Source: Sanderia malayensis (Eukaryota; Cnidaria; Scyphozoa; Semaeostomeae; Pelagiidae). Taken from it: 64,000 nt of DNA. The stretch lies in NCBI GenBank assembly GCA_013076295.1, contig RQOL01000772.1, positions 1,054,001 to 1,118,000 of the forward strand, in the 5' to 3' direction. The position numbers and the translations under genes are program-made. Positions 1-64,000 of this stretch are shown here, piece by piece. Position 1 is the stretch's first letter. Every line of letters starts with the position of its first letter. The notes beneath the pieces were generated by a model that searched no databases, was not told the DNA's origin, and saw only the letters and a program-made list of their open reading frames with translations.

Positions 1-1056
1 GATAAAGCGAAATCTTCACCAGGCAAAAATCCGAAAACTGGAATAAACAAGCATTTTGGAGCGTCAGAGCACTTTTCATGTCAACAAGACTATAGATACC
101 TGCGTTGTACTTGCAATCCTGTTTGCAGTCCAATTAGGTAGCTACTTCAATTAATCCTAGTCCCAACAAAAAACCTGCATTTCGCGAAAATCTCCGCTAA
201 CATTGAAGCTTATCGAAATTAGCTTAATTAACTAAGGGCACGTGTTTTTCAGTAAGCCCATGCGGATATGGTCAATCCCATTGCAAAAGCTGATAAATTC
301 AATCTAAATATTTGTCAGATTTCGCGTACTTGCTGTTCTGAATGCGCGGTAAATCTGTGATAACGCAGGTATCTTGTGCAAACAAAACGAGAAATGAGGA
401 CACCAGGCAGCCAGGCAGACTTCCAGACGACTGGAATGGTAACCATAAGAAAATACGATGCAAGAAAGCATATATAGCTGATTAAATAAAGCAAGGCATA
501 GCTAGATACGGCAGAATTCAGATGGTATAAGCTCTGAAACAATCCTTACGCACAACTATTTCATAAGAAGCTGGTTTATAAGAAACTAAAACTAACATGA
601 CCAACAATTTAAGAAACTTTTAGCAACAGACCAAGATAATTGAGAAATTGTAAAATTTCCATTCTTGGCATGATCCTTGTGAATATGCAATAAGGTAATC
701 TTAGGTCCCAAAAATAAGAACCCAATTAAGAAACCGTTATGACTAAAACACTAAAGCCTCCACGCCAGATTAAGAAGCTTGCTAAATGCTCATCTAAGCT
801 GACGAAATTTTACCAGAGACATTACGAGCCAAATGTGTATACTAGCTATAAGATTCTTTGGAAACGTTACGGATAGTACAAAGCATACCTTAGTGGCAAA
901 CAAATCATCATAACAAACGTCGCGATTTAGAAAGCGTTGCCTACCAATTCAAAAAAGCTGAGATGCGCTGGTTTTCAGGAGCACATAACGACGAAAAAAC
1001 GAATTCACATACCTTGTATTACCTGTGCACCAAGCTTGCCAGTCCAGAAGGTATCT
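1..1056. other. Flanking sequence, no gene recognised
   Basis: This is the downstream flank of the minus-strand RAD51D gene. Short open frames occur on both strands, but none continues across plausible splice sites or carries a family motif that I recognise. No clear AATAAA signal for RAD51D was identified here. Confidence 0.4.
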
Positions 1057-4000
1057 TCACGACCACTCATCGACTATACCGCGTTCTGTTATGGTGAACC
1101 TTGCAACCTGACCAGTTTCCTGCAAAAAATGAAAGCATGCAGACCTCGATTACATACTAACCAACCAGCATATCCGTGATGAAGGATACTCAGCTCAACC
1201 AACACTGGAATTATTGAGCTTGTATAGCTTCGGTCGTTCAGTCTAATACGAGGGAGGGATGTGAACATCCACGGGTCGTGTCAAAACCAATTTTAAAAAC
1301 TCCAAATTATGCATAACACAATCAATGCTTTGGTTTAAGATTCAATAATGTCTCGCCAGGGCAAAGTTTATTATCAAATATAATTGAGTTCCGTTGAAAA
1401 AGTCGCCTCGCTATCAAAAAGTGTTGTCTTTGCGCGAAACACCGCCATTGATCGTATTATCTCACGCAAATTCGCCAATGAAATATTAAACATGTCTGCC
1501 AAAAAGATAATATCGTCGAATTGGTAATAACATATCCCCGGACCTCTTACCAGAGCTAACAAAGACGCACTACAGTCCCACATACACACCAGCTGGTAAA
1601 ATCAATGTGTATCTGGAAAACGTGAAAAAGTTGCAAGCGTTGACGAACTATTGGCTATTTATGCTAAACAATTGGAAATGGTCTCAAAGTATTCAGACCA
1701 CCGTATTTAGTAGGATCACAGACCTTGCGAGTTCAGTAATATTCCCAGTAATTTTAATGACTTAATTTGGCTGATACACAACATAACACACGCTATTTTT
1801 ATAAGAATAATGTTCATAAAAACACTGAGGCTCCAAATTGCCAAAATTAATAACAATTCAAGAATAACAATGGCAAACCTTGTGCTTTGGGGAAATTTTT
1901 GGCATCCTCATAAAAAAGTGTGTATAAAATTAGTACAAGCGATCAGAAACTGGTAACTAGTATCGGAGAGAAAGCTGTCAGAACGATATAACAACATACC
2001 ATTTTGTTACTTTTCGTCAAAACCGCGCGGTAATATTTCTGCGGTCCGCGATCCGCCGGCGTTGAAAGAGACTCGAACTGAATCCTGGAATGGGGAACGA
2101 TCTTCCAGGACTTACCAAGTGCTGGTTTGTGCTCAATGTTGCCAGCTGAATTACGCTCTGACGAAACAACATTGTTAACAACCTAGAACAAACATCAAAG
2201 AAAATTATATGGTAATTACCGTATTTCCTCTAATAAGCGCTATTTTGCAAAATTAGAAAAATATTTGGCGAAATTATTTGAACCAAACAATAAAAATTTA
2301 AGAATTAGTTCACACTTTGATTTTAGAATGGGGGCTTATTGGAGGGAGCGGTTAAAAGAGGGTGGGCGCTAATCTTTATGTTTGAGCATTTAGTGGGGTA
2401 AAAAATTATCGCATGGTATCTCAGTATGCCATATGCTCTTAAACACTTCATTGTCAAGCTCTTGAGATGTTTTTAAAAATAAAGCAAATAGTAAATTAAC
2501 CTCCCTGGTATTTCAGGTCCCTCTGGGCCCCCAAATTGTTCATTCAACTGTGCCACAACATAATATCTTTTATAATTATATCCTAGCTGTATATTTCTGT
2601 TGTGTAGAGCAAAATATTGTGGATCAAAGCTCCTGGGACTTTGCAGAACAATGAGATGTGAGACTGGCTTGATGGGGGTCAGGAAACTATGGGGTCAGGG
2701 GCCCACACGTGAAATTAAACTTGACAGGACTTACAATTGTGGCAATGTTGTAGTCTGATGAAATTTTCTTCAACGTTCTGCCAATCTCCATCATGAGCAT
2801 GTGTCCCTGAGTTTGGCCCCCTCCAAGAATGGGAGAGATTACGTGGCTAATTGAATCCAGGACCAAAAGCTTCAGTTTGCAATAAAATGCATCAGTCTAC
2901 AAAAAGGTGACAGGGTTTTGATTTTACAATAGAAGCAACTAAAATATACAAACAAAAAATATATTGAAATGTAAATACTTTTATGTCTTATCATCAGCTG
3001 ATGATTGAAACATAAGACACTGAGTATTGAAACAAATATTCAGAATAAGAAATGGTTTTAATTACATTTCATATAGGTATATGTGTGCGTATGTTAGTTA
3101 CAGCATTGATAAAAATTAATTTAAAAACAAGGGTTAAAATCGATAGAGGAGTGATTTCTAATTTTTGGGCAATTTGTTGTCTGATCTTGCTTCTGAAGCA
3201 TTCTGAGGTATTAAATAAATATTTCAACAAGGGATTGTTTACCTGGCAGCTCAGATGGTATTCAAGATTTCTGATTTGCGACAACAAACTGATGGCATCA
3301 AAAACTCTCAGATATTGCAGGTTGGACAGGGCATCTTGAAGAAACTAATAAAACATAAAACATAAATTAAAGCCTAAGGGATATGTTGCTAGGGAATGAC
3401 AATCAGAAAACGTTTCTTAATTTACAATAACCGTAAAAGCTCTATTAAGCCCCCCTCTTTATCAAGCCCCCCTTGTTATCAACCCCCCTTGTTATTGAAA
3501 TTGTAAACAATGATGAAATTGAGATTCGTAAAGCCACAAGGGATCATTGAGTATATTCAGCTGTTGTTTTATAAAAAATTTTTCTCAAGCTTACTTAAGA
3601 ACTTTATTAAGCTCCTGTATCCATTAAGCCCCCCTCTCCAATAAGGCCCCCCTGGCTTGATAGAGCTTGAGCAGAAAACATACCTGATTAGTGACATGTT
3701 CTTTCCCTTGCACAATTATCTGCAAGAGCCTTTCACAGACAAATGAGCCATTGGTATCAATGTATAATACCCTGCCTTTAGAATGTGCCATTATATTAGC
3801 AGCTGCAGTGAAGCATGTCTGAAATTGAACAAAGTATACATGATTATTTTATTCAAAACTCCTTCCAGCACCCTCTGGGAATGAACCCCCTGAATTTGGT
3901 GAAATTATGTTAAGTTAATACCTGAGACTTGCCACAGCCAGGAGGGCCAGTAATCTCAACCATTTCACCTGCCCATAGTCCTCCATCGAGTAGCAAGTCC

Positions 4001-4261
4001 AAACTGAAAAATGATGCACCCGAAGTGGAAACTCGTTTGCACAGGCGAAACAAAAAAGGATTCAAAATGCCATTCACATATTCTCACCTCTTGCAGCCTG
4101 AAAGAGAAATGAAAATGGAAAATCACTATCAGAACAAACATTTGCGTAGAAAAATAGCAATACAATAACAATGAACAAACATTTACAAATAACAGTCTTG
4201 AAACCTGTTGAAAAAATGCCAGTATTTTTGACTGCTTCTTCATAAAACATCCTTCCATTAA
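1057..4261 (-). CDS. RAD51D: RAD51D recombinase paralogue (5' end incomplete)
   Basis: RecA/RAD51-family ATPase of homologous-recombination repair; the family member acts in the nucleus in the BCDX2 complex with RAD51B, RAD51C and XRCC2. Exons on the minus strand: 4205-4261, 4088-4097, 3922-4003, 3684-3818, 3243-3344, 2735-2896, 2000-2182 and 1057-1119 (stop at 1057-1059). All introns are GT-AG and phases join exactly, giving 263 codons before the stop. Seen: Walker A GPPGCGKS after the segment LDLLLDGGLWAGE, Walker B-like KLLVLDSISHVISP followed by the glycine run LGGGQTQG, and the KPALGKSW segment typical of RAD51D. The last exon ends FTITERGIVDEWS. From memory the human protein is about 328 aa, so roughly 65 N-terminal residues (the helix-hairpin-helix part) are missing; I found no exon for them between 4262 and 5340. 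An in-frame ATG at 4290-4292 could start a shortened form, but family comparison argues for an unseen upstream exon. High confidence in identity, low in the 5' end. Confidence 0.88.
3430..3670. mobile_element. Degenerate inverted-repeat element in RAD51D intron
   Basis: Imperfect terminal inverted repeats: the left end has AAGCTCTATTAAGCCCCCC and the right end, read on the other strand, has AAGCTCTATCAAGCC followed by G-rich sequence. Runs of ATTAAGCCCCCC-like blocks lie at both ends. It sits wholly inside the intron between exons 3243-3344 and 3684-3818. Class not determined. Confidence 0.45.
4088..4097 (-). other. RAD51D: 10-nt microexon of RAD51D
   Basis: On the minus strand the ten bases GCTGCAAGAG lie between CTTTCAG and GTGAGAATA. 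Joining the exon ending ...TTTTCAACAG to these bases and then to TTTGGACTTG gives STGCKSLDLLLDGG, which matches the expected family pattern STG-x-x-SLD-x-LLD-x-G. Without it the two flanking exons are out of phase, so the microexon is required by the reading frame. Confidence 0.82.
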
Positions 4262-5345
4262 CTGGAAATGAAACATTGGAGTAACTACACATTGCATCGT
4301 TTGAATCTGATTAAATTAAATGGATGACCTTTTGAATGTGGCGTGGCCTTGGCCACGTGCTTCTTTGTCCCGCCTTTCCCGCCCTTTTTTCTGGAGAAGT
4401 CTGGACTGGAGCTTGGTCAGAAATTTGAGATAACCAGAATCGCAGCAAAAACTGCATTTATATAAAACACATTTGCAGCACTTCAATCCACTTACTGAAC
4501 ACTGCTATTCAAATCGGATTAGAGAAGAATTTAATAATTCATCAAGAAAGTAACTATTTTTAAACATTTCGATATGCCAAGATAACGCAAGGAATGATAG
4601 GTAAAGAACTATGGATAAAGATAATGTATGTGCTCTCATGAAGGGGTACATATAGGCAGGTAAAAACAGCACAATTTAGCTTACTTATTTAGCGTAATCA
4701 CAGCTGCAACATTCATCTTTTTATTTTTAAAGACTTTTCTTTTGAAAAATGTTTCGTTTTAAAATAATCAAGTAAAGCAACTTGAACCAAATGGGGAAAA
4801 GAGAAGGTGTGAAATAACAGGTAATTCAGTTCGTTCGGGAGAACGAGCAGAGAGAACCATTGAAAGATTATGGCTCCAAAAAGATGCAGAGCCTCTGCGT
4901 AGCCTCATAAAGAGTTTATCGTATGATTCAGCGGGAGCATACATGACGTCATTGCAATTACGATATGAATGCAGCATGACCGTCATGGTAAACGCACTAC
5001 ATTACGTCCCATCCCAGCGCCTCGCTCGAAAATCGCTCAAAACAAGGGACTTATGGGCAAACTACCAGACTAGACTACAAATTACGAAATCAAAACTTGG
5101 AAAATGCCGGGGAGGACTCGAAAATGTCAATATTTTGCTTTGTTGTCGCCTCTGAACAAATTTTCATTTTTTTGAAAAGAAAAAAATAAATGGTTGCATA
5201 TCGAAGGTTTATTATTTGGAGGTATGGCAACAGGTAAGTTTCATTTTTGATATCCAATTTAGTTCTTTTTGGATTTTGCAAATTACCAGAGGTTGTTTAA
5301 CTTGATTTCATGAATGATAAACGCATTGGATAAACGTGTCTAGGC
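4262..5345. other. RAD51D upstream region, no exon found
   Basis: This stretch should hold the missing RAD51D N-terminal exon and promoter. I see no open segment followed by a correctly phased donor (the exon must leave one base, G, before the intron). A segment around 4935-4990 resembles one at 5905-5965 on the far side of the minisatellite. Confidence 0.35.
4944..4951. promoter_or_regulatory. Perfect CRE palindrome (proximal to RAD51D)
   Basis: TGACGTCA, the full cAMP-response-element consensus bound by CREB/ATF factors. It lies in a segment whose context (GGAG, then TGACGTCATTG, then an ACGATRTGAATG-like stretch and GCATGACC) is repeated near 5914. Binding is inferred only. Confidence 0.4.
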
Positions 5346-5349
5346 CTAT

Positions 5350-5905
5350 GACGAGCTGAGGAAAAAGGTGGTCAGCATGCGTAACGTCACATACGCCCCT
5401 GGCTACTGCGCAGAGCGTGTACTTACGCGTCCGCTATAAGCCTTTGGTTAGGCTTAGGTTAGGTTAGGTACGTCATGTTCAGCATGCGCATAAAAGAATC
5501 TACTGCGCAGGAGCGTTTGTGACGTTACGCTGGCCGCTGCATAAGCCTTTGGGTTAGGCTTAGGTTAGGGTTAGGGTTACGTCATGCGGAGGAAAAAGGT
5601 GGTCAGCATGCGCAGTGATAAAAGAATGGCTACTGCGCAGGAGCGTTTGTGACGTTACGCTGGCCGCTGCATAAGCCTTTGGGTTAGGCTTAGGGTTAGG
5701 GGTTAGGGTTACGTCATGCGGAGGAAAAAGGTGGTCAGCACGCGCAGTGATAAAAGTATGGCTACTGCGCAGGGGCGTATGTGACGTTACACTGGCCGCT
5801 GCATAGGCCTTTGGGTTAGGCTTAGGGTTAGGGGTTAGGGTTACGTCATGCGGAGGAAAAAGGTGGTCAGCATGCGCAATGGTGTAGGTATGGTTGCTGC
5901 GCAGG
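5350..5905. repeat. 132-bp minisatellite with telomere-like blocks
   Basis: The motif GAGGAAAAAGGTGGTCAGCA begins near 5356 (diverged) and then at 5589, 5721 and 5853, so the period is exactly 132 bp in the last copies. Each unit also contains CTACTGCGCAGGAGCG, a GTGACGTTAC half-CRE-like site, CTGGCCGCTGCATA and a block of GGGTTAGGCTTAGGG/GGTTAGGG. The array lies between the divergent RAD51D and 7TM genes. Confidence 0.85.
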
Positions 5906-5913
5906 AGTTTATA

Positions 5914-5921
5914 TGACGTCA
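5914..5921. promoter_or_regulatory. Perfect CRE palindrome (proximal to the 7TM gene)
   Basis: TGACGTCA about 100 bp upstream of the 7TM start codon, in a context related to that of 4944-4951. The two sites bracket the minisatellite, whose unit contains a degenerate TGACGTTAC version. Possible shared promoter element; function not shown. Confidence 0.4.
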
Positions 5922-6019
5922 TTGTACCTACGATGTGAATGTGAATGTAGCATGACCATCATATCATTGGTTTGCTTTGTGATAGGACTGAGGAGTTTTG
6001 ACTTTATGAGAAAACAACT

Positions 6020-9000
6020 ATGGATCTCTTGCCATATGATAAAGATCATTTTCATTCATGCAATATAATTTTGTCACCAGAAGATTTAAAAACTGTCTTA
6101 CGAAATGTAAGTTGGGCGTTTTGCAAACTTATTGCATTGCAGATATATAGGCCTGTCTTTTTTTGCCATCAATTAATGAATGGGATAATCTAATGCATAG
6201 ATCAGATTCCCTCACACTTGCTGTACTTTTCATTTCAGATCAGAGTTCTTGGTGCCTTGAGTATTATCACTTCATCACTAAGGTAAATGTCTAAAACTGA
6301 AAAACCTCAAGTTCTTATAATACAAGAAAGCATATAATGTTATTCTTGTAAAATTGAAATCATATGAATAGCTGTAACAACTTCTATTAATTTTTGTTTT
6401 AATTTTCTCTTTCAATGTAACTATTTTTATTTTCTATTTTCAGTATCATTGGAACTGCATCAGTCATTATATTTATAATTTACAAAAGAATTTGCAGGAG
6501 CCCTGATGTAAGTGTGAAGGACACCACAATCCTAAGTAATCTTAAGACCCCAATACAGTATGTGCACAAAGGTAAAGCAGATAATTTAGGTAGCATGCTA
6601 ATACAGACAGTGCAAAACTAAGATAGCACCAGGGAAACTTAGTTCTCCTTTGTTATCCTATCTTTGTAAATTTTATGTATGGATTCTCTAGTATATAAGA
6701 AGCATCTCTGAACTAAGTTTCTAATCCCATTAAACAGCTTCTTAGTTCAATTACCTCATGAAGCTTTTAGTAGAACAAAATGTTTTTGGTTATCTCCAAG
6801 CTTCAAGGCTCTGCCGATCAGGGTTTCACTTATTGTGGCTGATTATTTGATTTTTTATTTTGACAGGTGAATCCTTTATTTCATCTTTCCATTGCTGATT
6901 TCCTTTTGGCATTGTTTTGGGTCATTGGACCAATCATTCACTTTAAATATGCTGGCAATCAGTTTGTTGTAGACTTGTCCTATTTTTGTTCAACATGGCA
7001 AGGACTTTGCGAGGTGATGAAAACCTATTTTGATTACCCTTACCATATTCCCTCCAAATGAATTCCAAGCCAAGATTAGCACCCATTTGAGGCATTTCTC
7101 CTGTTAGGTATATATTGCCAATGATCTGAAGAATTTAATGAGCACCTCTTGGTAGTAAGAGAATCCAATAAGCACTTTTGGTGCTCATCTGAGGAATATG
7201 ATATTTATATGCAATATTTATGGCATGGAATTGGAATTTTATGCAATCTGTAAACATAAGGGGCTGAGCAAGATTGAGTGGTAAATGCTAATTAGTATAT
7301 TTCATATTCTTGATTTGTAAAGGCACAGGATTTTGCATCCATGAAAGCATAGTTAGCCTTTGCGGATTTGAGTCCAAGAGCCATGAACTGCACGCTGTCA
7401 GCAACTTAGCTGTCCTTCCTTTTGAGGTCAATGAATACTCAGCATATCCATTCTAAAGTATCATTTTATGGGCACTTGCTTCACCAGTTGTAAGCTGTCA
7501 GAACCCCCAGCTTGCTTGACAAATAAATTTTCCTTGCTTGTTTGCAAGTGCCAGAAAGTCATCCCTCATAACTGTCAGGTTGTTTCTAAGCAAGAGTAAA
7601 CACGGCAAGCAAGCAAAGTTTTCAAGTTGTATGACCATGGGAACCATTGTTTTTGTTGGAATAACACATCTTTAGCAGGCTGGTTCTAAACATGTTGTCA
7701 ATTGAAGTTGCTACTGTGAATCATCTAATCACACTTCTGTCGTTATTCACTTGCAGATGGTACATATAATGAGTTTCTTTCTCACTGTCAATTACGCACT
7801 GAATGTTTTTCTGCGAATGAAAGAGAAAAAAGACAGAATGTTCCAACTCAATGACCCATTGGTAAGTCACAACGTACCAGCACACTCTTATTATGAAGTG
7901 AGCCTGGAGGATATTTGATAATTGCACTTCTTTACAAGATTTTGCTTTTGTGATGACTTTTGTAACCCGGTAATTTTGTTATCAATCTTATATCAATGAT
8001 TTTTTACCAGGCTTCCCAACAGCATATAATAAACCACAGTTGGTTCAGAGTTGGTATTTATGCATTTTCTTGGTGAGTTTCTTTCATCTCCCCCCCCCCC
8101 CCTTTTGCTTGCTGTATAAATAGCCGAGAGTTTTAAAGAGAGACATTATCTAACGCATGCTAATTGCTTGACAATGAAGGACATTGAATCAGGGTGATCA
8201 AATTCTCCTTCAATTGGGAGATGTGGCTTTCTTACCTGCCTCTGGGTACATCCCCAAAGATGAAATTTATGCATTGGCTGTAATCCTGCATCTACATTGC
8301 TTTCCTCCATGACTACTTCCCTTACTGCTTACCTGAATGCATTGCTATATAGTCTATAAGGGGGTGATCCTCCATCGACTCCCCCTTTATAGACTATTCT
8401 TGCACAATAGACTTTGTGACGTGTAGTTCATGGTATTAAGGTGTGAATGTTTCAATTTGTTTTGGAATTGATTTTTTAAATATTATTTGCTTTTATTTCA
8501 GGGTAATGCCAATTGCAATCATCATACCACTTCTGATTGAAATGAGACGAAGCCAGCCAGACTTTTGTCAACAGTAAGTGTTGATTGTTTAGAAAACTCT
8601 ATCAGCACACAATGGTAACAGTTGTGTAGTTAGAGTTCTTCGTAGCTTTTCGTATCTTCCGGGGCTTTTTCTTCACAACTTTACATTTCTTTAAATAGCC
8701 AGGTGGCTCTAAATAGCTCTACATAGCTTTATATAGCTTTACTTAGCTCTTCATATCTCCACATCTTTTTACACGTTTTTACAAAGCTCGCATGATTCTA
8801 CGTAACTTTACAAATTTTTTCCTGAGCTATAATTAGCTCTACATATATTTATTAATTTCGACATTTCTCATAGTTGCTCTTTTTATTATCTCTGATTCAT
8901 CATTTTTCTTTCAGATGCATAATCCTTCTTGATGCACCTCGACCTTTCAGTGTAAGTAACTATAAGATAATCACATAAATAGCTATATTGTTTGTAGTGA

Positions 9001-12000
9001 CTTTCAATCTTCCAATATCAGAGCATACTGTGACAATTTGCTTGCTGGATTTGATTTTTTCTCTCCTTGTTTTCATTATTTTTATGATGTTTATTTTATT
9101 TTATTTTTCTTCAGTTCGAAGGAAACCTGCTTGGATACAATGGACCAATGCTGATTATTTTATCCCTGACTTTTTCAATCGTCGCCATTATCGTGAGTTT
9201 GATTTATCCTTCATTTGATTTTGATTATCAATAAACCAAAACAAGATGCCCCATTCCTTTGATTTGCTGTGTAAACACAGTGGGTAATTCTTCATTTTCG
9301 ACAGGTTTTATATCTACTTACCCTGAGAATGTACAGAAAGACTATACTCGGTGAGTGAGTTTTTTATGCTCTGCTTGTTGATATGCTCGAGGTGTTTTGG
9401 AAAGACTAAACCTGTAGAACATCTTTTTATTCATTATCATTTGTACATTGTCATATTGGCGCAATTCGAGATAATTTGTAAAGACGGCATATAAATCCAG
9501 TTCATTGCAAGTAGACTCCATGATATGAAAGAAACATTTGTGAAAGGAGCTTTTATGCGTTACGCTGTCTTGTCTCCGACTGAAATTTAAATTGTTTTTC
9601 TCTCTGGGTGTACTACGAGAAGCATGTTCCAGAGAGAAATATCTAGAAGCTCTTCTCAGACTGGAAACGTATAGTCTCAGTTTGATAGTAAATAGCTTAA
9701 ACCGCACTGAGAGCCTTGCTATACTTGGATTTCTTCTATCTTTCAACATTGCATAACAATATTATGCCTCGTATATAAAAACCAGTAGATTAAGAACCGT
9801 CCAGGCTGAGATTTCTCCTTAAAAATAGAAAAAACAATGGGCTATTGTATTTCAACAATAGGCTGACGCAAAGTATTTTTAAATGCTAACGTCTCTTTGT
9901 ATATTTCAGGCTTCCATACGAACAGACAACGAGTTGTTGTACACGCCATGGCCAAAAGAGCTGCGGTTTACATTGCTGTGTTCATTTATTGTTGGACGCC
10001 AGGTACGCATGACAGTGTGATTGTAACCGCTTACCAAACCACTTCGTTCTTGTTGCGAGCGCTTCCTCTCCCACATACCCAAAGTAACCTTCCCGGAATA
10101 ACAAGAAGTTAAACATCTGGCCCTCTGAGCTGCTTCTTGATGTAATTCATAAGAAAGTTGAGTGGAACCTTATCTTCATGAGATATTTTCGCTGCTATAA
10201 GCTAAACATTCTGTTCCATGGATTCTAGTGCAAGCTTATTTCCTTGTTGTAAAAAGAACTCGCGTTACTGCAAATGAATATCTCGCCCCACTGAGTTTGT
10301 GCGACAAAGGTTCCTCACTCTACACATTGCTTTGTGCTTTAATATTGAATACCGTAATGCTTTGATTAAACGCCCGGGGCGTTTATTAGGTATCTTGATA
10401 TTTTAGGGGCGTCTATTCTAGGGGGAGTTTAAAAGAAGGGGGCGTTTAATCGAAGCATTAGGGTAGTTGATATACGCATTGTTTTATCATGATAATACTG
10501 ACTATGTCATTGTTTCTTTATCGCACAGCCCTTATACTTGCATCTATAAAGCTGCACGGAAGTTATCAACCGAATAATGGTGATAACCCGATGATCAAGT
10601 ATTTCCCACTTTACGTTGTCCAGGTAGGCCATACTCAATTTGTTGTGGCTACTGCCTCGATGAAGAGGCAGAGCCACTATGCTATCGTCTTGAGTGAGTG
10701 AGTGAGTGAGTGAAAGAAATTCGTTAATCACGAGGATTCTCGGTTTTTTCATCGTTAACGATTCTCGGTAACTATTGACAGTGTTTGTTCATGGTAGGTC
10801 ATCGTGTATTACATGGTAGGTCATCGTGTATAACTACCTATTCTAGTTTATTTTCCGATTATTGTTTGCTTTAAAGAATATAAGGCAAAAAGACATAATG
10901 ATTTGATGGTTAATAGTCTTTATTTAGGTGATTGCTCGTTTTCATCGACACTGCCAAGGAAAATCGTGTCTCTCGACAAAAGGCCGACTTGCCGGATCGT
11001 CAACGTCAAGTCAAATTTCCAAACGCTTACGGTGGAAGAATTCCTTTTCGAAGCCGTGAAATCTCGATTAATTTTCTATTTGATACCAGAAAATAACCAA
11101 GGTCAAAGCCGCAGCAGTCTTCGATTTTTTGTTTCTCTTGATTTTGTCAAGACTTTTTTCAAAAGATTTCATCGAGGTGGCCTAAGTTGTTATCAGCTTA
11201 TCGTAATATGCGAAAATTTTCGCATCGAGCGAAAAATTCGAAAATTCGTTTCAGGATGCTTAAATTTTATCAGAAATTCAGAATCACTATTTATTAGGGA
11301 CTATTAATCCTGTGACTGGTAACAAATTTATATTTTCATGAAAATATGTGGTTTTTCGTAGTTAAAAGAAAATCGTTGAAATATCATCACGAAAGGGGCA
11401 TTCCCCTCGTGGTGTGGAATATAATATCTCCGAACAATGGGGACTCCCATCATTCTTTTCAAGTTTCCTTGCGTTTTGGGCAGTCAGCTCCCCCTTTAAT
11501 TTGCTGATTTCATTGATTTTAACAGCATTTTGGGCAGCTTTGCTAGAAATTTTGCAAAATTTGACCCTTTTGCCTTTTATCAGAATTAGCAATTACCCCC
11601 AGTTGTTAAGCTGTATGCTTTGATCAGAAATTTCTTTAAAACGTTTTAATCAAATTCACTTTTTATCTCATTTGTCATTCCTTTTTGTCAAATAGTTAGA
11701 GCCTTGATACCCCATTTCTTTTTCAATGATGCCCCCATGTCCCCCCGATTATGCTCAACAATTTTCAGAAAGCACTATTCTGGTCTTAATTTTGAGCTTG
11801 TGCAGTAGCCACATGCAGTCCTTGACTGCCTATTTTTTTATTTTCCCAACCCAGCTGCAATTATGACATATTTCATTAAACCCTGCGCGTGTTATGAATG
11901 TATTTTGTTTGCTCACGGTAGTATTGAGTGTAACTCGGTATATACTGATTCAAAGCTGCTACAGGCCCGTTATCACTATAGGGCCCCTCTCCAATAATTT

Positions 12001-12644
12001 TCCAAGTATACTGTGTACTTCTTAATTAGTGCGAGACTTCTTCAAAAGTCCATGACGTTCTTTATTTGCACCAACCCCCTTTTCCAATGATTTTTGCTGC
12101 GCTACCCACGGTTATGCCATATGTACCAGGCACTTTATCAGGTTGAACAATTTCAACACTCACTGCCTTGTCGCTGCCTTTCTTGCTTGTTCTATCGAGA
12201 GCTTTTCACATCGGTATACTGCAAGATTCTGATAACATACACCATAACGACGCCAGTGTTGTTGTCCGTTGTTATATAAAGGGTGACAGCTCGAATGCTT
12301 TCTGAATACAGTCAGTGTTTCGGTATCAAGGAGTGTCTATAGCGAAGGTTTCTATCTAGGTATTGTTGGTATATTCGGTCCATGTTTTAGCACGATTTAG
12401 ATCGAGTTAACGAGCATGCGCACTACGCTTATCCTTAATTTTCTTGCAGACCCTCACTGCCCCATTGCAGGGATTTCTAAACAGCCTCGTTTACGGCTGG
12501 AGTCGCAAGTCATTTCGAGACGCCGTGGAGCGCGAATCCCGGCGAATATTGATCGCATCACATCCCGAGGACTATGGTGCTGCGTGGGAATCCCCCTCAT
12601 CTTCTCTGACCGCTTCCGGACAGCCCGAGGAAAGGACAGAATAA
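6020..12644 (+). CDS. TMEM116: Seven-transmembrane GPCR-like protein, TMEM116-like
   Basis: Predicted 374-aa multipass receptor-like membrane protein. Exons: 6020-6106, 6239-6282, 6444-6507, 6867-7013, 7757-7861, 8011-8072, 8502-8573, 8915-8951, 9115-9192, 9305-9350, 9910-10002, 10529-10623, 12450-12644 (stop TAA). Every intron is GT-AG and the total is a multiple of three. Membrane segments: about residues 30-59, 69-90, 102-135, 160-182, 207-240, 262-290 and 300-325. One Cys lies at the start of TM3 (YFCSTW) and two in the second extracellular loop (DFCQQC), as for the usual GPCR disulphide. TM7 carries LTAPLQGFLNSLVYGWSR, the PLQGF-N-x-x-VYG signature of cAMP-receptor-like 7TM families; there is no DRY motif after TM3. 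The many tiny exons and the TM7 signature point to TMEM116; GPR157 or another cAMP-receptor-like group is the alternative. Ligand and coupling unknown. Confidence 0.72.
7349..7450 (+). mobile_element. Diverged tRNA-derived SINE copy
   Basis: In an intron of the 7TM gene. It aligns by eye, at roughly two-thirds identity, to the minus-strand element at about 35470-35690: shared pieces are GTTA-GC-TT-GCGG-TTTGA-TCC at the tRNA-like head, then CATGAACTGCACGCTGTCAG and TTAGCTGTCC-TCC-GAGGTC-ATGA. Confidence 0.42.
9768..9870. mobile_element. Degraded copy of the 62747-62887 MITE
   Basis: Shares TATAAAAACCAGTAGATTAAG, GGCTGAGATTTC and CTATTGTATTTCAACAATAG with the element at 62747-62887, in the same order and similar spacing. 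Terminal repeats are eroded. Located in an intron of the 7TM gene. Confidence 0.5.
10351..10465. mobile_element. Short inverted-repeat element (115 bp)
   Basis: Left end TAATGCTTTGATTAAACGCCC and right end GGGCGTTTAATCGAAGCATTA are imperfect inverted repeats around a short G-rich core. In an intron of the 7TM gene. MITE-like; superfamily not assigned. Confidence 0.65.
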
Positions 12645-13352
12645 CATGCTTTGAAAATAGACATGTCTAAATGTCTTTAAACTTGCAAACGAGGCTTTGC
12701 ACACAATGAGATCTAATTCTATCGCGATTAGCTTATAATGTTTGGTTTTGAAATAGTGGACAGTTCAAAATGCTAACATGGTTTACCCTTTAGACGATGA
12801 ATGAACAATGTTTCCTGCAAATGATTTTAGTGGGGGTTATTTGATAATTTCGACGTGTTTTTCGTGTTTATGATTGAAGCTATGTTGATAAAATTTTGTT
12901 TGAATGTACATATTTATCAATTTCAGAATTTAATTTGCCTTTACTTTTAAAGTAATGATAACCATTGGTTTAACGATTTCCATTTTTAATTTTCGATTCA
13001 TTCTGTTCCCAAGAATAAAGCTTTCACAAAAGGCTTTGATGCTTTTGCAAGAAAAGTTTGTAAAATAAGGAGAATACAGGTAGACAAAGTATGAAAAATA
13101 TTATTAAAACTAAATAAACCAGTAACAATGCATCAATAATGCGTAACCGTAAGCCTAATGTTTACGAAGTGTAAGGATGTACAATTTACACCAGATAGTG
13201 ACGAATTAAATAATTTGTAAGATGATAACGTTATGTAGAGCTGTTGAAGCCAACTCTTAAAAGGGCGAACAGGGTAGAAAAATGTTTCCTTCCACTTCAC
13301 CACTTTGATATACGTGAAAAAGAGTAAAAATAATTAGTCATGTTGTATTCTG
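12645..13352. other. Convergent spacer, 3' UTR of the 7TM gene
   Basis: Between the plus-strand 7TM stop and the minus-strand phospholipase stop. An AATAAA at 13014-13019 is a plausible polyadenylation signal for the 7TM gene. Nothing else recognised. Confidence 0.5.
13014..13019 (+). terminator. Candidate polyadenylation signal of the 7TM gene
   Basis: AATAAA about 370 bp after the TAA stop, on the coding strand, before the convergent neighbour. Confidence 0.45.
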
Positions 13353-16300
13353 TTAAACATTGTCTTCAGCTACGAATTCAGCGACTGCTGCTTGAAGTGC
13401 GGCCGTGTACCCTTCTCTATGATATGCACTGAACATGGCTGGTGTGAAGAACTGATTTGCTGTCACGTGTTGTGGGAATTTACCACAGATTGGATCGGAG
13501 CACGACTGGCAACAAGACACGTGACAACACTCGCAGCAACCAACAGTCAATTGGTCAACCTCGTCTTCGGTAACCAATGGGGAGGTTCCCCAGCGATCTC
13601 TCTTCATCTCACCAAGATGGCAGCTCTTCAATTTCTCCCAAGCCAAATCCTCATCGATGTGAGCACAATCTTTGGGATGTCGGGGAGCAAGAAAAATTAT
13701 CTGGCCTTCGCCCACCCATTTCGTTTCGTAATTTGTCGATTTCGTCTTCTCATAATAATCCACTCTGAATCTATAAAACCTGGAATGCTTTCCATTGACT
13801 TTCTCGATGAATCTGTCACGAATATCTTCTTCGATGTCCCTTCCGTCCATACCTTTAAATGAGCAGTGAAGTTTTTCCCTGGCCATTTTCAGTGCCATTA
13901 ACAACGATTCAGCTACGTCATATTCAGTAGCATTGAAACCCCCGTCTGCTACAATGATCCTCCGCAGCCTACGCTTGAGAAGTGCCAGCATTCCAAGGTT
14001 TTCAACGTGTCCTCCGTCGCTGAGATAAAGGATGGCCGGGGGTACTTCACCAACGTTGTTTATTTGAAGAACTTCGCGCATGTATCGAACTTGGAAGATA
14101 TTTATGATGCACCACCTTGGGAGTGAATTGAATTGCAACATGTGATTATCACATGATGGAGAATACATGAGCTCAGATGGGAGTAATCAAATAAATAAAT
14201 AGTCAGCAAACAAACAAATAAATAAGCGAACATGGAAGTAAATAAAAAAGGTAAACAAGTAAGTTAAACAAATATACAGTAAGCAATAAAAACAAATTGG
14301 AAAGAGTAGGCAACTAAGAAAGAAAGAAGAAAAGAAAGAAAGGAGAAATTAAACCAAGTAAAAAGACAAGTAAAGAGAAAGATGATTAACTGTCTGCCAT
14401 ACCTTGTAAACCTTTCGAATTTGCTCTGTGCACTCTCACCAGTTGGAAGCAAGGAAAGGACGACAAACACGAACATGAAGGAAAGAAAAATTCCAAGAAA
14501 TACTTCATCTGCAATTCCAAAACGGCGGCGGTGAACTTCATAAATCGGTAATATGACAAGGGGAATTGTGACGACGAGTTGAATTATAAATGGAATCAAC
14601 TGAAAATATATGAAAAGACATCATTATCATCTACCATTTTGCATTATCATCTACCAATGTACAACTGCGTATGTAATGCTTGAATAACTTACTAGACTTC
14701 TGCAGTACCCTTTGAAATAGCGTTTGTCTGATATCCACGATTTTCCCATTGTTAGTCCCAGCAGGTTTTGCACACTTAGTAGAGACTGATTTGAGTAATG
14801 GCCCATGTGCTTGGAGACAACCGCCGCCGAGGTGGCCATAGCATCGGAAAGTTCAACGTCGTAAGGGCCGATGAAATTTTCAGTGAAATCATTGACTTCA
14901 TCATCATCAATTCGTTCAATGAGATGCGGAGTCAGCGTCAGGATTGTGAAAGATTCTTTATCAGCCATTCTCGTCGATTTATACTTCCAGTTATCAACGA
15001 GAACATTGCAAATGTAGGTCGGCTTTATTTCGGATAAATCACCGAGCGAAAGGGCATGTTTCGTGTCGTCGATTTCAACTGACAAAGGTTGTGTGCTACC
15101 GTCTATTTCTTCGTATAATGATTTCGATCTCTCCATCTTATGTGCTGGCCTGCTCAGTGGCAGAAAATCAGATATTGTTATGCCTTCGCAGCCTGTTACC
15201 CCCGCACTTTGACGTGTGTAGAAGGCCTTCTGTAGTTTAGACCTGAGCACAAAAAGCAATATATTGATAAGCAAAAGATATGACATACAATAATGTAGTG
15301 ATGGACTTAATTCGGTAAAAAGTCTTATTCCCCCCTCAAAGAGACACTTACCTCCAAAACGCGTGGATGGAGTTCTGCTGTATGAGCCACAGAATGGGGG
15401 TGATCAGAAATATGGCAACAGAGCTCCAGAAACAATCAAGAAACAGTTTCTTTTTGTATTGCACGCCCCAAAGGGGATTCTTAAACAATCTCCACTTGAT
15501 TACGAATGCGTAGAAATAGATGAGCAGGCACCATGCGCTAATTTCCCTAAGCGGGGGAATCCCCATCCACAGTAAAAAGCCAAAACAGAGAAGCAAGGCA
15601 TCTATCCATGTCGGCCTTGAAGATGCGAACATCTCTATGGCCCATGGCACAAAGGTAAAAGACAGAAGGATCAGGGCGAAGATCGCAAAGATGCGAAATA
15701 AATCCTTTATTCTGGACCCGGTTAATTTGTAACAGCCATAAAAGAAGATCATAATTAGGCCAAGGGAGCCAAAGAGAATGGGGGTAGCCTGGTCGCCTTT
15801 CATCCAAAACGGGAAACAATTGCTGTCGGGGTGGATCTTCCCAGGGAATTTCTTCCTCGTTTCGTTCGAATTTACGAACACTGTCTCGTTGAAACCGGCG
15901 TCCCAACGGCAAATAAAACTGTTGCGAAGAATATCACCGAATACCGAATCGATCACATACGTCACTGGAAACGCTATTGGTACCCAGAGTAGCACCGGAA
16001 TAACGATGCCAATGCATATGATCATCATTATTATGGAAAAAACATCAAAAATCCCGCGTATCGGGTTGTTCCACGAGCACAGAGTATTGGCGTTACGGCG
16101 CATTTGATTGAAGAATTGTTCGTGCCATTTCGGGTGGTCCTTTCCGCCATGGCGGTATTTCCAATCCAAATACGCCGAACCGGTATATCCGCCACCGGAC
16201 ACGGTGCTTATGAAATCCACCGGTACGCATCTGTGCAAAAGGCGTCTCAATACGCCGGACGAAAAGGCTGCGGATCGAATTCCACCGCCGGAAAATGCGA

Positions 16301-16373
16301 CGCCAACGCTGGATTCGATTTTCTTCATCTCGTCATCTGCGCCAGTGTTGATTGACAATCCCGGAGAAGCCAT
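13353..16373 (-). CDS. Bacterial-type patatin-like phospholipase, copy A
   Basis: Predicted 843-aa membrane-embedded lipid acyl hydrolase. Coding exons (minus): 15352-16373, 14693-15242, 14403-14599, 13353-14115, phases 2/0/2, all GT-AG. Residues 29-33 form the oxyanion glycine loop GGGIR after VAFS; the presumed nucleophile is Ser59 in STVSGGGYTGS; the presumed acid is Asp623 in YLSDGGHVENLG, followed by LLKRRLRRIIVADGG. Between them lie about five to six hydrophobic segments (roughly residues 105-340), then HAFWRSKLQKAFYTR, and a further hydrophobic stretch at about 525-570. HAF-R--L-KAF, SDAMATSAAVVSKHMG, the SDGGH-ENLG block and the C-terminal GKFPQHVTANQFF...FSAYHREGY all match, from memory, bacterial patatin-like phospholipases, which read HRFYRDRLSRAF, SGAAVSPNMG, SDGGHFENLG and FP-T-NQFF. 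A cysteine cluster GCCECCHVSCCQSC near the end is extra. First of three tandem copies; substrate unknown. Confidence 0.88.
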
Positions 16374-16864
16374 TATGTTCTGCTTTGAGGTCTATTAAAC
16401 AAATTAACATGCAAAATGAGATTCATTTAATCTTTTGTGTACTGACAGCCCATTCACTCGGTTGATTTTCGTTTGTTATCGTGACGAGTTTGTTGTTGAC
16501 CACAATAAAACAAAGTGCTTGATTACATCCGTTTGTTTACAATGAAAAAGTGCGGGTGTGGTGCATCCGCATCAGCAGGCCTAGCTGCCAAGATCATTAT
16601 TATTTTATGAATTCACAAAGGTATTTGGTGGTAGAAAGCCAAGAAATACTTGATTAATTCAGGAGTTCATCCGATGCATATTTTCCATGTCTCAGATTTC
16701 GGCTTTGGTGATTTGATTGATATGCCAGTTAGAGTTAGGCACTTTGATGAAGCAAGCTACCTGGTATTTATCAGTTGGTATTCTTGAAAAGTTTCTCATT
16801 CATAATGAGTTAGCTTCGGCATTTGCATGTGCGAAAAATATAAATACATGTACCATCTACTTAC

Positions 16865-16960
16865 AAAATTCAATTCCCAAAATGATGAGTAATCTTTAAT
16901 GTATCTCACTGCATTTGATCTTGCCTTGCCAGTCTTCGCAAATCTTAAATTTTGTCCGTC
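16865..16960 (-). other. Candidate 5' untranslated exon of copy A
   Basis: On the minus strand a segment ending ...GGGAATTGAATTTT is followed by the donor GTAAGTAGATGG. The matching acceptor (TAG, 16392-16394) lies just upstream of the copy A start codon. The same arrangement and related sequence (TCAAAT-CA-TGA-A-ACATTAAAG) occur upstream of copy B. The exon's outer boundary is only estimated. Confidence 0.55.
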
Positions 16961-17658
16961 GGTCAGGAATCTCACACTACTTCCTCCAGTCTTCTCTCTT
17001 CTTTGTCTGGTGGGGTGGGCGTGTGTGTACAAAAGCAATAAGTCAACCGACCGTGAGGGGAGAGGGAGATAAAATGCCTGCAAGATACGAAGCCAACAAC
17101 TTGAAGCCCGGCAATTAACTTTCCAATGCTGCAAATTATTGACGTCAAACATCAAGACATTGAAGCCATGTAGTGGTGGTCAATGGGTTTGGAAAGACAA
17201 AAAATGGCTGGGTTGCGCCTTGCCTTTATCCAGAAACAACAGAAAAAATAAGCTCGCCATTGTTTCGCGCAAAGAGCTGATGTTTTTGAGAAGTGCAAAC
17301 GCATGGATATCATCATTGTGAAATGATTTGAATGCAAAAAAGACTTATTTTCAATAAATCAACTCAGATCTTCTTGTAACTATACGGTTGGGAAGATTAG
17401 CTGTTTTGTACCATCATGGAAATGTAATAAAACTACTATGTGAGAATCAGCGTTCAATCGAGGTAGAGAGTAACCCTGGCAACGGCATGCTATTGTCTTT
17501 TGGTACTCACATTCCACCGATGTGCCTTATATATTTACGTAGCAATTAGGAAATGTCTTGAAAATATATTAATATAATAATTATATAATTATAATATATA
17601 TAATAATAATATAACTAGATAAAATTAAAAAAGAAATAACTAGTCATGTTGTATTCTG
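16961..17658. other. Spacer between copies A and B
   Basis: No gene recognised. Presumed promoter of copy A at the left side. AT-rich stretch with TATA/TAATAA runs at about 17563-17612. The segment near 17540-17570 resembles the matching position downstream of copy C (AGCAATTAGGAA-TGTCTT), so this 3' flank belongs to the duplicated unit. Confidence 0.5.
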
Positions 17659-20600
17659 TTAAACATTGTCTTCAGCTACGAATTCGGCGACAGCTGCTTG
17701 AAATGCGGCCATGTACCCTTCCCTATGATATGCACTGAACATGGCTGGTGTGAAGAACTGATTTGCTGTCACGTGTTGTGGGAATTTGCCACAGATTGGA
17801 TCAGAGCACGACTGGCAACAAGACACGTGACAACACTCGCAGCAACCAACGGTCAATTGGTCAACCTCGTCTTCAGTAACCAATGGAGAGGTTCCCCAGC
17901 GATCTCTTTTCATCTCACCAAGATGGCAGCCCTTCAACTTCCCCCAAGCCAAATCCTCATCGATGTGTACACAATCTTTGGGATGTCGAGGAACAAGAAG
18001 GATTATCTGGCCTTCGCCCACCCATTTCGTTTCGTAATTTGTCGATTTCGTCTTCTCGTAATAATCCACTCTGAATCTATAAAACCTGGAATACTTTCCA
18101 TTGACTTTCTCGATGAATCTGTCACGAATATCTTCTTCGATGTCCCTTCCGTCCATACCTTTAAATGAGCAGTGAAGTTTTTCCCTGGCCATTTTCAGTG
18201 CAATTAACAACGATTCAGCTACGTCATATTCAGTGGCCATGAAGCCCCCGTCTGCCACAATGATCCTCCGCAGTCTGCGCTTGAGAAGTGCCAGCAATCC
18301 AAGGTTTTCAACGTGTCCTCCGTCGCTGAGGTAAAGGACCGCCGGGGGTACGTCACCAATGTTGTTTATTCGAAGAACCTCACGCATGTATCGGACTTGG
18401 AAGATATTTATGATGCACCACCTTGGGAGTGAATTGAATTGCAATATGTGAATTTGCATGGTGAAGAAGTTAAAACAATTTGCATAATACAATCACGTTC
18501 AGATCGAAAGACGACGGAAGAAAAGAAACTTATAAAAAAGTAGAAATCAAGTAAATAACGGACTGTTAAGGAGAACAGCGACTAGAGGAAATTTGGAGAC
18601 TTGTCAATGTCACACCTTGTGAACCTTTCGAATTTGCTCTGAGCATTCTCACCAGTTGGAAGCAAGGAAAGACTTGCGATGATAAAAAGAAAGATAAGAA
18701 AGATTCCAAGAAATACTTCATCTGCGATTCCAAAATGGCGGCTGTTTACTTCATAAAACGGTAAGATGAACAGAGGAATTGCGACGACAAGTTGAATTAT
18801 AACCGGAATCAACTGCAAATATATGAAAATATATCATTATCGTTGTTTACAATGTTGCGACCCATGTATAACTGCGTATGCATTTATGTTTAAATTACTT
18901 ACTAGAGTTTTCCAGTACCCTTTGAAATAGTGTTTGTCTGATATCCAGGACTTTCCCATTGTCAGTCCCAACAGGTTTTGCACACTTAGTAGAGACTGAT
19001 TTGCGTAATGGCCCATGTGTTTGGAGACGGCAGCCGCTGAGGTGGCCATAGCATCGGAAAGTTCAATGTCGTAAGGGCCGATGGATTTCTCGGTGAAGTC
19101 GCTCACATCATCGTCGTCGATTCGTTCAATGAGATGCGGAGTCAGCGTCAGGATTGTGAAAGATTCCTTTTTTTTATTGTCCGTCGATTTGTACTTCCAG
19201 TTATCAACAAGAACATTGCAAATGTAGGTCGGTTTTATGTTGGATAAATCACCGAGCGAAAGGGCGTGTTTCGTATCGTCGATTTCAACTGACGAAGGTT
19301 GCTTGCTACCGTTGACTTTTTCGTATGAAGATGATTTCGATCTCTCCATCCTATTTGGTGGCCTGCTCAGTGGCAGAAAATCAGATATTGTTATGCCTCC
19401 GCAGCCCGTTACACCTGCACTTTGACGTGTGTAGAAGGCCTTCTGCAGTTTTAATCTATAAACAGAAAGAAAGCGATAAATTTACAAGCATGTATATGAT
19501 GCATAACAATACAACCATGGAATGAATTCAGTAAAAGCTCTGTTCAGCCCCTTTTCAAACACCTCCATTAATTACCAAGTGTCTCTCTCTTCGAAACTTT
19601 TGGCGGCTTGCTCATGCTGAACTTAAATTAGCTAGGCTTAATAAAGAACAGTACAATAACAATCTTACACTTACCTCCAAAATGCGTGAATGGTATTCTG
19701 CTGTATGAGCCAGAGAAAGGGGGAAATCTGCAACATGGCAACAGAGCCAAGAAAACTATAAAGAAACAGTTTCTTTTCGTAGTGCACGCCCAGAGTGGGA
19801 TTCTTAAACAATTTCCACTTGATTACGAACGCGTAGAAATAGATCAGTAGACACCATGTTGCAGTTTTTCTAAGCGGGGGAATCCCCATCCACAACAGAA
19901 CACCAAGACAGAGGAGTACAGTATCCAACCACATGGGTTTGGATGATGCGAACATCTCTATGGACCATGGCACAAGGGTGAAACACAACAGGATCATGGC
20001 CAAAATCGCAAGGATGCGAAATAAATGCTTGATTCTGGACCTGATTAATTTATATAGCCCATACGATAAGATTATGATTAGGCCAAGGGAGCCAAAAAGA
20101 ATGGCTGCTGACTGGTTACTCTTCATCCAATACGTGTAGCAATTTTGGCCGCCATGAATCTGTTCATCGAAGTTCTCTCTCATCACGTTTGCAAATTCCG
20201 TCTCATTGAAACCGGCGTCCCAACGGCAAAGAAGACTATCGCGGAGAATATCACCGAACACAGAATCTATCACATACGCCACAGGAAACGCAATTGGTAT
20301 CCATATTAATAACGGAAGAGCGACGCAAATGCATATGACCATCATTACTATAAGAAACACATCAAAAATCCCGCGTATTGGGTTGTTCCATGAGCACAGA
20401 TAATTGGCGTTACGGCGCATTTGGTCGAAGAATTCTTCGTGCCATTTCGGGTCGTCCTTTCCGCCATGGCGGTATTTCCAATCCAAATACCCCGAACCGG
20501 TGAATCCGCCACCGGATACGGTGCTTATGAAATCCACCGGTACGCATCTGTGCAAAAGGCGTCTCAATACGCCGGACGAAAAGGCTGCGGATCGAATTCC

Positions 20601-20690
20601 ACCGCCGGAAAATGCGACGCCAACGCTGGATTCGATTTTCTTCATCTCGTCATCTGCACTAATGTTGATTGAATATTCAGAAGGGGCCAT
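17659..20690 (-). CDS. Bacterial-type patatin-like phospholipase, copy B
   Basis: Predicted 842 aa, same architecture as copy A. Exons (minus): 19675-20690, 18903-19455, 18616-18812, 17659-18421; exon 3 (197 nt) and exon 4 (763 nt) have exactly the lengths of the other copies. The start is the ATG of MAPSEYSINISADDEMKK, which aligns with the copy A start; an upstream in-frame ATG lies before the predicted acceptor at 20716-20718 and is not used. Active-site motifs are intact: SGGGIRS, STVSGGGFTGS and YLSDGGHVENLG. Exon 4 is nearly identical to copy A over its whole length, whereas the first luminal loop (NVMRENFDEQIHGGQ region) and the membrane segments have diverged. The lost sequence similarity is therefore uneven along the gene. 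Confidence 0.88.
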
Positions 20691-20715
20691 TATGCAACAC
20701 ACTATGCTGTGAACT

Positions 20716-22927
20716 CTAGCAAACAAATTACGTTAAATTAAAACTATATAAATTAAGAATTCTGGGTGCTAGGAAACTATACAAAATTATGACCACAGTT
20801 GGTCCTCTCTGAAACTGATTTAATTTTGAAAATATACAAAATCCAGAGTTCATATTTTTTCATTGAAAATTTTGGCTTGGTCTCTTGAAGCTTGTAAAAC
20901 TTAAATGACTGTTTTGTTCACATGATGCTCATGTTAGGGCTTTGTTCATCGTTTTCTTCACGTGATACTTTTGAGAAAACGATAAAATAAATCCTACGAA
21001 ACTCTTACGAAACTAGAGTTCTGGAATTGTTTGATGCCTTAAGAAACTGGATCACTCACCGTCGAGGTTGGCTTTTTGTAATAAAAATAGATTTTTATAT
21101 GTTGGCTCATCATTTTTATGTATTTACAGGGGATTTCAATTCATTATTTCGGTGATTTTTTTTCACCAGGAAATGATTGATTCATTGATTGCTTCCGTTA
21201 CTTTTTTTGATGCGGACTATGTGCCTTCCGAGAATTTCAACTTCAGCATCAGCAGGCCAGGCCATCTATAGGCTATTTATTCACTCTATCCAATTCATGT
21301 ATTTGAAAATATTTGAAAATAAAAAGGCTAAAGTGCTTAATAGATTCAGGAGTTGATTTAAGACTAATTTTCCAATGGCTAAATTTTAAAAAAGCCAAAA
21401 GGCAAGGCAAAAGCCATGCGTTTGGTTTGCTTTCTCGTGAGATTCCAGTAGAAAACTTTCGACTGTGTTGGGATAATTATCATGACACCATAGAGTTTTT
21501 AGAGCCCAAAATGTGCACTTAAAAGTAAGAACTGAGGGATTTCAGGGACTACAATTTAACCAATACACATCAAAATATGAAAACCTTGGAACAAAAGGCC
21601 TTGATATATATAAAAGCGTGTTTACCATTTGTATATAAAAATATAAAAATGTGTCATCTACTTACCAATTTCGATTCCAAAATTGTTTAGCAAACTTTAA
21701 TGTGTTTCAATGGATTTGATCCTGCCAGTTTTCGTGTAATTCATAAACTGTTCAATGGTGATGTGATGGATGCGTGTTTTAAACAATGCCAAGCTTATAC
21801 TCACTCACACGCAGGGAAATTCCCAAACAGTGGTTGAAATTTGAGCTGTGTAGAGAAAAGATTCGGGGAAATACTCAGCTCCGGGTAGGTCTTTGTTTTC
21901 AGAAGTCGCCATTTTTTGCTTCGGTTTTGGTTTCGAAACTGCAGCAAGGTATCAATTTCAAGATTGTATGAAGAAATAAGCTATTTTTATCTTATTGCAT
22001 GACTTTTTCGATGGCTTTGCGGTACTTGTTGAGGGAAATGCGAAAGTGAAAGAAAATTTAAGGGAAATTGAAGGAAACAGCTGTGGGGAAAGGCAACGAA
22101 AAGTGTATTTGCTGAAAAGATAACAAACGCTGTGTGGGAGCAACTATCCGCTGTGGAGGAGAGGGTAATTCCCATCACTCCAATTTGTATCATGCTTGCA
22201 CGAGGTTCGGGGTTTTTTACATAGACATCCTTTCTAAAGAAATAACAGGCTGAAATGTTCCCAAAAAATAAGAACAACACATGAAACAAAGGAGGCTGAT
22301 ATTCAGTAAAGCTTAAGAAATGAAAAATTAATTATGAAATATAATTAACTATGGAAAATAATTTTTTTCCAATTGATACAAGAAATCTTCAAACACAGGC
22401 TTTTTTATAAGAATCTTGGATCAACACTAAAAGGTTCTTCTCGCGAAATCTCAAAATCGTTACAAAGATCTCGTGGAAATTACAAAATTACAATATTTTC
22501 CAAACAAAAATTTATTTTAAAATTCCAAACAAATTTCTTCATACTTGCTGAGATGAGACCATGCCATACACAAACTTAACCCAACGAAATTGTTCAAGAA
22601 TGAAAACTGTACAGTTCGCTACAAGTTGCAAGGATATTTAAGCCAGGTATCAAAATTATTAATGTGTTGCAAATAGCTACAATATCAGGTTCCAAGAGTT
22701 TTATCAATGGACAGCATCTATAAAACCTAATGTTAAATATAGTTTGCTCTAGAGGAGTTCCACTGATTTAAAGACAAAATTAATTTTGAAGCTGGAGCTG
22801 GTTGGTTATGCTATTATCTAGAGGTATGTTCCTATATATCTAAGTAGCAATTAGGAAGTGTCTTAAAAATATAATGAAATAAGCACGATAGAAATAAAAA
22901 AGAAATAGTTAGTCATGTTGTATTCTG
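20716..22927. other. Spacer between copies B and C
   Basis: Contains the candidate 5' exon of copy B (21666-21760) and blocks related to the 16.5-17.1 kb spacer (CATCAGCAGGCC, GATTCAGGAGTT, CATCTACTTAC). No protein-coding gene recognised; open frames here are short and unrelated to known families. Confidence 0.5.
21666..21760 (-). other. Candidate 5' untranslated exon of copy B
   Basis: Minus-strand segment ending TTTTGGAATCGAAATTG with the donor GTAAGTAGATGA, homologous to the candidate exon upstream of copy A; acceptor TAG at 20716-20718 before the copy B ATG. The intron would be about 950 nt. Outer boundary is estimated. Confidence 0.55.
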
Positions 22928-25900
22928 TTAAACATTGTCTTCAGCTACGAATTCGGCGACTGCTGCTTGAAGTGCGGCCGTGTACCCTTCCCTATGATAT
23001 GCACTGAACATGGCTGGTGTGAAGAACTGATTTGCTGTCACGTGTTGTGGGAATTTACCACAGATTGGATCGGAGCAGCATTGATAAAAGGACATATGAC
23101 AACACTCGCAGCAACCAACGGTCAATTGGTCAACCTCGTTTTCGGTAACCAATGGAGAGGTTCCCCAGCGATCTCTCTTCATCTCACCAAGATGGCAGCT
23201 CTTCAATTTCTCCCAAGCCAAATCCTCATCAATGTGTACACAATCTTTGGGATGTCGGGGAACAAGAAGGATTATCTGGCCTTCGCCCACCCATTTCGTT
23301 TCGTAATTTGTCGATTTCGTCTTCTCGTAATAATCCACTCTGAATCTATAAAACCTGGAATACTTTCCATTGACTTTCTCGATGAATCTGTCACGAATAT
23401 CTTCTTCGATGTCCCTTCCGTCCATACCTTTAAATGAGCAGTGAAGTTTTTCCCTGGCCATTTTCAGTGCAATTAACAACGACTCAGCTACGTCATATTC
23501 AGTGGCCATGAAGCCCCCGTCTGCCACAATGATCCTCCGCAGTCTGCGCTTGAGAAGTGCCAGCATTCCAAGGTTCTCAATGTGTCCTCCGTCGCTGAGG
23601 TAAAGGACCGCCGGGGGTACGTCACCAATGTTGTTTATTCGAAGAACCTCACGCATGTATCGGACTTGGAAGATATTTATGATGCACCACCTTGGGAGTG
23701 AATTGAATTATTGGTTGTTTACATGGTGGAGAAGTTGAATTGAATTTCATACTACAACCAGACTCGGATGAAAGTAAAAGTAAACACAAAAATATACAAC
23801 ATAAGTAAACAAGCAGAGCGTCATCAAACATCACAACAAACAACAAACATCAGCCTATATGCCTTGACGAGCCAAATGAAAACATAATTAAATAAAGAAG
23901 AGCAAAGAAGAAAAGAGACAAATAAAGTAAGTAAATGTGGAAGTTATCAACAAATAAATAAAGAAGTAGACAGATGAGATGATCAAACAAGTAAAAATAA
24001 GTAAATAAAAATGAAGAAAGCAAACATTTAAGAGGCTATAAAGAAAGGGACAAGCAAGTGGGTAAACAATTGCAAGCAGAAAATGATTGCAAGGGAAAAT
24101 TAAAGAAATAACGGAGAATAAAGGAAAAAGGTTGAATTGTGAAACTTGTAATACCTTGTGAATCTTTCCAATTTGCTCGTAGCACTTTTACCAGTTGGAA
24201 ACAGGGAGATAATTGTAGTGATAAACATGAAGAAGAGAAAGATACCAACAAATATCTCATCCGTTATTCCAATATTCTGCTGCAGAATTTCAATCAACGG
24301 CAGGACCAATAAAGGCATTGCTATGATGATATGAATTGTGATTGGCAGAAACTGAAAAAAAACATCCATTTTTATCAGGTGGGCCAACAAAAAATCACCC
24401 CCTAAACAAAATATTTCTACACAAGATGTCTTTTGAGTTGAATATTGTACGGAGGAATTTCCTAAAAGTTTTTCTTTAAGATGCATTTTCCACAAATATT
24501 TATGTTAGGGGGTTACTTTTTTTGGCCTCTATTATAAAGTTGTTTCAGGTGGATAATTATTTGCAGCATGTCTTCATGTCCTTAATCACGATGAAGGCGT
24601 TTTGAGTGTATTTGTCGATATATTCCATAGTGACTTACCAATCCACTGCAACGCCCTTCAAGATAGCGTTTGTCTGATATCCACGATTTTCCCATGGTCA
24701 GTCCCAGCAGGTTTTGCAGACTCAGGACCGTGTCGTTGGAAAAGGTGCCCATGTGCTTGGAGACGACAGCTGCCGAAGTGGCCATCGCATCGGAAAGTTC
24801 AACGTCTTGAGGGCCAATGAATTTCTCGGTGAAGTCGCTCACATCATCGTCGTCGATTCGTTCAATGATGTGTGGTGAGAGGGTGAGAATTGTGTAAGAG
24901 GTATTTTTCTTAATTGTTGTAGCTTTGTACTTCCAGTTATCAACGAGAACATTGCAAATATAGGTCGGTTTTGTGTTGGCCAAATCGCCGAGTGTTATGA
25001 CGTCTTTCATGCAGTCCAATAGCGTGCGGTCGCTGATGCTTCCGTACGATGATTTCCGTTTCTCGGTCTTTGATGGCCTGCTCAGCGGCATAAAATCAGA
25101 TAATGTTATGCCTCCGCAGCCCATTAGACCGGCACTCTTACGTGTGTAGAAAGCCATCTGCAGCCTTGATCTACGTATGAAAAGTCAATCATTTATAAAC
25201 AGAATACATTTCTTTGTTAATATAGGGTACACCGACAATGAACCTAATTCATCAACAAGTTCATTCCCACTCTAGTGTTCCTATTCCCTATTCCCTATTC
25301 CGTATTATTATACTTCCAATTTCCATTGGCTCTGATTTGCCTTATGCATGCTTCAAGTGTAAGCTATAGTATGATCCGAAATCTGCTCAGAGCAGATTCA
25401 CTGTGTATTCAGCATAGTTTGACATTACAATTTGTTATTGCTACGTTGCAAACACGACACTCCAGAATTAGATGTCACTATGACCACCGTTAAGTTGATG
25501 TTAATATTTAGTGGTTGTGTTCTTGTTTTCTTTTACTTCTATTATAGATATTATCTTTTGTTCTTTGTTTTTGTGCATTGCATGTTGGACACAGCGAAGC
25601 TTTCAAGTTGAACTGCATTGGGTTGTTACTACAATAAAACAGAGCGGACAAGCAATAACACAATGCGATACGTACCTGTAAAACGCGTGAATGGTGTTCT
25701 GTTGTATGAGCCAGAGAAAGGGAGTCATCATAAACAAGGCAACAGAGACCCAGAAGGCGTAAAGAAACAAGTGTTTGTTGTAACGCATGTTTACGATGGG
25801 ATTCTGAAACACTCGCCAGTTTATGACGAAGGCGTAGAAGTAGAGCAACAGACACCAAGAAGCCGTGCTTCTGAGAGGGGGGATTCCCATCCATAGTATA

Positions 25901-26715
25901 ATGCCAAGGCACAATAGTACAATCCTGAGCCACATCGGTATGGACGAAGAGAACATTTCAATGAACCATGGAAGGAACGTGAAGCACAACAACACCATTG
26001 CCATTATTGCGAGAATGCGAAAGAGCTCCTTGATTCTCGACTTGGCTATTTTGTAGCAGCCAAAGGAGAGTATTAGTGCTACGCCCAAAGCGCCGAAGAG
26101 AATTGCCGGTGAAACGTTGTTTTTCGTCGGATCCGGGTAGCAGCTGCGACCGTTGCGAAGATTCGAAGCTGTTGCCGCAAGCGTTGCGTTTGCCGTGCGC
26201 GTTGCGTTTGCGAGCAGCGTTGCGTTAAAGCCCGCCTCCCAACTGCATACAAACCCCGCGCGGATAAACCGGCCGAATATAGCATCCACCAAGTAGGCCA
26301 TTGGAAACGCCATTGGTATCCATATTAACACCGGAATAACAAGGCCAATGAATATGACCATCATTATTATGAAAAGCACCTCAAAAATCCCGCGTATCGG
26401 GTTTTTCCACGTGCACAGAGTATTGGCGTTACGGCGCATTTGATCGAAGAATTCTTCGTGCCATTTCGGGTCGTCCTTTCCGCCATGGCGGTATTTCCAG
26501 TCCAAGTAGGCCGAACCAGTGAATCCGCCACCGGACACGGTGCTTATGAAATCCACCGGTACGCATTTGTGCAAAAGGCGTCTCAATACGCCGGACGAAA
26601 AGGCTGCGGATCGAATTCCACCGCCGGAAAATGCGACGCCAACGCTGGATTCGATTTTCTGGACGTTTTCATTACGCTCCTCTGTGTTTATGCTTGTCGG
26701 TTGTGAAGAGATCAT
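22928..26715 (-). CDS. Bacterial-type patatin-like phospholipase, copy C
   Basis: Predicted 843 aa. Exons (minus): 25676-26715, 24639-25170, 24155-24351, 22928-23690. Start chosen at the ATG of MISSQPTS, just downstream of an acceptor (CAG, 26738-26740). Catalytic motifs SGGGIRS, STVSGGGFTGS and YLSDGGHIENLG are intact. It is the most diverged copy: the N-terminal tail differs, the linker before exon 3 is shorter, the third exon (LPITIHIIIAMPLLVLPLIE) has many changes, and the first luminal loop gains a run with N-A-T sequons. Yet the nucleotides encoding the glycine loop and nucleophile, and all of exon 4, stay close to copies A and B. In the Cys cluster CHVSCCQSC is changed to CHMSFYQCC. 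Membrane topology and lipid hydrolase activity are inferred. Confidence 0.87.
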
Positions 26716-26839
26716 TACGAAGGAGCTCTTGTTCACTCTGTAAAACAAATGCACTTATTTAGCTGGGTATCGAGTCTTCGGAGCGGGGACAACGGGCGGA
26801 CTTCAGAGGAATTCACTGACAACGGACTGCGAGTTCTCC

Positions 26840-27346
26840 AGGGGCTGTTCAATAATTACGTCACGCTAAATTTGGGCTTTTCGAACCACCCATCCCCCCT
26901 CGTCATGCTCCGTCACGGTTTCATGTGAGATCCCCTTGCGTGACGTCATTTCAGGCAGAGACAACCCCCCTCTTAATAAAATTCCAGACAGACAACCCCT
27001 CCTTTCTTATTTTTTGCCACTTTATGACAAAAAGTATTTTCGACATCCAAATTACTGTAATTCGAAACTTTTGAAACATTTGAATTCGAAACTCGAATGT
27101 TCTGAAACATTTGAAATCGAAATCCGAATGTTTTGAAACATTTTCAATAAAACACTCTTTACATGACATAAAACAACGTCTTTATTGAAAAATCCAAATA
27201 AAACTTTATTTTAAATCTTTTTTATACCGTGACGCCACGGACTTGAAATAGGTACTACCCACCCCCCTCATTTACCGTCACGCTGCGTCACGAAAAACCT
27301 GAAGAACCACCCACCCCCTAGCGTGACGTAATGATTGAACGACCCT
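26840..27346. mobile_element. 507-bp non-autonomous DNA transposon (MITE)
   Basis: Left end AGGGGCTGTTCAATAATTAC continuing GTCACGCTA; the right end read on the other strand is AGGGTCGTTCAATCATTACG continuing TCACGCTA, about 28 bp with three or four mismatches. Subterminal CCACCC(A)CCCC blocks are also inverted. No transposase. It lies upstream of copy C, possibly inside its 5' intron. Superfamily not assigned. Confidence 0.75.
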
Positions 27347-28271
27347 CCATTGTTTCGAGCACGTCATCTGACGACAGCTAGTACATATTATAGAATAGAT
27401 AGAATAGATTGTTGAAAGTTAGAAATACGCAGGCTTTACGTAAATTTACGTAAATTAAAACAAAGAAGAAGAAGGGCTAGGTGAAGTGTTGTTGGATAGA
27501 ATGCAGGGTGTGACAGTCAAGATGACGTTAAACGGTGAGATGAATTAGGAGAAGCAAAATTTTAGAATGAATGGAGCAGATATGAGAGATAAATAGGAGA
27601 CGAAGACCATGATTAAATTTCCCTACAAGTCTACAGCCAAGCGTAAGTCCACAGTCAGCCCTAAGCCATGTGAATGTTTCGGGTTTGTTTACTTCAAACT
27701 GTCGCAATTGTTTTTGCGTCTGGCGTGATCAGTAGATAATATTCAAACGTTTATCATAAAAAGTTGGGTAGATAAGTGGAAACAGACAAGGACTCAAAAC
27801 CTGGGGGGATTTTCCGTGACTTTGGCGCCCGCCACCAAAGTCGCATTCGGGCTACTTGGAAAACTTTCAGCCGTTAATAGCTGACCCAGCTTTTTGCGTA
27901 AGTATTTTAACTTTTTTGTCACATGCTTAAGCTTCATTATAATTCGTTTTATCAGTGAAAACAACGAGTTATTGTGGCAGTAAGTCAACGGAAACAATTC
28001 CGTAAAGCTTCAATGCGTTGTCAACTTAACAATCTGATTTGCGGCCTGTGCTTCGGTGCGGAAACACGCCAAGGATATGAGAATGAAGTTATCTCAGATA
28101 GAATGAATTATGTTGAGCATTTGACCCCCTTTGTTGTTACATTCATCTGGTTTTATCACCCAAAGGACTATTTTAATGGGCTTTGAAGAAGCGAACACAA
28201 CTACCGAACTACCGAACTATCGAAAGTCCTCGAATAAGCCCCCTGGGGTGTTATTTGCAGAAATGAAGTCT
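27347..28271. other. Spacer, nothing recognised
   Basis: AT-rich sequence with short open frames only; no family motif or consistent splice pattern seen. Confidence 0.4.
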
Positions 28272-28414
28272 TAAGCCCGATTTCCATATAGTCGTTGAGG
28301 GTCGTTGAGGGTCGCTCAAAGGATTAAAATCAACTTTGTACAATGTCTCTCTGTGATTTTTAATCCTTTCAGCGACCCTCAGCGACCCTCAACGACTATA
28401 TGGAAACCAGGCTT
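28272..28414. mobile_element. Palindromic MITE, copy 1 (about 143 bp)
   Basis: Nearly perfect inverted repeat: TTTCCATATAGTCGTTGAGG at the left and its complement CCTCAACGACTATATGGAAA at the right, with GGATTAAAATCAA and the TTTTTAATCC complement inside. A second copy lies at 52850-52972 in a MYO18 intron. Copy 1 has a duplicated GTTGAGGGTC unit. Possible TA target duplication. Confidence 0.8.
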
Positions 28415-30461
28415 TAGGTTGGGGGCTTATTCGGAGGTTGCGCCCAATTTGACGATTGTCGTATTTTTTTTACTCGTAAGCGAAAGTAAACGTATTTTCA
28501 AATTTGGTCAGCTGAGATTCCCGAAATTTAGAAGAAACTAATTAAAATATGAATAAAGTCACCAGAAGCCGGATTTTGCCGAGAAGAAAAGTGAGAAAAT
28601 CTCAAATGAAGTGAGAATATGAAAATAAAGCTTCTGGTAATTTTATTCATAAAAACCCAACGAATAATCTTCTACGACAAAAATCAAATCAAACACAAAC
28701 TAAATCACTTTTTCTGAAGCGCAAAAAGTTAAAAAGGATTCGGAGATAGCCCCGAGTAACTGAGGAGCAAATTAAAATTATGTTTACAATTAATCTACTC
28801 ACCAGATTCAGTTTTTAAAACAGTTTTGAGCCTTCGAATATCAATTTCACTATTTATAAATTCATGCGTCTTTGAAAAATGTGCGCCACTTAGCCAACCG
28901 CGTGAACTCTGGTGGCTGTTCATCTGGGTGTGTAACTTATGTTCACACATGTAATTTGCGCCACTTTTGTTCTCAGCAACCAATAGACGAGCGAGATTCG
29001 TTACAATAGGTAGTAACCATCCAATCACAAGCCACAACAAGAATGACGTCAATTGCGGTCAACCCTTTCCAGACAATTTCCAGGCACATCGACTAAATAA
29101 TGAATTGAGTATACTTTAAAGCTATCAAAGCAGCAAATCATGTTATCGTTTCATAAAGCGTTTCGTAGCAAAATGAAAAAGCTGAGAAGCACGTCAATAG
29201 TTTTGATCCTTCTTTTGTGCATTGTGTCAACCTCTAGAAAATTCAACTAAATAGAATAGTAGTAGTCAAAATATGATGAGGGTGGATAGAATGAGAAGCA
29301 AATGTGAATTAAAGTTTGTGCTGTGAAAACGCTGGTTGAATCCCAAAAATGCTAATGAATAGCATACGAAATTTCGGAATATGCTATCATTTGATATGCT
29401 TTTGCATTTCAACAATTAGAGGCCTCCGTTTTTATTGTTATTGTCTCTGATCCAAATGGAACTTCCATTGTCTCTGATTCATCGAAGTGGAACAAGGATG
29501 TTCAACAACCGTGGGGTGGGTTTTTTGTGTTTTATCTTTCGATCTGAGTTAAAAAAGGCATTTTCAACAAAAGTAGGATTGTTTTTCGCCTCAGATATGA
29601 GTGGAATGGTGAATGCGAAAATAATCACGTTACTTTATTTGCGTCATTGTAACTCTAGCAGCGATTTGAATCTCAACTCATAAAGTTCAAGAATTTTTCT
29701 CTCAAATTCATTGACGCACATCGTCAAAGCCCAGCTAAATATAATACGAATTGAATTTTGCCTTCTTCGAAGCCTCAAAATATAAACGGGATGCGTAAAA
29801 ATTCAACTGTAAAAGTAGTTACCTTGCTTATTTCTGAATTGAGATAGTGCAACCATTGCTTTAGACCAACCTTTGTTTTGAAAGAGCCAATCTTCATCTA
29901 TTTGAATGTCATATGGTATCGCTAACTTTAATCTAGTGTCTCAGATTGATTTTTGGAAAAACACCCTGATTAAACGACTTATCAAATATCAAATTGTGAC
30001 GTAGGCTATGACTTTGCCCGAGGCCAGAACGGCTTTCGTTGGAAATTACTTTTGGGGATGAAATTTGAATAGTTTAGTTTTCGCGACATCATCGGGGAAA
30101 AGTGCCGAACAGTGAAAGTTGTAAACATTCAGCTTCTCTGGGTTTTTACTAAACTGCATAATAAGGAGAGGAAAGTAGTAAATTCAAATTTCTGCAAATT
30201 GCATTTTCAAGGACAATTTATGATGCTCCTTCGCAAGCATGGCTCCACCACTGCGGTCTTGACTATGACGATTGAATTGTGAATATCTAAACCATGATCT
30301 AATGCAGGGCAATCAATAATATTGATTGTACGCTGCATTGTACACAACAGTGCAGCGCAGGCAGATGCTTGATTTGGAAAGGAAGAAAATATGGCAGAAA
30401 TGCATCCGTACTATTGCATCGGCAAAACCAGATGTTAGCAACTTTTCGAAGACGTTAATCA
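28415..30461. other. Spacer upstream of SGSM
   Basis: Contains a G-rich fragment GGGGGCTTATTCGGAGG near 28430, two CCAAT boxes near 28978 and 29021, and a minus-strand donor-like GTGAGTAGATT after a segment ending at 28803. That segment could be the 5' exon of copy C by donor similarity alone (weak). SGSM promoter and 5' UTR presumably lie in the right part; no exon boundary was fixed. Confidence 0.3.
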
Positions 30462-33400
30462 ATGGATTTCATAAAAAAGGGGGACACCCCATTTTTTAGA
30501 GGTGAAAAATTGGCCAAAGTGAAAGAAGATCTTCTTGATAATGTAAAGAAAGAGGTAAGACATATTTTAAATTCTTCATCCGCTTTCAATTTAACGATTG
30601 CAAAACAAATCTTGTTTTGATGAAGGCTTAGCTTTCTGGGTATTTCCACGGCCTGAATATATATATATACAAGGAGGATATTTTGATAATTTTAAGGCTC
30701 GTTTGGTTTCACTGCACTCTTTATTTTTACTGAGAACAAATCAATACTATTTTGTCGAATCTATGCAGATGTCGAAGTATCAAAAACTGTTCTTTTTTAA
30801 TCAGGCTAATCTTTTGGTTTCTTATAAATGTTAGCTTACAAGATGTTTACCCCGAAATTCCTAGCAAATTTCTTTGCACACTTCTGCAGCCTAAACCTTT
30901 CCTTGGAAAATAGTCCACAAAACCATTTATGGTATACTTTGTTGTGATGTTCTTTGCTTTAATTCGAGGATATTTTGAAATAAAGGCCGTTCTTCAAGAT
31001 CGAAACTAAAAATTAAAATGACTTGACACCTTTAGATGGATCAGTTAAATTGATGCAGTTGTAAGTTAGCTTTTTCATGCATCCACCTTTCACAAGCCTG
31101 AGTCTGATTTTAGAATTTTCTGTAAATATCATGATGAGATAGCTCTCATATGATAGAAGATGTAGAATATTTCTTGAAAAATTTAGTATAATAATAGTGA
31201 TAAAGCACTGTGACTTTTGATTTCTTCAGAAAATGGTTTATAGTCTCGTGTCATAAAACTAACAATGAATTTTTCAATATTGAATCTCAATCATATACTT
31301 TGCATTTTAACATTTTTGACCCGATGATGGGTTTATTATCCGAAATATATTGTTGAAGTTTAATATTGCAAATTTAATTGTTGGTTGCAGTCACCTTAAA
31401 GTTGTTGATTTGTCACAATGTTTTTTGGCCTGCTAATGACTTGTGATATCAGTAAAGCTTTTGTTATTGATACATTTGTATCTTGTCTAGCACACAGTTA
31501 AAATATGAAAATGTGAGAAAAGAAAAAACGGCGTTGTGTCAGCTGCAAAACAATTCCATATCTTCTGGTATATTTTTATTATAATGCTATGGATGTTTTA
31601 TCGTTTTGGGATTATTATCCACATTTATGGTACTTGAAAGCAAACAAATGACAAAATTGATTTAATTGAACTGAAATTCTTTGAGTGATGCCTTGTATCT
31701 CCTCTATCAAAATGGTAGTGTCCTAACCTCAGTAATTATGGATAAATCCTACCATAATGATCATGTGTAACCATGTTTATTTTTAAAATTTGCTTTTTTC
31801 TGCCATGAAAGCAGCCTTTGCAAGAACAGGTAGTTATGCAAACATTTAGATTTAGACAAACCAGAGAAACATCTGCTCCAACAACATTTTTAAGCACCCG
31901 TCATCTTATCAAATCTGGATAAGATGAGGGATTATTTTTAGCAATTTCTGAAGGACTTCTGCTGATTTTGTTTTTGTTTTCTAATGAGCTTGAAATGAAA
32001 GGATTAAGATTCCACTTTGCCCTGAGATGCCATGAACTTTTTTGAGTACAGAAGACTAGATCATATGCAATAACATTTTTGTCAAGCTATCAGGATTTTG
32101 GATTGAGATTAAGAAAGATCCAAGGAAAAGACGAATTGAAGATAATTTGAACAACAAACAGCATATGATGTCTCTTCGAGAAGCACTGTTGAGCAGATAG
32201 CAGTTTCAAATGAGTATTTTCCTCATAAACTGGCTTTAAATATTTATCACAATATAACAGTAACAGGTGCGGAATGTTTCAGGGAGCACTTTTATCATAT
32301 TTTATCATTAATTTAAGGCACAGATAACGCGAAAACTTGTCGCAAAACCGCAAAACAGGAACAACTTTTTTGAAATATTAATGGCTTTTGAGATAAAATT
32401 TTATTTCCAGTTCAGTTCAAGATAAGATAAAAGCTCATCAACCCAATTCTGTCTGTGTTTTTGTGCGGAGGAGCTTACAAGAGGCGTATGACTTTAATTT
32501 ATTCTAAAAGGAAATTAAATTAGAGAATTGAGATGGAAAAGTTGGTGACTGCGAAATTGGTGTTATGATGCTTTACCCGGTTCGACCTCCAACGGAACAT
32601 CTGCATGCAACGGTGCAACATGTAATGCAGATGTTCATGCTACCACTGCTTTTCCATAATGCTGTCATAGTTTTGCATGATCTGTATGAAGGTTAACCGT
32701 TGCTTGTTTCCATTTTCAGGCAAAAAGACTGATGGAAGAGGCCGTGACGCGAAAGTTCATACACGCAGACAGCAGTACGGTATCATCATTTTGTGGTAAA
32801 TACCTGCTGTCAATGTTCACATTTTTCACGTATTTGTCCTTTCTAACAGATTAAGGCCCCGTTTACACGAGGCCGGATCCATTTGAATCCGAAACTAAAT
32901 TGATACGGATACGCCTCCCGCTTACACGAGACCAAGCAATCCGCATCAAAATAGATACGGATAGCCAGATCAATTCTGATCCTTCTAGCGAGACGTTTTC
33001 AAAGTCATCCGGTCTCGTGTAAACAGCAAATCCGGCTTACTTTTGACCCGTCTACAAGAATTTGCGCTGTGCGCATATTCTTGTTTGGATTCTCAGCCTC
33101 ACTTCGTTTTTTTCACCTCTATTTCATGCAAATCCGCACTTGTGTAAACGGAAAGCCCATCAGCAACACAAGTAGTGCGGCTCCGTGTAAACGCAACCTG
33201 TCCGTATCACTTTTGATACGGATCAAAAGTGAACCGGTCTCGTGTAAACGGGGCCTAAGTTTCATTGACCCGTATAGAAACACGTCTAACTGAAAGGCGT
33301 AAAGTATTTTAGTATGATTTAATGGAGATTTGGTTTCAAATGAACCAAATCCTTATTAATATCAATTCGCGAAAATTTTATTCTTCAACGCGATTGCGAG

Positions 33401-36400
33401 ACGTCGTTTGTCTTCTTTCAGCCGCTGTGGAGGCGTGTTTATGTCATCGCTTGAAGAAGCGGGTCGGTGGACTATTTCCATCCAATTCAACTGAGAGTTT
33501 GATCAACAAAATAGGCAAATATGACGAGGAAGCTTCACTGGTGGCGAGGCAATGCGCTGAAGCACTCGATAAAGGCAGCAGGATATCATTAACAGGTGAA
33601 ATTACCTGAACGTTTTACTTCCTAATTAGGGTTGATAATTAGAATTGATTGGTAATTAAGATGATATAGTTGACTCTTGTGTATCCATATCTCAAGCAAT
33701 TCATTGCTCCCAAAAAGGCTGGTCAGTTAGACAATCCGCAGTCCTCATTTATGTCGAAAGAATATCCGTTTGTGAGAGAGTTAACGAGATAACAAGAGTC
33801 GAGTGTATTTGGTCCATGGAATTAGCAATGGCTGATCTTGGCTGATCATTTGTGCTATGTTAGATGTTTCTTCATCAACACACATTCTGTGCCATCGCAT
33901 TTCGTCCCTAGCATTTTATCATTAATCTTTATATTATTAGATGGGGTATCTTTCTAAGAAATTCTTCACTGGGTTTTAACGTAGTCGAAAGGTCGCACGC
34001 TTTACCTCCTGGAAATAACTGCAACATTAGTCTTTAGCTATTGTTTGTACAAGCCCTATGGGGGGGGGTGGTTGAGAGAAACAGACGGAGAGTAGTACTG
34101 TGATGTTATTTATGCATTTTTTGTTTGTTTCAGATAATCGACCAAAGAAAAACATAGCAAAAATCAACGGTTTTACCATCTCCACTCACAATACAAAACA
34201 TCTGTGGATAAAAGTTGCATTGCTTGAAAGGTGCCTGGCTAAATTCTGCAATGTCTTGATGCAGCGTAGTGAGTAAGTCAGAGCACATTAATAATAATTA
34301 TAATAATAACATTGGTTTACACAGAGCAGTGAAATACACTGCAAAATGAGTGGACTTATTCTGGCTAACTAAAATCTAGATAAGTTCACTCTTGGTTTTC
34401 ACTTATGTTTGAAACTTGGTAGCGCGAATTATCGTTCCATTGAACCTCTTTCTCATTTCCTCGAACCTCTTTCTCATTTCTTTGGGTGCTCGACTTTTTT
34501 CTATTTGCAACTATTAACGATTGCTATAGAGTTGCCTCAATATCTGTGAGGGGAAATCCAGGATCGGATAGATCTGAAGCAATAATGTACGAGTAGACTT
34601 CTGCTTAGTTTTATGGATACCGTAAATCCTCGAATGAACCCCCACCTTTCAATGAGCCCCAATCGAATAAGCGCCCTCTGGAATAAGCTCTCGCCCAAAA
34701 ATTCATTTCTGCAAATAAATCCGTGATTATTCGAGGACGGTATCAGTTCGTAAATTCGCAGATATGATTAGCCTAGTTGCCAACCGAGTCCATGCAATGT
34801 TAGCTCGGTAATATGTTACAAACGTCACGCCTCCTTCGCAGTATAAGAGGCTTCTCTCCAGCCAGCCACAAATTTGCTACGCAGTGCGCTGTGTGATGGG
34901 CCTAATTGAAGCGGTCGTTTGTGTCATATTTCTCTATTTACGACCAAATGCAGCAAAAGGAAACGGCTATTTCTCTTAGCAATTAAAGGCGAATTCAATG
35001 CGAAGAGTGCCGGGTAGTTGAAGCGGCGGGTGTCACAAACAAATGATAAAAACACGTTAAGTTTGCAAACAGCAAAAACTTTTCTTGTGATTAGGTTTTT
35101 AATATTTAATCTGATTCCATCATTTTCATCTGTTTGCCTTACACGAGCGAATAAACGCGTTGCATATCAGCTATAAACTATCTCCCTCGTTAATTAGAAC
35201 ACAATATTTATTACAGAACCTGCTTCAAATGCAACTACATATTTCCGTTATATTTGCATCGTGTTTTCAAAAGTTTTATTGCGGCCCTTTTGTTTGTTTT
35301 TCCCGCCTTGGCCTCTCGTCCGAGAGCCTCTGACCGAGGCCAACGACGGCCTCTTGCTTCCACGACATTGCGTACTGAATCACGGCCACAGAACGGAGAG
35401 TTATATCTCTATTTTGTGTCCTAGTAAGTACATACGAATGTTTATACAGGATAACCACTTCAACTATGATAGCTGTTATCAATGTGGGTGCAGTTGGTAT
35501 AAACCCTTACCCCCAGAAATTCTGGGTACTCATTTACCGACCTCGGAAGGATGGACAGCTGAGTTGGCTGACAGCTTGTAGTTCGTGGTTCTGACCATAT
35601 GTGGATATCAACCAGTGAAGGCATGGCCTCTAAAGGATCAAACCCAGCGCCTTAACCATTAGGCCACACCACCGTGTAGTACTTCATTATTCGCAGCAAC
35701 GAATCGGCTGTGTGGCTCTGCACACGGTTATTCGCCCTAAAGCCACGGTTATTGATAGAATCGGTTAGAAATTAAATATTTACAGCTGTTGTACCATGTG
35801 CTTAATTCTATATTCTCATTACATTACCGCGAGCAATGCATCTACAAGGCAACTAACCAGCAAGCACTTTTCTACTGGGAAACTGTTTTTAGTACCGTAT
35901 AACAAACTTTTACTGCTTTGCAACAGGCAATGCCGTGTGCAACTGGTTTGGTATCTCGTTTGGTACCGTAAGCTTACGTTTTTTCTTCTTCTGCAGGGAA
36001 TTCTACGAAAACGACGCCTTCCTTGCAGATCAAGTATTTGGTCCCTCACTCGTGTGGTTACTAGGTTGGTATACATTGTGTCCTTTCACTTATCTATCTA
36101 TCTGTTTATCCATCTATCTATCTGTCTATCTGTTTATCTGTCTGTCTGCCTATTTATCTGTCTGTGTTTCCATCTACGAATTAGCTCTGCAAGTTGATCA
36201 CTATGAAAACATATCTAACATCTTCATATATCTTTGTATATCTCCTGATGAGTGAGAAACCACGAAACAGGCTTGTAGAGATACAGAGTCTAGCCTCTTG
36301 ACTCCTTTCTCCATCCTATATGTCTAGCTTTATTTCAATGTATTGAGCACTCTTACGGGAAACCGAAACACAGGCTTCGTAACATCTTCATACTATATTC

Positions 36401-39400
36401 ATCCATTTATGTTGAGTACAATGTGCTTCTCACAATAAGCAAATATTATGAATATTTGTAGTATTTGTAATGTTTGTGAATATCAGTGAAGATGAAACGC
36501 ATGAAACCGTACGCTATTTTGGCACGCGTTTCATCGAATTACAATCTAATCAGACAGAGTTCGAATTATACGATTTTGAACCATGCATACTTGACTGTAT
36601 CGCATAGTTGCTTTCATTTGGCTAAGTTGGAATGATTTATTAGCGGATTTCGAATCAATTCGATCAATACGTGCTGCTTTAAGGATAATAGCTGTGCTTA
36701 TCTAGATGCTGGGATTATACGCGAAGATTTACCACGAAAACAACAGGGAACCAAGGTCCGTAAAATCTGATTTGATTGAATCTGATGTCGTATTTTTGTT
36801 TTCCAGACGGCCCATGCTCACTTGATTACTCCAAAATGAAGACAGTAGACAGTTCGTGGACAGATCCTTCTGCGGGCGAATTGGTACTGCGCCACCGCAT
36901 CTACGGTGGCACATCGAGTTCTTCGTCTCCGCAGCTCATTAAGCCGCAATTGTTTATGATGACTCAAAGTAACATCGATCCGATCACAGGCGCACCTCAG
37001 CTGGCCAGGGAGCACGTTGATTCTCTTCATCAGAATGCACACTCCTCTTTGATGTTTGGTAAAAACAATGTGTTTATCGATATGGTGAGCATGGGCAATG
37101 TTGTGCCGTTGAAAGGGCCATTACTAAAATACTGAATGAACAGGAACGTTCCTATTCATTCCTGCTTCATTCCTGCTTCATTTCTGTTCGTTCCTGTTCA
37201 TTCCTGCTTCGTTCCTGTTCATTCATATTCATTCCTTTCAATTCCTGTTCATTCAGCATTTTAGTAACAGCCATTAGAAAGCTTTGAAGCGTTCTAAAAG
37301 ATTACTCAGAGGTGATAGATGGATGTGTTAGGTATTAGAAGGATATGAGACTTAGTATGAGAGTGGAAGAAATAGTTCAGGGACTGAAGAGATATTAAAA
37401 AGCTTCGTTGGGCTTTAAAAAAGTGTTGAGAGGTTGTATAAGATGTAAGAAGTATCAGAAGAATTTGAGAGGCTTTGAAGTACATACGAGGTACAGTGAA
37501 AAGATTTAGGGGGTAGTCGAAGGGCTAGAAATGCATTTGATGATTTTGAGGGGCTGTAAAATGAGACGAGAGTCGGTTAAGTGAAATGTATGGACTCTAA
37601 ATTTACCATTATCCACAATCCATATACTGTGTTATGTTGTTGTTTTATAGCCAGAGCTTGAAAAACCGGTGGCTGGCTACTTTTCTATTCATAAATGCAC
37701 AGAGTCATTGTTATTGAAGTGGACACCTAATCCAATGATGAGTGGGGCATCTGAAACAGAGAAGAGTCTATATTGGGACAGAGTGCTTACCATTGACATG
37801 TCAGATATTGTATTCCTTCATTGTCACCAGAAAGGTAACACGATTCGCTTTATTATTTTATCAGTCTCTCTATTCCTTCATTGCTTATTCATTTAATTTT
37901 TATTAATTAATATTATCATAGTATTATATCATTATTTATATTTTATATTTTATATTTAGTTTGAATAAATATTAATATGCGCTATTAATTGTTATTTTTT
38001 TCTCTTTATGAATATTTGCTACCCATTTCTATTTTTTCACTTATTTCTTAATGTTCATATTACCTTTCTTTTCGCGTTTCTAAGCGGCTTTATTTAACTT
38101 GCATCTTTAGGTGACATGGCTGGCACTGTCATCCTGATTGGACAAGATGGTTTGCAACTGCCACCACTATCGTTTCCCCCAGGCTCACTGCTACCATTTC
38201 TTACATGCCTCGAACAGGGCTTGAGCCCCCAGGGACGCCTCGATCCTCCTCTCAGCCTCGCACAGACAACCTCGACCACACGTGGCAACAAAAATAGTCT
38301 CAGTGAAAAGATTGCCAACATAAGTTCGGATAAATCTGATAACGACTCCAAGGATTTCGTATTTCGAATAATTAATGGTGTCAAAACTGGAGCGATTGGC
38401 AAGCATCTTTTATATTTCTCATCCCTTTTATGTCATCTATATCTTTCTTATTCTTTGTTGTTCCATGTGTACCGAAATGCAAAAATATGCAGCATATGAG
38501 AGACGTTTTTAGAAAGATGCCTGCATGTAAATTGATTGTGTTCCTTCCCTAGTTCTTATTGCTTCTTCTTCTGTTTGTTAATATAGTTGATATTTCGTGC
38601 CCCCGCGACTCCTACTCTATAACTATTATCATAAACCAATGTCACAGATATATGTCACAAGTATTTGTTACTTCGATTCTTTTGCATTTATGCATAGGCA
38701 TTGTTGCAAAACCTGTTCTCTGTGATGCATATTTTTGTCGACTAATATTTCCCATCATAATGTTCACATCTTTTGTGCATTCATTGATGTTGATTATGAA
38801 ACTTATATTTATTTTTTTTATTTTAGATAAGAAAGATTTGCAAAGATTATTATCCAATTCGTCACCAAAGAATCTGCTTCCAGTCTGGAAACAGCGAGAG
38901 GAGAAGAAAAAGAATCTGTTGCCGAAAATGCACAACGTGAAATTACAAAGAAATTACAATGTTCCAGCAAGGTACTTACGAGTCCTAACTTTCGAGATCC
39001 GAAATATACTATACTCTCTAATAAAGCTCCATTTTAAATCTTTAATCTATAGGTTGGATACTTATTGGTATCATAACGCAGACTGACTACCTGGAATCCC
39101 TGTGTTCTGTCTTCTGGGTTTTTAGAAACTGAACAGCAAAGTATTATCGAATACTGCATTGTTATTTGTCTCTCGTAGGGTTTCAGTTCAACTGGCTTAC
39201 GATAGAATGAAGAGCCAGATAATGTCAAGGGCATTTTATGGATGTAAGTTTGCCTTGTTTTTGCATTTTTCTCACTATCCGTTCCCTGCTGATTTTAGTT
39301 TACAACTAACAAAGTTCGCCGGGCACGTTAATTAATCCATTTTAATTAAGATTAATTAAATTATGACCAAGCTGATCTTATATGGGCACGAAAAGTATTC

Positions 39401-42400
39401 GGTATCTATCGGGTATTTTAATAGCCGTGTTATAGTTGTGCGAAGGTTGTGATGAGGCATACGCCAAAGAATCGGGGAATTAATGGCTTGAGAGACCAGT
39501 TTTGCTCATTTAAGCTGCATTGAGCTAATCAGTGTAGATGACACTGCCCATGCAGCATTGGTGATGATGTCTCGAGTTGTTTTCCACAGGGACAGCTCAT
39601 TGCCGATATTTAAAGACAGTAAGGACTCATCTCGAATCTCTTGTATTGCCAATTGATGCCGAAACTCCAGTCGATGCCGAGCAAGGTCTTACAGAGGAAG
39701 TTTTCCAGCGATTATACTCAAATGGAGAGGTAATGGCATCGTTTTATCACTACTGCTGCTACTAAAGCTACTGCTGCCAAAACAACTGCTGCCAAAGCTA
39801 CTGCTTATAATTTTACTTATAATAAGATTCTTATTTCTTCGAATAGCTTGTTTAAGCCCTAATGCACCTCTTTTCACAAGAAGTCCATCATTCTCACATG
39901 CACTATTTTTTGTTTCAGGTTTCTGACATAATGCAGTACGTTTATCACGGTGGTGTTCAGCCATCAATTCGTCGCAATGTTAGTATTTCACTTCCATATG
40001 GTATATGATATCATTGTGAATTTGATGTGACAAGTTTTTTATACGTGTGAGATATGTCTGTTTTGCAGGTTTGGCCTTATCTGTTAGGACAGTATTTATT
40101 CGAGTACACTTTGAAAGACTGTGAGAACTTGGACTCGCGACTCGCCAATGACTACGCAAAGGCGTTGAAGGAATGCAAAGCTGTCGAGAAACATCTTCGC
40201 GTCAGAGAAAAGGATCTGCTAAACATTGAAGGCTTCGCTACTGTGAGTTTATTCAGCGGTGAATGTACGAATGATGTTGTCGATGGAGGAGAAGAGAGTG
40301 ACGAGCGCCGAAAATCAATCGTTCGTCTTCGGTCGCCGATTTCGGTCGATGAATCGTCGGCGAGCGACACGCTATCGGATTCGGTTCCTGCCGAACAAAT
40401 GGCCGAGGTCGAAGAGGTGAACGTTGAAAATGCAGTTGTCGGTGGTAATGGTGGAGAGAAAAATACGACCGAGGAAAAGTCGGAATGGCACCGGCGAACT
40501 TTGATTTCCAGTCTGATCGAGACGAAAGCGAACTTGCGAGAAATTGTCGATACAGCGAGTCAGCGAGGCGCCGAAGCTTGGAAGAATCTATTGAAGAAGT
40601 CGGGCCATCGGAGACGTAGGGCCGAGAGTGAACCGACTTCAACCGCGTCTGTTGATACCGACTCTGCTATGAGTTTTGATTTGGAGATCGCTTGCAACAA
40701 GTGTGGAAAGAAGATCATTGAGAGTAGAGAACGTGTCTTGGATGGGGGGTTGAGTGACCAGAGCATGGATCGGCTTGAGTGTCTCGTCTGCTCGAACGCG
40801 AGAGAACTAACCGACCGCGACGATAGTCCCGATAAATGGACGTTACGATACCCGAAGGTATTTCGGAGGATGTCGAAAGCCGAAACGAATCCCGAAACTG
40901 GGGAGAGTTTCTTGGGCGACGGTGACGGTGGTTATGACGCAGCTGATGGGCCGAAATTTTTCGTGATTAATGGAGAAAATGTGGATAATAGCAAGGCGGC
41001 AGCCACAACAATTGAAAGTACCTACGACGTGAGTGAATATACTTTATTTTTCTTCATGTATCGTCAGGTGTTTTTTTTAAATAGAAAACAGAATATTTTT
41101 AATAGAATATTTTTCTCTATTTCTGTAATTTTTTCGCCCAGCATTGCCCCTTTGCTGCAGGACACTTCGCTTATCCATTAAAAGTTCCTTGATCGAAATA
41201 AACTGTCTACAGTTAGCTCGAAATTTTGTTTTTCAATGACCACTCCTTTCTCTCTCATTTTTAATTTACCCTTTTCTGCTTCTCCTAGCTGCTGTCTCAG
41301 TGTTTTTCTTTGATATTTAGGAAGAACTCTTGAAAGAATTCGCCCTGAACATCCATCGCATTGACAAAGACGTTTTGAGATGCGACAGAAATCATCCTTA
41401 CTTCGTTCAAGAGAACCTGGAGAAATTACGCAACGTTATTATGAGGTAATTGTTATGAGGAAGAGCTTATTTCCTTAGTAACCTCTTTTTCATTTGTTAT
41501 ACAGTGGATTCGATTCAGATAGTTGTATAGCTGGAAGCAAAATCGAATAAAAATAAGGTTAGAAACAAACAAGCTATATCTTCATACGTTTCTCGTTTGT
41601 TTAAAATTGTCGGACGGAGAGTTTGTTACATCTTTATACTGATACCAATGCTAAATGATATCGTTAGTCAAAGACAAGGGTAGCTATACCTGAGTTTGCT
41701 CAAGATATAGATGGCTATACCTGAGTTTGTCCAAGATACAGATGGCTATACCTGAGTTTGTCCAAGAAAAAGATAGCTATATCTGAGTTTGTCCAAGATA
41801 CAGATGGCCATTCCTGAGTTTGTCCAAGATACAGGTGGCTATTCCTGAGTTTGTCCAAGATACAGATGGCTATACCTGAGTTTGCCCAAGACCCAGATGG
41901 CTATGCCTGAGTTTGTCCAAGATACAGATGGCTATACCTGAGTTTGTCCAAGAAAGAGATAGCTATATCTGAGTTTGTCCAAGATACAGATGGCCATTCC
42001 TGAGTTTGTCCAAGATAGAGGTGGCTATTCCTGAGTTTGTCCAAGATACAGATGGCTATACCTGAGTTTGCCCAAGACCCAGATGGCTATGCCTGAGTTT
42101 GTCCAAGATACAGATGGCTATACCTGAGTTTGTCCAAGAAAGAGATAGCTATATCTGAGTTTGTCCAAGATACAGATGGCCATTCCTGAGTTTGTCCAAG
42201 ATACAGGTGGCTATTCCTGAGTTTGCCCAAGATACAGATGGCTATACCTGAGTGTGTCCAAAGTACTCCAAGAAAGAGATGGCTAGACGCGAGTTTGACT
42301 TTGAGGCCATTATGGCTACAAAAGATTAGATTGTAGTAAGGAATTCTCAAGACCCTTAAGAGTTTGAGCTTGTTAAAGATTACTAAAGCGATTCTTTTTT

Positions 42401-43968
42401 TCAGTTACGTCTGGGAAAGACTTGACGTTGGCTATGTTCAAGGAATGTGCGATCTCTGTGCGCCACTTTTGATTCTATTTGACGACGGTAAGCTCTTCTA
42501 TTCAACTTGAACTCTAAGCTTCTTAAAAGCCTAACGATATCTTGTTAAGCACAGAGCTTAACAAGATACCGTGGAACTCTGTCTAAACTGAAAATTTTCG
42601 CCAACTTTGTTTACCAACATCTTTACAGTTATCTTGTAGTTTTGTGGCTATATGAAACGTTTTTTTATTTTAATATATTCGTCTTGTTACTTTTGTAGAG
42701 GCCAAAGCCTATGGCTGTTTTGTCAAACTTATGGATAGAATGGGGCCTAATTTCCCCCATGGAGTCGCGATGGACTCACACCTTGCCAACATACAAGCAA
42801 TCATACAAGTAGATTAAATATTTAATTTGATTAATTCCCATTTACTTGCTATATATTTTTTTGCTTTTCTCGACATTTATTTATTCACTTACATGTCTGC
42901 TAATTTTTGACATTTCTTATCATCGAGATACTATATGATTGTTTTTTAGATTCTTGATCCCGAATTGTACGAAATCCTATATCAGGACAGTGACAGTTCG
43001 ATCTTCTACTTCTGTTATCGTTGGCTTCTATTGGATTTCAAACGAGGCCAGTAGCTATATATTTAAAGTTTTAATTGAATGAAAGCCGACATGCAATCAA
43101 CAGGGTTTTCAGTTATTTTCGATCATTATATGCACGAGTATATATATGCCACGCATTGAAGAAACACCAAAAAATCCATTGCATATACAGTCGACTCTCG
43201 CTATGCTATCTCTTATCTCGAACTCGGTTATCTCGAACAACAGATTCCCATTCCCCCCCCCCCCCGTTCTCTATTTCGGCGAATTTAGTTCGGATATCTC
43301 GAACTCTCGCTATGTCAAACAAATTTTCATTTCCCCTGCGAGGACTAGATAGCGAGAGTCGACTGTACATCTTTTAATGACAGTGATTTTTTAAGAATAT
43401 GCTATGAGTCACACTGTACCGTCGAGCTAGAATATGCAGAGGACTGACTGATGTATCGTTACAAAGTTAAAAGGTTTGACGAATTTTTTCTTGACATTTT
43501 TAGAAGTCAAGTACGAAGATGTATCCATGCTCTGGGAGACAATTTGGGCAGCAAGCTATGTATCAGCGCCCAACTTCAGTTTATTTGTTGCTGTTGCGAT
43601 TGTCGAGTTGTACAGGTAAGTGCCTCCCCCCGAGAGCTACGCATGGTCTATTTGTATGCGATTAAAGTTCATCCATAACCAGGGGGTAATGTATGCTGCT
43701 TTTTGCAGGGAGATCATCATTGACAATGCCATGGATTTCACAGACATCATCAAATTTTTCAATGGTAAGTACCCCCCTGATAAGCGAATTTAGACCATTG
43801 ATTTAACTTTAAGGGGATATGCTCCGGGGGTAGGGTCTTTGATTGCTAACCACTTGGTTTTTTTCTGCAGAAATGGCTGAACGTCATGACGCACGCGCAG
43901 TACTGAATTTGGCACGAAACATCGTCCGTAAATTACAGGAACTCATGCATCCCACAGACCAGTTATAG
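30462..43968 (+). CDS. SGSM: SGSM family RUN-TBC Rab GTPase-activating protein
   Basis: Small G protein signalling modulator, a Rab GAP that also binds Rap/Rab proteins in the known family; cytosolic, on membranes. Twenty exons whose lengths sum to 3351 nt, encoding 1116 aa: 30462-30554, 32720-32795, 33422-33595, 34134-34272, 35997-36064, 36807-37084, 37651-37834, 38111-38398, 38827-38971, 39179-39243, 39590-39729, 39919-39978, 40069-41028, 41321-41445, 42405-42487, 42699-42808, 42950-43046, 43504-43615, 43709-43764, 43871-43968 (TAG). It looks like the single ancestral gene of vertebrate SGSM1/SGSM2; SGSM3 has a different layout. Two donors are not GT: after 43046 (GC) and probably after 38398 (GC). 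An AATAAA at 44246-44251 is a likely polyadenylation signal. Followed on the same strand by MYO18. Confidence 0.93.
32852..33258. mobile_element. 407-bp MITE in SGSM intron 2
   Basis: Left end TAAGGCCCCGTTTACACGAG and right end CTCGTGTAAACGGGGCCTAA are inverted repeats of about 25 bp with one or two mismatches. Inside are more copies of TACACGAGACC and TGATACGGAT in both orientations. No coding capacity. Confidence 0.8.
34617..34743. mobile_element. 127-bp inverted-repeat element in SGSM intron 4
   Basis: Left end ATACCGTAAATCCTCGAAT and right end ATTCGAGGACGGTAT are imperfect inverted repeats. The core has AATAAGC-CCC blocks like those near 2225-2400 and 28200-28440, which look like decayed relatives. 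Confidence 0.55.
35470..35690 (-). mobile_element. tRNA-derived SINE
   Basis: Read on the minus strand from about 35690: GTGTGGCCTAATGGTTAAGG resembles a pol III A box and GGTTTGATCC (35635-35644) a B box, but the anticodon region between them is shortened. The body continues with CAAGCTGTCAGCCAACTCAG, CATCCTTCCGAGGTCGGTAA and ATGAGTACCCAGAATTTCTG. A diverged relative on the other strand lies at 7349-7450. Tail end not fixed. Confidence 0.6.
36090..36166. repeat. TATC/TGTC tetranucleotide microsatellite
   Basis: Imperfect run of TATC and TGTC units in SGSM intron 5, just after exon 35997-36064. Confidence 0.85.
36807..39243 (+). other. SGSM: SGSM exons 6-10: linker and PH-like Rab-binding region
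   Basis: Exon 6 has [20 protein letters not shown] and [20 protein letters not shown]; exons 7-8 have [40 protein letters not shown] and [20 protein letters not shown], then [19 protein letters not shown], as in the SGSM middle region that binds Rab proteins. Exon 9 ([15 protein letters not shown]...) is a lineage-specific basic linker that I cannot align. Exon 10 gives [13 protein letters not shown]. The exon 8 end is uncertain: a GC donor at 38399-38400 or a GT donor after 38377, both in the same phase. Confidence 0.75.
37143..37258. repeat. Short minisatellite ATTCCTGTTC/ATTCCTGCTTC
   Basis: About ten imperfect 10-12-bp units in SGSM intron 6. Confidence 0.75.
41690..42260. repeat. 31-bp minisatellite with 186-bp higher-order period
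   Basis: About 18 copies of a 31-bp unit (GGCTATACCTGAGTTTGTCC then AAGATACAGAT) fill most of SGSM intron 14. Variant units recur in the same order: the GCCCAAGACCCAGATGG variant appears twice, about 186 bp apart, which is six units. The intron begins at the donor after 41445 and ends at 42404. Confidence 0.88.
43186..43367. mobile_element. pogo/Tigger-like MITE (182 bp) in SGSM intron 17
   Basis: Perfect 19-bp terminal repeats TACAGTCGACTCTCGCTAT and its complement, with TA at both outer ends as expected for a Tc1/mariner-pogo target site, and internal TATCTCGAAC repeats. CAGTCGA-CTC termini are typical of pogo/Tigger elements. A poly-C run lies in the centre. No transposase. Confidence 0.82.
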
Positions 43969-44245
43969 TATCCATGGTCCGTGAATTACACAGTGATGTA
44001 ACGAGAAGTTGTATCACATTCATTGGAAAATATTATGCAAATTTGGACCATTTTCCAGAGAACAATAATCCGGAACGCTGTTTATAATTTAAATCAATTA
44101 AATGCAGGAAGATTTATCTAAATTTTATTTGAATTTTATGGAACAATTTATTTTCAGTTTTGTGTGTACAGTATTGTGCATAGAGACACCAGTAATTGTG
44201 TTATTTTATAATTATGGATTTTTATTTGTCAGCAAAGCGAGGTTA

Positions 44246-44251
44246 AATAAA
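44246..44251 (+). terminator. Candidate polyadenylation signal of SGSM
   Basis: AATAAA on the coding strand about 280 bp downstream of the TAG stop. Confidence 0.5.
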
Positions 44252-44650
44252 TATCTTAAAAGAATTGGGGCCAAGGGGTTTTTGGGTCAATTATGGGTCA
44301 TTGGGTCATAATCAACTTTGTTTATTTAAGTATTATTTATCTAAATCTAATCCATAGTTATTATTTTCATATCTTAGCTGGGTATTTAGGTTCTGCTGTT
44401 GAGGTTAAGGAAAAATTGCTAATATTGCTAATTGATAAGCTAGCTGTAATGCTTTGCAAGTTAATTTATAAGGCGTAGAGATTTGAATATATTCGAAGCT
44501 CTCACACGAGGAAAATAATAAGGCCAATTTTCAATGCATATTAGTAGCTGAAAACAATTAATTTCTTGTTTTAACTCGATGAATATTATTTTCTTTAGCA
44601 ATGAGTTAATGATAATTAAATGAATTTTCAATAATTTCCAATTATTTGAG

Positions 44651-44814
44651 TACAGTAGAGCCTTCAAGTGGGCACATGTTAAACAACATTTAAATAACGG
44701 ACAAATAATTTGGTTCTAAAATTGTTATTTGCCATTTCTTTGAAAATGCAATTTTTCTACAACGGTCAAAGACTTTGGTCCTGGTGTTATCTGTATTATG
44801 GAAGTTCCACTGTA
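44651..44814. mobile_element. Decayed pogo-like inverted-repeat element
   Basis: Ends TACAGTAGAGCCTTCAAG and, on the other strand, TACAGTGGAACTTCCATAAT agree at most positions, begin and end with TA, and include GTT-AACA-ACA-TT-like internal matches. Similar in style to the 43186-43367 element but a different family. Confidence 0.45.
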
Positions 44815-45234
44815 TAATATTTGGTCCATAAACTTCCATTTTTTATTCCATGTTTTATGCATGTAAGAAAACAATGAATGCTTGTTTGCCAAGCAAGCTG
44901 GAGCTTTGATCTAATTTCTACTTTATATCACATTGTATTAAATTCCACAAAGTTATTAAAATTCTCAAAAATCAATCTAATTTGTGCCTCCAATAACTTG
45001 CTATTTATTTGTGGTAATAATGATATGAGGATATCAAAACTGTCATGTTGGTGGAATCTTTATTGACTTTCTGTCAAATGTATCCCGGCGACATTTTGTT
45101 GTGGTCATATTGGGGTTTTTGTCTTGCATAACAAAGAAACTAAAATTAAAAGCATTTTAAAAATCTTTATTTGAGTCTGGAAAATTTATAAAGAACTTTT
45201 TAGGACGCTATGTATGTAAGTTTATTTGCTTATC

Positions 45235-46296
45235 ATGTTTAAGAAATGGAAGGAAAAGGATATCGAAAAGGAGAAGAAGGAGAAGAAATATGCAAGCAAA
45301 CCTCGAGGTGATAAGGAAAAGAAATCCTTCGGCGATGTCCTTGCTGGGTATGAAAACATATCTTCTCCTTCGCCAAAGGAGAAAGAGAAAGGAGTTTTTG
45401 GATTTGGTGGTCGGAAAACTCAAAGTGAAAGGCGGAAAAGGGACGAAGAAGCTTCGTCTGCAGCAAGAAGAAATGTTTACAAGCAAAGAATATCGGTTGA
45501 CAGTGAGAGTAGAGATATCCCAGCTGGAGTAAATGGAAGAACGGGCCTAAATGGAGGTGGAGAAGTCCGTGGGCCTGCTGGCAAAAATGATGCAGATCAT
45601 GAGCACGACAGAAGAGCTTCGCAACGGAAAAGCAGTTTCACTGTTGATGTAAAATCTTCGAGTGTCAACAGAAACGGGAGAGATAATCCAGCAGCAGATA
45701 GAAAAGAAAGAATCAAAGCAGCTTCCGGATCTGAGGTGACTGTCAACATTGGCCTAGGCTCAGAAATAATGGCTGGTCTTGGAAACGGAACAAGAGAATT
45801 TCTTGTTAAGAGGGCATCTTCTGATAAAAAGACAACAATGGATAATGATAATAAAGTTCAGGGTGTTAATTTGTATTTGCCAGAATTACAAACTGTTGGC
45901 TTTGAAAATGGAAGAATTTTGAAATTAAAGCGACGGCCTATAGGGGATTTTGGTTTTGTTCTGAGGAGATCAACCCTCTCAGGCGATAATACGAAAACTA
46001 TCCATCTTGCTGAACCTCTCGCAGAAGAACACAACACAGGCTTGATGCCCGGCGATAGACTTGTAGAAGTCAATGGATTAAATGTTGAAAATTCAACGAG
46101 GGATCAAATTATCAACAGCATTGCTGCATCTGGTGATGAGGTCTCTATAAAGGTTGTCCCCGTTCCCGAGTTAGCAGAACTTTCTTCAAGAACAACCGAA
46201 GTTGAGCTTTCTCAAAGCAATAATAATAAAGTTTCACCAACAAGCAAAGGCTTTTCGTTAGCTCGAAGTGGAAGCATGCGAAGTAAGAGATCAAAG
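45235..46296 (+). other. MYO18A: MYO18 exon 1: KE-rich N-terminus and PDZ domain
   Basis: Single 1062-nt exon, residues 1-354. The first 25 residues are mostly Lys/Glu. Residues about 30-215 are polar and probably disordered. The PDZ carries [20 protein letters not shown] with GDFGF at the carboxylate-binding position, then [40 protein letters not shown] and [17 protein letters not shown], closely matching the MYO18A PDZ and the ensuing PELSELS motif. Confidence 0.92.
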
Positions 46297-49200
46297 GTAA
46301 GGTCTCAGTGTTTTCTGTTATTATTTCTTGTAGTTAATCATCCATATTTCTCATAAGTCCTGACATAATATTCTCTTTAGCTTTACCATAAGTCGTATTA
46401 TACATTATGTATACAATAATTTTATATACTTATATACATCAATTATGGCATTAATAATAATAAAGCCTGGGCATAATTGGTTTAGTAATTTTGCAGTAAC
46501 ACCCAGAGAATTCACAAGCATTAAATTTAAGGTTAGAAGATATAAGTCAAACTCCTTCCTGGAATAAAAGATCGGCCCTCCCCTTTCAGCCATCATGGTT
46601 TATTCATGCGACCCTTTTGCGGTTAGGGTGCTAAACATTTTCTGGCTTCGAATAGCATGTGCATAGAGCCCCTCATTTGAATTTCTAGATGATGCAGGCC
46701 TCCTTTGTGCTAGATGCCCCTTGCCCCTTGGCCACTATTTGTAACTCTTATTTTCATCAACCATTTCGACAATACACTTTTGATTGCTGCACTGGAGTAT
46801 AACCATTTTAGTTATTCGGTGAGAAACATTGGTGTATATACTCAGAGCTAAAATAACGTAGAAGAGTGAAATAGATAGAAAATAAATAAATTGACAAAAA
46901 TGTAAAAAATCTCCCCCAATGTAAAAAACCTATTTTAATGATGTTATATTATTTTCCAATAACTCTTCACTAATATTAATCTTCAAATTTTTTCTTTCAC
47001 TTTGATAAAGTTAAATTAAATTAGTCTGAACCTATGAATTATGCTAAATTGATTCAGTACACTTCATTAATATCGGATAGAAGGTCAAAGAAATAAGATA
47101 CTATTTTGGTCTGTATTTGGTAAGCCACAAGACTGCGCTGGTTGCCATAAGTCCCAAACTGTGAACAGCTATTGAATACAGAAAAACACTCTAGCCGAAT
47201 TTTGCAAATTGCGTTTGGATATTTTTACGAGGCTCTCGTGTAAAATTTGCTGAAACTGTTCTGAATAATTCTCTTCCAGGCGAAATCTGATGCCGACATA
47301 GCATCAGAAAAGGCATGGCTTGATGCCGAAAAGGTTTGGCTGATCCACGCTGAAGGATTTTCAGCTGGCAGATTGTTGAAGCGAAAGAATGACAGTGCAA
47401 ACAACCTTGAAGATTCAAAGTGTCTCGTCAAGCTTGATCACGGAGGAGAAGTGATTGAAGTTGAGGAGGAGCAAGTTGCAAAGGTTCGTCGTTGTTGTTG
47501 TTGTTGCTGTTATTGGTTTTGTATTCGCAACTCCATTGTTATTTAAGTATTATCCAGTACAATACATTTTCTTGTTTTCTCCGGAATATTAGCTGGTTAA
47601 AGAGAGGTGGAAGCAAGGAGGCATTTTAGTAGAATTTTTGACATGGCAAACCTGGATTGTATTCCTTTATTACGAACTGGCGCTAGGTCCTTGGAACTCC
47701 TTGAAACTGTTCGCAGTGCAATTTATTTTTGGTTTCACGAGTTTTTGATATCGCAAAATATTTCATTGGTTTCCTTCGATTCTCCTCTTATTGCACGCGC
47801 TCTAATATCAGGAAGCTTTGGCTAATTGATTGATGGGGGCGAATGTGATTTTTTAACAAGTCACTCGCGATCTCTATTCAGATGCTACTGATCATAGGCG
47901 CAAGAGAAAGAGGGACTCCCCCCGTCCAGTTCCACACAAGGGAATGTCAGTCCACACTTAAATTCACAATAATTCAGTCAAAGTTGGATTTGTAAAGCTC
48001 AGTTTTAATATAAACTAATACACAGTATTCACTGCTGTTTACTCTGGGAGAAAGATGCACCCCCCCCCCTCAAATATGAAGCGCTTCTACACCATTGGTA
48101 CTGATTTAAGGTGGAGTCTTGGGATAGCTTTGCGATTAAGATCGGTGTGATTACTAACTTGTTTACCGAATAAAGAGTTATTTACAACCACACGTTGAAT
48201 CGTATCTCTTCCTTTCTTCTATTATAAGGCATGCTGTGGTATCGTAGCTTCTATGGATCTATTATTGTTTATTATCAGGTTGATAAAGTCACGAAAACAC
48301 AAAGCATTTAATATTGTAGTTGCATAAGATTTGATACGATTCCTGCTGCACGTTAATTGAACCTCTCTGTTCAGACGTCTCAAATATGACGAGCTTCCCT
48401 CCATGATAAACCAACCATCCGATTTGTTTAACTACATCAAAACACAGTTTCGATTTAATTAACTAGTGATACAACCAGCTAGTTCTGGCTGCCTTTAAAG
48501 CTCTTTGTATTGAAACTGCACTGTCCCATCTACTTCTCTGTTATTGCGTTGCAGGCGAATCCTCCGCAGTTCGACCACGCAGAGGACCTCACGTGGTTAC
48601 GCCATCTGAACGAATCGGCCTGTCTTCACACATTGAGACAGAGATTCGGCAGCAATCTTATTCACACCTATGGAGGACCGAATCTCATGGTGATCAATCC
48701 AAGAGAACAGCTCAGCATATACACTGACAAGGTATGTGCATGCGTAACACCCTTACAATGAGCTTATATGCATTGAATTTGAATTGGAAGTGTTAGAATA
48801 ACCGGGGGATGAGTGAACTAGCATGTTATACATGTGTTCAACCCCCGTACTAAGTGGAGGTCTGTATTGATAGTGTTGTGGCAAATGCTTATGAAACCGG
48901 GTGTCTAATTGCTGCAATATGTAGTATCACCCTGGTTTTGTCATGATTTTGGTTGAGTTTGACCGGCAAATGCTTAAGCAACTCGGTGCCCATAGTTTTA
49001 TGTATTACCCTTGTCAATAATAGCTGTGTATTTTTGAATAGCTTACGTTTGCGAAGTAAGTTGTGCGGGCAATCGTCGTTCGAATAAAGATTTCACTATA
49101 CTACCATTAGCATAGTACAAGGTTATCAAGCAATATAGCAATAAGCGATAGAGCCCCGTAGACTTTGTAGACATCAGGTACAAAAGGGCCCTAAATCTTA

Positions 49201-52200
49201 TGTTTAGCTCAGGGACGTTTAATTTGCATGTTATCTTGTTATCACTTGTGAGAAGGCAATTAAAAAAGGGGCGAATTCTCTTCAGGTAATCGAGATGTTC
49301 CGTGGATGCAAACAAGAAGACATGCCTCCTCACATATACTCAATGGCGCAGACCTCATACCGCAACATGCAGGCAATGAGAACCGACCAGTCCATCATTC
49401 TTCTCGGCAGAAGTGGCTCGGGAAAGACGACCAATCTCAAGCACTTGGTCCGGTTTTACACCACTGCCACGTTGTCCACGAACAGCAATGTATCTGGTAA
49501 GGATCCCAATGGGGCGTCTATTGTAAATTTCTCACATCGTAGTATATATTTAACATCTATTTATTTTAAACGCCCCATTCCAATAACAGATGACCTGAAT
49601 AGTTTAATTAACGCCCTGTTCGTGACGCAAGTAGTTTATAAACGCTTGGGGCTTTAATGCGTGGCTGGTAAAATATGGCATATCTACTATTTAATGTCTT
49701 TATTGCAGTATTTGGTTTGCTTTTTTAGCTCAAAAAATGGAAGCTGCATTTTGTTTGTTGGAATCATTTGGCACTGCAAAAACTTACCTCTGCGATTCAG
49801 CATCAAGATTCTCACTGCTTCTCACTTTGGAATACGATATGGCTGACCTTCTGACTGGTGTCAACTTACAGGTACTGCTTTATATCGATTACCCCATCGC
49901 AGAAGGTTGTATTAAGTGAGTCGTTGGTAACCACACATTTGTGTATCACTGAAGGATTCCAATGGTCTTCAATTTACTCACAGAATCCAAGAAGTAATTT
50001 AATGCATTAGTTAACAACTAGAATGTAAAGAACTACAATTTCAAGTGAAAACAAATTCTAAGAGCATGGCATATTTACATGTAAAAGAATGCCATATTTA
50101 TACACCACAATAACATAATAGCAGGCCAACGTTGACTGGCGGTGTTCGTAATCATACTACTCCAAATCAAACGCATGTGCTCAGAAGTCTCGCCAAGGGA
50201 ACTGGGACCCAGACCCCCAGGAAGCCAACACTTCTAAACACAATGTAATACTGGTATTTTTCTCTTGTTCATAGACGTATCTGCTGGAGAAGACAAGGGT
50301 TATCAAACGACAACTTGGAGAATCATCATTCAAGATATTCTACGATCTGATTTTGGGATGTGATGAAAAGCTCAGGTATGTATGTATACCAACCAATCGC
50401 ATTGAAAAGTATTGTTAGCTTTAGACAGCAGTGTGTTTATTGCTTCAACGTTATTTATTTATTATTTGTCTTTTATTGATATTGTTTGTTTATTTTAGGA
50501 AAGAATTATATCTGAATGATACTTTGCAAGAGGACAATTCCTTCATAAATATTCTAGCCACGGTATGCACTCTTCTACCCTCTCTATAATGGAATTGCAT
50601 TACATCCCCAAAGCCTCCTTTATCTGATACACTTTAATTTATCATGTATGCAAATGTGAACAAAAACCAAGGTTTCAATTAATCGTTGCGCGCATTGTCA
50701 TTTTACATGCGCTTCTGGTATCAGCTTGCATGAGCTGCAGTGCTCACGGAAATGGAAATACCTGTTAAAATCTGTGTTGCAACGCTTGACAAGACTCTGC
50801 TATCCTATTGCAGGATATCGACCGAACCAAATGCTCTGATAGGTGGGTGGAACTTCAATTTGCACTGGAAGCACTCGATCTGTCTTCTGATGAAGCCAGA
50901 GGCCTCTGGGCGCCTATTGCTGCGATCTTTCACCTCGGTGCTGCAGGAATATCACCAGGTATACGCATGATCAATTTCTATCCCTCTCTATTTCATATCA
51001 CACATCAATAGGCAACTTTGCAAGCTTTCCTTTGAACCGAAGCAACGATGAAGCTGTCTAGAATAGTGTACATCTTTGTAGCTGTATCTCTAAGTCTATT
51101 TGGCTATGTAAGCTGTGTTTCTGCCCAAATATTTTCCAATGTATGTAAACTTATACAAGTTCCTTCTCCAACATCAGAATCATTCGTTGTCCAAGTGTGT
51201 TGAAATATTTTACTGAGTTTAATATACATATATTTTTCTGTATAACGTGTAAACTAGTGTTGATACGTGAGTTATATTGATGTTGGAATTGACTCATTTC
51301 TTTTCTTATTTCTTACCAAGGCACTTCAACCAGTCCTGCTGGCTTTGCTAATCAAAGAGCAGCCCAGAGAGCTGCAAATGCACTCGGAACGACCGAAAAC
51401 GAGTTGGCAAGAATTATTTTCTCGTCCGGATCATCTCCAAGCAAGCCACGACCATCCCCTGACAAGACACAAGACCCAACGCAAAACGCAACGCAGTCAG
51501 ACGTAAGCCAGGCATCTGTAGACATCTACCATGACTCATTGGAAGGCTTTGTTATGGGTCTGTACGTAGAGACGTTTTCTGCTCTTCTTCGACTCATCAA
51601 CAGGTATTTAATATGGAATATTAACTGCCATATGGCATACTTTCATATAACGAGTTTCTTAACATTCTTAACCATTTTACCATTTGAACTGCTTCAAAAA
51701 ATTACTCCCCGTTCAACAACCAACTTTTTTATTGTGATTATCTGTGGTTGTCCATTTTATTTGTTGTTGTCCAGTTTATTTGTTTTGTTTAGCTATCTCG
51801 TTTATTTGCGTTGTTTATTTGTCTCGTTTATTTATTTCGCTTATTTTCTTTGTTTATTTGTTTTGTTTATTTGTCTTTGTTATTTGTCTTATTTGTTTGT
51901 TCTGTTTATTTAGATGCATTTCAACATCAGCTAGAGTGAACTCCATGCTCCAAATATTGGATAGTCCTGGGTTCCAGGATCCAATTTCCGTGCATCCGAA
52001 GAGTAACGGTGGTACGTTTGAAGACCTCTGCTACAACTATGCATGCGAGAAGCTGCATTGGTTTCTTCACTTTGCCACATTCACGTCTCAGCTGGAACGA
52101 TACAACAGGGTACGCTATAGATTCGACCTTCTCAAATTCAAATGTAGGGCTTACGATTCTTTATATTTCAGGTCTGCACAGGGCTCTATCGCATGTTAAT

Positions 52201-54716
52201 TGATAAATAACTCCACGATGCTCGATAACTCTACGATGCTTATTGTTGTACAGTTGTTGTACAGCGAAACCTTTATTTAGATGACTACCCGTGCAACTCA
52301 CTTCTCGATGTGGCGAACTAGATCCGTGGTCTATTGAGCTGTTTTAATTAACACTCTATGCAGTAAATTCTGATATACCGCAATTCCACAGGGGGGAGTA
52401 TTGGAAAGAGGGACTTAGTAGGGCTTAAGGGGGGTGGCTTAATGGAGCTTTTGCTGTATCTAGATATTTTTGGTTTTATTTAACGTTTGTTCTATCTGTA
52501 TCACACTCTACCTTAATTGGTGGATTCAATGTTCTTATTATGCTCTTGTCTGTACCCTGTTATTAATTACTTCTTAAATGCTATTTTCATTGCAGGAAAA
52601 CATCGACTGTAATTTTGAATTGGAGGATTCTGTACCACCCAATGCAACGCTTGCTGCTTTAGACAGGCTGAATTCGGTAAGAAATCGCGTATTAGTTACT
52701 CAACCAGTCCTTTCTCTTTTTCTACTTTTTAGGCCTTCTGAATAGGGTCTCATTGATTTACCTCGCCAGAGCACGTTTAGGAAACTATTGAATAAGATAT
52801 CTTCTGGGAGTGGATATCATGATAGGATGCTATATGCCTCTCCTTCCCTAAAGCCTGGTTTCCATATAGTCGTTGAGGGTCGCTCAAAGGATTAAAATCA
52901 ACTTTGGACAATGTCTCTGTGTGATTTTTAATCCTTTAGCGACCCTCAACGACTATATGGAACCAAGCTTTACAGTGTCTTTTGTGTAATTTATTCATTT
53001 TGATTGATTTGTTAATTTTATATCTTCGCCAATTTGAGTAGTGACTTGTGTTGCGAATTCTTCTGCGTAGGACCACAGAAGACCGTACGCGGAGAAGAAT
53101 GATCCGCGCGGGATATTCTGGATACTTGAAGACGAAGCAATGCGATCATCGACTGATAATGTAGGACTAGTTGAGAAAATCATCATGCAGCACGGGCATG
53201 CAAAAGGTATTGCTCTATCTTAACCGAGGTTGTTTTTTATAAAGCAAGATCTAGCCAACTACAGTTGATATTTTTCTTATCAATTCCTTGTAAATCTTTC
53301 AGTGATTATCTACAATTACATTACCATTGAGTATCCTATGCTGTAACCTCAAACTGACTTTATTCCTGTTACCCAGATGCCTCATTTGTTTTATACTTAG
53401 CTTTATCTTCAACTTCATCCTTAACTTTATTCTCAACGATATAATCTTTATTCTCAACTGTATTATCAACTATATTTAATATTATCCTGAACTGTATTTC
53501 AATTTTATCCCCAACTCTATTTCAACTTCATCTTCAACTCTATTTCAACTTTATTATCAACTCTATTTTAACTTTATCTTCAACTCTATTTCAACGTTAT
53601 TTTCATTCTTATCTAGATGGCTCAATGGTAAGACCAGGACAATACAGTGACACTTTCAAGCTTTCCCACCTCCAAAAGACTGTCGATGTTACGTATTGTA
53701 CGGATGGCTGGTTGAAAAGGGTCAAGGAACACCCAGCGATCAAAATGGCTTACAATCTACTTACTGAATCCAAAAAGTAAGTTTAGTACAATACCAGTAT
53801 TGATTTAGCAAATTCCTTTTTCGCACAGCTAGCGCCACTGTGCAATGAGCTATATAACTACCTGCTTCCTTGCATTGCTTCATTGTAAAGTTTACTTTGG
53901 GTCTAATTAACTGAAGTAGGTTTTTTGTCCCTTTAAGATTGGGCATAATGGGTGATCAGATAGTCAATTGTCAAATTATCTAGATTAGTTATGAAGCCGT
54001 GGAATGAATTTTAATAGAGTTTGAGGAAACTTGTGAGTTAATTTTGCCCAAAACAAACAGATTACAGGATATTGTGGTATTTGCAGCGTCGAAGAAAGAA
54101 TAAAGCTTTATATAATTTGTTCTTTTAAGACTACTCCCATAGGTCCAATCTTTTTCACTGCCCCTATTACATATTAATGGCGTGCACCATCAGTGTGATG
54201 CCTTATGGGTCTTATTGATTAATATTTAGATGTAGATAGCTGCACGTTCATGAGTTTGTTGATGTGGTATGTTTTGTACAACAGGCACCATGTTGCTGAT
54301 TTGTACGTTGGTCACAGATCCGGTGTTCTTCAGGTCGAGATAGCAAGGACGCGTAGCGTAAAGAAACGCTCCTCTCACGGCCCAACCATCCCAGCCATCA
54401 AGAAAAACTCCGCTTGCATGCTGCTCAAAATGCAAATGGTATGTTTTGATATGCTTAAAATAGAACCAAATGTTATCTACATCTTCATGTTTGATATTAT
54501 TTGATGTGCTACTACTACTACCGCTACTACTACCACTCCTACTACTACTACTACTGCTACTACTATTGCTACTACTACTACTACTGCTACTACTACTACT
54601 ACTACTGCTACTACTACTACTGCTACTACTACGACTACTACCATCATTACTACTGCTACTACTACCACCACTCCCACCTCTACTACTACCACTCCTTCTA
54701 CCACTCCTACTACGAC

Positions 54717-54749
<33 letters not shown>

Positions 54750-57700
54750 TATTATTACTACTGCTACTACTACTACCACTACTACGACTGCTATTTCAAA
54801 GAATGACACCTCGTTTTCTAACTCTACTAGCTACTACTACCACTACTACTACTATTATTACTACTACTACTACTACTACCACTACTACTACTATTACTAC
54901 TACTACTACTACTACTACCACTACTACTACTATTACTACTACTACTAGTAGTAGTGCTACTACTTCGTTTACTATCCACTACTAGTGGATCTCAGAGACG
55001 GGGCTTAATATATAGGGGGTTTAATCGAGATTGTGGCTCAATAGAGATGTTACGGTAAATGTCGTACATACCTTGTAATACTTTTTTGCTTGATTGTACA
55101 GGACACTGTGCTTGAGACACTGCGAAGAACCAATTGCCGATTTGTGCATTGTTTCTTGTCTGACGCCGATGCGGGTACACCGAGCTCCCTCCCGAGAAGT
55201 CCCGGTGCACAAAAGACCCCCCCGAAGACGATGCTTAATGTGCCACTTTTGAGAAAACAGTTCAGAAGTTCCAGGGTGTTGCAGGGAATACGAATGCACA
55301 GACAAGGTATTTTGATATGTAGATGACATTGATATCTTGTTTGTTGACTCTCCCGCGAATGTCCAAACAACCCATTGGTGGTAGAATGAAGAATGGTATG
55401 ATTTCAGGGGGTTAATGTCAGTGTGTGTGCCGTTTTTGATTGACTTGATGGATGACTACGTGAAATTATGAGCGCACAGCGTCACTGAAGGAGCTACTAT
55501 TACAATTTTTAGGTTATCCTGAGTTTATGGCTTTCGGTGAGTTCCGACGCCGTTTCGCCAATTTGCTGCCTCGCAATGAGATACAAAACGAGCCAGTACT
55601 GGACGAGAAGCAGGTAACGAGGGATTTCTGAATTATATCATCTCAAGTGATTTGCACTCTCTCTCTCTCTTTCCTTGCTATTTCCAGCACCGTAAAAGAA
55701 GCATTGCTTGTCTTCAGACCTTTGTATCTGTTTCCATTTAATTTCAATAATCTGGTATAGAAACGATCTTAATGATTACAAGATGGCAGTACTGTTTACT
55801 ATCGGCATCAGAGTTCATCCCCAAATTACCTTTTATTTACTGCCAGCTTAGTTAAAACCGCGCGAATTATCCGAAATTAATCCAGCTTCGATGCAATTTC
55901 ATCTCAAACTCAGCAGTTCCAGATGTTTAGTTCGTTACATCGTGATTCAATTTTGTTCAGCTCTTTTCAGTGGAGTCAAAGCTCTATTTCACCGACTATT
56001 GATTTAACGGACCATTATGTGGATTAAGAACCTTGCACAAGCTTATCTTATAGTACTTCCGAAAGTTCCTACTATCAGTTGTTGTTTGTGTACGAGCTGT
56101 GTCGCACGAAACTGTAGATCTTTTTTGTTTACAATTTTTCTTCCGTTTTGCAAAAAGGCTGCTTTTTTTACTTTGTTCTTCCTTGCTTGTTGTTCAGGTT
56201 GTCGAGAAAATGGTGGAGCAATTGGAACTCGACAAACGAAGTTACAGAATTGGTCTAAGCCAGGTTTGTTGTTATTAATCGAGTATTTTTATTAAATACT
56301 TTTTACTCTCTGGATTTCAAATAATCATCTTTCAAAATCACCGACAACGACTCGACTGCACGTGAAACACGATAATTTTATCACTTTTTAGCATGCATAC
56401 TTTTTAGTAAACATTTTCGTGCATTGTATTTCTACCTGAGCGTCCTGAAAAATTTGTTCAAGTTCTTTCCTTTTCTTATCTTATTTTAATTTGAATATAT
56501 TTACATCAAGCTTCTAGCTAATATATAAATACAACAAGCTAATCTAATTCGAATAATTTTGCAAATACATATATTAACATAAATCATGCAAAACGGATTT
56601 ATCAAAATACGTTCTAAATTACAAACAAATAACAAGACAAAAATGATAATATATATGAAAGTTTGCTCAGAAATCACGCACCTTCAACCTTACAGTTTTC
56701 AAGATTGAAAACTGCTAGGTTGAAGGTCTTTTAATAGAAGCGATGAAGACCATGTATTATTATTTAATTTACTGTTTGATGTGATGTTTATGAAATTTTT
56801 TCCTTCACAGATTTTCTTTAGGTCAGGCAGTTTGCCTCAGTTGGAAGATGCTAGAGATGAAAAGCTGAACGGCACCATTATCGGATTTCAGGCACTTTGT
56901 AGAGGCTACATAGGTCGAAAAAATGTCAAGAAGTTGAAGGTTAGCATAACAGTGACTAATTACAACCTTTATGTTTTTTCCTGTGACATTTCTTTCTTTG
57001 TATATTGACAGTTATTCAGCTCAATTCAAGAGCTACTGTGTTATTTGTTTAATTATATTCTGAGTTGCACTTTTAATTACGTACAGAGCTGCATTCCAAG
57101 TTGCATTCTGAGCTGGATTCCGAGCTGCATTCTCAGTTGCATTCTGAGCTGCATTCTCAGTTGCATTCTCAGTTGCATTCTTAATTTTGCTCATGTGTTC
57201 ACACCTTGTTTACTTCCAGAATAGCTTACTTAATTATTGACATCATTGCTTACCAAGTTCTATGTTTAGTTCCTGAATGGCTGATTACTTAGTTGCTAAT
57301 TAGTTGTTCGTTTGACTGCCTCCTTAGCCATTTTAATTGTTTCTTGTCACTTTGCTATCTTTGTTTACTCATTTCCTTGCCTCAATATTTAATTTTATTG
57401 TTTTTTTGGTCATTTGACTATTTTTGTATATTATACTAAATGTTTTCTTTTTCAGGTCCAGGTGATAGCAATCACTTGCTTGCAGAGGAATGTTCGTAAG
57501 TACATGTCCGTCAAGAACTGGGAATGGTGGAAATTGTACACAAAAGTCGCTCCTCTCCTTGATGTCCACCGAACAGAAGAGGAATTAAAAAGTAAAACGG
57601 TATGCACAGCCTTAAATTTAGAAATGTAGAGATCGTCGGAGAATAAAGAAACATCTTATATACATTTGATATTATGAAATTTTATATTAGCATCGGTCAT

Positions 57701-60700
57701 ATTAGCATCTACATCATAACTTTAGTCTTGCTTTCATGATGGCTATTTCGATGCTTTTATTTTCAGGGTGAGCTTGGTCTTGTCAAAAGCAAGCTGGAAA
57801 AGATGGAAAACGAAAACAAGGAGCTTGTAGCTATGAACGCAAAACTTAAGAAAAGGGTTGGAAATTTTGCCATTTTACACATAACAATATTATCTACTTT
57901 CGATTGCTTTCTTGATTTCTTTTGTACATTAATTCACTCTCTGTTTCCTTTACTTGTATCGAGCACATGAATAATGAGATTGTGTTTATATAATGCATTT
58001 CTTCATCATTCAGATTAATGACTTGACAGCAACGATTAGCGAGGTACAGACGTCTGCAGCAAGTGCCAACGAGTTGCTAGAGCACGAGTCAGCAGAAAGA
58101 AGCAGGTTAGAAGAAGAAATAGAGCGACTTAAGGTTTGAATAGTTTATTTATTTTATTTTTTACATAATCCTCTTGACAAGGAAAGAATAGATTATTATT
58201 AGATGATTCATTATAGTCTGTTTGATGATTGCGAAAGCATGAAACTCAGAGTAACAGTGAACTAGTCTACTTTCTTTTCTAATTACTAGATGATGTATTT
58301 GCTTTATTTCTTTGATGCCGACTGGATTGTGGTGAACTAAATATCTCTGCAGATATTGTAAATTGTGTACAGGTTGAAGCAACCTGTGTACAAGTGTCTT
58401 CCATCGTAGAGATAATAAGCTTCTAATAAAGGCTTGCTGTGAAACGGCTGATCTTAGAATATGGTTGATTTTCGTTTAAACAGGAGAAACACGAGGCCCT
58501 TGTGAAGGAACATGATCATGTCCACACAGAGTTACTGGAGGCGAAGGTTGCGCAGCCAGTCATGAGTCAACCGCTGACTGCTGTTAATGATGATAAAGAA
58601 ACATCCGGAGAAGGTAAAATAACATGCTTGATAAACAGTATCACATGTTGTCCTTTCAGGGGATTGAATGTATCACGGCTTGTTGTTACTCCACGTGCAA
58701 AGACTTTATTCTTGCTACAGAGCATTGTTTTATCATTTATTGTTATCACATGCCTTCCCGGGGTGAACGAGCTATGTTGCATCTATTTTGTAGTTGACAA
58801 GATCAATTATAACTTAGTCGGTGAAGATATCAAGAACCTCCGTCAGAAGTTACTACATGAGGTCGAGGACGAAATTGAGACCTTGACAATGCAAAAGAGA
58901 CATGCAGAGAAGCAGGTAGGGAGCTTGTGACCAAAGGACCAAATACATTATTTTTGTTTTATACACGGGGCCGTCTTCTCTTAGAATCTGGGGATATCGA
59001 GACTGAAGTTTAATGACATGCATTATCTAGTAATCCATGTAAGGCTTTATCAAGAGATTTTCCATCTTTAATCTGGTTAAAGATTACTTTACTTGGATCA
59101 AAAAAACTGTTTGCTGTTGCAAAGCAAGCGTGTGCAGTGCACGTCCAAGGATATGAAGAAAGCCGCGAGATAACTAAATATAGCAGCTAATACTATGCAG
59201 CAGCTATTGCGAAGCAATGAAGCTGAAGCTCTTGCATGCATGGAGAAATAGCTCTCGTTGAAAAGTTCATGTAGAATATAGCCCATTGTGGCAACGATTT
59301 AGGTACTATATCTTGACCAGTTATGAATATTTTTTTTATTTCTGCAGCTTGCTGAAGAACAAGAAGAGACTGACGATTTGAGAAAGCAGTTGGCTAATGT
59401 GAAACGCAAATACGCGAAATTTAACGAAGAAATGGAGGACATGAAACTCATCCTGGAGACGTCACATATCAGAAATGGCGAACTTGAGAAGAAGCAACGA
59501 AAGTATGTTGATCTACAAGTAATATTTGGCTATTGATCTACGAGTAATATTTAACCATCTAAAATGCTACAGTACTTGGTATAATTTGGTATAATTTACC
59601 CTCTATACCATCCAAATGAGGGCTCATTGAAGCAAGTCCCTTATTCCCCAAATGTGACGACCTAAGCATCTCATTTTCCAACTGGCCTACTCCGTGGTTC
59701 GTTTTTCTTTTTGTTTAATGAGCTGTTGATATGTGTGTGATATATGTATGATACCTCATATGTGTGTGTTTGTATTTTAGATTTGATCAAGAGATAAACG
59801 CAGTGAAAGACGAGCTGCAGCAAGAAAAGTCCCACAGAGAGCTTGCGCAGAAGGAGAGAGACACGTTGTCAACGAGCAGATTCTCTTTGGAAAACGAGTT
59901 GAAAGAGAAGGACGAAGAGCTTGACAGGCTGCAGAATGAGTTGAAGAAACTCCAACATGAGATCAACGACTTTGCTGGTGTCGGAAAGACTGGAGATAGT
60001 GATGTAAGTAACTTGATGTGTTGTAATGCATACTAACAATATTTCATGCATTGGCATCAATGTTGCATACATAGGCATCAATGTTGCATGCATTGGCATC
60101 AATGCTGTATGCATTGGCATCAATGTTGCATACATTAGCATCAATGTTGCATACATTGGCATCAATGCTTCATGCATTGGCATCAATCCTGCATGCATTA
60201 GCATTAATGTTGTATACATTAAAATCAGCATTATGGCATTAGAGATAGCATAATTTACATTGATATTACAAACATTGAAGCATGGTAGATTGTAGTGAAA
60301 CTACAATATCTCGATGAAGACTCAGCTGAGAAATGTGCTTGAATTTCTAGGTGTTGACACTGAAACGAGACAAGCGTGATCTCGAATTGAAAGTGCAAGA
60401 TCAAGAAGAGGAATTGGACGAGCAAGCAGGACAAATCCAAATGCTTGAACAGGTACAGAAATACGTCACATATAATGCGTCATAATACATGGTATACTAA
60501 AGTATATGACAGTATAGAAGTACATAGTATAGAAGAGTCCTAGCATAGTACATACACCTCATCTACTTCCCTTCTTTTCTACTGAGTGATGCAAAGCACA
60601 CACCTGTATGCTGCCTCATAGGTTTATGCATGTATAAATGTTGCAGGCGAAATTGAGACTTGAGATGGCAAGTCAGAGAGACAAACAACAATTTCAAAAA

Positions 60701-63700
60701 GACATTGACAACAAAGATGATGAAATTGAAGAAATGAGATCGGATCATCAGAAAAAGGTGTCCAATTGAACATTATGTTGTTTGATTTATATTATTGTTC
60801 GCTTATTGAGTTTGTGTTTGTATAATTTTTAGCTTATTTGTGTTTGTCAATTTTTCTTTCAGATGCGTCAAATGGAAGAGCAAGTCGAAGAGGAATACAG
60901 AGAGAAGAATGAGGCAGTCAAGGTGCCGTATAGATTTGTATTTAACTCTACATCGCTTAACGACTTCCTTTGATAAAACAGATTTTTATCCTATTATATA
61001 CAGGAGAATAGAAAACGTTTTCGTTTTACGTTTTAGATGCGTCGCGAGCTGGAGAGAAAAGTATTCGAATTGCAGAACACTCACGAACTCGCCGATCGGG
61101 GAAGCGAAAAGAAACTCAGAAAAGAATTGAAGAAGTTACGCATTCTTTATAAAGATGCCAAATATGCCCTTGAAAGTCAGGTACTTATGCCTTTTGGGTT
61201 TACTCTGTTAAATGCTACTGTTTGTGTTAGATGGTACTATTTGTAGAGCCTTAGCGATAGGCACCAACCAGTGTTCTAGGTACGTACGTCATTCTCCCGA
61301 TAGTTGTATTATATCCAGGCTAAAATCTCCAAACCCATTGTGTATTTGTTTACAATCGAGCCTCTGCGTAAGAGCATGGCATCAAATTTTCAGACGTATT
61401 TAGTACGTTTATGTCTGCTATCTTGGCTATGTTTATTTACTAATGACCTTGATTACTTAATAATTTCACTTGATTTCTTGATAGTCGTTACAAAACACCG
61501 ATAAAGCCCAGCTAAAGCAACTACGAAACCAGGTATAAATTTTCTCAGCTGCATCAAATCCTTATATTTATTTATTTTTTGCAAGTTTGTAAAATTCTTC
61601 TTACTATAGTACTGATCTCTAATTGCCTTCCCAAAGCTATGTCTGTCGCTTGGCACTTAAATAACTGATACTTAGTAAGCACGGGTTTTAGTTAACTGAT
61701 ACGTCATATGTTTTTTTACAGTTGGAAGATATTGAATTCGCAAAGCACATCGTTGTGAAGTCAAAGAAACAACTCGAGTCTGACATTGATGAACTCCAAA
61801 AGCAACTAGAAGAGATGGCAAGAGTTAAACAAGAGGTTGACCCCCTTGCAAATTTACAAATTGCTGTTTTCATTTACTGATGTCTTTCACATACACGGGG
61901 ATATCATGTGGCCTATATATGTATATAATACAAAACACCCCGGTAAAGAAAGTAAATTGCTGTACTGAACCAATCATTTTATCTATATCTTCCGGGGTTT
62001 AGTACTTCAGATGATTAAAATTGGTCAGTGATGATGTCCCTGGGGGTGGCGAGATCCCCTGTCCAGATTCTTTTCAAATCATAATGTACAAAGCTTAAAT
62101 TATCCAAATTTAACATAATTTATGCACCTTGTAAACATGCACGCTTAGAGAATCAGTTTAGTTATTAAATAGAAATTTGAAGAAGGAATAACACATGTAG
62201 GCTTTGTATTCACACATGAATTGCATTCATTGAAAAGATTTTATACAAATCAGCTTCGTTTAATTGTGATTTTTTATATTAATCCATCTCTTTATCGTAT
62301 CAGGTTGACGATCGAAACATCTTCCTTGCGCGAGAAAATGCCGACATATTATCCAAGATGGAAGATGGGGAAGATGACATGGAAGAAATATTAAGGAAGA
62401 ATAAGCAACTGATTACTCAGGTTTGCTTTTAAAAGATTGCTTTTCAATCTGCAATATACCCTTAACGTAATTTTATTCGATTAGCTTTGTAGTGGCTATG
62501 ATAAGGTTGATCACATTCCATCACATCATACCCCGCAGTGATTAATTTATGCTAGCATAATCATCATATCTATCATAATTATCCATTTTAGATTTCAACA
62601 TTGGAAGTCGATGTTGTGGATAAGAATGCTGCAATTGACGATTTAGCATCTCAAAAGGACATTTTAGAATCCAAGGTAGGTTGCTATTGATCATAAATTG
62701 CAACTATCTATTTCTTTCTGCGTTGCGCTACGTTTTCGTCTTCACTAAACACCCGCATATAAGAACCAGTGGGTTAAGAACCTTACAGGCCGAAATCCCT
62801 GCGCAAAACAATGAAAAAGACAATAAGCTATTGTATTTGAACAATAGGCTGGATGCAGAATTCACAGGTTCTTATACGCGGGTGTTTGCTGTGTCGTTTA
62901 CGTCCAGTATTTGAGGCATTGAGGACGATTTCGTTTCTCTCACAGGTCCAACAGCTAACAACTAAGCTAGCGTATTATGAAGAGACCACTGTGGATAGAG
63001 CCACTGTCCAGAGACAAGAAGCCAAGGTAAGTGCCAAACTGACACAATGCGTGTAAGCTATTGTGGGCGAAGGCTGCGCAGAAAGGACAGCATGTGATAC
63101 TGTGTATCAAGCATGTTATCTTAACTTCTCCGGATGTTTCTTCGATATCATGAATAGCAGTCAGCGGTTGACTCATGAATGGCTGCGCAACCTTCGTCTC
63201 GAATAACTCTGTGTGGACATGGTCGTGCTCCTTCACAGGGGCGTCGTGCTTCTCCTGTCAAAACAACTGCTGCGAAAATACAAATGGATTATTTAACTAG
63301 ATTGCTGCGGAAAGTAATGAAGAGGCTCATTCTTATTCTAGATTCGAGAACTGGAGGCTAAGCTAGACTTGGATTCGACATTGAAGAGTCGACTTGAGGT
63401 TTTTGTTAATTATTGTTTTATTACTCATATTAATATTATCATTTGTATTGTCATCACTGCTATTGCTACTACTGTTATTGCTATTGCTCTTTCTATTCGG
63501 CTTTCATTTGTCCCATGGTACTGCAGTTACGCTGATTGCCCCCACCTCATTGTGGGGCAAGGGGGTGGATATTGCTGGAGCGATCCTTTTAGCTATCCCA
63601 TGGCTATTTATATTTGAACATAAGCCAATCTAACTGCTTCTAAGCAGAGAGAGGCATATTGTTGATGCTACTGGGATATCTTTATTTAGGCAGTTTTTTG

Positions 63701-63936
63701 TCTCAGCTTTTTCTGTTTGTTTCGGATGGCACATAAGAAACATTGCAGGGCTGTAACACAAGATTTTGCAACTGACTCGTTGTGATGTTATGGTCAGTTA
63801 TGCCCTCGTTATGATCTTTTTGTTGTTTTCTTTCGCAGCAACAAGTGCAACGTCTGAAAAACAACATTGCAAGTCTGCAAGATGAAAGAGACAACCAGAC
63901 GAACAGAGAAAGTAGAATGAAAGCTGAAATGTCAAA
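45235..63936 (+). CDS. MYO18A: Class XVIII myosin (PDZ, motor, IQ, coiled coil), 3' truncated
   Basis: Unconventional myosin XVIII: an actin/Golgi-associated structural myosin without ATP-driven motility in studied animals. Thirty-six exons, 1872 complete codons, phases consistent throughout; it ends mid-codon at the donor after 63936, so the C-terminus is outside the window. Order: basic KE-rich N-terminus, PDZ (about 226-320), motor (about 425-1185), IQ region (about 1188-1254), long coiled coil (1255-1872+). The start is ATG 45235 (MFKKWKEKD), which resembles the MYO18A start; a frame extension upstream has no ATG. It is probably the single pre-duplication orthologue of vertebrate MYO18A and MYO18B; the PDZ and KE-rich start are MYO18A-like. 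Separate entries give the exon coordinates. Confidence 0.94.
51755..51912. repeat. Degenerate TTTATTTGTYTYG repeat
   Basis: Imperfect 10-12-bp units of the form GTTTATTTGTCTTG/TTTTGTTTATTT in the polypyrimidine tract region just before MYO18 exon 51914-52109. Confidence 0.6.
52850..52972. mobile_element. Palindromic MITE, copy 2
   Basis: Same family as 28272-28414: AAGCCTGGTTTCCATATAGT at the left, ACTATATGGAACCAAGCTT at the right, with identical GGTCGCTCAAAGGATTAAAA and internal GATTTTTAATCCTTT. TA lies at both flanks. In the MYO18 intron after exon 52596-52676. Confidence 0.82.
53402..53612. repeat. CTCTATTTCAACTTTATCTTCAA repeat
   Basis: Imperfect tandem units of about 12 and 24 bp (TCAACTCTATTTCAACTTTA) in the intron before MYO18 exon 53617-53776. 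Confidence 0.7.
54497..54975. repeat. Long imperfect ACT/TAC triplet array (about 480 bp)
   Basis: Nearly continuous ACT triplets with interspersed GCT, CCT, CCA and ATT variants, in the intron after MYO18 exon 54285-54438. All frames are open, giving artefactual poly-Leu, poly-Thr, poly-Tyr and poly-Val open frames. Confidence 0.92.
56811..57599 (+). other. MYO18A: MYO18 exons 18-19: converter end and IQ motifs
   Basis: Exons 56811-56939 and 57456-57599. [19 protein letters not shown] ends the converter. One IQ-type helix is [19 protein letters not shown]; a second, degenerate one is [20 protein letters not shown]. The NWEWWKLY segment corresponds to the W-x-WWKL motif at the head-rod junction of class II and XVIII myosins. 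Binds light chains or calmodulin in the family. Confidence 0.88.
57084..57186. repeat. GAGCTGCATTCTSAGTTGCATTC repeat
   Basis: About eight 11-12-bp units (AGTTGCATTCTG / AGCTGCATTCTC) in the intron after MYO18 exon 56811-56939. Confidence 0.75.
60036..60240. repeat. 21-bp tandem repeat in MYO18 intron
   Basis: About ten copies of TGGCATCAATGTTGCATACAT. The length is a multiple of three and stop-free in one frame, giving an apparent IGINVA repeat protein, but it lies between exons 59781-60003 and 60351-60452 and has no splice continuity. Confidence 0.85.
62747..62887. mobile_element. 141-bp MITE in MYO18 intron
   Basis: Terminal inverted repeats AAACACCCGCATATAAGAACC and GGTTCTTATACGCGGGTGTTT (two mismatches). 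A diverged copy lies at 9768-9870. Internal palindrome CTATTGTATTTGAACAATAG. Confidence 0.8.
63081..63259 (-). pseudogene. Inverted duplicate of MYO18 exon 58484-58613
   Basis: Lies in the MYO18 intron between exons 62946-63026 and 63342-63398 but in reverse orientation. Its minus strand reads ACAGGAGAAGCACGACGCCC, then [19 protein letters not shown] and [17 protein letters not shown], against [19 protein letters not shown] and [17 protein letters not shown] in the real exon. Similarity continues about 45 bp into the downstream intron (ACATGCTTGATA-ACAGTATCACATG). The acceptor AG is kept; the donor region is changed from GGTAAAAT to GTTAAGAT. The frame is still open. It cannot be an exon of the plus-strand gene in this orientation. 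Confidence 0.85.
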
Positions 63937-64000
63937 GTATGTACAATCAATTAGTAACACCACGTTTCAGGAACAATCTTTAAAAATATTAATTCTCCAG

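Follow-up and report, generated by a model that had tools for sequence, protein, structure and literature searches.

Three tandem, intron-bearing genes of the jellyfish Sanderia malayensis encode putative membrane-tethered acyl hydrolases of the patatin/cPLA2 superfamily

The window, by which we mean the whole 64,000-nucleotide stretch of Sanderia malayensis DNA analysed here, carries three adjacent genes on the minus strand, and positions 13353-26715 run exactly from the stop of gene 1 through the start of gene 3. Exon bounds were set by splice sites and common phases, giving the following splice-joined models:

13353..16373, minus strand: gene 1 (g1), 843 aa; exons 16373-15352, 15242-14693, 14599-14403 and 14115-13353
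17659..20690, minus strand: gene 2 (g2), 842 aa; exons 20690-19675, 19455-18903, 18812-18616 and 18421-17659
22928..26715, minus strand: gene 3 (g3), 843 aa; exons 26715-25676, 25170-24639, 24351-24155 and 23690-22928

All three models are open to the stop codon with 0 internal stops. Their introns, 90-505 bp long and at homologous positions, have GT...AG borders in 9/9 cases, and the phases derived from the exon lengths are 2, 0, 2 in each four-exon gene. The g3 protein is fully identical to EukProt P0001, while P0002 (827 aa) and P0003 (828 aa) lie letter for letter within g2 and g1, their first residue being an internal Met 15 residues downstream of the model start; the EukProt numbering of the three is consecutive (gene13869, gene13870, gene13871). 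At the protein level g1 and g2 share 83% identity, g1 and g3 72%, g2 and g3 74%. An array of three intact related genes, far beyond chance, is thus confirmed, and the models together with the EukProt proteins bear out the first-pass annotation in its description of adjacent minus-strand genes with identical exon phases and intact motifs. When the 184 Mb genome was searched with g3, the best-scoring candidates comprised 12 matches corresponding to the four exons of each array gene, and no further family copy elsewhere. Assembly contamination was rejected, as the genes are spliced, lie on a 4.9 Mb contig and are followed downstream by exons for a PDZ domain and a myosin head. The latter two are on the plus strand of the window: 45220-46356 matches PF00595 (PDZ, 26.8 bits) and 49223-49657 the beginning of a myosin motor (PF00063, 62.9 bits), and together they may form one myosin XVIII-like gene. 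The window also holds tandem repeats at 5500-5907 (132-bp unit, 3.1 copies), 41683-42261 (31/186-bp unit, 18.7/3.1 copies), 54509-54964 (CTA-type triplets, 152 copies) and 60037-60220 (21/63-bp unit, 8.8/2.8 copies).

All three genes carry FSGGGIRS, STVSGGG, LSDGGH[V/I]ENLG, CCECCH and FPQHVTANQFF, located as follows (A5 denotes an alignment of 44 rows):

26608..26631 in g3 (16272-16295 in g1, 20589-20612 in g2), minus strand: FSGGGIRS, presumed oxyanion-hole loop, within the PF01734 match
26533..26535 in g3 (Ser61; Ser59 of g1 at 16197-16199, Ser59 of g2 at 20514-20516), minus strand: presumed nucleophile Ser in STVSGGG, Ser in 44/44 A5 rows
23567..23599 in g3 (13992-14024 in g1, 18298-18330 in g2), minus strand: LSDGGHIENLG with the presumed catalytic Asp623, Asp in 44/44 A5 rows
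23096..23113 in g3 (13521-13538 in g1, 17827-17844 in g2), minus strand: CCECCH cluster, g3 residues 783-788, found in 0/72 bacterial ORFs
23021..23053 in g3 (13446-13478 in g1, 17752-17784 in g2), minus strand: FPQHVTANQFF, C-terminal motif, bacterial form FPHxxTxxQFF

The earlier numbering of Ser59 and Asp623 is correct for g1 according to the motif positions in its model. PF01734 matched g3 at residues 28-71 with 35.2 bits (curated cut-off 27.7), a match spanning only positions 2-45 of the 191 in the profile (44 positions). SGGGIR stands in g1, g2 and g3, and in A5 Gly33 is kept in 44/44 rows and Arg35 in 43/44. The strict GXSXG elbow is absent, the site reading TVSGG with its first Gly replaced by Thr in the array genes and mostly by Cys in their relatives; the DG[GA]-type catalytic motif is present as SDGGH. 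The first-pass annotation had called the motif set typical of large bacterial patatin-like phospholipases; HAFYRSRL, SDGGHIENLG and FPQHVTANQFF of g3 have their counterparts HxxYRxRL, SDGGHxENLG and FPHxxTxxQFF in bacterial members.

Pfam gave no PF01735 or C2 domain in g3 up to E 1, and PF01735 matched 8/35 bacterial members below threshold; NCBIfam gave no matching family for the array protein, and the PDB sequence search returned no match with g3 (to E 1) or with the A5 profile (to E 10). The profiles A1 and A6 retrieved weak cPLA2 matches (E 0.21; E 0.0029 and 0.02) interspersed with chance matches to membrane proteins of like E (TRP channel 0.08, chemokine receptor 0.00079), so that sequence alone leaves kinship to patatin versus cPLA2 undecided. 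The annotation of one Stylophora member, P0053, includes a fusion to Pol domains of a retrotransposon (PF17919, PF17917), which may be an error of the gene model.

Between the Ser and Asp motifs hydropathy revealed seven hydrophobic segments, and the predicted structure has six membrane helices, then two:

25676..26403, minus strand: first membrane block, exon-1 part, from g3 residue 105 on; model helices 106-152, 202-223, 228-256, 261-277, 279-303 and 314-354
24155..24351 in g3 (14403-14599 in g1, 18616-18812 in g2), minus strand: hydrophobic hairpin of exon 3, helices 520-547 and 554-573, from hydropathy and model

The solved folds nearest to the predicted structure are lipases, with cPLA2 above PNPLA/patatin in Z, and the predicted catalytic domain has a cPLA2-type fold. 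Foldseek returned nothing at E <= 0.001; the top patatin entries, those of PlpD, reached E 0.22 over 49 covered columns. The first-pass interpretation was supported in part. Its statement that the layout is unlike animal PNPLA and cPLA2 proteins agrees with the membrane block and the missing PF01735 and C2 matches, and the catalytic fold is predicted to be of cPLA2 type. Of the proposed membrane-embedded lipase with an active site split around the membrane block, the block between the motifs and a predicted fold of lipase type were recovered, and the two halves of the site would be brought together in that fold.

The loop 153-200 of g3, between membrane helices 1 and 2, contains sequons together with Cys157 and Cys192. 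Across A5 this loop holds 50 sequons in 1506 residues, in 32/44 rows, while the three soluble parts hold 10 in 3790, 35 in 7225 and 34 in 11892 residues; the density in the loop is about 10 times that of the catalytic parts. In 500 shuffles of the loop the mean was 16.9 sequons and the maximum 30, a comparison that does not amount to a probability because the A5 rows are related by descent. Cys157 is kept in 42/44 and Cys192 in 43/44 rows; loop sequons are absent from the short-loop octocoral-type rows (P0058, P0061-P0063, P0066) and from Sycon. We infer that in most members the far-side loop would be glycosylated and disulfide-bonded. An outer glycosylated loop followed by six and then two helices would put the catalytic ends and the middle segment on the cytosolic side. 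That the catalytic domain instead lies outside the cell or in an organelle lumen, as an ectoenzyme would, we consider improbable: the topology is drawn from sequons and cysteines only and the C-terminal catalytic part is itself rich in cysteine (11.4 Cys per A5 row), yet the tenfold excess of sequons in the loop speaks against it.

With the catalytic ends in the cytosol, the first ~100 residues would supply the oxyanion-hole loop and the nucleophile Ser, and the last ~250 residues the catalytic Asp. In sequence the two ends are kept apart by six membrane helices, the two-helix hairpin and, between these, a middle segment in the cytosol; in space they would fold into one hydrolase domain on the cytosolic face, held at the inner leaflet, where a Ser-Asp dyad would cleave acyl esters of cytosolic-leaflet phospholipids. 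In cPLA2, an Arg and the GGG loop hold the oxyanion, and by analogy Arg35 and the GGG loop might do so here. The CCxCCH cluster may bind metal or be acylated. Catalysis is suggested by the conserved motifs and the predicted fold, phospholipids are the putative substrate, and the array proteins, as members of the patatin/cPLA2 superfamily, are most likely phospholipase A-type acyl hydrolases. A rather unlikely alternative is a membrane protein of the same fold acting mainly as an acyltransferase, transacylase or lipid-handling protein, with the outer loop as a sensor. The non-canonical TVSGG, a membrane bundle exceeding a simple anchor and a diverging loop (dN about 0.5 versus g3 in the 140-209 alignment window) would fit such a protein; conversely, Ser, Asp and GGG are kept in A5, as is Arg35 in all rows but one, and the nearest solved folds are those of lipases.

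Divergence among the three copies is uneven along the gene. Between copies, the first catalytic part has a dS of 0.07-0.14 and exon 4 one of 0.10-0.17, as against 0.61-1.18 for the first membrane block; exons 2 and 3 show 0.30-0.75 and 0.48-1.00, respectively. The catalytic ends thus lie 5 to 10 times below the first membrane block. The simplest reading of these values would be gene conversion over two separate tracts, the catalytic ends, and the low dS could partly stem from another cause. Since dN in the membrane block (0.17-0.32) is below dS, no positive selection is claimed. Following local triplication, conversion would keep the catalytic ends alike while the membrane and outer parts diverge. 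One catalytic domain with three different membrane and outer parts would suit the same chemistry in different places or under different control.

The protein search with the array protein yielded 1032 proteins at E <= 0.001, of which the best 120 were examined; being word-based over the best 7996 candidates, the search does not demonstrate the absence of a group by its not being named. Among these 120 the array proteins came top, followed by anthozoans, the sponge Sycon (E 2.2e-62), mostly bacterial-type rows, and the dictyostelid Acytostelium (E 4.3e-13). The cnidarian relatives belong to Oculina, Montipora, Stylophora, Acropora, Dendronephthya, Exaiptasia, Porites, Nematostella, Pocillopora and Actinostola, to which the search with profile A3 added Desmophyllum; no bilaterian and no other medusozoan was named among the matches listed (best 120 of 1032). 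The better anthozoan relatives share 39-46% identity, with bacteria far behind. Used as a query, the Sycon C-terminus (785-981) retrieved only itself; having missed even the known cnidarian relatives, this search says nothing about absence in other animals. In GTDB at least 592 pattern matches were found and at least 563 confirmed, so the bacterial family is widespread; 80 loci from many phyla were kept.

No neighbour family recurred in more than 7 of these 80 loci, in a clustering that excluded the family gene itself and clusters whose example overlaps it; the one in 7/80 occurs exclusively in loci titled Bacteroidota, Saprospiraceae or Chitinophagales, and a conserved bacterial operon partner was rejected. 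In 4/80 loci (L015, L060, L069, L075) a nearby ORF resembles a GMC oxidoreductase, a label given in this analysis, and the single protein P0176 combines GMC oxidoreductase domains with a patatin domain. Phage or virus cargo was rejected, with 0 matches in 50,697 phage records and confirmation of 1/29 pattern matches on viral contigs; this one, an IMG/VR contig of 45,575 bases (L089), encodes a relative at E 1e-7 over query residues 25-650. A defence effector was rejected as well, PADLOC matching 0/8 family members up to E 0.1.

Two marks characterize the eukaryotic members. Hydropathy of 16 proteins showed two or more hydrophobic segments just ahead of the Asp motif in 9/11 eukaryotic-type rows (three in P0069) and a single one in P0074 and Acytostelium; within the ~180-210 residues preceding Asp, such a segment occurred in 0/5 bacterial rows. 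In the CCxCCH cluster, Cys783 is kept in 44 of the 44 A5 rows and Cys784, Cys787 and His788 in 41 each, with the variants CCVCCH in P0074 and ACECCH in Acytostelium; the cluster is absent from P0073, from the listed bacterial-type rows and from all 72 bacterial ORFs. P0074 (1312 aa) and P0073 (808 aa) are eukaryotic-type metagenome proteins, and P0073, having the hairpin without CCxCCH, may be an early branch. Hairpin and CCxCCH would provide two simple diagnostic marks for finding further members.

An unrooted IQ-TREE phylogeny was built on 467 columns and 65 rows, 25 labelled eukaryotic and 40 bacterial. Bacterial loci had been picked by similarity to P0073; the 80 loci less 6 not entered and 2 without the motif left 72 ORFs, every second of which (36) was used together with 9 P rows. 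Seven of 72 tree rows without the anchor motif were removed (Porites, ena3117, bac_P0179, L011, L041, L046, L079), and it was this analysis that labelled the P rows "bac" and P0073, P0074 and ena3240 "euk". Eukaryotic and bacterial rows are split by a 100/99 branch. The eukaryotic side runs in the order P0073, P0074, Acytostelium, Sycon, Cnidaria, the array genes forming one clade (100/100) inside a larger clade that is rich in anthozoans and counts 11 rows (95/93). Long branches lead to Acytostelium (3.0), P0074 (2.6), P0128 (2.15), Sycon (1.6) and L060 (1.6), and the fork joining Acytostelium to animals has 95/48 only. In a second tree (259 columns, 61 rows), made without Acytostelium, P0074, P0128, L060 and the middle part, the split retained an SH-aLRT of 99; in neither tree were the array proteins nested in bacterial rows. 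The protein search and the tree including bacteria that the first-pass annotation had proposed thus set the array on the eukaryotic side, with anthozoans, Sycon and Acytostelium.

A recent transfer from bacteria, specific to the jellyfish or to cnidarians, is therefore hardly credible: it could appeal to the bacterial-type motifs and to the missing medusozoan matches noted above, but the nearest rows are anthozoan, the three introns sit at homologous places and the tree disfavours it. Less readily dismissed, and still doubtful, is the acquisition of one or a few bacterial genes after eukaryotes had diversified, e.g. by an amoeba and, independently, by early animals. The very patchy distribution (the named eukaryotes being anthozoans, this jellyfish, one sponge and one dictyostelid), the wide spread of the bacterial members and the few, long eukaryotic branches would suit it; against it, the labelled eukaryotic rows occupy one side of the split, have the hairpin in common and, P0073 aside, a cluster of CCxCCH type, and branch in an order that fits vertical descent, although support for the Acytostelium fork is weak. 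We infer vertical descent in eukaryotes from these rows. The suggestion of a poorly known animal family or an ancient acquisition was sustained as far as the relatives in Cnidaria, sponge, dictyostelid and bacteria and the intron-bearing, locally triplicated genes go; the tree does not distinguish a gene of early eukaryotes that was later lost many times from one gained in a single, old transfer. Taken as a whole, we regard as probable a membrane-tethered serine acyl hydrolase with one cytosolic domain, locally triplicated with gene conversion and belonging to an old family that occurs in Cnidaria and in one or more sponges and dictyostelids, and whose sister family is widespread in bacteria.

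Database labels so far are "patatin-like phospholipase family protein" or hypothetical for bacterial members and "uncharacterized" or "PNPLA domain-containing" for anthozoan ones, and the literature search found no paper describing the family in titles and abstract openings. If the preferred reading is true, animals outside the usually studied groups keep a multi-copy, membrane-embedded lipase of cPLA2 fold with a bacterial sister family, which would allow the origin of cPLA2 and of eicosanoid-type lipid signalling to be addressed and raises the question of a membrane-bound source of free fatty acids in cnidarians. More speculatively, and in our opinion unlikely, these proteins might be an ancient, unrecognised transmembrane cPLA2 class, receptor-like in combining a cytosolic lipase with a membrane bundle and an outer loop that bears glycans; amoebae, sponges and cnidarians would have kept it, and most other animals would have lost it. 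Among prokaryotic proteins, the bacterial members would then be those nearest to Group IV cPLA2, and the soluble cPLA2 of animals could have arisen from an ancestor embedded in the membrane.

Among known systems, the large bacterial transmembrane patatin-like phospholipases (P0106, P0168, P0075) share SGGGIR, VSGGG, an HxxYRxRL-type motif, SDGGHxENLG and FPHxxTxxQFF with the array, as well as a membrane block that separates the Ser part from the Asp part, and the same nearest solved fold, and differ in lacking the hairpin (5/5 scanned) and CCxCCH (72/72 ORFs). Group IV cPLA2 (PF01735; 1cjy, 5iz5) is soluble, is not known to have a membrane block and in most members bears a C2 domain; from it the array protein differs by its membrane block and by having no PF01735 or C2 match to E 1. 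Animal PNPLA/iPLA2-beta (6aun) and plant patatin (1oxw) scored lower Z than cPLA2 and lack such a motif set; the same genome has PNPLA-type frames with GASAGA and GGTSMG on C817 and C781. The CBASS effectors CapV and CapE, and PlpD, are small (248-344 residues in the listed chains) compared with the 842-843 aa of the array proteins. Finally, the anthozoan "PNPLA domain-containing" proteins (Nematostella LOC5516493, Oculina LOC144664342) belong to the same family with 29-46% identity and are paralogues on other branches than the array genes.
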